From the IMG/VR virus record IMGVR_UViG_3300037041_001139, positions 1 through 46,759 of that record: 46,759 nucleotides of DNA; one strand, written 5' to 3'. The translations under genes were made by a program, and so were the position numbers. The stretch's first letter is position 1. The number at the start of each line of letters is the position of its first letter. Shown here piece by piece: positions 1-46,759 of this stretch. Origin of the DNA: a virus. The notes under the pieces are model-generated. The model made no database searches and was not told the origin of the DNA. It worked only from the letters and a program-made list of their open reading frames with translations.

Positions 1-183
1 TGTAAGCAGCTGATGGGGTTAGTATCGCTGCTTTGATTGAGATAGTTATGGCGTTCAGCACCGAACCAATGGGTTCAATAAGTGGGCTGGGAGTTTATCG
101 TACTTTGATAAACGAAGGCACACGGTCGCCGAGTTATTGGGTTCTTTTCAAGTTGTTGGGATTCTAAGCGATATTGAACCCAT
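1..183. mobile_element. attC-inserting structured element, copy A (3' part)
   Basis: This segment is base-for-base identical to 45670-45852, the 3' two thirds of the 267-bp element described at 45586. It contains the end of lobe 1 and all of lobe 2, which is closed by the 12-bp inverted repeat ATGGGTTCAATA / TATTGAACCCAT. The 5' part lies outside the window. The base after it is C, as in the other two copies, followed by sequence unrelated to them. Confidence 0.8.
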
Positions 184-216
184 CTACTTATAAAGTTACT
201 AATACCTTTGTTAAAT
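184..216. other. possible attC remnant after element copy A
   Basis: After the element end come C and a short A/T-rich stretch that ends in GTTAAAT at 210-216, which fits the integron right-box consensus GTTRRRY and lies directly before the next start codon. Only a very short AAAG/CTTT arm is visible, so this is a weak or decayed site; the left box is outside the window. Confidence 0.35.
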
Positions 217-217
217 A

Positions 218-409
218 ATGCAACGAAATAATAATCATACGTTTACTAGCGACCTATTAACCGATAAGATTCTAACTAAAATGGAACGATTAAAGATTAA
301 TCGAAGTCAGATTATTCGTAATTGCATAAAGGAGTACTATTTTAAGGAGATTCGACCGCTTGAATTAAGGAATCGACATGAGGCAAAAAATGCTGATTGT
401 GTTTTTTAG
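218..409 (+). CDS. ribbon-helix-helix-like small DNA-binding protein
   Basis: This is a 63-residue basic protein. A short polar strand-like segment (HTFTSDLLTDKI) is followed by two helices around KMERLKINRSQIIRNCIKEY, which is the usual layout of CopG/Arc ribbon-helix-helix repressors. Such proteins bind DNA as dimers through the N-terminal strand. The ATG lies two bases after a GTTAAAT box, so the gene may be a cassette gene next to element copy A rather than part of the phage core. The function is inferred from pattern only. Confidence 0.55.
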   Translation: MQRNNNHTFTSDLLTDKILTKMERLKINRSQIIRNCIKEYYFKEIRPLELRNRHEAKNADCVF

Positions 410-451
410 CATAACTTATGTTATCAAACATTTTAAAACATGATAAATGTC

Positions 452-483
452 TTTGTTTTTCAGTTTTTGATGTTGTTACTTTG
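452..483 (+). promoter_or_regulatory. putative Bacteroidota-type promoter for the early operon
   Basis: TTTG at 452-455 is followed after 20 bases by TTACTTTG at 476-483, one mismatch from TAnnTTTG. It lies just before the first gene of the early block, and about 75 bases of non-coding sequence after 409 precede it. Confidence 0.5.
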
Positions 484-506
484 ATTTGAATTTAACAAGC
501 AAAATT

Positions 507-803
507 ATGAAATACAACGTTATAAAAATAAAGGAATTTGAGAATAGAATAGAGGTCATCGAATTTTTTGGCAAGGGATTAGATAAACGTGAAGCCCTAT
601 CTCTACTGAATGATTTACACTCAACACAAAAGGGTGCAATGTTTCAGGACACCGAAAACATTAAATGGCTGGACTATTTACCCTCCTTTAAGGTTGATAA
701 GTATGGGGTTACATACCTCTACAAGATAGAGGTTGATACCTTTCAGGAGTTTGCTATTTTTAAGCCGAAACATGAGCTGATATTCCCTTTTGAACTAAAC
801 TAA
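507..803 (+). CDS. hypothetical early protein
   Basis: I read this 98-residue protein from ATG 507; an in-frame TTG at 486 overlaps the promoter region and is less likely. It is a mixed alpha/beta acidic protein (IKIKEFENRIEVIEFFGKG, then a helix KREALSLLNDLHS). No family is recognised. It is the first gene of a closely spaced early cluster, ten bases before the ATPase gene, so it probably shares its transcript. Confidence 0.55.
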   Translation: MKYNVIKIKEFENRIEVIEFFGKGLDKREALSLLNDLHSTQKGAMFQDTENIKWLDYLPSFKVDKYGVTYLYKIEVDTFQEFAIFKPKHELIFPFELN

Positions 804-813
804 AAACAAATAT

Positions 814-1920
814 ATGAGTGACACGAAAACACAAACCAGAAAATCATTATTAGATGGATTTGCATCTAAAATTACAGCAGAAAATTCCTTTATAAAAGCA
901 TCATTTGGGGGGTTTGCTGGAAGTGGAAAAACAAGAACCGCAACCGAATTTATTATAGGTTGCTATAAGTTAATGAAGTGTGATAGACCAGTGTTATTTA
1001 TTGACAATGAAAAGGGTTCAAGGTTTGTTAAACCAATTTTTGAGAAGGCAGGAATTGAAACCTATGTAAAAGAAACTGTTGAACTTGCCGACATTTTACA
1101 AGCATTTAAACTGCTTAACGATGGAGAAATATCTTTTTTATTTATGGATTCGCTTACAAAGGTTTGGTATAAATATGTAAGAGATTACAAAGAAAACAAT
1201 CATCGTAAGTTTATGACACTTCAGGACTGGGGAAAGATTTTACCAGCGTGGCAGGAAACTTTTGCAGATAAATTTGTCGAACTAACAGGTAATTGCATTT
1301 TTACTGGTAGGGGAGGATATACATACGATATGGAAGAAAATGACGAAACAAAGAAAAAAGAGTTTGTTAAGTCAGGTGTAAAAATGAAAATGGCTGGAGA
1401 AACACCTTTTGAACCAGACTTAAATATATGGATGGAGGTTGCTCAAGAAATAGGAGAAGATGACAAACCAAAGATTTGGAGAGAGGCTTTAGTAATGAAA
1501 GATAGAAGCGGATTAATTGATGGTAAGACATTTATAAACCCTTCTTTTAAAGAATTTGAACCCGTTGTGTCGTTTCTTATCAACTCAGAAAAGGGTGCTG
1601 TTTCAAAAGCCACAGATACTACTAATCTGGCTCCAAAAGAAGATTACGATGAAAAGCGAAAACAAAAAGAAATATATAACGATAGAATAAAATCGGAGTT
1701 TGAAAAGAGGCAGCTAGGAACAGGCAAAGAAGAAAAGCAGGTTAAGGCAGTAATGATTGAAAAATGTTTTGGAACTGTCTCTAGTGTAGAAATTGAAAAC
1801 TTTAAACTCGAAAGATTAATGGAAGGGTATAATAAATTACTCGACATTTTAACTGTTTACGACCAAGCAGATGGCGATAAAATAAAAGCCATTAAGGATT
1901 ATCAATTTAAACTTATATAG
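814..1920 (+). CDS. Sak4-like RecA/AAA ATPase, phage recombination protein
   Basis: This 368-residue protein has a Walker A motif GFAGSGKT at residues 33-40 and a Walker B-like FLFMDS at 108-113. The start FIKASFGGFAGSGKTRTA resembles the phage nucleotide-binding AAA_24/Sak4 family, RecA-fold ATPases that act with single-strand annealing or binding proteins in phage recombination. The C-terminal 100 residues are charged and helical, and longer than in minimal Sak4 proteins. It is followed without a gap by a DUF1367-like gene, a usual partner in phage recombination modules. The role is inferred from the family. Confidence 0.75.
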   Translation: MSDTKTQTRKSLLDGFASKITAENSFIKASFGGFAGSGKTRTATEFIIGCYKLMKCDRPVLFIDNEKGSRFVKPIFEKAGIETYVKETVELADILQAFKLLNDGEISFLFMDSLTKVWYKYVRDYKENNHRKFMTLQDWGKILPAWQETFADKFVELTGNCIFTGRGGYTYDMEENDETKKKEFVKSGVKMKMAGETPFEPDLNIWMEVAQEIGEDDKPKIWREALVMKDRSGLIDGKTFINPSFKEFEPVVSFLINSEKGAVSKATDTTNLAPKEDYDEKRKQKEIYNDRIKSEFEKRQLGTGKEEKQVKAVMIEKCFGTVSSVEIENFKLERLMEGYNKLLDILTVYDQADGDKIKAIKDYQFKLI

Positions 1921-2334
1921 GTGAAGTTTGATTGCTGTAAAAAAGGAATCTATTTAATCCCTGCGACTGATGCGGATAAAGCAAAATTCGCAAAGGTTGC
2001 TCAGGGTGAAATAGTACAAGTTGAATTTGACCGAAAACGTAACACTCTTTTTCATCGGAAGTTCTTTGCATTGCTTAATATTGGATTTGAGAACCAGGAT
2101 GTTTTTACCTCCTTTGAAATTTATAGAGAGTATATTCTGATAGCGATTGGATTTTGTGCGGTGTTTATTTTACCAAACGGAAATACGAACTACAAAGCCA
2201 ACTCAATATCCTATGAGAACCTCCCCGATAATAACGATTTTGAAAAGGTGTATAATGATGCTGTTTCGTTTATTGCAAACCAGTTATCACTAACCAACGA
2301 GGAATTAACAATGGAAATACTTTCTAATTTTTGA
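1921..2334 (+). CDS. DUF1367-like phage protein
   Basis: This 137-residue protein starts at a GTG directly after the stop of the ATPase gene, which points to translational coupling. The features GIYLIPATDADKAKFAKV, a central RKRNTLFHRKFFALLN and a conserved glycine-rich middle match what I remember of DUF1367, a family in recombination/replication regions of phages. Its molecular function is not established. The HRKFFALLN segment is the main reason for the call. Confidence 0.6.
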   Translation: MKFDCCKKGIYLIPATDADKAKFAKVAQGEIVQVEFDRKRNTLFHRKFFALLNIGFENQDVFTSFEIYREYILIAIGFCAVFILPNGNTNYKANSISYENLPDNNDFEKVYNDAVSFIANQLSLTNEELTMEILSNF

Positions 2335-2391
2335 TGTTTTCAAATATATCCTCAAAAGATTGTAATTAAACAATTAAACCTAACTTGCACT

Positions 2392-2685
2392 ATGAAACTC
2401 TACGAAATCATAGAAATAATTTATCCTACACTGATTGACAAACTAGACTTATCTCAGGATGTTCAAAAGTTTGAGGTTTGTCAACAGCTGGATGAGAATT
2501 ACACCTACTTCGTCAAGGTATATTTCAACAGCCATTTTCTTTTCGAGAAATTTGAGGTTGAAATGGACATCAGCGACAAGAACGAGAAGTCTATGGATTG
2601 CGATATTTATGTAGTTCGTGGTATTCTGACCCAGAAACTTAACCTTTACTACGACTACCAAAAAAGCATTAGCCATGAGCCATAA
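2392..2685 (+). CDS. hypothetical protein
   Basis: This 97-residue acidic protein has no recognised domain. The pattern of alternating strands (YTYFVKVYFNSHFLFEKFEV) suggests a small alpha/beta fold. Its end overlaps the next start by 11 bases, typical of the tightly packed early operon. Confidence 0.55.
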   Translation: MKLYEIIEIIYPTLIDKLDLSQDVQKFEVCQQLDENYTYFVKVYFNSHFLFEKFEVEMDISDKNEKSMDCDIYVVRGILTQKLNLYYDYQKSISHEP

Positions 2686-2881
2686 AAGACACCGTTCCAA
2701 TAGCAACATCTCCGAGCAAGGGATGAAATCAGCGGCGCAAATCGCCAAGGATGCCAGAACGAATCACAACGTAATCAAGCTAAGAGCCTTGGAAGCGGAG
2801 AAAGAAAAGCACGGGCATTGGGTCTTTCGGCTCATTGACGGTTGGAAAAAATCTCAAGTATTCGTACATGATAAACCATAA
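2675..2881 (+). CDS. hypothetical basic protein
   Basis: This 68-residue protein is rich in Lys, Arg and His, with a helical middle (AAQIAKDARTNHNVIKLRAL). It overlaps the genes on both sides, which supports its being real in a dense operon. No family is recognised; nucleic-acid binding is possible from its charge but unproven. Confidence 0.5.
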   Translation: MSHKRHRSNSNISEQGMKSAAQIAKDARTNHNVIKLRALEAEKEKHGHWVFRLIDGWKKSQVFVHDKP

Positions 2882-3101
2882 GATAGTTGAAAAGAAGTTA
2901 ATCGAGGCGGGATTCGAAAAGACAACCATAACAAGCAATGGCTGTTGGGTCAACCGAACAAATGGGATAGTTGTTTACCGTGGAACGTACACGAAAGAAT
3001 TGAACGGTAGAAATAACTACACGCTTTGCAAGGGCGAAAATAGAGCCTATATTTTCAGTGAGGATGAGTTTGATAAAATCTATTACGAACTAAACAAATG
3101 A
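2868..3101 (+). CDS. hypothetical protein
   Basis: I read this 77-residue protein from ATG 2868, which overlaps the previous stop by 14 bases; a TTG at 2835 would add 11 residues but lies deep in the preceding gene. It has a short helix (KIVEKKLIEAGFEK) followed by strands (CWVNRTNGIVVYRG), like many small phage accessory proteins. No family is recognised. Confidence 0.5.
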   Translation: MINHKIVEKKLIEAGFEKTTITSNGCWVNRTNGIVVYRGTYTKELNGRNNYTLCKGENRAYIFSEDEFDKIYYELNK

Positions 3102-3511
3102 AAATACTACTATTTCTACTACTTTTTTCGCTCAATTTGCAAGCCCAACAAAAAACATGGTTGCACGGGATTGTAATGCAATCGGATTGGTATACCAAAG
3201 ATAGTGCTTTTTTGTACTTTCAGGCGCAAGTCAATGATAAGTATGTTGACTGCAAAATTAAAGCCTTAAATGAGCCTATTTTAAGCCCTGTTTTTTTCGT
3301 GTGCAAAAATGGAAAGTTTGCGGTTCACGTGGAGCGAATAAATCCGAACGGGTTTTACATCATTCGCTTATTTTTAAGACAGCAAGAGCAATGGCTATCT
3401 ATTGACTCTGGACTTGAAACCGTGCGATTCTACACGGGGAAACGGTGGTACATCATTCCTGTTAAATCGAATTTAAAAACTTTAAAAACATACTGCAATG
3501 AAAATAGGTGA
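3098..3511 (+). CDS. exported hypothetical protein with Sec signal peptide
   Basis: The first 16-17 residues (MKILLFLLLFSLNLQAQ) form a typical Bacteroidota signal peptide with a likely cleavage after QA. The mature part of about 120 residues is rich in aromatic residues and strands. An exported protein in the early region could act at the host envelope, for example in superinfection control, but nothing in the sequence shows that. It overlaps both neighbours by a few bases. Confidence 0.55.
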   Translation: MKILLFLLLFSLNLQAQQKTWLHGIVMQSDWYTKDSAFLYFQAQVNDKYVDCKIKALNEPILSPVFFVCKNGKFAVHVERINPNGFYIIRLFLRQQEQWLSIDSGLETVRFYTGKRWYIIPVKSNLKTLKTYCNENR

Positions 3512-3893
3512 TAATTATTATCATGACGAGGTTAGTAAATATATCAATTCAGATTTAGATATAATGGTAAGAGATTCAGTAAAAATAATATTGAGAGATA
3601 ATGATGAAATAAATAAAAAATCTGTTGATATATCTATAATTTATGAGGATATAAGAAGAAGGATAAGGCTTTTATTAATGTCTAATATTACGAATGATGA
3701 AAAAAGAAAAATTCAAGAAGATTTAGATTTAAGTTTAAAAATATTAGAGTTTAGATTTATAGAACATTTCTCTATTAAAGCTAATTTATTGAATGATTGG
3801 AGAAAGGAACATCCTGAAAAAACAATAAACAAAAATGATAATTATAATCAGAACAATTTAACAGAAGAAGAAATGAAATTTTTACTAACCTAA
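3498..3893 (+). CDS. hypothetical helical protein
   Basis: This 131-residue protein is strongly helical and charged, and its DNA is more A/T-rich than the genes before it. The segment RRRIRLLLMSNITNDEKRKIQ and the following helix look like an oligomerising protein. No domain is recognised. It overlaps the preceding gene by 14 bases. Confidence 0.5.
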   Translation: MKIGDNYYHDEVSKYINSDLDIMVRDSVKIILRDNDEINKKSVDISIIYEDIRRRIRLLLMSNITNDEKRKIQEDLDLSLKILEFRFIEHFSIKANLLNDWRKEHPEKTINKNDNYNQNNLTEEEMKFLLT

Positions 3894-3900
3894 CCTAAAA

Positions 3901-4722
3901 ATGATGAAAACAGTAGAAACAAAGGAAGTATTAATTACTCCAGAACTAGCATTAGAAATGCTAAAAATCAATACAAGAAACAGAAGACTCGACCTGTCAA
4001 GAGTTCTATTATACTCTGAGCAAATGCTAAATGGTACTTGGAAATTTAATGGAGTTCCAATAATTATATCGGAAGGAAATCATTTACTAGATGGTCAGAA
4101 TAGACTTGCTGCTATTGTAAAAAGTAAAAAAGAGCAAAAAATTATAATTGTTAGAAATATTGATGCGAGTACCTTTGATACCATTGATGTAGGGAAAAAT
4201 AGAACATCTGGCGACATGCTCCATATTATCGGAGCAAAAGATTCAACAAATATTGCAGCCAATATTAATTCATACAAAGTACTGAAAAATGGAACTAATA
4301 CATTTAATAATTCAGTTAGAAATATTAAACTTCCAAAACACGAAATTGTAAAAGAATACGAAAACGATATTGAATTTTGGTCAAAAATATCTTTACAATC
4401 AAATAGATGCAATAAAAAATTAAGATTGCTTACGGCTGGTTTGATTGGGGGATATATGGCATATTTGATTAAGGAAAAAAAACATAAAGAAGAAAAGGTA
4501 ATGTCATTTTTCAATCAGTTATTTTTTGATATAAATGTAGAAAATATAACGATTAGAACGCTGAGAGAAAAACTATTAAAAGATGTAACTGGTCAATATA
4601 AAATGACACCAAAATATAAAAATGCAGTAATTATTATGTCTTGGAATGCGTATATCAAAGGTTCAGAGATAAAAAGATTATCCTTTGATATTGAAAAAGA
4701 TATTATGCCTGAACTAATATAA
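3901..4722 (+). CDS. ParB/Srx-like domain protein
   Basis: This 273-residue protein has the motif chain found in phage ParB-like proteins: NGTWKFNGVPIIISEGNHLL, then DGQNRLAAIVKS (compare DGxHRxxA), then IVRNIDASTFDTIDVGKNRT. The ParB/sulfiredoxin-like domain binds nucleotides in its family, and some members are nucleases or CTPases. The rest is helical. Either of two consecutive ATGs (3901, 3904) could start it. The A/T-rich DNA resembles the gene before it. Confidence 0.6.
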   Translation: MMKTVETKEVLITPELALEMLKINTRNRRLDLSRVLLYSEQMLNGTWKFNGVPIIISEGNHLLDGQNRLAAIVKSKKEQKIIIVRNIDASTFDTIDVGKNRTSGDMLHIIGAKDSTNIAANINSYKVLKNGTNTFNNSVRNIKLPKHEIVKEYENDIEFWSKISLQSNRCNKKLRLLTAGLIGGYMAYLIKEKKHKEEKVMSFFNQLFFDINVENITIRTLREKLLKDVTGQYKMTPKYKNAVIIMSWNAYIKGSEIKRLSFDIEKDIMPELI

Positions 4723-4732
4723 AACTACTGCA

Positions 4733-4990
4733 ATGAAAATTGAACACTACTTCATGCTTTCGGTTGCCATATTTTGCGGCATGGTGCTATATTTGCTATT
4801 CCGAAAGGGTGCAAAGAACGCAAAAGAAACCCTCTACAACTTTGAGGATGCTGACTTCTACGACTATAACGAGGCTAAGAGATTCTACTTTATGCAGGTC
4901 TTAAAAGGGGTTGAGGGTACTAAACTTAAGGTTTACGAGAACTGCAAGGAGTTGTATAATGGTCTGGCTTCCGAATACTTCACAAGATGA
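4733..4990 (+). CDS. small membrane protein
   Basis: This 85-residue protein has one N-terminal transmembrane segment (YFMLSVAIFCGMVLYLLF) followed by a charged, aromatic-rich cytoplasmic or periplasmic part. It overlaps the next start by four bases (ATGA), so the two are probably translated together. The function is unknown. Confidence 0.5.
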   Translation: MKIEHYFMLSVAIFCGMVLYLLFRKGAKNAKETLYNFEDADFYDYNEAKRFYFMQVLKGVEGTKLKVYENCKELYNGLASEYFTR

Positions 4991-5205
4991 AAGCACTGGT
5001 AAACGAACGGGAGGAACCCATTAAAAGTCAACGGGTGGTTGAAACCTTGGAACTGCAAGCGGTGGAAAACTTACTGATTGCAGATAAAAAAAACTTCAAT
5101 CGAATAGCTAATAAACAGCTTCGAGAAATAAAAAAGCGTAAACTGGAACTAATTAAAGAGGAGCTATTCATGCAAAATATTGGGCGAATAAAATTTAATA
5201 CGTAA
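4987..5205 (+). CDS. hypothetical helical protein
   Basis: This 72-residue, highly charged, almost entirely helical protein (TLELQAVENLLIADKKNFNR) could form a coiled coil. It starts on the ATGA overlap with the membrane-protein gene. It is the last gene before a new promoter at 5211. Confidence 0.5.
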   Translation: MKALVNEREEPIKSQRVVETLELQAVENLLIADKKNFNRIANKQLREIKKRKLELIKEELFMQNIGRIKFNT

Positions 5206-5210
5206 ATGCT

Positions 5211-5239
5211 TTGTAATAAGAAAAAAATAGTTAACTTTG
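5211..5239 (+). promoter_or_regulatory. strong Bacteroidota-type promoter
   Basis: TTG at 5211-5213 is followed after 18 bases by TAACTTTG at 5232-5239, a perfect TAnnTTTG. The predicted transcription start is a few bases downstream, just before a short unit that ends in a terminator-like hairpin. Confidence 0.7.
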
Positions 5240-5245
5240 TAAGGC

Positions 5246-5347
5246 TAAATACTTCCACTATGCAAACAGGATTCAATAATAACGACATAGCCATTAAGGC
5301 GTTTAAGCACGGACAGGGAGTGGAAGCCCTTTGCATCCGTGTTTTTT
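5246..5347 (+). ncRNA. candidate small RNA or leader between promoter and terminator
   Basis: A transcript from the promoter at 5211 would run only about 100 bases before the terminator-like hairpin at 5308-5347. It contains a possible 31-codon reading frame, MQTGFNNNDIAIKAF..., from 5260 to 5355, which runs through the terminator stem. This could be a small regulatory RNA, or a leader whose translation decides read-through into the HNH/replication operon. I cannot tell which. Confidence 0.4.
5308..5347 (+). terminator. intrinsic terminator or attenuator
   Basis: CACGGA (5308-5313) pairs with TCCGTG (5336-5341), with an inner GGG/CCC pairing, and six T residues follow at once. It lies upstream of the HNH gene and could attenuate transcription into it. 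Confidence 0.6.
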
Positions 5348-5376
5348 CGTTTTAATGGCTTTAACTATTTATAGGT

Positions 5377-5913
5377 ATGAAAAGAAAAGCACCTAATAGA
5401 ATTATAACCAAAGAGGTTGTAAAAGAAAATACAATGGTTATAAGTCAAAAACCCAAATCAGTTTCCATAAGGGATGCTGTAAATAACCCACAAAATCAAG
5501 CAAATGAATCACCTAAATATTTAACTTATTCTGAGAAATTAAAGCATCCACTTTGGCAAAAGAAAAGATTAGAAATTATGCAAAGGGATGGGTTTTGTTG
5601 TCAGAATTGTTTTTCAACCGAAAAAACATTAAACATACATCATATAATTTATGCTAACCATATAAGCAATCCGTGGGATTATCATAATTCATACTTAATA
5701 ACATTATGCGAAGATTGCCATAATGAGATAAGTAAGTATGATGTTAATGAATTAGCTAAGTTTTTATATAGAATTTTCTTGATAATAGTAGATGATAGGT
5801 TAAATTTTGCGATAAAATTAGGTGAATCAATAAGACAAAATGATATTGATAAGATTTATGAAGAAAAAGAACACATAAAACTTATTCTACTCAAACTAAT
5901 AAGAGGACTATGA
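5377..5913 (+). CDS. HNH endonuclease
   Basis: This 178-residue protein carries a zinc-stabilised HNH nuclease core. Residues 75-78 are CQNC, 88-89 are HH (NIHHIIY), 103-104 are HN, and 111-115 are CEDCH. Metal-dependent cleavage of DNA is the known activity of the family. An HNH gene in front of the replication genes may be a homing nuclease or a recombination/host-DNA nuclease. The N-terminal 50 residues are polar and probably disordered. Its stop overlaps the next start. Confidence 0.8.
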   Translation: MKRKAPNRIITKEVVKENTMVISQKPKSVSIRDAVNNPQNQANESPKYLTYSEKLKHPLWQKKRLEIMQRDGFCCQNCFSTEKTLNIHHIIYANHISNPWDYHNSYLITLCEDCHNEISKYDVNELAKFLYRIFLIIVDDRLNFAIKLGESIRQNDIDKIYEEKEHIKLILLKLIRGL

Positions 5914-6515
5914 AAGATCCCGCATTTCTTTTTTATTCTCAGGACTTTCTAGTTGGTACTCTTACTATGTCTTTTGAAGATAAAGGAAAGTATATAACTA
6001 TATTGGCATATATGCACCAGCAGGGTAGACTAGATGAAAAAACCATTAGCTTATTGGTAGGTTCTATTTCGGATAACCTTAGGTTAAAATTTTCGGTTGA
6101 TGAAAGCGGTTTGCTTTTCAACAAAAAACTAGAGAGTGAAATTGAAAAAAGAGTTAAATTTTCTGAAAGTCGTAGAAATAACGGTTTGCAAGGTGGTAGA
6201 CCAAAAAAAGAAACTGAACAAAAAGAAAGCACTAGGTTATCACTAGGTTTAGCAAGTGCTAACCTAGTTGAAAATGAAAATGAAAATAAAGATATTATTA
6301 AAAAAGGAGTTGCTAATTTTATAAAACCGAGCTATGAAGAAATTAAACAATACTGTATAGAAAGAAAAAATAATGTTGATCCGAATAAATTTTTAAATTT
6401 TTATGAAGCAAAAGGGTGGATGATTGGTAAAAATAAAATGAAAGACTGGAAAGCCTCTATTAGAACATGGGAATCAAAAACACAACAAGAAACAAAATAC
6501 TCGAACAATCGATGA
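5910..6515 (+). CDS. phage replication initiator / helicase-loader-like protein (DUF1376-like)
   Basis: This 201-residue protein begins FLFYSQDFLVGTLTMSFEDK and continues GKYITILAYMHQQGRLDEK, the winged-helix-like start typical of phage replication proteins of the DUF1376 type. A basic linker RRNNGLQGGRPKK follows, and the C-terminus (NKFLNFYEAKGWMIGKNKMK, DWKASIRTWE) matches the conserved tail of DnaD-like or primosomal phage proteins. It is placed directly before the primase-helicase, which it would be expected to load or partner. The start overlaps the HNH stop. Confidence 0.7.
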   Translation: MKDPAFLFYSQDFLVGTLTMSFEDKGKYITILAYMHQQGRLDEKTISLLVGSISDNLRLKFSVDESGLLFNKKLESEIEKRVKFSESRRNNGLQGGRPKKETEQKESTRLSLGLASANLVENENENKDIIKKGVANFIKPSYEEIKQYCIERKNNVDPNKFLNFYEAKGWMIGKNKMKDWKASIRTWESKTQQETKYSNNR

Positions 6516-8263
6516 AAATAATATCTAGCAAGACTAAAATACTTTATGATTTTGAGCCAAGGAGAAACGGAGAAAACTATGCCGAATGTCCAGAATGTTC
6601 AAAGACTAGAAAGCATAAAAGTAAAAAATCATTTTCTTGGAATGATACTAAAAAAACGGGACATTGTTTTAATACTGACTGCGAGGCTTCGTTTTATGAA
6701 TTTAAACCCGAAATGCAAAAAAAGGTTTACGAAGCCCCTAAGTGGAGAAACAAAACCGAACTTTCGAATGAGTTTGTGAAGTGGTTTGAGGGAAGAATGA
6801 TAAATCAAAACACCTTGGTTAAAATGGGTATTTGCTCCGATACTATCTTTGTCCCTCAGATTGAAAAAGAAGTACCAGTAATATGTTTTCCTTTTTACTT
6901 GGATGAACGAATTGTAAACATAAAAAGCAGGGATATTGATAAGCATTTTACCTTATCAAAAAATGCTGAACTAATTTTTTACAACATCAACAGCCTTAAA
7001 AACGCTAAAGAAATAATTATTACAGAGGGTGAAATTGATTGTATCTCATTTATTCAATGCGGATTTGAAAATTGCGTATCAGTACCCAATGGAGCAAGTG
7101 CTAGGAATATGGAATATCTTGACAATTACTTTGATTTATTTGAACCGATTGAAAAGATATATCTTGCAACAGATAACGATATAGCAGGGATTGGATTAAG
7201 AGAAGAATTGATAAGAAGATTAGGTCAAGAAAGATGCTACATTGTAAACTTTAAGGACTGCAAGGATGCCAATGAATACCTTTGTAAAAAAGGGGGATTG
7301 GCTTTATCGAGTACAATAAAGGAGGCTATTGAGTTGCCTGTTGAAGGTATTATTAACCTGAATAGTTGTTACGATGAAATATACACTCTTTTCGTTAAGG
7401 GTTTAGAGAAAGGAAGCGTTATAGAACTTGCAAACTTTGACGCTTTGATGACTTTTGAACTCGGAAGGTTGGCAATTGTAACGGGTATTCCTGGGCATGG
7501 CAAAAGTGAGTTTGTGGATTTCCTTGCAACCAAACTTAATATTCTTTACGGATGGAAAACAGCTTACTTTTCTCCCGAAAACTACCCGACTAAATACCAC
7601 TACTCAAAACTTTGCTCAAAGATTACGGGTAAAAGATTCCAGTTAGGGTATATAACCGAAAAGGAGTATATTGAAACCTTTGAGTATATTGATGACAACG
7701 TTTCGTTTATCTACCCCGAGGAGGATATGACTATTGAAAACATATTGATTAAGGCAAAATATCTAGTAAAAAAACGGGGTATTAAGATACTTGTTATTGA
7801 CCCTTACAATAAAATTGAACACCTTAGAGATAAGAACGAAAGTGAAACGGAGTATATTAGCCGATTCCTTGACCGCCTAACCATGTTTGGTAAGAAGTAT
7901 AACGTTTTAGTTTTTTTAGTTGCGCACCCTCGAAAAATGGATCGCTCGAATAATAGCTACATGATTCCAACGCTTTACGATATTAACGGTTCTGCAAATT
8001 TTTACAATAAATGCGATTACGGTATTATCGTATTTAGAGATTTTGAACAGAAGAAAACTATTGTAAATATTCAGAAAGTAAAATTTAAGCACCTTGGGGA
8101 CGGTGGACAAACCGAATTGATGTATAATTACAATAATGGAAGATATGAACCAAAAGACGACGTTAATTCTTGGGACAACTCAAACTATTTACATCACAAA
8201 GCACTTGAGATAGACAACAAGGAATATTTTGACGCTTTAATTGAAGGGGATAAACCTTTTTAA
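6512..8263 (+). CDS. bifunctional primase-helicase (zinc finger, Toprim, DnaB-like)
   Basis: I chose ATG 6512 because it overlaps the previous stop as ATGA; ATG 6467 would add 15 residues. In this numbering a zinc-binding module has CPEC at 26-29 and C52/C57. The Toprim primase domain has TEGEID at 171-176 and ATDND at 219-223. A RecA-fold helicase domain has Walker A GIPGHGKS at 325-332 and Walker B ILVIDPYN at 426-433. This is the order of T7 gp4-type proteins, which unwind DNA and make primers at the fork. At 583 residues it is of normal size, and it is the core replication enzyme of the phage. Confidence 0.85.
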   Translation: MKIISSKTKILYDFEPRRNGENYAECPECSKTRKHKSKKSFSWNDTKKTGHCFNTDCEASFYEFKPEMQKKVYEAPKWRNKTELSNEFVKWFEGRMINQNTLVKMGICSDTIFVPQIEKEVPVICFPFYLDERIVNIKSRDIDKHFTLSKNAELIFYNINSLKNAKEIIITEGEIDCISFIQCGFENCVSVPNGASARNMEYLDNYFDLFEPIEKIYLATDNDIAGIGLREELIRRLGQERCYIVNFKDCKDANEYLCKKGGLALSSTIKEAIELPVEGIINLNSCYDEIYTLFVKGLEKGSVIELANFDALMTFELGRLAIVTGIPGHGKSEFVDFLATKLNILYGWKTAYFSPENYPTKYHYSKLCSKITGKRFQLGYITEKEYIETFEYIDDNVSFIYPEEDMTIENILIKAKYLVKKRGIKILVIDPYNKIEHLRDKNESETEYISRFLDRLTMFGKKYNVLVFLVAHPRKMDRSNNSYMIPTLYDINGSANFYNKCDYGIIVFRDFEQKKTIVNIQKVKFKHLGDGGQTELMYNYNNGRYEPKDDVNSWDNSNYLHHKALEIDNKEYFDALIEGDKPF

Positions 8264-8328
8264 CAATTTCCAAAGATTAATTGAACTCTATAAACCATTT
8301 AACCGAAACGAATTAAAGAGAAGAACTC

Positions 8329-8532
8329 ATGAAAGAATCAAAAACAATCGGCAGCTACTGGAAGCACAAAGGCGAATGGTTTATACTTCCTTGCCCTAAA
8401 TTGATGTTTGAAAAGTCGAAGGACTGTAACTATTTGACCTTTGAGATTAGCTGGTTATGCTTTACGGCTTACTGGAGTTTGAAATTCTTAAAGGCAAAAA
8501 ATGAAATAACAGAGGTAACGATTGGAATATGA
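8329..8532 (+). CDS. hypothetical protein
   Basis: This 67-residue, tryptophan-rich protein (SYWKHKGEWFILPCP, FTAYWSLKFLKAK) has no recognised domain. It overlaps the next start (ATGA-type overlap), which supports its being translated. Confidence 0.45.
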   Translation: MKESKTIGSYWKHKGEWFILPCPKLMFEKSKDCNYLTFEISWLCFTAYWSLKFLKAKNEITEVTIGI

Positions 8533-8903
8533 CCAATAAGCAACGGGCAACAATCTTTTTTAGCGAGTGGGTACGGAGAAAGGATGCTGATTACCGAGGG
8601 CTTGTAAAATGCTTTACCTGCGATTGTGTTCAGCACTGGAAAATGATGCATGATGGGCACTTTTGCAAACGCTCGGACACCGCTACCTTCGTGGATGAGA
8701 TTAATAATAATCCACAATGCCCATATTGTAATATTGAATTGAAGGGTAACTTAGAGGTTTACGCTAAGAATCTGGATAAAGTTTACGGTTTAGGAACCGC
8801 CGACAAACTAAAAGAAAAAGCCCGAACGACCGTAAAGATGAGCGATAGGGATTGGAGCAACATTGCCGATATTTACAGGAGAAAACTGATAAACCTAAAA
8901 TGA
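8529..8903 (+). CDS. NinG/Rap-like recombination nuclease
   Basis: This 124-residue protein has the zinc-binding pattern of lambda NinG (Rap): CFTC at 28-31, MMHDGHF at 39-45, and QCPYCN at 63-68, followed by LKGN and a helix ending in YGLG. Rap proteins are structure-specific nucleases that cut recombination intermediates. It fits with the Sak4-like ATPase of the same early region. It is shorter than lambda NinG because it has little beyond the zinc domain. Confidence 0.75.
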   Translation: MTNKQRATIFFSEWVRRKDADYRGLVKCFTCDCVQHWKMMHDGHFCKRSDTATFVDEINNNPQCPYCNIELKGNLEVYAKNLDKVYGLGTADKLKEKARTTVKMSDRDWSNIADIYRRKLINLK

Positions 8904-9020
8904 GTATTAATAACTTATAAAGGTTCACAAATTATCTAAATTATAGGGAAATAAATACTTTTTTACAAAATTGTTAAAAAGTTTTACTTGCATTTTAGTG
9001 AAAGTAAAAACATTAAATGA

Positions 9021-9050
9021 TTGAATATATAAAATAAAGTGTTATATTTG
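9021..9050 (+). promoter_or_regulatory. Bacteroidota-type promoter for the antirepressor gene
   Basis: TTG at 9021-9023, 19 bases, then TATATTTG at 9043-9050, a perfect TAnnTTTG. The ATG of the next gene is 22 bases downstream. The rest of the 169-base gap after 8903 shows nothing else that I recognise. Confidence 0.75.
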
Positions 9051-9072
9051 CACAAATCAATTAATTAATATT

Positions 9073-9888
9073 ATGATACAATCATACGAAAGTGATTTAG
9101 GTCAATCAGTTCTATCTACTGAATTATACGATTACTTAGGGCTTGCCAAATCGCAATATTCAAGATTTATAAAAAAGGAATTGATAGATAGTTTTTACTT
9201 TGAGTTAAATAAGGATTATTCGACACGAATGTCGAGTAATATGGTAGCTGGAAAACAAGGGCAGTTTAGGCAAGAGTTCAATATACATATTGATGCAGCT
9301 AAGAAACTTTGTATGATTTCAAAAAGTACAAAGGGGAACGAGATAAGAAACGAACTTGTAAAACTAACAAAGGAAGTTGAAGGGGGGAAACGACTTTTAG
9401 GATCTGAATTTATATCCCTTATTCGAATGGTTAAGGTTTTTGCAGTTTACGAGTATAGACGATTAGCCATGAAAAAAAATTCGGATAACTTCATAAAAAA
9501 TGCTATAATAATGAACCCCGAACTTGGAAGTAATCGAAACTTTCTTTACGGTCAATTTCATAAGTGGAGAAACGAAACGCTAAACACAGGGAAAGAAGTA
9601 CTATCTGAAAGAGTTAAAGAGTACTGTTTGATTGAACATAGAAGAATACCTGCCAAATTTACTCAGGATGAAGCCCTAACTATGATGGGTGAATACGAGC
9701 AAATAAAAAATGCTATTTGGGATTTACTAAGCAGCCAGAATAAGAGCGAAGAAATGATAAACAATATTTGTGATTTAGCTCAGGAAGTCGCCAAGGAGTT
9801 AAAGCCGTTTTTAGAACGATTAAACCAAAGTAATCTATTTTTTCAACAAATAGAAGCAAGGGAAATCAAAGCCATTGGGCTCAAATAA
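9073..9888 (+). CDS. AntA/AntB-type phage antirepressor
   Basis: Residues 1 to about 105 resemble the AntA/AntB antirepressor domain: LSTELYDYLGLAKSQYSRFI, then NKDYSTRMSS, then an HIDAAKKLCMISKSTKGNEI segment near the VxMAKELAM... motif of the family. The C-terminal 160 residues are helical and charged. Such proteins interfere with phage repressors or act as DNA-binding regulators. It has its own promoter and no visible repressor partner in the window; the helix-turn-helix gene at 42209 and the ribbon-helix-helix gene at 218 are the only other regulators seen. Confidence 0.7.
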   Translation: MIQSYESDLGQSVLSTELYDYLGLAKSQYSRFIKKELIDSFYFELNKDYSTRMSSNMVAGKQGQFRQEFNIHIDAAKKLCMISKSTKGNEIRNELVKLTKEVEGGKRLLGSEFISLIRMVKVFAVYEYRRLAMKKNSDNFIKNAIIMNPELGSNRNFLYGQFHKWRNETLNTGKEVLSERVKEYCLIEHRRIPAKFTQDEALTMMGEYEQIKNAIWDLLSSQNKSEEMINNICDLAQEVAKELKPFLERLNQSNLFFQQIEAREIKAIGLK

Positions 9889-9917
9889 TTCTCATATATG
9901 ACAAATACCAAGCAAAT

Positions 9918-10115
9918 ATGAGATTAAAAGAACTTGAAAACACGGGAGTAGAGATAACCTACACGAACAAGATGGGTTACATCAACACCTTTAGCGGTAA
10001 GTTAACCTTCGTGTCCAAGGAGTCTATCATCGTCATCGGGGATATTGAGCGCATCATCAAAAGAAGTTCAATCGTTAGCTTTAAATCCATAAAATACGGC
10101 AAGAAAATAAAATGA
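9918..10115 (+). CDS. hypothetical small beta-rich protein
   Basis: This 65-residue protein is predicted to be mostly strands (VEITYTNKMGYINTFSGKLT, ESIIVIGDIERII), similar in layout to small beta-barrel proteins. No family is recognised. It overlaps the radical SAM gene by four bases. Confidence 0.45.
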   Translation: MRLKELENTGVEITYTNKMGYINTFSGKLTFVSKESIIVIGDIERIIKRSSIVSFKSIKYGKKIK

Positions 10116-10711
10116 ACTACAACCGAATAAAACTATACTGGAAAACGCTTCTGCTCAGGAGAGGGACAACGGTAACTCTGATATTGACTTACAAGTGCAA
10201 TCTAAAATGCGATTATTGCATACTGAAAGCACCAACAGGAAGCTATCCGACCTCAACCATTTCAACTATCTACGAGTGGAAGGATATTATCTACCGCTTT
10301 CCTGTAAGAATCAAAGAGATTTACCTTTCGGGGGGAGAGGCAACCCTGCACCCTCAGTTCGCAGAGATAACCAACTGGCTGCTGGATGAGGGCTATCACG
10401 TTAAGCTCTTTAGCAATTTGGTAGTTATTGACGAAATTCTAAAGGTCAAAAAGAGCTACCGATTCATGGTTACTGCCACGTACCATAGGAGCATGAACCT
10501 AGGAACGTTTCTCAGGAACTATTTAAGGGTAACAAAAAAGCATCGGGTGGACGTTCACGAGTTGGGGGTTCAAAAAATCCACTTTTCGAAATTGCTGCCA
10601 ATTGTTACCGACTCGAAAAAAATGGGTGATAAGGGTTTTAGATTTGCGCCCGACCGAAAGCTTGATATAGGCTGTTATGATGTCACTCGGTCACATTCTC
10701 ACATCGTATAA
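10112..10711 (+). CDS. radical SAM protein (short)
   Basis: The motif CNLKCDYC (CxxxCxxC, after LILTYK) is the site that binds the [4Fe-4S] cluster and S-adenosylmethionine, and IYLSGGEATLHPQ is the glycine-rich SAM-binding strand of the family. At 199 residues it is shorter than most radical SAM enzymes, and the C-terminal part of the barrel seems reduced, so it may be a specialised or partly decayed form. The substrate is unknown. The start overlaps the previous stop as ATGA. A second radical SAM gene lies at 18168. Confidence 0.7.
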   Translation: MNYNRIKLYWKTLLLRRGTTVTLILTYKCNLKCDYCILKAPTGSYPTSTISTIYEWKDIIYRFPVRIKEIYLSGGEATLHPQFAEITNWLLDEGYHVKLFSNLVVIDEILKVKKSYRFMVTATYHRSMNLGTFLRNYLRVTKKHRVDVHELGVQKIHFSKLLPIVTDSKKMGDKGFRFAPDRKLDIGCYDVTRSHSHIV

Positions 10712-10756
10712 ACAAAACATAATCAACTAAATAACAAAAAACTAATAGGAGGGAAT

Positions 10757-10984
10757 ATGAGTTTCATAAAAAGAGCAAGAAAAACAACCCGTAAAAGTTT
10801 GGGAGTGTTACCTATAAATAAAGAACAGAAACAAGAATTAAAGAACAATATTATAGAAATGGCAATGCAGGGAGGAAATAATTTATATATGTTTCTCAAT
10901 CCAAATACTGCAAACTATTTACTAAGAAAAGGGTTTACCGTTAAAAAAGTAAGTTCTTTGAGGTATTCTGTTTCATGGGAATAA
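10757..10984 (+). CDS. hypothetical small protein
   Basis: This 75-residue basic protein starts after a good ribosome-binding site (AGGAGG, seven bases before the ATG), which is unusual in this genome. It has a basic N-terminus (KRARKTTRKSLG) and a short helix-strand end. No family is recognised. Confidence 0.5.
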   Translation: MSFIKRARKTTRKSLGVLPINKEQKQELKNNIIEMAMQGGNNLYMFLNPNTANYLLRKGFTVKKVSSLRYSVSWE

Positions 10985-10997
10985 CAATGTTTGTTAT
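10981..10997. promoter_or_regulatory. perfect palindrome upstream of the packaging operon
   Basis: ATAACAA (10981-10987), a TGT spacer, then TTGTTAT (10991-10997) forms a perfect dyad that also includes the stop codon of the previous gene. It ends five bases before the TTTG box of the late promoter, so it could be an operator for a dimeric regulator. There is no T-run directly after it, which speaks against a terminator. Confidence 0.45.
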
Positions 10998-11001
10998 TAC
11001 A

Positions 11002-11033
11002 TTTGACAATTAACCAGAAATGAGTTAAATTTG
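11002..11033 (+). promoter_or_regulatory. Bacteroidota-type promoter for the packaging/structural operon
   Basis: TTTG at 11002-11005, then 20 bases, then TAAATTTG at 11026-11033 (perfect TAnnTTTG). It lies 22 bases before the small-terminase ATG and is the best candidate for the late promoter. Confidence 0.75.
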
Positions 11034-11054
11034 CAGCAATAAAAAATAACCAAT

Positions 11055-11645
11055 ATGGCAGAAGAGCCATCAGAATTAAAACCGCTTACAGAAAAACAAA
11101 AGATATTTTGTCAGGAGTATATTTATGACTATAATGGCTCTCGTTCATATAAAGCAGCATACAAAAACGTTAACGATGCAACAGCAAGAGCAAACGCAAG
11201 CGACTTACTAACAAAAACTAACATATTGACATATATAGATATGTTAAAAACACAACTTGCTGAAATGGCTGGAATAAGCCCGTTAATGGTAATTAGAGAA
11301 CACAAAAAAATAGCCTTTTCTTCTATCGCACATCTTCATAATACATGGATTGAACTAAAGGAATTTGAGGAATTATCAGACGAACAAAAGCAATCTATTC
11401 AGGAAATTGAAACAAAAAAGATAAAAAAAGTTGAATGGGAATATAATGAAGTACAAAAGAAAAAAGTAAGAGTTCCCTACGAGGTAGAATATGTAAAAAT
11501 AAAACTATACGACAAAATTAGAAGTTTAGATTCAATCAATAAAATGTTAGGATATGATGCTGCAGCTAAAACAGATATTAAAATAGTAAATCCTGATAGG
11601 CTGCCAGACATAACCATAAGCGTTAGAAACTATGATAAAACATAA
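11055..11645 (+). CDS. terS: terminase small subunit
   Basis: This 196-residue protein starts with LTEKQKIFCQEYIYDYNGSR and AAYKNVNDATARANASDLLT, the hallmark helix-turn-helix start of the Terminase_2 family. This subunit recognises the packaging start on phage DNA and passes it to the large subunit. The middle and C-terminal helices are charged (oligomerisation). Only the lipoprotein gene lies between it and the large subunit. Confidence 0.85.
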   Translation: MAEEPSELKPLTEKQKIFCQEYIYDYNGSRSYKAAYKNVNDATARANASDLLTKTNILTYIDMLKTQLAEMAGISPLMVIREHKKIAFSSIAHLHNTWIELKEFEELSDEQKQSIQEIETKKIKKVEWEYNEVQKKKVRVPYEVEYVKIKLYDKIRSLDSINKMLGYDAAAKTDIKIVNPDRLPDITISVRNYDKT

Positions 11646-11970
11646 ACTATTGCTCATTCTTTTGGTTGTTCTTTTGTCCTGCGAGAAAGAGGATGAGAGT
11701 AATAAATGCAGGGTAATATTCTTCACCAGCGACAACGCCCTAACTGTTACAGGAACGTTCGGAAGGGTTGATGTGCAGTTTGTATCTGTAACACCCCCGA
11801 AATGCGATACACCCGATGAGTACTTAAGGATTGTATCCTACAATTTACTTCCTGGTAAATATATTGTTCGATTCTACAACAGGTCAGGGGTATTATTAGG
11901 AACTGGATCATTTACTGCACGTGGAGATTGCTTACCATTAGATTGTGCTAGACGATTACAATGGGTATAA
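11632..11970 (+). CDS. small lipoprotein between the terminase genes
   Basis: This 112-residue protein has a lipoprotein signal (KLLLILLVVLLSC, lipidated Cys at residue 17) followed by EKEDES and a beta-rich domain of about 90 residues with four cysteines. It overlaps the small-terminase gene by 14 bases and the large-terminase gene by 10 bases, so it is embedded in the packaging operon. A lipoprotein here would be made late and sent to the envelope. Superinfection exclusion is one known role of phage lipoproteins, but this is inference. Confidence 0.65.
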   Translation: MIKHKLLLILLVVLLSCEKEDESNKCRVIFFTSDNALTVTGTFGRVDVQFVSVTPPKCDTPDEYLRIVSYNLLPGKYIVRFYNRSGVLLGTGSFTARGDCLPLDCARRLQWV

Positions 11971-13442
11971 ACAAGGAAATAGAGATAAGCAAACCCCAAG
12001 CGGCTATTCTTAGCAGCCGCAAGCAGGTTAACCTATTTCTCGGTGGAGTCGGAAGCGGGAAAACCCATCTTGGAGCGTTCATCTCTTACATTTTTATCAA
12101 GTATTTTCCTAGCGTATATGGTTTTATTGGGGCGAACTTTTACGATCAGCTAAACACATCAACCCTATTTCGTATTCGTTCAGTCTGGAGGGATATGGGG
12201 CTAATTGAGTACAGCAAGGACACGCCAGATGGTGTTTACGTGGTAGGAAATAAACCACCAAGTCATTTTAATACTAAGGAACACGCCTTTGAACGATACA
12301 GCAACATTATCTCATTCATTGGGGGAACGGTTATCTTTATCGGGTCATTGGATAACGCAAAAGCGCACGATGGTAAACAGTTTGGCTGGGCTATACTTGA
12401 TGAAACCAAGGACACGAAGGAGGAAGACGTAAAGGATATTATCATGGCCCGATTGCGCCAAAAAGGTATTTATATCAAAGACGGAAAATTTACTAATGAC
12501 CCAACAGGCGAACCGTTTAACCCGCTTTATATTCTGACCAGCCCTGCAAAAGTAGCATGGATTAATGAGTGGTTTGAACTGGAAAAAGATATTGCAGAGA
12601 TTCGGGCGTTAATCTACTCAGATAAAACCTATTTCAGAAAGGAATTTAACAACAAGTACGTTACCATTTCATCTACATATCACAACCTGCCAAACCTGCC
12701 CTCAAACTACATAGATAACTACAAGCAGAACAACTCAGAGGAACGGGTTAAGGCTCTTATCTATGCTAATCCATTCGCCACACAGGGAGGGGAGTTTTAT
12801 AGTTCATTCTCTAGGCTCACTCACGTAATGGATATGAGTTATAGGAATTATAATCCTAATTTAGCCATTCATGTTTCTTTTGATCAAAATGTTGTACCAT
12901 ATAATTCAGCAACCATTTGGCAATTGTATAAAGATAAGAAAACTGAAAAATGGAAAGTATATTGTATCGGAGAGGTGGCTTTAGAAAACCCTAATAACTC
13001 TACCGAAGAGGTATGCGTTGAAGTATTAAGACGTTTCGGGGATGCGGAAGGGTTATTCTATTACGGGGATTCATCAGGTTCAAGCCGAAACGTGGTAAGC
13101 AAGGAGTACAGGCATCACTATCAGGTAATAGAGAAGATGTTCAGAAAAAAACTGAACAATAATAGCAACCGAGTACTAAGAAGAAACCCTCCACTAATAA
13201 AGCGAAGAGAGTTTGTTAATAAAATATTTGAGGGAAAACTACCGATTGATTTGCTTATTGGAAATAATTGTCCTAAACTTATGGCGGATTTAACCTACAT
13301 CAAGCAGGACATTGATGGCACGAAGAAAAAAGAGGTAGTTACTAATAAAGACACAGGCGAACGCTACCAGAAATACGGGCATCTTTCGGACACAATGGAC
13401 TATTTTTTATGTGCAGCATTTAATACTTACTTCAATGATTGA
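11961..13442 (+). CDS. terL: terminase large subunit
   Basis: This 493-residue packaging motor has an N-terminal ATPase with Walker A GGVGSGKT at 28-35 and Walker B WAILDE at 143-148. The C-terminal RNase H-like nuclease shows acidic residues in SFDQN (D308), YYGDSSG (D370) and HLSDTMDY (D477/D480). It pumps DNA into the prohead and cuts it. The size and motif order are normal for the family. The gene overlaps the lipoprotein gene and the portal gene. Confidence 0.9.
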   Translation: MGINKEIEISKPQAAILSSRKQVNLFLGGVGSGKTHLGAFISYIFIKYFPSVYGFIGANFYDQLNTSTLFRIRSVWRDMGLIEYSKDTPDGVYVVGNKPPSHFNTKEHAFERYSNIISFIGGTVIFIGSLDNAKAHDGKQFGWAILDETKDTKEEDVKDIIMARLRQKGIYIKDGKFTNDPTGEPFNPLYILTSPAKVAWINEWFELEKDIAEIRALIYSDKTYFRKEFNNKYVTISSTYHNLPNLPSNYIDNYKQNNSEERVKALIYANPFATQGGEFYSSFSRLTHVMDMSYRNYNPNLAIHVSFDQNVVPYNSATIWQLYKDKKTEKWKVYCIGEVALENPNNSTEEVCVEVLRRFGDAEGLFYYGDSSGSSRNVVSKEYRHHYQVIEKMFRKKLNNNSNRVLRRNPPLIKRREFVNKIFEGKLPIDLLIGNNCPKLMADLTYIKQDIDGTKKKEVVTNKDTGERYQKYGHLSDTMDYFLCAAFNTYFND

Positions 13443-15255
13443 AAACAAAGACGATGCAAGAGATTATCTTGTTGGTGTAGTTAAAGAAAAAAAAAGGCAT
13501 CAGGATTACCAGCGGGTTACTGAACTAGCCAAAACGTATTACGCTCTAACCTCTGGTGATGGGTTGGATGAAATGCTAAAAAAGATTGTGACCCGTGAAA
13601 CGGAAGAAATGTTTAAGCAGCGCAAGGACATTACCAAGCACATCACACCCTCAATCATCAACCCATCGAAACTGCCATACTACAAGGCAAGTAGAAAGCA
13701 ACCGTTAACCAAAAGCATAGATTTTGACGGGCAATCCGATAGGGATAAAGCCGTAAACCAGCTAAACGAGTACATTCTAAAGTACTGGGGCGATAAGTCT
13801 TTAGAGGAGTTTTTTGAGTGGGCTTACGTGGATTACCTTTTCATCGATCCGAATGCTTTTATACTGACTAACTTCGATTCGTTTGACCCGAACAAGGAGA
13901 AAGCCAAGCCCTTCCCCTCCATCATTACTAGCCAAGTAGCCATTGATTATTTAATGGTTAATGAGCAGTTACAATATCTAACCACGTTAATAGCGATTGA
14001 CTACATAGAGGAGGGAGATAAGAAACCAGGCGAACAGTACACGCTAATACTCGGTGATTACCAGTATCAATTGACACAGGTTGGAAAGGATTACCAAGCC
14101 AAACTATTACTAGGCGAAGGAATTGATGCAAAGTTAGAAGTTATACAGATTGATTTAAAGTATTTCACCTTCGAGGAGTTTAACCCTCAGATGGGAACCA
14201 TTCCTGCACATCGAATTGGTTTTATTAAAGACTACCAGACCGAGGGGCGCACCTGTGTATCACTAATTCATTGCGTTTTAGGCATACTCGAAAAAACCTT
14301 AAAGATAAACTCCGAAATGGATTTGTCTTGTGCTATGGTGGCATTCCCTCAACGGTTCGCCTATGTGCAGAAGTGTAATGCGGATGGGTGTAGCCGAGGT
14401 AGATTAATTGACGGTAAAGAGTGCCCCGTTTGTCACGGTTCAGGAACCAGAAGCCATCACGGGTCAGTTATGGATGTGATTGAACTGCCTATGCCAGACC
14501 TAAAGGAGGACATGATACCCCTTTCAGATTTACTGCTATATTTAAGCCCTCCGATTGACCTATTAAAATTTCAGGATGAGTACTGCGATAAGTTAAAACG
14601 GGTTGTATTTTCCACCATGTTCAACTCAGAGATATTCACACGAACAGACACGGTACAGACCGCAACAGAGAAGAATATTGAGTTGGACAACATGAACGAT
14701 ACTTTATACCCGTTCCTAAGAAAGTACTCACAACTTTGGAAAGCAGTAGTAAAAGATATTGCAACGATTACAGAGCTAGGCAAGGGGTTAATTCTGGAGC
14801 ATATATTCCCGTACGATTTGAAGTTTAAAAATCTATTCGAGCTGATGAGCGACCTGAAAATGGCAAAGGACAGCGGGGCATCGAGCGCAACGGTGGCAGC
14901 CATTGAGGATGATATCAACGAGATTCTATACATGAACCGACCCGAAGAGCTCAAGAAGATTCGGATTAAGAACCAGTTTAACCCGTTCAGGGGTTTTAGC
15001 GTTGATAGGTTGGCTATGGTAATCGGAACAGGAAAAACAACCCAGTACAATGAAATTCTTTACCTAAACATTGAGAATATCTTTGAGGAACTAGAGAAGG
15101 AGAATGAAGACCCTTGGGTTTACGATCTGACCATTGAGAAGATTGACGGGTTGGTAAAGGTCAAGGTGGATGAAATCATTGCCGAGATAGATAAAAAAAC
15201 ATCAGAGGCTTTTAGTTTTGGAAAGGAACAAATAACCCCAGCGGATGAAGTTTAG
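13435..15255 (+). CDS. portal protein with a zinc-knuckle-like insert
   Basis: I chose ATG 13435, which overlaps the terminase stop by eight bases, rather than the in-frame ATG 13411. The 606-residue protein sits where the portal belongs and has the helical, acidic composition of large portal proteins (RKDITKHITPSIINPSK, then a long central region and a helical C-terminus). A stretch CNADGCSRGRL...CPVCHGSG in the middle has the spacing of a DnaJ-type zinc knuckle, which is not usual in portals. Its stop overlaps the first glycosyltransferase gene. Confidence 0.75.
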   Translation: MIENKDDARDYLVGVVKEKKRHQDYQRVTELAKTYYALTSGDGLDEMLKKIVTRETEEMFKQRKDITKHITPSIINPSKLPYYKASRKQPLTKSIDFDGQSDRDKAVNQLNEYILKYWGDKSLEEFFEWAYVDYLFIDPNAFILTNFDSFDPNKEKAKPFPSIITSQVAIDYLMVNEQLQYLTTLIAIDYIEEGDKKPGEQYTLILGDYQYQLTQVGKDYQAKLLLGEGIDAKLEVIQIDLKYFTFEEFNPQMGTIPAHRIGFIKDYQTEGRTCVSLIHCVLGILEKTLKINSEMDLSCAMVAFPQRFAYVQKCNADGCSRGRLIDGKECPVCHGSGTRSHHGSVMDVIELPMPDLKEDMIPLSDLLLYLSPPIDLLKFQDEYCDKLKRVVFSTMFNSEIFTRTDTVQTATEKNIELDNMNDTLYPFLRKYSQLWKAVVKDIATITELGKGLILEHIFPYDLKFKNLFELMSDLKMAKDSGASSATVAAIEDDINEILYMNRPEELKKIRIKNQFNPFRGFSVDRLAMVIGTGKTTQYNEILYLNIENIFEELEKENEDPWVYDLTIEKIDGLVKVKVDEIIAEIDKKTSEAFSFGKEQITPADEV

Positions 15256-15847
15256 CGTAATTATGCCCTCTCACTTGGGTAATTACCCTGGTGCAGCACA
15301 TAATCGGGATGAAAAGATACTACGAGCTATTGACAGCGTAATTAACCAGACCTTTACGGATTGGGAGTTAATAGTTATTGCTGATGGGTGCAATAAATCG
15401 TTTGATATTGTTTCAAGGGTATATGTAGAAAATCACAAAATACAGTGTTTACTTATAGATAAAGCAGCGCACTTCTCTGGAGTCCCAAGGTCACTAGGAA
15501 TCAGAGAGGCAATAGGTGATTATATTATTTACTTAGATATTGATGATTACTACGGGGAGAATCACCTAGAGATAATCAATAATAATCTGAATGGGTTTGA
15601 CTGGGTTTGGTACAATGATATTCGGTGGAAAAATAAATGGGTTGAAAATCCCTGCTCGATAATCACCATCGGGAGAAGCGGAACGAGTAATATTTGTCAC
15701 CGAAAAGATTTAGGGGAGAAGTGGACGGCTGTAGGGTATGCGCACGATTACCATTTTAACCACCAACTTTTAAAACATAAGAACTATGCCAAGATTGAAA
15801 CGCCTGAATACTTTGTTTGCCATGTACCTGGGATGTACGATATATAA
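15245..15847 (+). CDS. family-2-type glycosyltransferase
   Basis: This 200-residue protein has a GT-A fold start (KFSVIMPSHLGNY, then AIDSVINQTFTDWELIVIAD) and the acidic metal/nucleotide motif YLDIDDYY. Such enzymes move a sugar from a nucleotide sugar to an acceptor. It is near the minimal size for a GT-A domain, with no transmembrane anchor. It overlaps the portal gene and opens a block of sugar-modifying genes. Confidence 0.8.
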   Translation: MKFSVIMPSHLGNYPGAAHNRDEKILRAIDSVINQTFTDWELIVIADGCNKSFDIVSRVYVENHKIQCLLIDKAAHFSGVPRSLGIREAIGDYIIYLDIDDYYGENHLEIINNNLNGFDWVWYNDIRWKNKWVENPCSIITIGRSGTSNICHRKDLGEKWTAVGYAHDYHFNHQLLKHKNYAKIETPEYFVCHVPGMYDI

Positions 15848-15854
15848 TTAAGCA

Positions 15855-16631
15855 ATGAGAATATCAATTGTGATGACATACTTCAATCGGAAGTATCAAC
15901 TTGAAAAAACATTATTTTCTCTCATGGAATCCGAGCATAAAGATTTCAGCATTGTGATAGTGGATGATGCTAGTGATATTCCATTAGCTATTAACGGTTC
16001 TTACGGTTTCCCAATTGAGGTAATTAACATCACCAAAGAGGAAAAGCAATGGACAAACCCAGAGCCAGCATACAACAAAGGCATTATAAAAGCTTTAGAA
16101 TCAAAACCAGATATTATCTTTTTACAGAATGCGGAATGCTACCATACTAAAGATGTACTAAAGTATGCTAATGATAATCTAACTGAACTAAACTACCTGT
16201 CATTTGGCTGCTTTTCACTGGATGAAAAAACTACCTTCTCAGAGTTTGATATTAACGAGATTATGGGTATTAACAATTGCGGTGCAATAATAGACGGGGA
16301 GAATGCTTGGTATAACCACTCAATTCATAGACCTGTTGCGTATGATTTTTGTAGTGCTATAACAGCAAACAATCTAAGGAGGTTGAATGGATACGATGAA
16401 CGTTTTTCAAACGGTGTCGCTTATGGCGATAACTACCTGCTGAATCGGATTAAAATGTTAGGATTAGATGTACGGATTATTGATTTTCCTTTTGTGGTGC
16501 ATCAGTGGCACTATACCAACCCCAGCCATCCAAATCAAGCGGGGCTATTGGAAAGAAACTCAAACCTACTGATTGAGTTAACACAACTAAACAACTACAA
16601 AGCAGATCATCTATTCACACCAGACTTATGA
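15855..16631 (+). CDS. family-2-type glycosyltransferase (paralogue 1)
   Basis: This 258-residue enzyme starts RISIVMTYFNRKYQLEKTLF and has the GT-A signature FSIVIVDDASD. A C-terminal part with CSAITANNLRRLNGYDERF and FPFVVHQWHY resembles the galactosyltransferase-like C-terminal motif of family-2 enzymes. It shares these blocks with the next gene, so the two arose by tandem duplication. The stop overlaps the next start. Confidence 0.8.
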   Translation: MRISIVMTYFNRKYQLEKTLFSLMESEHKDFSIVIVDDASDIPLAINGSYGFPIEVINITKEEKQWTNPEPAYNKGIIKALESKPDIIFLQNAECYHTKDVLKYANDNLTELNYLSFGCFSLDEKTTFSEFDINEIMGINNCGAIIDGENAWYNHSIHRPVAYDFCSAITANNLRRLNGYDERFSNGVAYGDNYLLNRIKMLGLDVRIIDFPFVVHQWHYTNPSHPNQAGLLERNSNLLIELTQLNNYKADHLFTPDL

Positions 16632-17410
16632 GAAAAATTTCTATTGTGATGACATACTATGATCGAAAAGAGCAATTGAATAGGACACTTTTAAGTCTTA
16701 AACAATCAACGCACGATAATTTTAATGTTATCATAGTGGATGATGCAAGTCAAAAAAAACTAACCATAAACAGAGATTACGGGTATAAAATTGATGTAAT
16801 AAATGTTAAGGATAAAAACTGGAGCAATCCAGACATAGCCTACAATATTGGATTAAACTTTGCGATAAAAGAGTACAACCCTGAAATAGTAATCATTCAA
16901 AACGCTGAATGCTGCTATGTGGGAGATGTGATAAAATACTGCGAAAATATAACCGATAATGACTATATCTCATTCGGCTGCTACTCGCTTGCAAAAGGTG
17001 AAACTCCAAGCAATGTATCAATGAACCATCAGGGAATGACGTTTGACGGAGAAAGTGCATGGTACAACCATCCTGAATATAGGATTATGCCCTTTGACTA
17101 TTGTAGCGCAATCACCGCTAAAAACATGGTAAAACTGAATGGGTATGATGAGCTATTCTCGTTTGGTTACGGGTACGGAGATGATTACTTACTGTACAGA
17201 ATCAGATTACTAGGATTAAAAATAGAAATACCCTCAACGCCTTTTGTATTCCACCAATGGCATAGCAATAGGTTTAAAAAAGCCATAAACTGTAAACAAT
17301 ACTTAACAGAGCCGAACACAAAATGGCATAATTTTAATCAAAAGATATACGAGATGCTAATCAAGGAAAACTCCTTTAGAGCGAATCATTTTTACACTGA
17401 AAACCTATGA
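16628..17410 (+). CDS. family-2-type glycosyltransferase (paralogue 2)
   Basis: This 260-residue protein is a paralogue of the preceding one: RKISIVMTYYDRKEQLNRTL, NVIIVDDASQ, CSAITAKNMVKLNGYDELF, and TPFVFHQWH are matched blocks. The lysine-rich middle differs, so donor or acceptor use has probably diverged. It is coupled by four-base overlaps on both sides. Confidence 0.8.
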   Translation: MRKISIVMTYYDRKEQLNRTLLSLKQSTHDNFNVIIVDDASQKKLTINRDYGYKIDVINVKDKNWSNPDIAYNIGLNFAIKEYNPEIVIIQNAECCYVGDVIKYCENITDNDYISFGCYSLAKGETPSNVSMNHQGMTFDGESAWYNHPEYRIMPFDYCSAITAKNMVKLNGYDELFSFGYGYGDDYLLYRIRLLGLKIEIPSTPFVFHQWHSNRFKKAINCKQYLTEPNTKWHNFNQKIYEMLIKENSFRANHFYTENL

Positions 17411-18171
17411 AAATATACGACTGTTTTATTTTCTTTAATGAGTTTGAACTACTAGAACTAAGGCTAAAAACGCTTAATAGCATAGTGGATTACTTTGTGA
17501 TTGCAGAGATAAATATAACCCATACAGGACTGCCAAAACCGTACTACTTCGAAGAGAATAGAGAACGATTTAAGGAGTACGAGGATAAAATAATTTACTT
17601 AAAAGATATTGCCTACCCTCAATCAAACCCGTGGATTGTTGAGAATGCTCATCGAAATATGCTACAAAGAGGATGGGAGAATGTTACATCGGATGATTAT
17701 ATTATGATCTCTGATTTAGACGAAATACCAAACCCTAGGGCAATACTAAATGGGATTAATCAGCATCTAAATATATTCAGTTTGGTTCAAGATTTATACT
17801 GTTTTTACGTGAACTGTAAGTCAAATCAGGAGTGGATAGGAACGGTAGTTGCAAAGCGAGATAGAATAGTAAGCCCCCAAGATATAAGAAACAACAGGCA
17901 TTGCAACAAGTTTATTTATAACGGTGGCTGGCATTACTCCTCTATGGGGGGAAAGGATAGAATTAGAGAAAAATTTGCCTCCTTTGCAGAGACCGATTTT
18001 AATATACCTCTTTACATGAACGATGAAAATTTAGATAAGTGTTTAGAAAGTGGCAAGGATTTAACGGACAGAAAAGAGGATTACGCTCAAAAAAGATTCA
18101 TTAAGGATTCAGAGATTACACATAAAGAGATATTTGAGTTTAAAGACAAATACCCATCATTCTACAAATGA
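17407..18171 (+). CDS. GT17-like glycosyltransferase
   Basis: This 254-residue protein begins KIYDCFIFFNEFELLELRLK and contains VDYFVIAEINITHTGLPKP and YIMISDLDEIPNP. These are the conserved blocks of glycosyltransferase family 17, known from beta-1,4-N-acetylglucosaminyltransferase homologues, with SDLDE as the metal motif. It lies in the overlapping gene chain of the sugar block, so it probably works on the same glycan as its neighbours. Confidence 0.75.
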   Translation: MKIYDCFIFFNEFELLELRLKTLNSIVDYFVIAEINITHTGLPKPYYFEENRERFKEYEDKIIYLKDIAYPQSNPWIVENAHRNMLQRGWENVTSDDYIMISDLDEIPNPRAILNGINQHLNIFSLVQDLYCFYVNCKSNQEWIGTVVAKRDRIVSPQDIRNNRHCNKFIYNGGWHYSSMGGKDRIREKFASFAETDFNIPLYMNDENLDKCLESGKDLTDRKEDYAQKRFIKDSEITHKEIFEFKDKYPSFYK

Positions 18172-19271
18172 AAGTGCTACTAATTAACCCTTGGAATAGT
18201 GAAGTTTTTCCGACCCCTGCAATCGGATACTTGCAAGCCGCTATAAAGGCTAATGGGCATTACTGTAAGGCGATAGATTTATCAAAAATGTACGATGAGA
18301 AAGAGGAGTTTGATATTGTTGGAGCCACCTTTCACTCGTTCTCGGTTAAGTACGCTAAAGAAATAAGAGAACACTTTAAAGGGCATTTGATATGCGGAGG
18401 ACACCATCCAAGTGCAATGCCAGAACAGTTACTCTCTATTGGATATAATCAGGTGGTAGTTGGAGAGGGTGAAAAGGCAATGATTGATATTATCAATGGC
18501 AATACTTCTAAAATAGTGAAGGGTTGCTCTATTAATATTGATGATATACCCTTTGCGGATTACGAAGGGCTGAACTATGGAGGTGAAATGGGACTGCCTA
18601 TTATTTCCTCTAGGGGTTGCCCGTATAAGTGTAATTTTTGCGCATCAACAGACTTCTGGAAATCGTACCGAATGAGAAGTAGCGATAACGTTCTAAATGA
18701 ATTATCTTTGAGGTTCAGCCAAGGAATGAAAACGTTTATGTTTGAGGATGATAACTTTACAGCGAATAAGCAACGGGCAATTGATATAAGCATTGGCATA
18801 TCAGAGATGGGTTCATTTGGCTGGCAGTGCGCCTCCCGTGCGGAATCATTAGACGATGAACTTTGTAGGGTGCTAAAAATGGCGGGCTGTCATACCATTT
18901 GGCTAGGCATTGAATCGCTTAGTCAGGAATCTCTGGATCGCTGCAACAAAAATACAACGGTTGAGAAAATGATAAACGGGATTCGAATAGCAAACAGCCA
19001 CGGAATTAATACCATGTCGCAGTTTATAATCGGACTTCCAGATGATACAATAAACAACATCAACGAAACAGCAACACGGATAAAACAGAATAAAATCTAT
19101 CAGAGAGGGGCAAACATCCTATGGATACTACCAAAAACTTTAGCGCACCAACGGGCAAAAGAGAAAGGTTTTGATGATTCAATATTCTTAGAAAGTGGCG
19201 CACCCTGCTATACATACGAGCAGAGCATTGAAACATTAACACATTGGGCTAATCTAATTAACGCAGCATAA
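18168..19271 (+). CDS. B12-binding-domain radical SAM enzyme
   Basis: In this 367-residue protein the first 120 residues form a cobalamin-binding-like Rossmann domain (VLLINPWNSEVFPTPAIGYL, ICGGHHPSAMPEQ). A radical SAM domain follows, with RGCPYKCNFCAS (CxxxCxxC) near residue 150 and FEDDNFTA. Enzymes of this class do methylations, ring changes or rearrangements on unactivated carbons. Its position among glycosyltransferases suggests a sugar or a capsid/tail glycan as substrate, but this is inference. It is complete, including the C-terminal part of the barrel. Confidence 0.8.
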   Translation: MKVLLINPWNSEVFPTPAIGYLQAAIKANGHYCKAIDLSKMYDEKEEFDIVGATFHSFSVKYAKEIREHFKGHLICGGHHPSAMPEQLLSIGYNQVVVGEGEKAMIDIINGNTSKIVKGCSINIDDIPFADYEGLNYGGEMGLPIISSRGCPYKCNFCASTDFWKSYRMRSSDNVLNELSLRFSQGMKTFMFEDDNFTANKQRAIDISIGISEMGSFGWQCASRAESLDDELCRVLKMAGCHTIWLGIESLSQESLDRCNKNTTVEKMINGIRIANSHGINTMSQFIIGLPDDTINNINETATRIKQNKIYQRGANILWILPKTLAHQRAKEKGFDDSIFLESGAPCYTYEQSIETLTHWANLINAA

Positions 19272-19292
19272 CGAACCAAAAACCAAAAAACC

Positions 19293-19520
19293 ATGAAAAC
19301 AATCAAAGTGAGGAAGATTTTTATTAAAGGGAAATTAAGATTTTGTATTATTCAATACAAAACCATAGAAGTACCATGTGGAGTATTTGGAATGTTTACT
19401 AAGAAACAATCGTATTGGTTTATACATCCTAATTTTTATAAAAAGTATAGGAATGCCCAAAAAGCTAAAAGGTTATTAGAAAATGAATTTTGCAGTTCAA
19501 ATATAGATATGTATCCATGA
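19293..19520 (+). CDS. hypothetical basic protein
   Basis: This 75-residue protein is rich in Lys and aromatic residues (KVRKIFIKGKLRFCIIQYK, SYWFIHPNFYKKYRNAQKAK). No family is recognised. Its stop overlaps the epimerase start as ATGA, which supports translation. Confidence 0.5.
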   Translation: MKTIKVRKIFIKGKLRFCIIQYKTIEVPCGVFGMFTKKQSYWFIHPNFYKKYRNAQKAKRLLENEFCSSNIDMYP

Positions 19521-20407
19521 AAGTGTTAATTTTAGGAAGCGAAGGAAATGTAGGTAAGGAATTAGTGCCTTACCTTAAAAAATATCATAAAGTGTTTAGG
19601 GTTGATATTATTCAGTCCTTTGCGGATGACTACATGATTGCGGATATAAAAAACTCTGGAGAGCTTGGGGTTGTGTTTAAAAAGTTTAGACCCGAAGTAG
19701 TCTTTAACCTTGCCGCAATGGTTAGCCGTATCACGTGCGAAAAAAGCAAATGCTTAACAGTGGAAACAAATCTTACAGGAGTTATGAATGTTATTAATCT
19801 TTGTAAGATGTACAAGTCAAAGTTAATCTACTTCAGCACAAGTGAGGTTTACGGAAATCAGGATGGTTACTTAAAAGAGGATATTCAATGTCATCCAAAC
19901 AACTTTTACGGGTTGACCAAGTATTTAGGTGAGGAACTGGTAAACTACGAAAGGACAGAGGGCTTAAATGCAATTATCGTAAGACCGTTTATGTTCTACT
20001 CAGAACTGGAAAACTTTGGGGTCAATCGGAGCGCTATGATTCGATTTGCAGAAAATTTGTACCGAAAAGAAAAGATAGAGGTACACACGGGAGCGATGCG
20101 GTCATGGTTGCACATGATTGATGCTGTTGTTATACTAGAAAAATTAATGACGGTTAACGAGGTTATGCCAATAAATATAGGTCATCCAAAACTTTACGGC
20201 ATGGATGAAATGGCATATTATATGTGTAAAGTTTTGAATATTTCTTATAAGGAATACGTGGTTGAAAATGCGCTCCCAGAGAAGATGACGCTGATTAAAC
20301 GACCTTACCTATACCTACAAGAACTTCATACAAAATACACCCCTCAGATTGATTTATTTAAGGGGATTGACCGAGTACTAGAAGAAACTAAAAAAAGACT
20401 ATCATGA
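19517..20407 (+). CDS. NAD-dependent sugar-nucleotide epimerase/dehydratase
   Basis: I read it from ATG 19517 (ATGA overlap); an upstream in-frame ATG at 19490 lies inside the previous gene. The 296-residue short-chain dehydrogenase-type protein has the NAD-binding motif LGSEGNVGKEL at its start, VFNLAAMVS, the serine strand FSTSEVYG, and the catalytic YGLTK. Extended SDR enzymes of this kind change nucleotide sugars, which would feed the surrounding glycosyltransferases. The size is normal for the family. Confidence 0.85.
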   Translation: MKVLILGSEGNVGKELVPYLKKYHKVFRVDIIQSFADDYMIADIKNSGELGVVFKKFRPEVVFNLAAMVSRITCEKSKCLTVETNLTGVMNVINLCKMYKSKLIYFSTSEVYGNQDGYLKEDIQCHPNNFYGLTKYLGEELVNYERTEGLNAIIVRPFMFYSELENFGVNRSAMIRFAENLYRKEKIEVHTGAMRSWLHMIDAVVILEKLMTVNEVMPINIGHPKLYGMDEMAYYMCKVLNISYKEYVVENALPEKMTLIKRPYLYLQELHTKYTPQIDLFKGIDRVLEETKKRLS

Positions 20408-21024
20408 AAATCGGAGCATTCACACTGACTTATAACCGTTTGGATTTAACGAAAAGAACCCATAAATCCATAGCTGATAATTCGTACATCGACTACCATT
20501 TATACATCGACCAGAGCTCGAACGATGGTACGCAGGATTGGATTGAAAAGAATATCAGTTACTACATATTTCTTAAGCGCAATATTGGCATATCGAAAGG
20601 GATTAGCTTAGCCATTGATACGCTCAAGGATATGGATTTGGATTTAGTGATTAAGCTAGATAATGACATTGAAATAGTCACCCCTGCAATACTCGAAAAG
20701 ATTAAAGACTTCTACTCGAAAAGCGGAATGAACTACGTTATTTCTCCAAGGGATTTAACCATTGACCCGAACTATGAGCCTCAAAAGATTTCCAGAGAGG
20801 TTATCGGAGATTATACCTTTCAAAAAACAACGCACACGGGCGGGGCTTTTCTGGTAATGCCTAAGAAAGCATTTATGCAATTAGCCCTACTGGGTATGAA
20901 AGAGGACATGGACATTGGCAGGTTTTTTCGTGCAGCAGGGTATCAAACAGGGTACATCAACGAGCTAGGAATTAATCATATCGGACTTAATAAATCAACC
21001 TCACACAATGAGTACATCTTTTGA
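20404..21024 (+). CDS. family-2-type glycosyltransferase
   Basis: This 206-residue enzyme starts KIGAFTLTYNRLDLTKRTHK, with DYHLYIDQSSNDGTQDWIE and the metal motif VIKLDNDIEIV, all typical of GT-A family-2 enzymes. GGAFLVMPKKAF near the end is the acceptor-side block. It overlaps both neighbours. Confidence 0.8.
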   Translation: MKIGAFTLTYNRLDLTKRTHKSIADNSYIDYHLYIDQSSNDGTQDWIEKNISYYIFLKRNIGISKGISLAIDTLKDMDLDLVIKLDNDIEIVTPAILEKIKDFYSKSGMNYVISPRDLTIDPNYEPQKISREVIGDYTFQKTTHTGGAFLVMPKKAFMQLALLGMKEDMDIGRFFRAAGYQTGYINELGINHIGLNKSTSHNEYIF

Positions 21025-21661
21025 TTTAATTTTCGTTTCAAAGACTATTGATAAGCCGTTAAGGGATATAACCCAAGCAGCCATTGATAGCGCAATCCTT
21101 AACAACCTTTCGGATAGCCCGCTTAACATTATTGTTGTTGAAACATCTGGTAAGATTGACCCTGAATATAAAAACGTGGATGAAATGCTGCTATACCAAG
21201 GAATATTCAAGTATAACAAAGCGTTAAACTTAGGGTTGACCAAGGCAAAAAGTGATATTTGTGTACTGTGTAATAACGATCTAATTTTTCATCCTGGCTG
21301 GGATGAGATGGGAGTGCTTATGAAATTGAATAAGGTAATGTCTGCAAGCTGCATGAGCCAAGACAAAAGACAGAAAGATTTTAAAAGAGGGTACTTCAAC
21401 TATGAAGGGTATTTGATCGGAAAACACCTAACGGGATGGTGTATATTCATTGATCGGAATATACTTAAGACCATCAAAAAACTTCCAGAACGCCATGAGT
21501 TTTGGTATTCGGATGATGATTACGCAGCGCAGCTAAAGTACTATGGGATTAAGCATTCTCTATTCGGTTGCTGCCAAGTTGATCACGTACATAACGGAAG
21601 CAATACATTAGTTAGGATTGACAAATTAACTAGACAACGATACACCAATGGTAGACACTAA
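21008..21661 (+). CDS. family-2-type glycosyltransferase
   Basis: This 217-residue enzyme has ALNLGLTKAKSDICVLCNND and the following IFHPGWDEMG as GT-A motifs, and GWCIFIDRNILKTI on the acceptor side, with FWYSDDDYAAQLKYYGIK near the end. It overlaps the previous gene by 17 bases and the next by 14, so it belongs to the same transcript. Confidence 0.75.
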   Translation: MSTSFDLIFVSKTIDKPLRDITQAAIDSAILNNLSDSPLNIIVVETSGKIDPEYKNVDEMLLYQGIFKYNKALNLGLTKAKSDICVLCNNDLIFHPGWDEMGVLMKLNKVMSASCMSQDKRQKDFKRGYFNYEGYLIGKHLTGWCIFIDRNILKTIKKLPERHEFWYSDDDYAAQLKYYGIKHSLFGCCQVDHVHNGSNTLVRIDKLTRQRYTNGRH

Positions 21662-21905
21662 CTTTAAAGAGTGTATTCCTAAACTGTACAAGCGGAATAT
21701 TGAGATGATTGGTTTGTTCTTCTGGATCGAAGGGCAAAAAACCATCGTTCCAGCAATAACCATTGACCAGTGCATTAACGGGTTTATGAAGTATAACGGG
21801 CTGACAATAGACACCTATAACCCCGAATCAGCCAAGGCGATGTATTTTCAAATGAAAAAGGAATTTTATGAATCCCAGCGAACAGTTACGGAAGATACTA
21901 AGTAA
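21648..21905 (+). CDS. hypothetical protein before the minor head gene
   Basis: This 85-residue protein has no recognised domain (ECIPKLYKRNIEMIGLFFW, then two helices). It overlaps the glycosyltransferase gene and, by 38 bases, the minor head gene. It may be a small head-region protein. Confidence 0.5.
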   Translation: MVDTNFKECIPKLYKRNIEMIGLFFWIEGQKTIVPAITIDQCINGFMKYNGLTIDTYNPESAKAMYFQMKKEFYESQRTVTEDTK

Positions 21906-22812
21906 GAAGGAAAATCTTATTGACACATACAGGCTACAAATGGAGGTGTTTGCCCTTAATATGCAAACATCGCTATTCAATGAACTACTGGATAAAACGC
22001 TAAGTAATTTAGAAACGGAGAATGGTATAATACTAAACACCCCGAAGAACATACGCCTTTTAAGTCAGGTAGATACCGTGCTGAACGACATGAGTAAGAA
22101 TAAATACCCCTCACTAATCAACACCCTACAATCAGGGTTTACCAAGTTGAACGCAATCAATGATGGGTACTTTATAACCATGATGGGAGCGACTGCCATG
22201 ACACGAAAAGCGACTGATTACGCCAAACTGGTTATGCGGGAACGAATCGGAGTAAAGGCAAGCGGTGAAATGATTAAAGGAGGTTGGATGTCCTCCCTTA
22301 TTCAGGATACCACCGTGCTAAAAGGGGTTAAAAGTATCGTTTTTAAATCGGTAATCGCACAAAGCAAATTCTCTGATACACTTAAAAATTTACAAGACTA
22401 CATACAAGGAACACCCGAAAGCGGAGGGGCGTATGAGAAGTATATGAAAAATTCTTTGTACGATGTTTTTCAACAGCATGATGCCGCCTACTCGCAATCC
22501 ATAGCAACCACCTTAGAACTTAAATATTTTCTATACGAAGGAGGACTGGTAAAGGATTCGAGGGATTTTTGCAGAGAGCATAACGGTCATGTTTATAGCA
22601 CGGAGGATGCAGAGGGCTGGTCTACATGGGTTCCCGCTGATTCCATTCACATATCCGAATTTAAGCAGAAGGACGAGTACTCGATACCTAGTTATTTAGG
22701 CTATCCAGACTACAATCCGCTAATTGATAGAGGGGGTTATAATTGTAGGCATTTTTTGAGTTATATCAGCGATGAATTGGCAAAGAAATGGAAGGAAGAA
22801 GAAAGTAATTAA
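21868..22812 (+). CDS. MuF-like minor head protein
   Basis: This is a 314-residue, mainly helical protein. The C-terminal region, with KDSRDFCREHNGHVY followed by GGYNCRHFLSYIS, matches the conserved cysteine/histidine block of phage Mu gpF / SPP1 gp7-type minor head proteins. These sit at the portal inside the capsid and help head assembly or DNA delivery. The position between portal and scaffold/capsid genes agrees, although six kilobases of sugar genes split it from the portal. Confidence 0.7.
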   Translation: MNPSEQLRKILSKKENLIDTYRLQMEVFALNMQTSLFNELLDKTLSNLETENGIILNTPKNIRLLSQVDTVLNDMSKNKYPSLINTLQSGFTKLNAINDGYFITMMGATAMTRKATDYAKLVMRERIGVKASGEMIKGGWMSSLIQDTTVLKGVKSIVFKSVIAQSKFSDTLKNLQDYIQGTPESGGAYEKYMKNSLYDVFQQHDAAYSQSIATTLELKYFLYEGGLVKDSRDFCREHNGHVYSTEDAEGWSTWVPADSIHISEFKQKDEYSIPSYLGYPDYNPLIDRGGYNCRHFLSYISDELAKKWKEEESN

Positions 22813-22863
22813 TAATTACTAATAAATAAGTTTAATTTACTTTAATTTTAACACGTTAAATCT

Positions 22864-23199
22864 ATGGAGAAAATGGGAAAAATTGCAATCGAAAAGAATC
22901 AGCGCACCATTCATGTTCACGAAAAGGCAGCAAGGATTCTTAAAAAGGCAGGATGGCGAGAGGTAGATGAATCACCCGTTATCCTTAAGACAAAACTAAC
23001 ATCCGATATTATTAAATCAAAACTATCGGAAGCACCACAGGAAGTAAAGCAATTGATCGTCCAAAAAAAAGAGGTTGCCGATGTGGTAAAGGCAGAAGAT
23101 AGTTTTACCCCAGACGGGAAACCCGCTGAAAAAACTCCTGTCGTAAAAAAACCCGCTGCAAAAAAACGGGTACGTAAAAGCAAACCTAAAGCCAAATAG
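22864..23199 (+). CDS. head-region protein with lysine-rich tail
   Basis: This 111-residue protein has a short folded start (VHEKAARILKKAGWREV) and a highly basic Lys/Pro/Ala tail (KKPAAKKRVRKSKPKAK) that could bind DNA. The ATG at 22873 is an alternative start. It lies just before the scaffold and capsid genes; the function is unknown. Confidence 0.5.
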   Translation: MEKMGKIAIEKNQRTIHVHEKAARILKKAGWREVDESPVILKTKLTSDIIKSKLSEAPQEVKQLIVQKKEVADVVKAEDSFTPDGKPAEKTPVVKKPAAKKRVRKSKPKAK

Positions 23200-23201
23200 C
23201 C

Positions 23202-23399
23202 ATGCAACTAGAAGTAAAAAATAAAAAGACTGATCGCACCTACTTTTTGAGCAAAGAGGAATGGGAGCAAATCGTCATCAGTGGCAAGGCTAATAAATAC
23301 ATCCTTCTGGGCGAGTCGAAGGACATCATTACGCCCAAACCAAAAACACCTATCCCACAGGAGGTAAAAACTGTCATTAAAAAAACAAAATTAGAATAA
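23202..23399 (+). CDS. hypothetical small head-region protein
   Basis: This 65-residue protein (NKKTDRTYFLSKEEWEQIV, then a proline/lysine-rich tail) resembles the preceding gene in having a compact start and a basic flexible end. No family is recognised. It is two bases downstream of the previous gene. Confidence 0.45.
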   Translation: MQLEVKNKKTDRTYFLSKEEWEQIVISGKANKYILLGESKDIITPKPKTPIPQEVKTVIKKTKLE

Positions 23400-23402
23400 T
23401 AT

Positions 23403-24284
23403 ATGACCGAAAACGAAAAGGGTATTATCAACGGGTTCTTATCCAAAACCTTAAAACTGGATACCGAGGTGCTGGCAAGCCTTTACAATGATGCTGGAGA
23501 GTTAACAACGATTGACCCCGCTTTAAAGGCAGACGAAACGAGAATATCAGACCACAAGAAAGAGAATACGAATCAGTACAATCGTGGTTTAAAAGAGTCG
23601 TTTACCAAACTTGAAAAGCAAATTAAGGAACAGTACGATGTTAATTCAGATAAGATTGGCATTGAACTCGTAAATGAAATTGTTGCAGCAGAAACGGCAA
23701 AGGCAAGCAAATCGAAGGGCGAAGTGGATGACAAGCACCCCAAGATTATTGAGCTAAAATCTTTGCATGATAAGGCACTAAAAGCCAGAGATGCTGAATG
23801 GGAAAAAAAGGTAAAGGAGAAAGATGAGCATTTCGCCAAGCAGAAGAGTTTAGATAAGATCAAAGAACTCGCCTGGCTGGAAATTGAATCTAAAAACCCG
23901 ATACTCCCAGAGGATGCGAAGAAAGCCGCAACATGGAGAAACACGTTTTTAAGAGAAATTGAATCGGGCAACTACCAGATGAACGAGGACGGAACTGTTG
24001 TAGTTCTTGACAAGGAGGGTAAGATAGCCACCGATTCGCACGGACACACGATCTCATTTACCGATCATGTGAACGAGCAAGGGGAAAAGTATTTTGATTT
24101 TCCAGCGGCAAGCACAGCCAGAAGTTCAGCAACCATACCAGGTGCTGATAAAACAAAGAAAGTGCCACCCGTAAAGCCTATAAAAGATTCAACGGAGTAC
24201 GCTGAAAAGATGAAAGAAATGAAAACCCCAGAAGAGAGAGCCAATCTAACGAAACAATGGATTTCACAGCAAACAAAAAACTAA
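23403..24284 (+). CDS. capsid scaffolding protein (candidate)
   Basis: This 293-residue, highly charged, mostly helical protein (KLEKQIKEQYDVNSDKIGIE, EWEKKVKEKDEHFAKQKSLD) lies directly before the major capsid gene. This composition and position are typical of phage scaffolding proteins, which shape the prohead and then leave. No protease motif is seen. The call rests on position and composition, not on a specific motif. Confidence 0.65.
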   Translation: MTENEKGIINGFLSKTLKLDTEVLASLYNDAGELTTIDPALKADETRISDHKKENTNQYNRGLKESFTKLEKQIKEQYDVNSDKIGIELVNEIVAAETAKASKSKGEVDDKHPKIIELKSLHDKALKARDAEWEKKVKEKDEHFAKQKSLDKIKELAWLEIESKNPILPEDAKKAATWRNTFLREIESGNYQMNEDGTVVVLDKEGKIATDSHGHTISFTDHVNEQGEKYFDFPAASTARSSATIPGADKTKKVPPVKPIKDSTEYAEKMKEMKTPEERANLTKQWISQQTKN

Positions 24285-24296
24285 AAAATTGTAAAA

Positions 24297-25304
24297 ATGA
24301 GTCAGATTGGACAGATTGATTGCGGATACCTTGCAATGGTGCAGGGTCAAATGGATATTTTATGGACAGACCCAATTGCTAACATCGACTTAATCTCTGA
24401 TGTTGAGATTGCTAAGGCAGTCCTAGGAAACCAATCGGTAAATTTTACCGAAATACTGGGTAAGAAAAAAAGAACTTTATCGGTTGAGTGGTTGCAGAAA
24501 TGCACCGTTACTACTGATGATTGCTCCGATGATTGCGATATTGATGGTGAGGATGTTGAACCACAATGCAAGGAGTATGACATTGAGTGTCTACAAGAAA
24601 CATCATTTAAAGTAGCGGATCGTGTGTACAGGGAAAGAACCGTTGAAAAATCTCAGGCTGTTGCGAAGAATATGCTCCTTCACATGAAGGCAATGGATGA
24701 GTGGGTTGCTGCTTACATCACCGCACAGGTACTCGCCAACGCTGGCACAAACCAGTACACAGGAAGTATCGGAACGGTTGCAGGTGCTTTAACTACTATT
24801 CCTGCTCAGTACTGGGATGATCAGATTTGGGGTTATTTCAACAGGGTAATTCGTGGCAATAAATTCAAAGCTCCTTACCTGGTAACAGGTGATAACCTAT
24901 TCCAACTTCTTTTCAACCGTCAGCTTGAGCAGGGAACAATGGCTGATAAGGGTGGATTTAAGAAGATTGGTGCAATCGGGAATATCTACGTTGACCCAGA
25001 GAACATTGAAGCCGTTGCCCCTGGTTCTACCTTCCTGATTCACAAAACAGCCGCTGCATTCCTAAGCAAAGCATGGAATCCACTTGGTATTGGTAACGCA
25101 ACACCAAAAGCAGGCGTTTACGCTTTGTGGAGCGAGCCATCACGGAATATCCCAGGCATTTACTACGATATCGCAATGAAGGAAACCTGTGAATCAAACG
25201 ATTTTACAGAAGCCTACAAAATTCAGCTTCACGGTTTATTTGCTATGAATCCTTACCCATGCAACGAGGATATCACTGGTATTTTGAACTTCGAATGCGA
25301 ATAG
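24297..25304 (+). CDS. major capsid protein (candidate)
   Basis: This 335-residue protein follows the scaffold candidate and has a terminator after it, as expected for the most abundant virion protein. VLANAGTNQYTGSIGTVAG, YLVTGDNLFQLLFNRQLEQG, and NIEAVAPGSTFLIHKTAAA look like the strand/loop pattern of a HK97-fold capsid. A cysteine/aspartate-rich loop (TTDDCSDDCDIDGEDV) near residue 80 is unusual and may bind metal or form disulphides. Confidence 0.7.
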   Translation: MSQIGQIDCGYLAMVQGQMDILWTDPIANIDLISDVEIAKAVLGNQSVNFTEILGKKKRTLSVEWLQKCTVTTDDCSDDCDIDGEDVEPQCKEYDIECLQETSFKVADRVYRERTVEKSQAVAKNMLLHMKAMDEWVAAYITAQVLANAGTNQYTGSIGTVAGALTTIPAQYWDDQIWGYFNRVIRGNKFKAPYLVTGDNLFQLLFNRQLEQGTMADKGGFKKIGAIGNIYVDPENIEAVAPGSTFLIHKTAAAFLSKAWNPLGIGNATPKAGVYALWSEPSRNIPGIYYDIAMKETCESNDFTEAYKIQLHGLFAMNPYPCNEDITGILNFECE

Positions 25305-25327
25305 TAACTAATATTTATTTATAATTC

Positions 25328-25364
25328 AAAGGGCTGTTTGTATTTTTACACAGCCCTTTAATTT
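25328..25364 (+). terminator. terminator after the major capsid gene
   Basis: AAAGGGCTGT (25328-25337) pairs perfectly with ACAGCCCTTT (25350-25359), giving a 10-bp stem, followed by AATTTT. It lies just before the next start codon and would lower transcription of the genes after the capsid gene. Confidence 0.75.
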
Positions 25365-25371
25365 TAAATCC

Positions 25372-26436
25372 ATGAGCGCAATACCTGAATGTTTACAGTT
25401 AGCAATAGGATTAACTAGGGTTGACCCTGATTGTGTCGATGATTACGTTATTGATTACAGTACGTCTTCATCTGGTTTGTATTTGGATGAGCTGAAGGGG
25501 ATTGACCTATTAAGATTCTCTGAATTGGGTGGAGATACGGACGTTTGGCAGAAGATGGACAACGCCCGCAATAATGCCATAGTAACTTTTAAGGTTGATT
25601 TATTCAGGGAAATGAGCAAGTACCTAGAGGCACGGCATCACCCTTTCTCTGGGAATATCGGACAAACCAAATGGATTGGAAGTACTTTACTTTCGAACTA
25701 CAAAGGCTTAAAGATATTCAGCGATGTAAACGGGGCAACCATTCGAATCAGAGGGTTTAACCTGATGCTCGAAACTACCGAAACCGTTACGCTGGAAGTT
25801 TGGACGGAAGAGGAGCAGCTAATCACCTACTCGCTAACAAGCCAAGCAGGAAAAAACAAAGTCAATACTTTAGCAACCCCATTAGAACTTGAACTGGACA
25901 AGGAGTACTTCTTTATCTACCAGTCCAATGGAAAGGTACTTAAAAACAAGTTAACCTGTGGTTGTGGTGGTTTTAAGTGGTGTTACAGCCATGAGAAACC
26001 GTGCTACTCACGAAGTAGGGATAACTGGACTCAGTGGATGATGGTAGCGGGTATTGTTGGCAGTGATACGAGCGATCTGGATTCTTGGTCACAATCACAC
26101 TATGCGCACGGGTTATCGATTATTGCTGATACGAGGTGTAACTCCTTCGGGATTATCTGCAATGACGGGATGGATTTTCAGAACGACCCAATCTCTTTAA
26201 GTGTTGCAATGGCAATACTTTATAAATCTGGGGAATATTTACTTGATTACATTTTGGATTCTAACGAGGTCAATCGGTACACGTTACTAAGTGCGGAAAC
26301 GATTGATGTAAATAGGCTATTCTTCCAGAGCCGATACGCTGAAATGGTCAACTACATAGCAAAGGAAGTTGACTATAATGCGAACGACTGCTGGAGGTGT
26401 AAGGATAAAATAACAGTAAGAGGACAAAGACTTTAG
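25372..26436 (+). CDS. head-tail connector-region structural protein, function unknown
   Basis: This 354-residue protein has a helical start, a beta-rich middle (ATIRIRGFNLMLETTETVTL), a cysteine-rich insert (CGCGGFKWCYSHEKPC) and a helical end. It takes the place of head-tail adaptor genes after the capsid, but is longer than most adaptors. The insert could be a zinc site. No family is recognised. Confidence 0.5.
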   Translation: MSAIPECLQLAIGLTRVDPDCVDDYVIDYSTSSSGLYLDELKGIDLLRFSELGGDTDVWQKMDNARNNAIVTFKVDLFREMSKYLEARHHPFSGNIGQTKWIGSTLLSNYKGLKIFSDVNGATIRIRGFNLMLETTETVTLEVWTEEEQLITYSLTSQAGKNKVNTLATPLELELDKEYFFIYQSNGKVLKNKLTCGCGGFKWCYSHEKPCYSRSRDNWTQWMMVAGIVGSDTSDLDSWSQSHYAHGLSIIADTRCNSFGIICNDGMDFQNDPISLSVAMAILYKSGEYLLDYILDSNEVNRYTLLSAETIDVNRLFFQSRYAEMVNYIAKEVDYNANDCWRCKDKITVRGQRL

Positions 26437-26437
26437 T

Positions 26438-27043
26438 ATGCAAATCCAACTTGGTGACTTTATTAGGCGTTTTGATGCAACGATTCTTGATATAGAACAC
26501 GATCAAGGGAAGTTGTTATTGGAGGCTGCTATGGACGCTAAGGCTACTGTAATAAAACGTATTATTGAAACAGGTATTAACCACGAAGGGGGTAGGTTCG
26601 GATCTCCGAATAATCCTGGGGGGTATTCTCGCAAACCAATGCTTGTTAATGGTAGTTCCTTCTGGAAAAAGTCAGGTAATGAATCTATTGCAGGAAGTAA
26701 AGAAAAGCGCAAAGAGCTGAAATGGGTAACGATTAAGAAGGGCGGAAGAACAATAAAACTCTATGAATTAGAGGGTGGTTACGAGCAGTTCAGACAGCTA
26801 CAGGGCAGACAAACTGCGCACGTTGACTTTTCGTACACGGGAAGGATGTGGGCAAATACGGATATTATTTCCAAGTCAGAGAATAAGGTTGTTATTGGCG
26901 CACAGTCAGAGGAGAACAGAAAGAAAATGGAAGGGTTAACTGAGCGTTTTGGAACAATTCTGGCGTTAAACGATGTGGAAATTGATACCTTGCGGGACAA
27001 CTACATACATTCAGTAAAGGCAATATTTGATAAGCGACTATGA
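26438..27043 (+). CDS. neck / head-closure protein (gp10-like position)
   Basis: This 201-residue protein has a helical start (LLLEAAMDAKATVIKRIIET), a glycine-rich loop (GGRFGSPNNPGGYSRKP) and a later SYTGRMWANTDI. The layout and place are those of HK97 gp10-like neck proteins. The call is by position and general pattern only. Its stop overlaps the next start. Confidence 0.5.
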   Translation: MQIQLGDFIRRFDATILDIEHDQGKLLLEAAMDAKATVIKRIIETGINHEGGRFGSPNNPGGYSRKPMLVNGSSFWKKSGNESIAGSKEKRKELKWVTIKKGGRTIKLYELEGGYEQFRQLQGRQTAHVDFSYTGRMWANTDIISKSENKVVIGAQSEENRKKMEGLTERFGTILALNDVEIDTLRDNYIHSVKAIFDKRL

Positions 27044-27642
27044 ACATAGAAATAGCTGAAATACTCAAGGGGTACTTAACGGGTGCTTCGTTCGTGGATA
27101 AACTGGCAGGGTTGGTTCAAACCATGCGAATAGGTATCACAGATGACAAGGGCGCACGGGTAGAAACGATTTACCCCGTTTCTTGCCTATATACCTTCGA
27201 TGAGTGCAAGACTGGAAAATACGCTGAATTAGTGCCTAATTCTAAGTATAGTTCAATTCTTTACTTTGAGGACAACGGGATTACATTTGGTGATAAGGTT
27301 GGACGGTGGCAGGATGTGGAGAGCAAGCTAAAACTGGTTTGCTGGGCGAACATGAAGAAGCTGAATAAAGCGGATTATAATAGTGCCAATATGATCGCTG
27401 AAATTCTCTATTTGTTTCCTGATATGCCGATACAAACCACTGTATTTAAGAACCTATCTATTCGGGTAACGGGTCAGGATATTCGCAACAGTGCTATATT
27501 CGGGAAGTATAGGTACAACGAGCCGTTAACCCAATACTTGATGTACCCCTTTGATTACTTCGCTTTGAATATTTCAGTAAGCTATAAGATAATACCTAAA
27601 TGCTATGAGCCTAACGATAACCCTGCTCCTAATTGCCCTTAG
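27040..27642 (+). CDS. tail completion / terminator-like protein (by position)
   Basis: This 200-residue alpha/beta protein lies between the neck gene and the chaperone genes, where tail-terminator proteins usually are. No motif is recognised. It overlaps the membrane protein gene by 38 bases. Confidence 0.45.
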   Translation: MNIEIAEILKGYLTGASFVDKLAGLVQTMRIGITDDKGARVETIYPVSCLYTFDECKTGKYAELVPNSKYSSILYFEDNGITFGDKVGRWQDVESKLKLVCWANMKKLNKADYNSANMIAEILYLFPDMPIQTTVFKNLSIRVTGQDIRNSAIFGKYRYNEPLTQYLMYPFDYFALNISVSYKIIPKCYEPNDNPAPNCP

Positions 27643-27895
27643 CGGTGTTTGCGTTTCGAGGGTAATAACCTTAGAGGGGGAACTATTCTACTTCTACTGG
27701 AAATTAATTGAGCCGCTGCCCGACTGGTTGAATAAACCGTTAGGGGGTTGCTCAAAATGCTTCACGGGACAGATTGCGTTCTGGAGTTATATTTTTCTTT
27801 TCGATTACAATTTATTCTACCATATACTATTCACACTTTCTGCTATTACCATAGCGTACATTGTGGATTTAATAATCACTAAATTGGAGGACTAA
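27605..27895 (+). CDS. small membrane protein, DUF1360-like
   Basis: This 96-residue protein has an N-terminal membrane segment, a loop GGCSKCFTGQIAFWSY with a CxxC, and a C-terminal membrane segment (HILFTLSAITIAYIVD). This resembles the DUF1360 phage/bacterial membrane proteins I know, of unknown function. Embedding in the tail region is unusual. Membrane action during infection is possible. Confidence 0.55.
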   Translation: MSLTITLLLIALSGVCVSRVITLEGELFYFYWKLIEPLPDWLNKPLGGCSKCFTGQIAFWSYIFLFDYNLFYHILFTLSAITIAYIVDLIITKLED

Positions 27896-27897
27896 TC

Positions 27898-28068
27898 ATG
27901 GGAGCACCAAAAGGTAATAAGAATGCTGCTGGGAAAAGAAGTGGAATTCGTAAAAATTATGGCAGAAAGACAAAAAGACACAAAGAGATAACAGCAGCAA
28001 AGAAACAATCTGAAAATCGTTTATTTGCCGCAAGAATGAAAAATATATTAAATCCAACATGGAGGTAA
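27898..28068 (+). CDS. small basic protein with GAPKGNKNA motif
   Basis: This 56-residue protein starts MGAPKGNKNAAGKRSG and is rich in Lys, Arg and Asn; such starts are common in small phage proteins of unknown role. It has a good ribosome-binding site (GGAGG, seven bases before the ATG). The next gene also has GGAGG, overlapping the stop of this one. It may bind nucleic acid. Confidence 0.55.
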   Translation: MGAPKGNKNAAGKRSGIRKNYGRKTKRHKEITAAKKQSENRLFAARMKNILNPTWR

Positions 28069-28073
28069 ATTAA

Positions 28074-28580
28074 ATGACTGAACTAATTGAGGTTGATTTT
28101 AGCAAAAAGTTATTTGACTGTGACGGATCGAAATGGTTTGTTGAGGATTCCATTTCATTCGAGCGTTACATGGCACTGGAGGAGATTGCCATTGAGTTTG
28201 GTTTTTCTGCCACGTTTGCTGATATGTTCAAAAACCTTCGCAAGTTGTGGGATTTACACAACCAGTTAAAGTTTGGGGAATCGGCTGTGATACTACACAA
28301 TATGATGAAGGGAATTGTAAATCTGGAAGAGAAGAAACCCGATGCTGCTTTGAGAATTTGTGCGCTGTTTATTAATGAGGAGAATGAGGACAGAACCGAG
28401 TACAATGAAGCCAAGATGCGGGGTAAGATTGATCGCTGGGGGAAGGAGTGCAGTGTAAACCCTTTTTTTCATATGGCGGGCAGTCTTGTGAACGGTTGGC
28501 TACCCGCTTACAGAATCAGTTTAAATCATTCTTTCCTCACGGAAAAAACCAAGGATTCAGATACATTGACACCGAAGTAA
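28074..28580 (+). CDS. tail assembly chaperone, unshifted form (gpG-like)
   Basis: This 168-residue helical protein lies directly before the tape measure gene, the usual place for the tail assembly chaperone. A phase-correct slippery run TTTTTTT at 28463-28469 lets ribosomes move to the -1 frame, which stays open to 28711. The arrangement is that of lambda gpG/gpGT. The last 37 codons of this frame would be lost in the shifted product. Confidence 0.65.
   Translation: MTELIEVDFSKKLFDCDGSKWFVEDSISFERYMALEEIAIEFGFSATFADMFKNLRKLWDLHNQLKFGESAVILHNMMKGIVNLEEKKPDAALRICALFINEENEDRTEYNEAKMRGKIDRWGKECSVNPFFHMAGSLVNGWLPAYRISLNHSFLTEKTKDSDTLTPK
28463..28469 (+). promoter_or_regulatory. -1 programmed frameshift site
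   Basis: Seven T residues are in the right phase for the X-XXY-YYZ rule (codons TTT TTT in the 28074 frame). A slip of -1 enters the frame that ends at 28711. The two frames overlap over more than 100 bases, as in other siphovirus chaperone pairs. Confidence 0.65.
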
Positions 28581-28711
28581 AGCAGCTAAGAGAGGGATGG
28601 AGCAGCACCCTGTTTGATTTAACCAAGGGCGATGCAGTACAGATGAAGGAGCTGAGAAGAATGGATGTGTTTGAGTTTTTTAGTTACATGCAGAATTTTA
28701 AAAAAAAGTAA
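28469..28711 (+). CDS. tail assembly chaperone, -1 frame extension (gpT-like)
   Basis: This -1 frame part has no good independent start and is best read as the C-terminus of a fusion: 132 residues from 28074 plus 80 residues from here, about 212 in all. It includes HGKNQGFRYIDTEVKQLREG and a helical end RRMDVFEFFSYMQNFKKK. In known phages the fused form recruits the tail-tube subunits to the tape measure protein. Confidence 0.6.
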   Translation, partial: SYGGQSCERLATRLQNQFKSFFPHGKNQGFRYIDTEVKQLREGWSSTLFDLTKGDAVQMKELRRMDVFEFFSYMQNFKKK

Positions 28712-28712
28712 G

Positions 28713-31169
28713 ATGGCTACAGAGATCGATATGACATTAGTTGCTGATAATAGTCAGTATATTGCTAAACTAAAGGAAGCCCAGCAAGCAAACCAAAATT
28801 TATACAACCAAACTGAGAGTAATACAAAAAAACAAGGTAGTTTAATAGATAGTATTAGTAATAAACAATCATCAAGTGCTGGTGGAATAATCAATAATAG
28901 CAACAAAATTGAAGCAAAAACAGTATCAATGGGGGATAAAATAAATGCACTAAAATCTATATGGGCTAAAATTCTTATTGTAGGAGCCGCATTTGGTGTT
29001 GTTTTAAAACTTGTGCATCAGGGGATGTTATTAACATCAGAAGGAGCTGATGCTTTAAAAGTTCGTGCCGCTGGATTAAAGTCTGGGCTAGATTACTTGA
29101 AGGTTTCATTAGCCTCTTTAGATTTTGAAAATTTAACTACCAATTTCTTTAAATTTATTGAAATAGGGAAAGAGTATCAACGAACACTAAATAATATTGC
29201 AGACAGCAATTCTGCCCTATCAATACGCCAAGGAGAACTTGCCATAAAAACAGAACAACTTGAAAAAACATACAGGAGCCAGAACATACCGCTGACTAAA
29301 AGGAGACAAGCTTTGTTAGAACTTTTAGAAGCTCAAAAACAATTTAACACAGAGTCGCTTGCCGTTGCAAATAAAGGGTTAAATAATGAATTATTTGTAG
29401 CAACATCACAAACCAAGTTAAGTGAAGATGAATTAAAAGACTTAGTAAAAAACTATGATTTAAGGGTTGATAAAATGGAGGCTCAGATTCAGGCGGCAAG
29501 AGATAATTCTCAGATGCTGGCAACCATGAGTGAGGGCGAAATTAAATTTATTAAAAAACACAATAAAGAATTATACGATGAGCAGGGGAATTTTATAGGA
29601 TTATCTATAGAAGAAGCGGATAAATATCAGGCGATGTTAAAAGGATTGGGTAAATTAAAACCAGAAACAAAAGACGCTCTTGTTGCTGCATGGAATAATG
29701 TATTAAGAGTACAGGCGCAGTATGAGCAAGGAACGGAAAGAGCTACTATAAAATTAAGTGAATTTGATAAAGGAATACTTGATTCGGCAGAAGACGTTTT
29801 AAAAAAATATGCAGAATACTTTACTAAATTAGAAGCTCTTCGCAACAAGAACCGAGAATCAGAAATAGCCCAACTCGAAGGGGTTGATAAGATAAACGCT
29901 CAGGAGAAGTATGAACTCGAATCTCTTGATAAAACAGAACAGTTTTTAATTAAAGAATATAAACTGAATGTTACCAGTATTGAGGAAATACAACGTGCAA
30001 AAGAACTCATTACTTTAATAGCAAACAAAAAGCGTATTGAACTTGAAAAGCAAGCAGAGAATGAGCTACGAGATATAAACAAAGCGGCGTGGGATGATAA
30101 ACTAAATTTTGAAAAGAAATATGCAGAAAATGAATTAGAATTAATTGGTGGAACTGAAGAGGATAAGATTAATCTTCAGATTGAAGATAATAAAAAACGT
30201 ATTAAGGAATTAAATAAATCGTTAGACCCAAAAGACTGGGAGGTTGGGGCGTTACTTCTTCAAGAGAATGAAATACTTAAGAAGAAAATAGAGGCATTAT
30301 GGGATGGCAAATCATTAGCGACAAAGGTTTTGCATTGGATGGGGTTTGCCGATGACCAAATACAACCGATTATTGATGCAGCCCAATCCGTTTTTGATTC
30401 GATAAAACAGATAACTGACCAACGGGTAGAGGACGCTGAAAGACAGACCGACATACTCAATCAGCGCATTGAAGAGGAGCAAAACGCCCTTGAAACCGAA
30501 AAGGATTTAATGGAAAAAGGGTTTGCATCGAACGTAAGAGCAAAAGCAAACGAGATAGAACTGCTAAAACAGCAACGGGATAAGGCGTTAAAGGAAGAGG
30601 AAAAGGCAAGAAAAATTCAGAATGCGCTAGATACAGCAACTCAAACATCCAATCTAATTACAGCATCAACCAATATAATAAGAACGTTAACATGGGCTAA
30701 CCCACTAGGAGTTATTCTTAGCTCTATCGCAATAGGGCTAATGTTCTCAACCTTTTTAGCAGCAAAAATACAGGCAAGAAAAGCAGCGCAACTGGCAGAG
30801 GGCGGTTCTGGAACCGTAAAGGGTAAACGACACTCCGAGGGCGGAGAAGCATTTTTAAATCATGTTGAAGTTGAGGATGGAGAGGCATGGGGTGTTCTTT
30901 CAAGGGGAGCAACCGCCAAGTACGGCAATGAGTTCCATCAGGTAATCAAGGCTTTTAATAAAGGGGATATAAAGAAGTTTAGGGCGCAACCAAATCTAAA
31001 ACCAGTCATCAATATTTCCAGCGACCTTTCAGAAAAAAGGTTAAGCAGCATCGAACGGGAGATGAAGCAGCTGAATAAGCATTTTACCGACAACGGGGAA
31101 AGAACAGAACTGGCGGATCGTACCATAATCAGAAAAAATCATCATACACGGGTAATAAGAAAACGATGA
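28713..31169 (+). CDS. tape measure protein
   Basis: I read it from ATG 28713, just after the chaperone stop; an in-frame ATG at 28665 lies in the chaperone frame. The 818-residue protein is long and mostly coiled coil (KKRIKELNKSLDPKDW, NQRIEEEQNALETEKDLMEK) with hydrophobic segments near residue 85 (KILIVGAAFGVVLKLVHQGM) and near 660-690 (LGVILSSIAIGLMFSTFLAA). It sets tail length and is expelled at infection. A tail of this size fits a siphovirus. Confidence 0.8.
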   Translation: MATEIDMTLVADNSQYIAKLKEAQQANQNLYNQTESNTKKQGSLIDSISNKQSSSAGGIINNSNKIEAKTVSMGDKINALKSIWAKILIVGAAFGVVLKLVHQGMLLTSEGADALKVRAAGLKSGLDYLKVSLASLDFENLTTNFFKFIEIGKEYQRTLNNIADSNSALSIRQGELAIKTEQLEKTYRSQNIPLTKRRQALLELLEAQKQFNTESLAVANKGLNNELFVATSQTKLSEDELKDLVKNYDLRVDKMEAQIQAARDNSQMLATMSEGEIKFIKKHNKELYDEQGNFIGLSIEEADKYQAMLKGLGKLKPETKDALVAAWNNVLRVQAQYEQGTERATIKLSEFDKGILDSAEDVLKKYAEYFTKLEALRNKNRESEIAQLEGVDKINAQEKYELESLDKTEQFLIKEYKLNVTSIEEIQRAKELITLIANKKRIELEKQAENELRDINKAAWDDKLNFEKKYAENELELIGGTEEDKINLQIEDNKKRIKELNKSLDPKDWEVGALLLQENEILKKKIEALWDGKSLATKVLHWMGFADDQIQPIIDAAQSVFDSIKQITDQRVEDAERQTDILNQRIEEEQNALETEKDLMEKGFASNVRAKANEIELLKQQRDKALKEEEKARKIQNALDTATQTSNLITASTNIIRTLTWANPLGVILSSIAIGLMFSTFLAAKIQARKAAQLAEGGSGTVKGKRHSEGGEAFLNHVEVEDGEAWGVLSRGATAKYGNEFHQVIKAFNKGDIKKFRAQPNLKPVINISSDLSEKRLSSIEREMKQLNKHFTDNGERTELADRTIIRKNHHTRVIRKR

Positions 31170-32911
31170 GCATAGTAGGGGCAGGATATGAGTTTACTGT
31201 TGAAAATGCGGGGGTTGTAAAAGATGTTTACCCCGTTAACTACCGTTCGTGCAGTATTCGAAAGGAAGAGCAGGATAACCTAATATTTTTACGAACTAAG
31301 TTTAGCGGTTCTTTACTATTCATAAACGATGCAAGTAATGGAATAGATGATTTTAACTACTTTTTTAATATTGACCGAAACACAAATACTCGATGCAATG
31401 AGCTGGAAATAAAAATATATAATAATGGTATTTTATGCTATACGGGTTATTTTTCGGTTAATAAAGGTTCTTTCGATGTGGATAACTGCAAGTTTATCGT
31501 TACCCCTGAAACAGATGATAAGTACAGAGACATATTCGATAAATGGAATGAAGAGGTAAATATCATTGGAAAAACATTAGCGGTTACAGTACAATCACCA
31601 AATATTGTATTTCCAACAGCACCATACACTCGATGTATGTGGATGCTAGACATCATTGAATATTTATGCCAGCAGTTAATTCCTAGTGCTACTATCAGCA
31701 GCGATTTTTTTACCTTTGCAACGGATTGCGTAACATTAGACACCAATAAAAATCTTAACATAGCAATCGCCCAAAAAAGTGATATTGTCACCCCGTCAAG
31801 TTCAGAACCTGCCACAATAGCCATGCTTTCGTTTTCGCAGATGATGGACATTCTAAGAATTATGTTCAACGTGTACTGGGATTATGATGAGGTGGAAAAT
31901 GAGTTTATCATCGAGCATATCAGTTTCTTTGAAACAACAACAATAGTCAATACAAGAACGGATGCGCTGACCATTGGGAAAAATAAATACTCCTACGAAT
32001 CAATGAAAATCCCTTGGCGAGAGGTGTTTCATTTTATGGAATCACACTATGACGATTTTGTAGGAATGCCAATTGAGTATAGTGGTGGTTGCGTATCTAC
32101 CGAACCAACAGAAAGGGTAGTAGAGTACTCAATACCTGTAACAACGGATATTGAGTGGATTGAAAACACCGACAAGGATGTTTCTATATCAAGCGAAGGG
32201 TTTGTGCTACTAGCCACAGAAGACGTAGGCGGAGTATGGACGATAATGTCACAGGTTGGATACCTTTCCTACTCGGCAAAGATTAACGCCTCTCTGAGCT
32301 GGGCGAATTTACATCTGAACTATCAGCGGCACAACAGGGATTTAATCAACGGGCTGATCAATGGTCTTACGATGGTGTTTTGTTCCAGTAAACGATTAAT
32401 AAAACAGGTAGAGATTAGCATAGGAAACTGTGATTGTCCTCCAGAATACGCAAAGTACAAAACGGAATTAGGTGATGAGTATCTAGGTGGAGAGTACGGC
32501 TACCCTTCAGTTATTGATGTTACATTTAACGGGCTAACTAAGTTAAACCTAAAATACGGAGAACCAGAAAACCCGAACGAAGGGGTAGTAAACCCGTACA
32601 TTATCGGATTTGGTATGTTTTCCAGAGTAGAAACAGCCGATCCGATGAGCTACTGCAATAACGAGGGGGGTTGCGGAGAGGAGTATTGGGGTTATGCGTA
32701 TCAGAATTGGGCTACTCTGGTGATGTACTGGGATGCAGCAGGAACTATTCCTATAAACACAACGGGCGTTCATATGTACTACATGAACGGGTGTAATGTC
32801 ATTCCTGGAACAGAGGGAGATTTAGAACCCACTTACGGTTTTGTTGGTTGGTGGGAGTTGAACGAATTAAGCGCACTGGTTGAGTATCACTTATGCGATG
32901 CACCACACTAA
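31166..32911 (+). CDS. baseplate / distal tail protein
   Basis: This 581-residue protein follows the tape measure gene with a four-base overlap, where distal-tail and baseplate hub proteins are found. It is beta-rich, and its C-terminal part has several cysteines (CNNEGGCGEEYWGY). No catalytic motif is recognised, so the call is by position. Confidence 0.55.
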   Translation: MSIVGAGYEFTVENAGVVKDVYPVNYRSCSIRKEEQDNLIFLRTKFSGSLLFINDASNGIDDFNYFFNIDRNTNTRCNELEIKIYNNGILCYTGYFSVNKGSFDVDNCKFIVTPETDDKYRDIFDKWNEEVNIIGKTLAVTVQSPNIVFPTAPYTRCMWMLDIIEYLCQQLIPSATISSDFFTFATDCVTLDTNKNLNIAIAQKSDIVTPSSSEPATIAMLSFSQMMDILRIMFNVYWDYDEVENEFIIEHISFFETTTIVNTRTDALTIGKNKYSYESMKIPWREVFHFMESHYDDFVGMPIEYSGGCVSTEPTERVVEYSIPVTTDIEWIENTDKDVSISSEGFVLLATEDVGGVWTIMSQVGYLSYSAKINASLSWANLHLNYQRHNRDLINGLINGLTMVFCSSKRLIKQVEISIGNCDCPPEYAKYKTELGDEYLGGEYGYPSVIDVTFNGLTKLNLKYGEPENPNEGVVNPYIIGFGMFSRVETADPMSYCNNEGGCGEEYWGYAYQNWATLVMYWDAAGTIPINTTGVHMYYMNGCNVIPGTEGDLEPTYGFVGWWELNELSALVEYHLCDAPH

Positions 32912-32917
32912 ATAATT

Positions 32918-34282
32918 ATGCAGACGATTAACTTTAAAAAATACTGGGAAGAGCTAAACTTCATTAAGAATGATTCCTGCTTTATTGCAAAGGTAAGCAT
33001 GGATCATATACCTCCTTTTTACCTAGTTTCAGACTCTCCAACAATCACCTCAATAGAGATAAAATGCAAGGATTCATCCGATCACGAAACCCTAACTTTA
33101 GTAACAGAAGCAACGCTAAATAGCGATGGTACTTACACGCACACATACGCAGGGGGTGATTCTTTTGCGAATTGCGGAGTGTTCTTTTTAGAAATAGTTT
33201 CTGTGTCAGATACCTTTTACTCTGAACTATTTTCGGTTGAGGATATAGAGGATAATAAGTTACCGTTTACAAGCGATGTTCCTGCTTGCACCAACTTATA
33301 TACCGATAGCAGAGATTCAAAAACATACACAACGGTAGAAATAGGTAACAGGTGCTGGATGAAGCAGTCATTTCGATATTTAGAGGGAATGACATCAGGG
33401 GTAGATTATTTTCACCCGTACAACCCAATACTCGATCCTACTTACGGACTTGTTTATAATTACAATACTATAAAGAATACCAACTTTTTACCCTTGGGCT
33501 GGAGGTTGCCAACAGAGGAGGATTTCGAGGATTTAATAGATGCTATCGGGGGAGTGCTTGAAGGGCATAAGCTGAAAGCGGTAGGTACAACATACTGGAC
33601 AACCCCGAATACAGGGGCGAGCGATGATTTTGGTTTCTTTGCAGTAGCAGCAGGGTACTACTCAACCTCAATGAAAAAAAGGGGGGAGTTAAATGTTTTG
33701 TTCTGCGATGCGATTATTTACCCTGCTAATTTTAGAACGTATGAGCTATCCTATGACAGTGCGGAACTCGTTAAGTCGAATAGAGCAAAAACAGATTTTG
33801 TAAGTGTCCGATTGGTTCGGGATTTAACGGTTAAACTCTATCAGGATAAAAAGGATGAGCTACACCTACCCATTAAATTCAATGAGCTACTGGATATAGA
33901 TACGAATATATCTACGATTATAAGCAACAGCGTTTTACCAAGATTTGTCTTCAAAACAGGAAATGAAACAACTGGAGTAATTACCATTAATCAAATATCG
34001 TGGGATGGGTTAACTACTATTCCAATTGCAGCCACAATTGTAACAGAGTTAATAGAAGGGAAAAGGTATTACTACTCAACCGAGGAGGTAATTGATTTGG
34101 ATTGTGGTCTTTGGTACTTTCAGATCATTGACGGAGCAAGGGTGTACTACTCTAATTTACTAAATATATCGGACATTCTACAACCCTCTGCTTGTGATGC
34201 TATACTGATAACAGAGCATGACGAGTGGACTGTCATAACTGAGAAAGGGGATATTATAATACTCGAATCATGCACGATTTAA
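32918..34282 (+). CDS. baseplate protein with FISUMP (C-type-lectin-like) domain
   Basis: This 454-residue protein has an N-terminal beta domain like baseplate upper proteins. From about residue 125 to 300 it has a Fibrobacter-succinogenes-major-paralogous-type domain: YTTVEIGNRCWMKQSFRYLE, LPLGWRLPTEEDFEDLIDA, LKAVGTTYWTTPNTGASDDF and FVSVRLVRD. Such domains have a C-type-lectin-like fold and are widespread on Bacteroidota surfaces; on a tail they may bind host sugar or protein. A second beta domain follows. Confidence 0.65.
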   Translation: MQTINFKKYWEELNFIKNDSCFIAKVSMDHIPPFYLVSDSPTITSIEIKCKDSSDHETLTLVTEATLNSDGTYTHTYAGGDSFANCGVFFLEIVSVSDTFYSELFSVEDIEDNKLPFTSDVPACTNLYTDSRDSKTYTTVEIGNRCWMKQSFRYLEGMTSGVDYFHPYNPILDPTYGLVYNYNTIKNTNFLPLGWRLPTEEDFEDLIDAIGGVLEGHKLKAVGTTYWTTPNTGASDDFGFFAVAAGYYSTSMKKRGELNVLFCDAIIYPANFRTYELSYDSAELVKSNRAKTDFVSVRLVRDLTVKLYQDKKDELHLPIKFNELLDIDTNISTIISNSVLPRFVFKTGNETTGVITINQISWDGLTTIPIAATIVTELIEGKRYYYSTEEVIDLDCGLWYFQIIDGARVYYSNLLNISDILQPSACDAILITEHDEWTVITEKGDIIILESCTI

Positions 34283-34292
34283 TACGAAATAT

Positions 34293-34703
34293 ATGGACAT
34301 AAAAGTAAAAGTATCAGATTTTAGCCCGCTTCCTTCCTTTGATAGAAGTTATTTAGTATCGCTATCAGAAACAGATGTAGATAGCTACCAGGTAACTTTT
34401 GGGGAGTTATATGACCATATTAACGGGATAGATAGACAGGGTATAAAAGCAGCAGATATGATGTATCAATTTGCCGTTGAATCAGTGCTAAATTCAATTG
34501 ATTTTAGAAAAACAGCAGGAACGCCAGCGGTAAAAATTGGAACAACTCTCGGAGGGGATGAGCTGATGTTTAGCACGGTAATAACAGGCGATTCAATAAA
34601 TGGTTTCAATCTTCCATTTGATGCTCTTTCTATTATATACATTGGGATAAGCGGTGGGTCTGTTGATGTAAATATTCGAACACTAAGCAACTACTTTTTA
34701 TGA
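34293..34703 (+). CDS. tail-region hypothetical protein
   Basis: This 136-residue protein contains LPSFDRSYLVSLSETDVDSY and a beta-rich second half (FDALSIIYIGISGGSVDVN). It lies in the baseplate region with a four-base overlap to the next gene. No family is recognised. Confidence 0.45.
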   Translation: MDIKVKVSDFSPLPSFDRSYLVSLSETDVDSYQVTFGELYDHINGIDRQGIKAADMMYQFAVESVLNSIDFRKTAGTPAVKIGTTLGGDELMFSTVITGDSINGFNLPFDALSIIYIGISGGSVDVNIRTLSNYFL

Positions 34704-35110
34704 ACACTTACCTGAAATTAGAGTATACTAATTCCTGCGATCTAGGAGAAATTCCCTACTCTGTTATTGATGATTTAGTATTTGTCATATACCTAGATGC
34801 GGATGTTAGCGAAACGTTTGAAGAGTACGAAGAAGAGGGGGAAGAAAACGGGTATAAAGAGTTTACACCAACATTTAGAAGGACAACAAAAAAGTATAAA
34901 ATAAAAACCGACTTACTCCCAGAGCATCTTATTGATGCGTTACAGAGAATGAAATTACACGATACCATAACCCTTACATTTAAGACGGGGCAGGTAGAAA
35001 CGATAAATCACGTAACCATTGAAACGGATTACCCATTTGATGATCGCTACGCAAAAGCGGTGATAACGTTTGACATTGGGGAGAAGGTTGTAGTCGGAAA
35101 GTGCTGTTAG
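34700..35110 (+). CDS. tail-region hypothetical protein
   Basis: This 136-residue acidic protein has a Glu-rich loop (EEYEEEGEENGYKEF) between strands and ends in CC. No family is recognised. The 75-base gap after it is A/T-rich, with a GGAGG site before the next gene. Confidence 0.45.
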   Translation: MNTYLKLEYTNSCDLGEIPYSVIDDLVFVIYLDADVSETFEEYEEEGEENGYKEFTPTFRRTTKKYKIKTDLLPEHLIDALQRMKLHDTITLTFKTGQVETINHVTIETDYPFDDRYAKAVITFDIGEKVVVGKCC

Positions 35111-35185
35111 TAATTATTAATTATTTGAACTGAATATTATAAGTTGTTAATTTAACGATTATTTACTAAACATGGAGGATTAAAA

Positions 35186-35743
35186 ATGAGTGTACTAAAT
35201 CTCCCTACTTGTCCTACTGATTGCGCAGGGTCACTACCCGATGTGTCGTTTAACGAGTGCGCACCAGAGGTATTCTTTGGGGAAATAGCTAAGATTTACG
35301 TTGCCAAGTCAAACGCTGCTGATTTTAGCGATGTGGAAGACCTGGCAGAGTGGACAGCCCGACTATCCCAAACGGATGACGGGGCGGATAAGATACGGGA
35401 ATTAACCGTAATTGCAGAACTTCCAGAACCCGAAACAACCGAGCAGCCCATTTCGGCAGATAGGTTAATTGTTGGGTATCGTGGGTTTGTAATCAATGGG
35501 GAAATTGATGAGAACAATGACATCAACTACAATTTTATGCTTAACTTGCAATGCAACCTAAAGCATAAGGTATGGTACGAAACTGCTGATGGGATTCTGT
35601 ACGGTGGGAACGAGGGTATTCAGGCAACCATACGGGCGCATGAGTTCATCCCAAGAGCCAGAACGGATGTAAAGAAAATTATGTTTAACATCAAGTGGAA
35701 GTCTAAGTTTTCTCCGCTAAGATGTGTATCACCTAACGCTTAA
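35186..35743 (+). CDS. candidate tail-tube or structural protein
   Basis: This 185-residue acidic, beta-rich protein (EIAKIYVAKSNAADFSDVED, NYNFMLNLQCNLKHKVWYE) has a good ribosome-binding site (GGAGG) and no homologue that I recognise. The strands and length fit a tail-tube subunit, although its place after the baseplate genes is unusual; it may instead be a fibre-attachment protein. Confidence 0.4.
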   Translation: MSVLNLPTCPTDCAGSLPDVSFNECAPEVFFGEIAKIYVAKSNAADFSDVEDLAEWTARLSQTDDGADKIRELTVIAELPEPETTEQPISADRLIVGYRGFVINGEIDENNDINYNFMLNLQCNLKHKVWYETADGILYGGNEGIQATIRAHEFIPRARTDVKKIMFNIKWKSKFSPLRCVSPNA

Positions 35744-35761
35744 AAGAAAGGAGAAAAAGAT

Positions 35762-36040
35762 ATGGACGCTAATGTAGATTACAAAACACCCTGCGGAACA
35801 CCACCGCTAAGCTTTATGCAAATGTTGGCATCATGCTTAGTTGTAGATGCAAATGGAAATACGTATTTAAACCTAATTCCAACAGAAGGGGATTGTGAGG
35901 ATTTCGATCCTTTGGTTGACTGTTCTAATGCAGACAAGGATATGGAAACCATGCTTGTAGATAATGCCTTTGGTACGGATGATTGTGGACACCTAGGGCT
36001 TAAGGTTATTGCTACCGATTTAGGAGGACGGCAAGAATGA
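35762..36040 (+). CDS. hypothetical structural-region protein
   Basis: This 92-residue acidic protein is rich in Asp and Cys (EGDCEDFDPLVDCSNADKDM). It has a ribosome-binding site AAGGAG before the ATG and overlaps the next gene by four bases. No family is recognised. Confidence 0.45.
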   Translation: MDANVDYKTPCGTPPLSFMQMLASCLVVDANGNTYLNLIPTEGDCEDFDPLVDCSNADKDMETMLVDNAFGTDDCGHLGLKVIATDLGGRQE

Positions 36041-36276
36041 GCGAAAATACAGGAGTAACTAAACTAAGTGAATCCTGTGGGGGAATGGCGAACTACGAAA
36101 AAGTTATGTATTTTGACTCGGAACACCCATTACCTTGGGATTCAATGGTAGTAACTTCGCATGATGTAAACGGTGATCCGTTAATAGCAGAGTACTACCT
36201 CGGAACGATATTTCAGTTTAAGGTAACAAAAACTTTTGCTGCAAGCGGCAAGGTTGAAAGTATTACGATTGAATAA
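36037..36276 (+). CDS. hypothetical structural-region protein
   Basis: This 79-residue protein (MVVTSHDVNGDPLIAEYYLG, FQFKVTKTFAASGKVESI) looks like a small beta-sandwich. It comes just before the fibre gene and could be part of the fibre base. No family is recognised. Confidence 0.45.
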   Translation: MSENTGVTKLSESCGGMANYEKVMYFDSEHPLPWDSMVVTSHDVNGDPLIAEYYLGTIFQFKVTKTFAASGKVESITIE

Positions 36277-36278
36277 AC

Positions 36279-36303
36279 AAGGGAGGGTAATACCTCCCTT
36301 TAA
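36279..36303 (+). terminator. hairpin, possible terminator, before the fibre gene
   Basis: AAGGGAGG (36279-36286) pairs with CCTCCCTT (36293-36300) across a six-base loop. Only three T residues follow, so it may be a weak terminator or an RNA-end stabiliser. Confidence 0.5.
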
Positions 36304-36313
36304 AACTAAACCC

Positions 36314-39300
36314 ATGAAAAATCTATTACTACTCATCATACTATTACCAATACTATCTTTCGGACAAGGTGGAAATTATACCTTTACAACTCTTCGAGCA
36401 ACGAGTAAAATAACCAGCCCTATCTACTTCAAGGGTACAGATACCTTAATATCCAAGTTAGACACCGCCAATCACTGGAGGGCAGGAAGTTTAAGCAGGT
36501 ATCAGTATAGATACATCCATTCAATTACAAGCCCTTGGTCAATTTCAGGCACTGATATTTACTACAATTTAGGAAATGTACGGACGACTAAAAAGCTAAA
36601 GGGATCGAACATCGAAACGAACGACACCACATTTACCACTAGACTTGGCATTGAATCAGGGACGCACGAGGTCGAAACAACGCAACGATACAACACAATG
36701 GTCGGGCATCAGGCTGGACACGCCACCACAACGGGTAAGTTTAACACGTTCATCGGTGATGCGAGTGGGTATGCCAATACCACAGGCGGAAAGAATACAT
36801 TTTTAGGGTACAGTGCAGGGAGTGCCAATGTTTCGGGTTCTAATAACGTATTCTTAGGAATATATTCGGGTCAGTACACCAAGCAGTCCAATAAGCTAAT
36901 CATTGATGCGATTGATAGAAATGATACCACCGAGATTGAAACACTTTCTCTAATTACAGGAACGTTCGATGCAGTTGCAGCCAACCAAAAACTTCGATTC
37001 AATGGTATTCCTTACATTATGGGTTCACTTTCAGACTCAATCGCAGCCTCACGGGGTTACGCCAAGGCGCACGGGGGAGGGGGAACGTATACCGCTGGGA
37101 ATCGGATAGGAATAACCGCTGGTGATGTAATCTATAATACATCATACTGGAAAAATCAGGACACGGTTAAAAATACGTTAACAGGACTTTTAAAAGCGAC
37201 CTCTGGAGTTCTTTCAGTAGCCAGTGCAGGAACGGACTACCAAGCAGCACTAACCAACCCCGTAACAGGAACAGGAACAGCTACAACTAATAATTTACAG
37301 AAAGCAACAGGGGTTAACTCATTAGGAAATTCAGATATAATTGCCGATGGCACGAATACAACCTTTGGCACAACCACAACAGGGAGCAATATAGTGGTTA
37401 ATGCTACAGAAGCGGCAGATATTGCACCATCATTTCTTGGTACAAACTGGACGGCTACAAACGGTTGGAGTGCCGATGGGGTTGGAACGCAACTAACAAG
37501 GGTAAATAATGCAGCGATAGGAACTATCACACCATCTGGTTCAGGAGCAACTCCCTCGCAGTACGTTACCTATAAGATTACAATTGTTGCAAGTGCAATC
37601 AGCGGTGCAATTACCTATACCTATGGTGGTGTTACAGGAACAACCATAACAGCTACCACAATTACTGATTACATCACCGCGTTAACAACGGATAAGTTGA
37701 TTATATCAGGTGCGATAGCGTCAACGGCAACCATAACAAGTATAGTAATCAATCCTCTCACCAACGGAACTGGAGATGTAACCGTTCATGGTAATCTAAT
37801 AGTCAACTCTCCGATTAAAACAAGTGGAGGATTAGATGCTGTAAGTATTAATAAGTTAAGTTATGTTGGAATTGGAACGTATAACCCTATCTCACAGCTG
37901 CAAGTGTACAATTCATTCAACGGAACGAGAGGGATTAGGATAAGCAATCCTAGCACGGGATCATCTGCCTATTCATCTCTTATCTTTGAAAATAATTCAA
38001 GCATAACGGCTGGCGGTTTCTTTTTAAACAGTTCAAACAACACAGGATATAGCGGTGCTGGTACTTTATCGATCGGCTCTATTTCGAATGTCGGCATGGG
38101 ATTATTAACTAATAATGCAGTGAGGCTATTTATTTCAGCAGCGGGCAACGTTGGTATTAATCAATTAGTTCCAGCCAGTAAGTTAAGCATTGACGGAGGC
38201 AACGCCACAGCGGTAGCCTTACAATTAACCAACGGCACAACCACAGGGCAGACGGTAACGGATGGTTCATTTTACGGCTCAGATGCTTCGGGTAATACCA
38301 CCATCATTCAGAAGGAAGCCAACAAGTACATCGACATCATGAAGAATGACACCTCGGTTATTCGGGTGGCAGCGAATAAAAATGTAGGGATTGGAACTAC
38401 TGCACCTCGAGTAAAACTAAAAGTGGTGGGTGATATTGAAAGTAATAATATGATAAGGGCTGCTGGTTGGTTAACTGGTACTGGTACAGGATTAGGTACT
38501 GAGATTGGTGTTGATGGAAGTAATAGTCTTTTAATTAGTTATAATAGAACAACTTCAGCATATTCTTCATTAAGAATTGCTGGTTCAACAATAAATATTG
38601 GTCATGGTAATAATGATAATTTATTTATTAATACTACTGGTAACGTTGGTATTGGAACTACTGCACCAATTAATAAGTTAACTGTAGTTGGTGGTATTTC
38701 CGCCGATTCAATAAAAGTTGGCAACGTGCATAAAAATCTGGTATGGGATGCCAAGCAATCCGCCTTGACCGCTAAACAAATACATGACTCACTGACCGTT
38801 TCAGCAACCATGAAAGGTTCGGCAAGCACCAACGGGCTAAGATTGAATGGAAGTCAAAAAATAGTACTTGATTCTGCAAATACAACGTATGGAGGGGCGT
38901 TCACGAAGTTTCAGTATAATAAATTGCAAGGAGCAACTACATTAATCGGAGAAACCAACGCAACATCTTTAACCACAAGGATTGGAATAGGTTCAGGAAA
39001 TGTAGAAAATGAAACCACTCAAAGATATGGAGTTTATATAGGTTATCAGGCTGGCTATTCAACAACAACTGCTATTGGAAATATGTTTATAGGTTCACAA
39101 GCTGGTTATAGTAATATAACAGGAACCGATAATACCATTATTGGTAACTTTGCCGGACTGTCTAGTCTTTTAAATGGGAATACCTTTATTGGGTCTTTTG
39201 CGGGACAGCATAGTACTGGTGCAGATAATGTATTTATTGGCAACCAGTGCGGAGTTGAAAATACAGGAAGTAGAAACATATTTATAGGAGTTCCAACAAT

Positions 39301-40132
39301 TACCTCCTATTCAACTGGAAATAATAATACAGTAGTTGGATATGATGCGGGAGGCACTAATACATCAGGTTATAATAATACATTTATTGGGTATCATTCA
39401 GGCATTTATAATACCACAGGGGGGTCGAATACATTTATTGGTGAGCAGTCGGGCATTGCAAATAAATCAGGCGTACAAAATACTTTTATTGGTGCAAGCG
39501 TAGGGACAAGTCATAAATATGGAAGTGGTAATATTTTTATAGGAAATCAGACCAGATATTATGGTGTTAATTACTCAAACGAGTTAGTAATTGATAATCA
39601 AAAAAGAGGTTCATCAGCCAACGATTCCGCACTGGTTAAGACAAGTGCTTTGATTTACGGGACGTTTAATGCAACGGTAGCCAATCAAAAAGTTACCGTT
39701 AACGGTGATTTCACCTACGAATTAAGGCACTGCTTCTTGGATAACTCAGCGGATTATACCCCTGCCGTTACCCAAAATGTTTATAAAAAAATACAGCCTA
39801 CCTTTACAACGGTAGAAGCCGATTACATGACGGTAGCAGGAGATACGATAACAATTACTACAGCTGGTGATTATTATTTTGTTTTTAATGCAACAATAAG
39901 AGGGGGGGCAGGAGAAGATTTCACCACTCAGATAAGAAAAAATAACGTTTCAGTTAAATCGGTCAGACAGTCAACATCTGGAGCCACATCCTATTTTACT
40001 TATACTGTAATTTGGTATTTTTACGGATTAGTTGCAGGGGATGACATTAGCCTTTGGATCACCAACACCAATAGCAATGATGATCCAACAATTAGTTCTC
40101 AAAATATTTACATGAAAAAGGAACATGAATAA
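36314..40132 (+). CDS. large tail fibre with repeats and C1q/TNF-like tip
   Basis: I read it from ATG 36314 (1272 residues); 36236 would start inside the previous gene. The first 18 residues, MKNLLLLIILLPILSFGQ, are a Sec signal peptide, which is odd for a phage virion protein. Two regions have NTFIGxxSGxxNTTGxxNTF-type repeats (about 115-195 and 905-1080), and NVGIGTTAPxxKL-type repeats occur between them. The last 140 residues (GDTITITTAGDYYFVFNATI) look like a C1q/TNF-type trimer tip. It probably binds the host surface. Confidence 0.75.
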   Translation: MKNLLLLIILLPILSFGQGGNYTFTTLRATSKITSPIYFKGTDTLISKLDTANHWRAGSLSRYQYRYIHSITSPWSISGTDIYYNLGNVRTTKKLKGSNIETNDTTFTTRLGIESGTHEVETTQRYNTMVGHQAGHATTTGKFNTFIGDASGYANTTGGKNTFLGYSAGSANVSGSNNVFLGIYSGQYTKQSNKLIIDAIDRNDTTEIETLSLITGTFDAVAANQKLRFNGIPYIMGSLSDSIAASRGYAKAHGGGGTYTAGNRIGITAGDVIYNTSYWKNQDTVKNTLTGLLKATSGVLSVASAGTDYQAALTNPVTGTGTATTNNLQKATGVNSLGNSDIIADGTNTTFGTTTTGSNIVVNATEAADIAPSFLGTNWTATNGWSADGVGTQLTRVNNAAIGTITPSGSGATPSQYVTYKITIVASAISGAITYTYGGVTGTTITATTITDYITALTTDKLIISGAIASTATITSIVINPLTNGTGDVTVHGNLIVNSPIKTSGGLDAVSINKLSYVGIGTYNPISQLQVYNSFNGTRGIRISNPSTGSSAYSSLIFENNSSITAGGFFLNSSNNTGYSGAGTLSIGSISNVGMGLLTNNAVRLFISAAGNVGINQLVPASKLSIDGGNATAVALQLTNGTTTGQTVTDGSFYGSDASGNTTIIQKEANKYIDIMKNDTSVIRVAANKNVGIGTTAPRVKLKVVGDIESNNMIRAAGWLTGTGTGLGTEIGVDGSNSLLISYNRTTSAYSSLRIAGSTINIGHGNNDNLFINTTGNVGIGTTAPINKLTVVGGISADSIKVGNVHKNLVWDAKQSALTAKQIHDSLTVSATMKGSASTNGLRLNGSQKIVLDSANTTYGGAFTKFQYNKLQGATTLIGETNATSLTTRIGIGSGNVENETTQRYGVYIGYQAGYSTTTAIGNMFIGSQAGYSNITGTDNTIIGNFAGLSSLLNGNTFIGSFAGQHSTGADNVFIGNQCGVENTGSRNIFIGVPTITSYSTGNNNTVVGYDAGGTNTSGYNNTFIGYHSGIYNTTGGSNTFIGEQSGIANKSGVQNTFIGASVGTSHKYGSGNIFIGNQTRYYGVNYSNELVIDNQKRGSSANDSALVKTSALIYGTFNATVANQKVTVNGDFTYELRHCFLDNSADYTPAVTQNVYKKIQPTFTTVEADYMTVAGDTITITTAGDYYFVFNATIRGGAGEDFTTQIRKNNVSVKSVRQSTSGATSYFTYTVIWYFYGLVAGDDISLWITNTNSNDDPTISSQNIYMKKEHE

Positions 40133-40144
40133 ATAATAAAAACT

Positions 40145-40471
40145 ATGGCACTAAAACTAAGCTACACACAAAAGACAGGGGTAGTCGGAAACTACTGGAA
40201 AATCAACAGCATCGTAACCAAGACAGGGGTAATGCACATTGAGTTATATTTGTACGTTGACCAGAAAACAAGGGATGAGAACTGGGATGCACTCATGCTG
40301 ATTAATAAAGATATTCCTTACACGCTGGAGGAACTGAACAAAGAGGGGGTTAACCCGTACTCATTCTGTTACAACTATTTGAAAACCCCCGTAAAAGTGG
40401 AAGAACCCATTGAGAGGGAAGCCCCGAAAGAGGTAGCGGTAATTGACTTTTCAAAAGCGGAAGATTGTTAA
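40145..40471 (+). CDS. hypothetical fibre-region protein
   Basis: This 108-residue protein (LSYTQKTGVVGNYWKINSIV, HIELYLYVDQKTRDENWDAL) resembles small phage proteins placed after tail fibres, with a beta start and a Pro/Glu-rich end. A fibre chaperone is possible but unproven. Confidence 0.5.
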   Translation: MALKLSYTQKTGVVGNYWKINSIVTKTGVMHIELYLYVDQKTRDENWDALMLINKDIPYTLEELNKEGVNPYSFCYNYLKTPVKVEEPIEREAPKEVAVIDFSKAEDC

Positions 40472-40488
40472 ACCTTTAAAATAATATT

Positions 40489-40680
40489 ATGAAATCTTGG
40501 AAAACAACATCAGCAGGAATAACCGCTTTAATCGGTGGTTTAACTGGTTTATATTTCGCATGGCAGGCTAATAACCTTTCAGCAGAGATAGTAACCGCTT
40601 GTGCAACTTCTATTATAACGGGCATCGGTTTAATATTCGCCAAGGACGGGAATGTAACTGGTGGCACAATTCAACAATAA
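40489..40680 (+). CDS. holin-like small membrane protein
   Basis: This 63-residue protein has two hydrophobic segments (GITALIGGLTGLYFAW and ACATSIITGIGLIFA) joined by a short polar turn and ends in KDGNVTGG. Small two-span proteins with this ending next to endolysin genes are usual phage holins, which make the inner-membrane holes that release the lysin. Confidence 0.65.
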   Translation: MKSWKTTSAGITALIGGLTGLYFAWQANNLSAEIVTACATSIITGIGLIFAKDGNVTGGTIQQ

Positions 40681-40681
40681 A

Positions 40682-41002
40682 ATGGCAGCAATTATTTCTT
40701 CTTTTCAGAAAAACTGGTCAGGAATAATTCGTGATTTAGTTGTGGGCATTGTTGTCGCTTGGATGGCGTATAACTGGGCGACAAAAAACCAAGAGAAAAC
40801 AGACCTTATCAATAAGGTGGATGCCAAATTGGATATTGTTGATTTTAAAACGCACGAAAAGGAGAACGATAGGGCTTTTAGAGGGATGGTAACGACTGCA
40901 AGCGAATCGACAAAGGAAACCAACCAATTGTTAAGGCAAATTTTAGAACAGCAAGCCAAAACGTCCACCGATATTGAGTGGATTAAAAAACGGGTTAAAT
41001 GA
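40682..41002 (+). CDS. membrane-anchored coiled-coil lysis-region protein
   Basis: I read it from ATG 40682, one base after the previous stop; a GTG at 40661 is an alternative. The 106-residue protein has one membrane span (LVVGIVVAWMAYNWA) and a long helix (INKVDAKLDIVDFKTHEKEN). It could be a holin partner, antiholin or part of the lysis complex. It overlaps the endolysin start by four bases. Confidence 0.5.
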   Translation: MAAIISSFQKNWSGIIRDLVVGIVVAWMAYNWATKNQEKTDLINKVDAKLDIVDFKTHEKENDRAFRGMVTTASESTKETNQLLRQILEQQAKTSTDIEWIKKRVK

Positions 41003-41580
41003 TTCTAAAAGCTGAAATACTTAAAAAAGTATGTCCGTACGCAAATATTGACAAACTGAATGAGCTAATCCCGTTCTTAAATCAGTACATGAACTATTAT
41101 CAGATTAGCACACCGCAACGGGTTTGGCATTTTATCGCTCAGGCAGCGCACGAATCAAATAGCTTTAATACCCTTCGGGAACTTTATAATGGAAACCCGA
41201 AGGATTATTTTCAAAAATACGAAGGGCGCAAAGACTTAGGAAATATTCATGAAGGGGACGGTGAAAAATTCAAGGGCAGAGGGATTTTTCAAACCACAGG
41301 AAGATTTAATTACGAGCGTACAAGCATGGATGTATTTAAGGATAAGAGGCTAATAGATACCCCTGAACTATTAGAGTTTCCAGAATGGGCTGTTTTAAGT
41401 GCTTGCTACTATTGGAATAGCAGACATCTTAACTCTTTGGCGGATACAAATAATATTCGAAATATTACTTTAAAAATCAATGGTGGCTTAAACGGAATCA
41501 ATGAGCGCATGGTTTTTTACGATGCTGCAAAAAAGTACATCAATTCAGAATGTTTTATAATTATACCTAATAACCTATGA
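40999..41580 (+). CDS. GH19-type endolysin
   Basis: This 193-residue lysozyme/chitinase-like protein has HFIAQAAHESNSFNTLREL with the likely catalytic glutamates E52 and E61, and GRGIFQTTGRFNY at 93-105, both marks of glycoside hydrolase family 19. The family cuts the sugar chains of peptidoglycan or chitin. It has no signal peptide, so it needs the holin. It overlaps the spanin candidate by four bases. Confidence 0.85.
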   Translation: MILKAEILKKVCPYANIDKLNELIPFLNQYMNYYQISTPQRVWHFIAQAAHESNSFNTLRELYNGNPKDYFQKYEGRKDLGNIHEGDGEKFKGRGIFQTTGRFNYERTSMDVFKDKRLIDTPELLEFPEWAVLSACYYWNSRHLNSLADTNNIRNITLKINGGLNGINERMVFYDAAKKYINSECFIIIPNNL

Positions 41581-42083
41581 AAAAAACGCCATATTCTGAA
41601 AAATTCTTTTTTGTATTCATTGGGTTAATCCTGTTGGTTATGGTTGCTTTGTTCTTTTCTGCTTGCTCAAAGGAATGGTGCAATGAGAAATATCCTGAAC
41701 CAAAAAATGATTCAATTTCTTACATCGAAAAATTAAGAGTTGATACTTCTTATATCCCAATGCCAGCCGATTCCTTCGCCTACGAAGTGCCGATTGACTG
41801 CCCAGACATCGAAATTAAAGCGGACAATAAAAAGAATACGGTAACTGCTAAAATTAAGGATAAAGTGCTAACCATTAAAGTTTTTACGAAAGCGGACACG
41901 CTTGGAGTTTTAAACTGGTATCATTCGACTAAAGAGTTTAAGGCGTTAACAAAGACGATAGAAGTAGTCAAAATTGAGTATAAGACCCCTAAATGGGCTT
42001 GGTATTGTCTGGGAGCGATGATTGTATTGATTCTTTGGGTGACTCGCAAAATATGGCTCAATTTGATTAAAATTAGCATATAG
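41577..42083 (+). CDS. spanin-like protein with lipobox and C-terminal membrane span (u-spanin candidate)
   Basis: This 168-residue protein has an N-terminal hydrophobic segment ending in the lipobox-like FFSAC (Cys30), a beta-rich periplasmic part, and a C-terminal membrane span at about 139-158 (KWAWYCLGAMIVLILWVTRK). An outer-membrane lipoprotein end plus an inner-membrane end in one chain is the topology of unimolecular spanins, which join the two membranes in the last lysis step. It is directly coupled to the endolysin gene. Confidence 0.6.
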   Translation: MKKTPYSEKFFFVFIGLILLVMVALFFSACSKEWCNEKYPEPKNDSISYIEKLRVDTSYIPMPADSFAYEVPIDCPDIEIKADNKKNTVTAKIKDKVLTIKVFTKADTLGVLNWYHSTKEFKALTKTIEVVKIEYKTPKWAWYCLGAMIVLILWVTRKIWLNLIKISI

Positions 42084-42110
42084 GTTTTTAGGGTTAGGTT
42101 TAGGTTAAAG

Positions 42111-42137
42111 GCAGGGGCGAAAGTTCCTGCTTTTTTT
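42111..42137 (+). terminator. intrinsic terminator of the lysis operon
   Basis: GCAGG (42111-42115) pairs with CCTGC (42126-42130) around a ten-base loop, followed by seven T residues. It separates the phage core from the cassette region. Confidence 0.75.
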
Positions 42138-42152
42138 ATGTTGTTAAACATA

Positions 42153-42182
42153 TTGACAAATCAAAAAACAGTTGTATATTTG
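42153..42182 (+). promoter_or_regulatory. Bacteroidota-type promoter for the cassette region
   Basis: TTG (in TTGACA) at 42153-42155, 19 bases, then TATATTTG at 42175-42182 (perfect TAnnTTTG). It lies between the lysis terminator and the small helix-turn-helix gene. It could read into the cassettes, in the way an integron's cassette promoter does. Confidence 0.75.
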
Positions 42183-42208
42183 CAATTGTAAACCAACAAT
42201 TAAACGCT

Positions 42209-42340
42209 ATGCAAAAAGTAAGAATTTCAACCTATGCGAAAATGATAGGAAAAACACCCCAATGGGTGAGGGTATTGATTAAAGAAGGGAAAGTAAAAAC
42301 CACTAAAATAGACAACACTATATTTATTCTTGTTGAGTAG
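42209..42340 (+). CDS. mini helix-turn-helix protein (excisionase/MerR-like)
   Basis: This 43-residue protein reads ISTYAKMIGKTPQWVRVLIK then EGKVKTTKIDNTIFI. This is a winged helix-turn-helix of the excisionase/MerR-like type, in which a helix-turn-helix is followed by a short wing. It has its own promoter 26 bases upstream and no strong Shine-Dalgarno sequence. It is the first gene before the cassette array and could control it or help recombination; this is inference. Confidence 0.6.
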   Translation: MQKVRISTYAKMIGKTPQWVRVLIKEGKVKTTKIDNTIFILVE

Positions 42341-42351
42341 CGGCAAATGAA

Positions 42352-42436
42352 CGCTAACGGCTGCGGGTTTGTTGTCGGTTGCCAAGCCCTTACATTAATT
42401 AATGAGCGAATTAATAAACTAACGAATAAATGAGCG
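42352..42436. other. possible attC-like site
   Basis: CGCTAACGG at 42352-42360 matches the left box and following bases of the clear sites downstream. A hairpin GGGTTTG (42365-42371) / CAAGCCC (42383-42389) follows. I do not find a matching right arm and GTT box, so this is a weak or altered site. Confidence 0.35.
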
Positions 42437-42889
42437 ATGGAAAAAGAAATAGTAATTACAATGCGTAAAGATGATTTAAGAAGTCTGCGTTACGATGATG
42501 AAGCCCTATGGGAATGGTGTAAAAGCAAGAAAATAAAAGTTGAAGAGCCAAGGGATATTAAGACTAAACTATTCGAAACTTTGGTTATAACCCTAAAAAC
42601 TCCTGAGCAAAAACTTTTATTTTCGTGTAGGTGGTTTGGTGCGTTGGAAAAACTTTCAAACGTGCCAAGCAACTGTAATAAACCACAAGTTAGCAATAAC
42701 GAAGCGGTTAATAATATCAATAAACATAAAAAGAAGATATATACAGATAGCGATTTCAGAACCGAAAAAGGAGAAAATAAAAGCGGAGTGGTGGTTTGCC
42801 GCCATTGTGGAAGCGATGATGTTTCTTTTAATTGGGACGCTGGCTTATATATATGTGACAATTGCAACAAAAAGGAACTGCAACACTAA
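42437..42889 (+). CDS. hypothetical protein with C-terminal zinc ribbon
   Basis: This 150-residue protein has a helical start (KDDLRSLRYDDEALWEWCKS), a polar middle, and a C-terminal zinc ribbon with CRHCGSDDVSFNW followed by CDNCNK. Zinc ribbons of this type bind nucleic acids or proteins. Downstream lies the first clear attC-like site. No family is recognised outside the ribbon. Confidence 0.55.
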   Translation: MEKEIVITMRKDDLRSLRYDDEALWEWCKSKKIKVEEPRDIKTKLFETLVITLKTPEQKLLFSCRWFGALEKLSNVPSNCNKPQVSNNEAVNNINKHKKKIYTDSDFRTEKGENKSGVVVCRHCGSDDVSFNWDAGLYICDNCNKKELQH

Positions 42890-42924
42890 TGGTTAACCCC
42901 GAAGACATGCCACGGAAAAATGAC

Positions 42925-43056
42925 CTATAACGTTCCGACCATTGGAGTAGTGGCGGATTGAAAAGATAAATTTTGATTAACAACTAAAAATAAAATAATA
43001 TGAAAAAGCAAAATGAGAACACAGAACCCGCCATTACTTCCAATGGTGTGTTTAAG
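42925..43056. other. attC-like site 1
   Basis: Left box CTATAAC (42925-42931); left arm ACCATTGGAGTAGTGGCGG (42938-42956) pairs with CCGCCATTACTTCCAATGGT (43028-43047) with one bulge and one G-T pair; then GTTTAAG (43050-43056). The start codon of the next gene (43000) is in the loop. Confidence 0.7.
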
Positions 43057-43227
43057 ATGTATGAACTTGATTTCGGGGACACAAATTTAATTACCGAAAA
43101 CAAAAAGGACATACTGAACTGGATAGAGGCAGACCTTGACAATATTGATGAGAACGGATTGCAGTATGAAATTACAACTAAGTTAATGACGAGAGAAGAA
43201 ATAGATGCCCTGCCGGAGTGGGCTTAA
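43000..43227 (+). CDS. hypothetical cassette protein
   Basis: This 75-residue acidic protein has FKMYELDFGDTNLITENKKD and ends DALPEWA; the layout suggests a small alpha/beta protein. Its ATG and first ~19 codons lie inside attC-like site 1, so residues such as EPAITSNG are written by the right arm of the site. Another site follows directly after the stop. No family is recognised. Confidence 0.5.
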   Translation: MKKQNENTEPAITSNGVFKMYELDFGDTNLITENKKDILNWIEADLDNIDENGLQYEITTKLMTREEIDALPEWA

Positions 43228-43238
43228 TTTTTTTTTGC

Positions 43239-43370
43239 GCCTAACGGTGGTGGTTAGCGTTCGTTGCCGACCTAAAATAACAGATAAATTAACTTAAAAG
43301 CAGAAATATTATGAAAACAGAAAATGTATCAAAAGAGCGAAAAGGCAATGACGTTAACCACGTGTTAGGC
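43239..43370. other. attC-like site 2 (best match to the integron consensus)
   Basis: Left box GCCTAAC (43239-43245) and right box GTTAGGC (43364-43370) are perfect matches to RYYYAAC and GTTRRRY and to each other. The inner arms GTGGTTAGCGT (43250-43260) and ACGTTAACCAC (43351-43361) pair over 11 positions with one G-T. Then TTGCC (43264-43268) pairs with GGCAA (43344-43348). Unequal spacers lie between boxes and arms, as in known attC sites. The next gene starts in the loop. Confidence 0.85.
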
Positions 43371-43559
43371 AACGTTATTTGTACTAAAGAAGAAGCTGTA
43401 ACTGTTTATGTAAAAGAAATTGGAATAGCTATTCAAACACTATTAGAACAAAGAGAACACCCAACGTATTATTTCAATTCCGAAAGTGGTCAAAACATGA
43501 GGTTAAAAATTATTGAATTATTACATAAAAACGCAATGGAAGCACTGGCTATTTTATAA
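43311..43559 (+). CDS. hypothetical cassette protein
   Basis: From ATG 43311 this is an 82-residue protein; a GTG at 43362 is also possible. The first 20 codons lie in attC-like site 2. The part after the site (TKEEAVTVYVKEIGIAIQTL, then RLKIIELLHKNAMEALAIL) is helical and of unknown function. GTTAGGCAAC just inside the gene and GTTGCCTAAC after the stop are inverted copies that mark the cassette ends. Confidence 0.5.
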   Translation: MKTENVSKERKGNDVNHVLGNVICTKEEAVTVYVKEIGIAIQTLLEQREHPTYYFNSESGQNMRLKIIELLHKNAMEALAIL

Positions 43560-43705
43560 TGTTGCCTAACGAGGAATCTATTAATAAAATGGCTTCAAAA
43601 TACATGGGAAGCGGAAGAACTATCGGAGGAGGCGATTCAGGATGGATAGAATCAGCATATAAAGATGGGGTAAAAGATTTGGTTAAAATGCTTAAAGGCA
43701 ATTAG
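43559..43705 (+). CDS. hypothetical 48-residue protein, overlapping start
   Basis: The ATG shares its A with the stop codon of the previous gene (TAATG). The protein reads MLPNEESINKMASKYMGSGR then TIGGGDSGWIESAYKDGVKD and a short helix. The left box GCCTAAC of the previous cassette forms part of its codons (LPNE), so the gene lies where an attC should be. This suggests that an attC was lost and two cassettes were fused. Confidence 0.45.
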   Translation: MLPNEESINKMASKYMGSGRTIGGGDSGWIESAYKDGVKDLVKMLKGN

Positions 43706-43707
43706 CC

Positions 43708-43796
43708 ATAACGGCTGCAAATTAAAAATGTGCGACCCAAGCAATGAACTTAGTTATTAATCAACAGTAAAGCATGTTTTTAATTTGCTGTTATAA
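43708..43796. other. attC-like site 3
   Basis: ATAAC (43708-43712) pairs with GTTAT (43790-43794), and GCAAATTAAAAA (43717-43728) pairs perfectly with TTTTTAATTTGC (43777-43788). The loop is variable. The site is closely related to the one at 46231, with conserved arms and a different loop. Confidence 0.8.
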
Positions 43797-43810
43797 AACG
43801 TTAAAGTGCG

Positions 43811-44095
43811 ATGGAAACAAACCTACAGCATGTAAGTATGATTGCAAGGACAATTAAGCGAACAACCACAAATGAAGGAGAGAAGTGCAAGCAGTATTTT
43901 AGGATACTTGGCGCACCCACGAAATGTTCAGCTTTGGTTATTACGAAGTTAGTATTAACCGAACGCAACGAACTATATGAAAAGTATGGTTATAGGTTTA
44001 TTCGAGAATGGAAAGGCAAAGCGGTTTACATACAAATATTTTCCATTAAACTAGAAACATTATCGGAGGTTATGAAGTGGATTAGCGAAATCTAG
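43811..44095 (+). CDS. hypothetical cassette protein
   Basis: This 94-residue basic protein (MIARTIKRTTTNEGEKCKQY, LGAPTKCSALVITKLVL) has no recognised family. It begins 11 bases after GTTATAAAAC and ends 13 bases before GTTTTATAAC, the exact inverted copy. These are the two ends of one cassette. Confidence 0.5.
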   Translation: METNLQHVSMIARTIKRTTTNEGEKCKQYFRILGAPTKCSALVITKLVLTERNELYEKYGYRFIREWKGKAVYIQIFSIKLETLSEVMKWISEI

Positions 44096-44111
44096 TGCGG
44101 TGGCTAATGTT

Positions 44112-44231
44112 TTATAACGTAAAATGTATGGTGCGTTGCTGCACCGAACTTAACTTGAAACTAAACACTTAAAAATATGGACAAAAAGATCAATGAAACA
44201 CAGGAGCAATGCACTATACATAGTGTTAGCG
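44112..44231. other. attC-like site 4
   Basis: Left box TTATAAC (44112-44118); left arm ATGTATGGTGCGTTGCT (44124-44140) pairs with AGCAATGCACTATACAT (44205-44221) over 17 positions with two G-T pairs; right box GTTAGCG (44225-44231). The start codon of the next gene lies in the loop. Confidence 0.85.
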
Positions 44232-44425
44232 GTAGTTATTTTAGAAAGTGGTATCATTCTTATGAATACTGTTCTAAATGTTTTGCTAAAGATGATAAGC
44301 ATGATATGAATTGCTTAGAATGTTGCCCTGTTAAAAACGGAAAAGTAGAAAAAGTAATGTATGCGAATCAACAGGAATTACAGGATAAACAAAACGATTC
44401 ATTCAAAAGATTAAGCAGGTGGTAG
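44177..44425 (+). CDS. hypothetical cysteine-rich cassette protein
   Basis: From ATG 44177 this is an 82-residue protein. The first 18 codons lie in attC-like site 4. The rest has CSKCFAKDDKHDMNCLECCP, a likely zinc-binding knot. GTTAGCGGT (44225-44233) inside the gene and ACCGCTAAC (44437-44445) after it are perfect inverted copies and mark the cassette. No family is recognised. Confidence 0.5.
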   Translation: MDKKINETQEQCTIHSVSGSYFRKWYHSYEYCSKCFAKDDKHDMNCLECCPVKNGKVEKVMYANQQELQDKQNDSFKRLSRW

Positions 44426-44438
44426 TTTTTTTAATTAC

Positions 44439-44568
44439 CGCTAACGGTTGCAGGTTGTGACAGTAAAGGAGTTTAAAACTTAAAATTATCAATAAATGAA
44501 AAAGAAAGTTGAAACTAAAGACAATCAAACAGCCTCAAAGCCTTTATTGGCTCAACCTGCTGTTATGC
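44439..44568. other. attC-like site 5
   Basis: Left box CGCTAAC (44439-44445); arm GCAGGTTG (44450-44457) pairs with CAACCTGC (44553-44560); right box GTTATGC (44562-44568). The ATG of the next gene (44496) is in the loop, and the right arm is translated as part of LAQPAVMRS. Confidence 0.75.
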
Positions 44569-44891
44569 GCAGTTTATTACCTGCAATTAAGGGCGGGATA
44601 GCAGGTTGTTTAAATTGTGGATATACCGAGGATTTACTACCAATGCGAACAAGGTTGTACCAAGGTTTTGGCGGCTGGATGATTACTAAAAATGGAGAGA
44701 TTTATTTTTGTGAAAGTCATAAAACTGAATATGATGAAGCCAAAACCTTGAGTTATATTGAGCGTAGGGCGAAATTAGAACCAGAGTGCGATTGGCGTGC
44801 TAATTTAGATTTACCATTAAGAAGTGCAGTATATCAACGGCATGGTAAAAGTAAATGGGTATTAGTTGAGCGCGGGATGGGGTTCGCCTAA
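44496..44891 (+). CDS. hypothetical cassette protein
   Basis: This 131-residue protein has an attC-encoded N-terminus (MKKKVETKDNQTASKPLL). The body contains CLNCGYTEDLLPMRTRLYQG and IYFCESHKTEYDEAKTL, a possible zinc site of CxxC and CxxH type. TTATGCGCA near its start and TGCGCATAA just after its stop are inverted cassette ends. The function is unknown. Confidence 0.5.
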   Translation: MKKKVETKDNQTASKPLLAQPAVMRSLLPAIKGGIAGCLNCGYTEDLLPMRTRLYQGFGGWMITKNGEIYFCESHKTEYDEAKTLSYIERRAKLEPECDWRANLDLPLRSAVYQRHGKSKWVLVERGMGFA

Positions 44892-44895
44892 ATTG

Positions 44896-45217
44896 CGCAT
44901 AATGGTTCGGTGCTTACCGCCGTTTCGTGGGGTACTTTCCACGAAAAGGAAGGCGGTTGAACGCTTGCCGTACCCTGCGAAATGGCTGTAAGCAGCTGAT
45001 GGGGTTAGTATCGCTGCTTTGATTGGGGTAATCCTGGCGTTCAGCACCGAACCAATGGGTTCAATAAGTGGGCTGGGAGTTTGCGTACTTTGATAAACGA
45101 AGGCACACGGTCGCCGAGTTATTGGGTTCTTTTCAAGTTGTTGGGATTCTAAGCGATATTGAACCCATCGCTTTGCAGATTGGCGGTCGTTTTAATGCCG
45201 CCAATGTGCTGTTAGCT
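44896..45217. other. attC-like site 6, interrupted by element copy B
   Basis: Without the insert (44903-45168) the site reads GCATAA|C, then arm GCAGATTGGCGG (45175-45186) pairing with CCGCCAATGTGC (45198-45209) with one mismatch, then right box GTTAGCT (45211-45217). Removing the insert restores the AAC core. Confidence 0.75.
44903..45168. mobile_element. attC-inserting structured element, copy B (266 bp)
   Basis: This is a full copy of the element described at 45586, starting TGGTTCGGTGCT and ending TATTGAACCCAT. It differs from copy C in a short cluster in lobe 1 (around 45025-45035) and in the small hairpin of lobe 2, where GTTTATC has become GTTTGC. It lies between TAA and C of the attC left box without a target duplication. 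It carries no gene that I can support. Confidence 0.8.
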
Positions 45218-45273
45218 TTAGTTGCTTTTTTCTTTTTGAGCGTGGATTTAGAAACAATTTAATAAAATATAAA

Positions 45274-45579
45274 ATGACAAAACAGGAATTATTTAAGAAG
45301 TATTCAATTGATGAAAGCCATAATGTTTGGGATAACTCAATTGACAATTGGATGAGTGTTGAAGTTTACCGTGTGATGCACAATGGCGAATTACCACCAC
45401 CAAATGACACAAGTGTAAAATGGGTTACTGATTTTTTAGACAAGCAAAAAGATATGGCTTGGTGGGTAAAAAATGTAATGAGCCGTAAAGATTGGGGCAG
45501 TTTATATTTAACAGCCAAAAGAATGGTTTATTCATTATCTGACCAAATTCTCGGTGCGTTGGCAGAAAAAAGCAATTGA
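45274..45579 (+). CDS. hypothetical cassette protein
   Basis: This 101-residue protein (LFKKYSIDESHNVWDNSIDN, DFLDKQKDMAWWVKNVMSRK) is helical and of unknown function. The cassette is bounded by TTAGCTTTAGTTGCTTTTTT (45212-45231) and AAAAAAGCAATTGAAGCTAA (45566-45585), inverted copies with 18 of 20 matches, the longest such pair here. Confidence 0.5.
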   Translation: MTKQELFKKYSIDESHNVWDNSIDNWMSVEVYRVMHNGELPPPNDTSVKWVTDFLDKQKDMAWWVKNVMSRKDWGSLYLTAKRMVYSLSDQILGALAEKSN

Positions 45580-45940
45580 AGCTAATGGTTCGGTGCTTAC
45601 CGCCGTTTCGTGGGGTACTTTCCACGAAAAGGAAGGCGGTTGAACGCTTGCCGTACCCTGCGAAATGGCTGTAAGCAGCTGATGGGGTTAGTATCGCTGC
45701 TTTGATTGAGATAGTTATGGCGTTCAGCACCGAACCAATGGGTTCAATAAGTGGGCTGGGAGTTTATCGTACTTTGATAAACGAAGGCACACGGTCGCCG
45801 AGTTATTGGGTTCTTTTCAAGTTGTTGGGATTCTAAGCGATATTGAACCCATCGGTTGCAGGCTAAGAAACGTAGCCTTGTAATCACGTTTCAAAATAGG
45901 TAGGAACTTTGTAGGCTATGTTTTTTAGCCTTTGTTACCG
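45579..45940. other. attC-like site 7, interrupted by element copy C
   Basis: Without the insert (45586-45852) the site reads AAGCTAA|CGGTTGCAGG, nearly the same as site 5. Arm AGGCTAAGAAAC (45860-45871) pairs with GTTTTTTAGCCT (45920-45931) with one G-T, and the right box is GTTACCG (45934-45940). Confidence 0.8.
45586..45852. mobile_element. attC-inserting structured element, copy C (267 bp, reference copy)
   Basis: Two lobes lie end to end. Lobe 1 (45586-45737) is closed by TGGTTCGGTGCT / AGCACCGAACCA. It holds a side hairpin (CCGCC..GGCGG with TTTCGTGG/CCACGAAA), an inner stem GAACGC/GCGTTC, and AAGCAGC/GCTGCTT. The side-hairpin loop GGTAC can pair with GTACC at 45653-45657. Lobe 2 (45738-45852) is closed by ATGGGTTCAATA / TATTGAACCCAT and has the hairpin GTTTATC/GATAAAC. 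Both ends of the element are stem ends. I do not know this element; the precise attC position and multiple copies argue for mobility. Confidence 0.8.
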
Positions 45941-45959
45941 CCAGTTAATTATTATTAAA

Positions 45960-46226
45960 ATGGAAACAAAAAAATGTTCAAGATGTGGTGAAATTTTAAC
46001 ACTTGATAAATTTCACAAAGATTCCCGCTATGAAAAAGGTGTAAAAGGGCAATGTAGAAAATGTTTGCAGGATTTACGAAGTAAACGATATTATGACAAT
46101 CCAGAGAAGTATAAGAAAAAAATGAATGAATGGATTAAATCAACTCCTGAATTAACCGAAAAAAGGTTAATTACTGCATACACAAAATATTTGCAAGATA
46201 GGGGATTTTCTGTAGTTGCTCCTTAA
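45960..46226 (+). CDS. small zinc-finger cassette protein
   Basis: I read it from ATG 45960 (88 residues). CSRCGEILTLDKFHKDSRYE followed by CRKC forms a four-cysteine zinc finger of the kind seen in small phage HNH-like proteins, but no HNH residues follow it; the rest is basic and helical. GTTACCGCC (45934-45942) before it and GGCGGTAAC (46229-46237) after it are perfect inverted copies that mark the cassette. Confidence 0.6.
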   Translation: METKKCSRCGEILTLDKFHKDSRYEKGVKGQCRKCLQDLRSKRYYDNPEKYKKKMNEWIKSTPELTEKRLITAYTKYLQDRGFSVVAP

Positions 46227-46230
46227 TTGG

Positions 46231-46322
46231 CGGTAACGGCTGCAAATTAAAAATCGTGCGTGAACATGCAACGCACATAGTATCAACCGACAGCAAAGCA
46301 TGTTTTTAATTTGCTGTTATAA
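46231..46322. other. attC-like site 8
   Basis: Left box CGGTAAC (46231-46237); arm GCAAATTAAAAA (46242-46253) pairs perfectly with TTTTTAATTTGC (46303-46314); right box GTTATAA (46316-46322). The left box fits the upstream cassette and the right box fits the downstream one, so they match each other only in TAAC/GTTA, as expected of a site at the join of two cassettes. Confidence 0.85.
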
Positions 46323-46337
46323 AACGTTAAAGTGCGT

Positions 46338-46697
46338 ATGAGTAAAAGAGACAATTCTGGTATAAATCATACTTGCCCTAGGATAGACGAAGTAATTTCT
46401 GCGGTTAAATCCCAAGATTGGGGTGATTCTTATTGGGCTGAAAAAGATGTTATTGAAATACTAGAAGAAATTAGAAGAATGAACGCAGAATTACGGGACT
46501 GGGGCAATGATAGATATTATGAAGCAGAAGAATACAAAGACTTTGAGGGCAAGTATGATGATGCTGTATCTGAAAATCGTGAATTAAAGGATGAAGTAAA
46601 GGCGTTGACTAATGAAGTAAATGATAAAGACGAAATGATTTACGACCTTCAACAAGAACTTAAAGCCATGAAGTGTGCGGTGGCTAATGTTTTATAA
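46338..46697 (+). CDS. hypothetical coiled-coil cassette protein
   Basis: I read it from ATG 46338 (119 residues); a GTG six bases upstream is an alternative. RIDEVISAVKSQDWGDSYWA is followed by a long charged helix (ENRELKDEVKALTNEVNDKD). The stop codon lies in GTTTTATAAC (46689-46698), the inverted copy of GTTATAAAAC at 46316-46325, so the cassette end overlaps the gene end. The function is unknown. Confidence 0.55.
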   Translation: MSKRDNSGINHTCPRIDEVISAVKSQDWGDSYWAEKDVIEILEEIRRMNAELRDWGNDRYYEAEEYKDFEGKYDDAVSENRELKDEVKALTNEVNDKDEMIYDLQQELKAMKCAVANVL

Positions 46698-46759
46698 CGG
46701 TCGGGTATATGACCAGCCCAGCAAGGACTAACTTTTGAAACAAAATGAATAATTAAATA
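46692..46759. other. attC-like site 9, left half only
   Basis: Left box TTATAAC (46692-46698) is followed by GGTCGGGTATATGACC, which can form its own short hairpin, and A/T-rich sequence to the window end. The right arm and right box would be outside the window, so the array continues. Confidence 0.6.

Follow-up and report, generated by a model that had tools for sequence, protein, structure and literature searches.

A probable integron-like cassette array of mobile gene units in a tailed phage of Bacteroidota type

Introduction

In integrons and CALINs, small promoter-poor ORFs stand in tandem with R''-L''-L'-R' hairpins in which only AAC and GTT are conserved, and the two ends of each cassette are complementary to one another. 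Integron units join and leave next to an attI point that adjoins the gene for a tyrosine recombinase, the hairpin lies at the unit end distal to that point, and attC is found at the 3' end of the ORF with a G|TT crossover on the coding strand. Using canonical attC models, Qi et al. 2023 (PMC9892861) described CALINs, which are integrase-less attC-type arrays, in tailed phages that include the Bacteroidota (Polaribacter) phage P12002L. Bacteroidota only very rarely have complete integrons (PMC9024848).

Here we analyze a window of 46,759 nucleotides, the whole of IMG/VR virus record IMGVR_UViG_3300037041_001139, in which a cassette array occupies 42.9-46.7 kb. An initial annotation, which contrasted an attC array inside a phage with the mainly chromosomal, transposon and plasmid locations of known integrons, had drawn attention to it. 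An array of this kind is not new by itself, because phage-borne CALINs, including that of P12002L, had already been published (PMC9892861). We consider the region to be an array of mobile units belonging to an integron-like, phage-associated cassette system, with a probability of about 0.85.

Results

The window contains a tandem array of hairpin sites

Analysis of the window confirmed a genuine array with at least eight hairpin recombination sites, the number initially proposed, in which the attC architecture R''(..AAC)-L''-loop-L'-R'(GTT..) recurs in tandem. Six of the sites (R'' end/R' start) are 42931/43050, 43245/43364, 43712/43790, 44118/44225, 44445/44562 and 46237/46316, two are each split by a 266-nt insert (44902/45211 and 45585/45934), and half-sites lie at 42356 and, open and close to the contig end, at 46698. 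The perfect boxes reported earlier are both exact (GCCTAAC, 43239-43245; GTTAGGC, 43364-43370). We found five pairs of 10-bp cassette-end inverted repeats starting with GTTA within the array and none across the remaining 42.9 kb; among 2,000 dinucleotide-shuffled versions of the array region, 1,969 contained no such pair, and no version exceeded two. The sites had been described as intergenic, which is not strictly so because several start codons are found inside hairpin loops.

All features of the array lie on the plus strand. At its left end is an R''-type core, CGCTAAC (42349..42356), with a degenerate or truncated hairpin, followed by unit 0 (42357..42931), which contains a Zn-ribbon ORF (42437-42889) and a closing R'' CTATAAC that ends at 42931. 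Unit 1 (42932..43245) has a hairpin at 42932-43049 (arm score 18.9), R' at 43050, an ORF that starts in the hairpin loop (43000-43227), and R'' at 43236-43245, its R boxes being mismatched. Unit 2 (43246..43570) consists of a hairpin with R' GTTAGGCAAC (43364-43373), an ORF (43311-43559) and R'' GTTGCCTAAC (43561-43570), and the short unit 3 (43571..43712) has an ORF of 38 aa (43589-43705) and R'' TAGCCATAAC with no recognizable hairpin. In unit 4 (43713..44118), a hairpin with a 17-bp arm and R' GTTATAAAAC (43790-43799) precedes an ORF (43811-44095) and R'' GTTTTATAAC (44109-44118). Unit 5 (44119..44445) has a hairpin with two G.T pairs, R' GTTAGCGGTA (44225-44234), an ORF starting in the loop (44177-44425) and R'' TACCGCTAAC (44436-44445). 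Unit 6 (44446..44902) combines a hairpin, R' GTTATGCGCA (44562-44571) and R'' TGCGCATAA with an ORF at 44496-44891, or alternatively from an ATG within R', that has a related protein in Bacillus phages.

The 266-nt element, a two-domain hairpin inserted at the TAA|C crossover point, is present as copy A (44903..45168) and copy B (45586..45852; 97% identity to A; also at TAA|C). Between them lies unit 7 (45169..45585), with a hairpin from 45175, R' GTTAGCTTTA (45211-45220), an ORF (45274-45579) and R'' AAGCTAA. Unit 8 (45853..46237) has another hairpin with two G.T pairs, R' GTTACCGCCA (45934-45943), an ORF with an endonuclease-VII-like zinc motif (45960-46226) and R'' TGGCGGTAAC (46228-46237). 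The hairpin of unit 9 (46238..46698; R' 46316-46325, ORF 46338-46697, R'' 46689-46698) is nearly identical to that of unit 4 and its R' and R'' ends are the same, with a different ORF. The hairpin start of a further unit (46699..46759) is cut by the contig end. At the opposite contig end, the array resumes with the 3' part of a third copy, C, of the 266-nt element (1..183), and a right flank beginning C|TACTTATAAAG follows (184..217), comparable to the AAC|TAC or AAC|TAT found after the last unit in most sister arrays. This third copy indicates that the array runs on past the contig ends and that phage genes flank it on both sides. Some of the array may be inactive, given the two interrupted sites, the unit with no hairpin and the unit whose R boxes do not match.

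The array is carried by a tailed phage and lacks a recombinase gene

The terminase, portal and tape measure genes of the record and its closest relatives identify a tailed phage of Bacteroidota type, as first annotated, and the nearest relatives of its TerL are from Flavobacterium phages (25-33%). Searches of the whole record with PF00589 and TIGR02249 recovered no tyrosine recombinase, in agreement with the integrase's reported absence, and Rfam produced no match with E values as high as 1 allowed. No relatives in viral or genome contigs were recovered with exact DNA strings taken from the array, the endolysin and the terminase. As a recombinase-less array, the window array is the counterpart of a CALIN. 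Absence of an integrase does not characterize these arrays in general, given that relatives have one immediately next to theirs.

Several sister arrays adjoin a short, non-IntI tyrosine recombinase

We found the same array type in about 25 other phage records. Scans with CGCTAACGGYTGCRGGTT (genomes) and CTAACGG... (viruses) gave mostly chance matches by a first test; the scan also recovered a viral pair (L012/L013) in which an array adjoins a recombinase gene. Recombinase-adjacent arrays are present in the Polaribacter phages Leef_1 and Freya and in the metagenomic groups G033, L239 and L012/L013, with a gap of about 40-60 nt between the array end and the start of the tyrosine recombinase gene. 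In 14 records we found neither serine recombinase nor Y1 transposase families. Unlike IntI, the sister-array recombinases lack the IntI-specific insertion (alpha patch; compared with IntI1), and the sister recombinase scores 112.7 bits with the integron-integrase model, below the cut-off of 265. Its best NCBIfam model, NF040815 ("site-specific tyrosine recombinase/integron integrase"), matches over its full length (E 4e-52) at 177 bits, with a cut-off of 220. The protein is short (~270-290 aa) and two-domain, like XerA/XerC/XerD-type recombinases, and among solved structures the XerC-like 4a8e is its best relative at the sequence level; unlike those enzymes, which act at dif, it is phage-encoded and lies beside cassette arrays.

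Units are exchanged at fixed AAC points in relatives

In four sister phages (L099, L104, L107 and L113), flanks that are ~80-95% identical enclose entirely different units between ...CTGATAAC and AAC|TACT. The swap points of close relatives fall at TAA|C, a coding-strand crossover of AA|C, with the hairpin 5' of the ORF, which argues that the mobile unit is a hairpin followed by an ORF, the reverse of an integron cassette. We had first considered the polarity of standard integrons, in which the crossover is G|TT and the hairpin is 3'-terminal, and then dropped it, because sister phages differ in the hairpin that adjoins their shared left flank and have no hairpin ahead of their shared right flank.

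The cultured phages Freya_1, Freya_5 and Freya_10 have 0 mismatches in 43,513 bp, and cassette content, confined to an interval that is bounded by TTTACAAC and ACCCCTATA and lies upstream of the integrase, is their sole difference; Freya_1 has an empty site. Freya_8 shows a clean internal excision that removes one 902-bp unit precisely, from one AAC point to another, and the last unit differs in Freya_6. Cassettes in these isolates are gained and lost site-specifically at an attI-like point next to the integrase, and units are swapped or lost at fixed AAC points in sister as well as isogenic phages, several of which have an adjacent recombinase. The junctions share only 3-4 nt (AAC or CAAC), and this microhomology resolves the cut position only to within 3-4 nt. 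That homologous recombination or deletion between repeats produced this variation without a site-specific recombinase is the least probable of the explanations we weighed: hairpins are repeated and some arrays contain near-identical sites, but the junctions share so little, unrelated units are exchanged exactly at AAC at both ends, and a recombinase gene adjoins the variable point. Cargo of the arrays includes DNA methyltransferases, PAPS-reductase-like proteins, an RNA ligase and a radical SAM protein.

Hairpins covary and are marked by G.T wobbles

Pairing between R'' and R' of the same unit scored 9.46 out of 10 over 37 units, compared with 5.96 (maximum 6.84 in 10,000) for shuffled units. 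This complementarity is unit-specific, with sequences that differ from cassette to cassette, and its length of 10 bp resembles that of class 1 cassettes, of which typical ones showed 8-12 bp in our controls. In a fixed-register alignment of the arms of 19 sites, the helix was 95.7% paired, 15 of 17 pairs had compensatory changes, and covariation was 0.978 vs 0.209. A G.T pair occurs 15-17 nt before GTT in 36 of 38 sites, with the G always in L''; wobbles with G in L'' number 73, the other transition pairs 8, 1 and 8, and the G.T pairs are always on the coding strand. Class 1 attC and a site of Tetrasphaera phage TJE1, used as controls, have two single-base bulges (+9/+16 from AAC). Unlike these, the array sites mostly lack paired extrahelical bulges, have fixed G.T pairs near the same positions, and contain occasional bulges that vary in position. 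Wobble-type sites are likewise present on the minus strand of phage P12002L (38882-38933, 38038-38087 and 32226-32278); they surround a DNA methyltransferase and a Mom-like gene and may or may not coincide with the two P12002L sites tested in PMC9892861.

Discussion

The initial reading of an integron-type attC array stands as far as integron-like organization is concerned; a canonical attC identity does not, given the missing paired bulges, the hairpin-then-ORF units bounded by TAA|C and the non-IntI recombinase. Like integron cassettes, these tandem units carry small, promoter-poor ORFs and hairpins in which conservation is limited to AAC and GTT; they move next to an attI-like point that adjoins the gene for a tyrosine recombinase, and the hairpin occupies the end distal to that point; their ORFs, however, are reversed, with transcription toward the recombinase.

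An ordinary CALIN, in which IntI took canonical attC cassettes from a host chromosomal integron and the phage carries them as passive cargo, would share the AAC/GTT R boxes, own-end complementarity and small unrelated ORFs, and has a precedent in phages, as attC of P12002L recombined with IntI1 in E. coli (PMC9892861). We nevertheless think it unlikely: fixed G.T pairs largely replace the bulge pair, ORF polarity relative to the crossover is opposite, the same array type lies beside non-IntI recombinases in phages, and Bacteroidota very seldom have complete integrons. Considerably less plausible still is that the hairpins act solely in RNA, as structured 5'-UTRs or as sites at which the RNA of a phage operon is processed. 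Coding-strand pairing is G.U-compatible and start codons lie within or just after hairpins, and a second role in RNA is possible, but an RNA function leaves unexplained both the unit-specific 10-bp end complementarity with invariant GTT/AAC and the fact that isogenic phages gain and lose whole units at AAC.

In the integron-like reading, a unit begins right after a conserved ...TAA|C core, hairpin first and small ORF second, and closes with its own ...TAA core, often the stop codon of the ORF. Its last 10 nt are complementary to the inner R' box beginning with GTT, and in an excised circle R'' would pair with R' of the same unit and close the hairpin. The tyrosine recombinase would then read the structure of the hairpin, with its AAC/GTT ends, its arm of 17 bp and its T.G wobbles at distances of about 10 (or 12) and 15 nt from GTT. 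A cut at AA|C would link the unit to an attI-like site in double-stranded DNA (AAC|TAC... or AAC|ACCCCTATA...) beside the recombinase gene. We infer that the adjacent recombinase is the acting enzyme, that the mechanism is single-stranded, and which strand is cut. With no recombinase in the record and no direct variant of this particular array, activity of the window array is deduced from relatives; it may still be movable in trans by an enzyme of the host or of a co-infecting phage.

Neither a phage recombinase dedicated to such arrays, nor the inverted polarity, nor sites marked by wobbles appear to have been described in the literature searched. The phage CALIN study (PMC9892861) contains no polarity reversal, G.T signature, dedicated phage recombinase or isogenic cassette variants. 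Since relatives swap such units beside a recombinase gene, it appears that an integron-like gene-collecting system of their own operates in some phages. The odds seem about even that these arrays form a phage-borne integron-like class (XerA-like recombinase, wobble hairpins and reversed polarity), separate in origin from IntI integrons, that exchanges accessory genes such as DNA methyltransferases within one Bacteroidota phage population.

Phage genomes are mosaic, and to our knowledge dedicated machinery that swaps single accessory genes in them is hardly known; among the isogenic cultured phages compared here, whole gene units next to a recombinase are the only difference. Given the cargo listed above, the units could alter phage escape from restriction. 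The availability of Freya and Leef_1 in culture makes the mechanism open to direct testing, and the reversed polarity and absent bulges would reveal which features of attC recombination are essential.

Cassette array in the phage record

The window, an entire IMG/VR record of 46,759 bases, encodes a terminase, a portal, a tape measure, a primase/helicase and a Sak4-like annealing protein typical of tailed phages, and the closest matches of its terminase are Bacteroidota phages, chiefly of Flavobacterium (25-33% identity). As the initial annotation proposed, the interval from 42.9 kb to the record end consists of hairpin sites interspersed with small ORFs, with inter-unit hairpin arms of ~10-17 bp. 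Within this array, exact 10-bp inverted repeats (GTTA...TAAC) form five pairs, each bracketing one of a succession of ORFs; no such pair was found in the rest of the record. Dinucleotide shuffling left no 10-bp pair in 1,969 of 2,000 replicates. The pair sequences differ from unit to unit (hairpin plus small ORF), except that units 4 and 9 have common ends around different ORFs.

Directly upstream of the array, within 42150-42341, we observed a Bacteroidota-type promoter-like stretch (TTGTATATTTG) and an ORF for a 43-aa HTH-like protein (42210-42340), a region that may drive the array. After the portal gene and ahead of later structural genes, the intervals 15245-17410 and 18168-19271 contain genes resembling glycosyltransferases together with a possible B12-binding/radical-SAM-like gene.

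Exchange of whole units at AAC

The polarity of the units was visible in related phages with common flanks. The left flank of L099, L104 and L107 is 88-96% identical through ...AAGTCAATCTGATAAC and diverges fully thereafter, while the right flank of L099, L104 and L113 (88-93% identical) begins straight after the AAC of the last unit, with TACTCGACTTGCG... or TATTGCACTTGCG.... The units between these flanks differ in each phage compared: L099 carries four small ORFs, L104 a DNA methyltransferase and L107 a PAPS-reductase-like protein. As the hairpin adjoining the left flank belongs to the variable block and no hairpin precedes the common right flank, we conclude that the mobile unit is hairpin-ORF-TAA, with crossover between AA and C on the coding strand. 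Start codons lie within the hairpin loop or just 3' of the hairpin, and the core TAA doubles as the stop codon in many units.

Isogenic variants display gain, loss and replacement of units at AAC. Outside the array, three Polaribacter phages from one host strain (Freya_1, Freya_5 and Freya_10) are identical across 43,513 bp. Freya_1 has an empty site (TTTACAAC joined to ACCCCTATAACAACAATAAG) upstream of the integrase, where Freya_5 and Freya_10 carry 1,744 bp and 4,942 bp of units, respectively. Within the interval read, Freya_9 differs from Freya_10 only in missing the last unit; Freya_8 is missing exactly one 902-bp unit between two AAC points within the array, and the last unit of Freya_6 differs. 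Junction identity among these variants is 3-4 nt. The deposited lengths of the ten strains (Freya_1 to Freya_10; L230-L235) fall into seven classes, and length differences correspond to whole units in the strains checked. The Freya phages have been described as strains of one species, in an article whose main text does not use the word "cassette" (PMC8776804).

A repeated element at the crossover point

Two copies of a 266-nt element lie in the array, at 44903-45168 and 45586-45852, and the element recurs at the record start (bases 1-183), where phage early genes come after it. Its presence at both places indicates that the contig break falls within the array, and the right end of the array is thus not chimeric, a concern raised initially; if the two contig ends are joined, the array would be bounded by phage genes on both sides. 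The element comprises two hairpin domains back to back, TGGTTCGGTGC..GCACCGAACCA and ATGGGTTCAATA..TATTGAACCCAT, with a strong predicted RNA fold of -107 kcal/mol (z about -4.8 relative to mononucleotide shuffles), and no relative was found in Rfam, the phage collection or the plasmid collection. As it is inserted exactly between TAA and C in all three places, the crossover point, its position suggests that the element may itself be a substrate or parasite of the cassette system.

Comparison of the sites with integron attC

Class 1 integron cassettes from plasmids share with the phage units complementarity between their own ends (8-12 bp in the same test). The L'' inner arm of class 1 attC contains two single-base bulges, +9 and +16 after AAC, which are also present in a site of phage TJE1, whereas window-type sites have wobble pairs (G in L'', T in L'), one roughly 10 or 12 nt and another roughly 15 nt ahead of GTT. 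In the window and its relatives, 36 of 38 sites have a G.T pair 15-17 nt before GTT. When 19 arms were aligned in a fixed register, 95.7% of cells were paired, with compensatory changes at 15 of 17 pairs; the G.U at the fixed position in 19 of 19 arms is partly by construction, as arms were picked for a wobble at 15 nt. Standard integron cassettes have a G/TT crossover and a hairpin 3' of the ORF, whereas phage units have an AA/C crossover and a 5' hairpin, a layout that from the opposite strand resembles an integron with inverted ORFs. Of the canonical attC features, these sites share the AAC/GTT ends and own-end pairing, but not the L'' bulge pair or the crossover.

A recombinase adjoins related arrays

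A search confirmed the reported lack of a tyrosine recombinase in the window; serine recombinases and Y1 transposases were also absent, and none of the three was found in 13-14 related array records. In another phage record, G033, the last unit ends in ...TTGCTAAC, followed by TACCCTATATACACACC, and a 280-aa tyrosine recombinase begins ~35 nt further, with portal and capsid genes after it. Relatives of this protein occupy the same place in Polaribacter phage Leef_1 (68% identical; five wobble-type sites upstream) and L239 (67% identical; five sites, AAC followed by ACCCCTATATACACACC), and more distant relatives adjoin a two-unit array in L012/L013 (35%) and the Freya arrays (33% identical). 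The best model for the recombinase is XerA/integron-integrase NF040815, with a score below the model cut-off, and it scores 112.7 bits against the integron integrase model (cut-off 265). IntI1 contains a ~30-residue insertion with an ALERKYPRAG motif, whereas the phage recombinase is without this insertion.

Distribution and origin of the cassettes

Among 80 IMG/VR loci related by primase/helicase alignment, 12-14 have the same sites, all oriented as the helicase, and an independent scan with one arm motif identified ~16 further contigs with such arrays, including 95-kb and 372-kb records. Besides the window, ~25 distinct records contain at least one good unit, a count that varies with the threshold and retrieval of relatives. 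The jumbo-phage-sized record L210 (372,283 bases) carries a unit of this type. In the published lytic Polaribacter phage P12002L (L036), a Mom-like DNA modification gene and a DNA methyltransferase are surrounded by wobble-type sites on the minus strand (38882-38933, 38038-38087 and 32226-32278).

Phage L070 contains a close relative (77% of residues) of a cassette gene from L099, and no hairpin could be seen next to the L070 gene. Similarity to proteins of Bacillus phages was found for one protein encoded in the window's cassettes. These similarities suggest that units may capture phage genes.

A 2023 study (PMC9892861) reported cassette arrays without an integrase (CALINs) in phages, one of them in P12002L, as well as the activity of such arrays with IntI1. 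Bacteroidota very rarely have a complete integron (PMC9024848). In the openly available journal literature searched, we found no prior account of the phage recombinase, reversed polarity, G.T signature or Freya variants. We propose that the recombinase adjoining the arrays would carry out unit exchange, probably on one folded strand, and that the window array may be served in trans. The window array is most likely the integrase-less, CALIN-like counterpart of an integron-like cassette system that is complete in other Bacteroidota phages.
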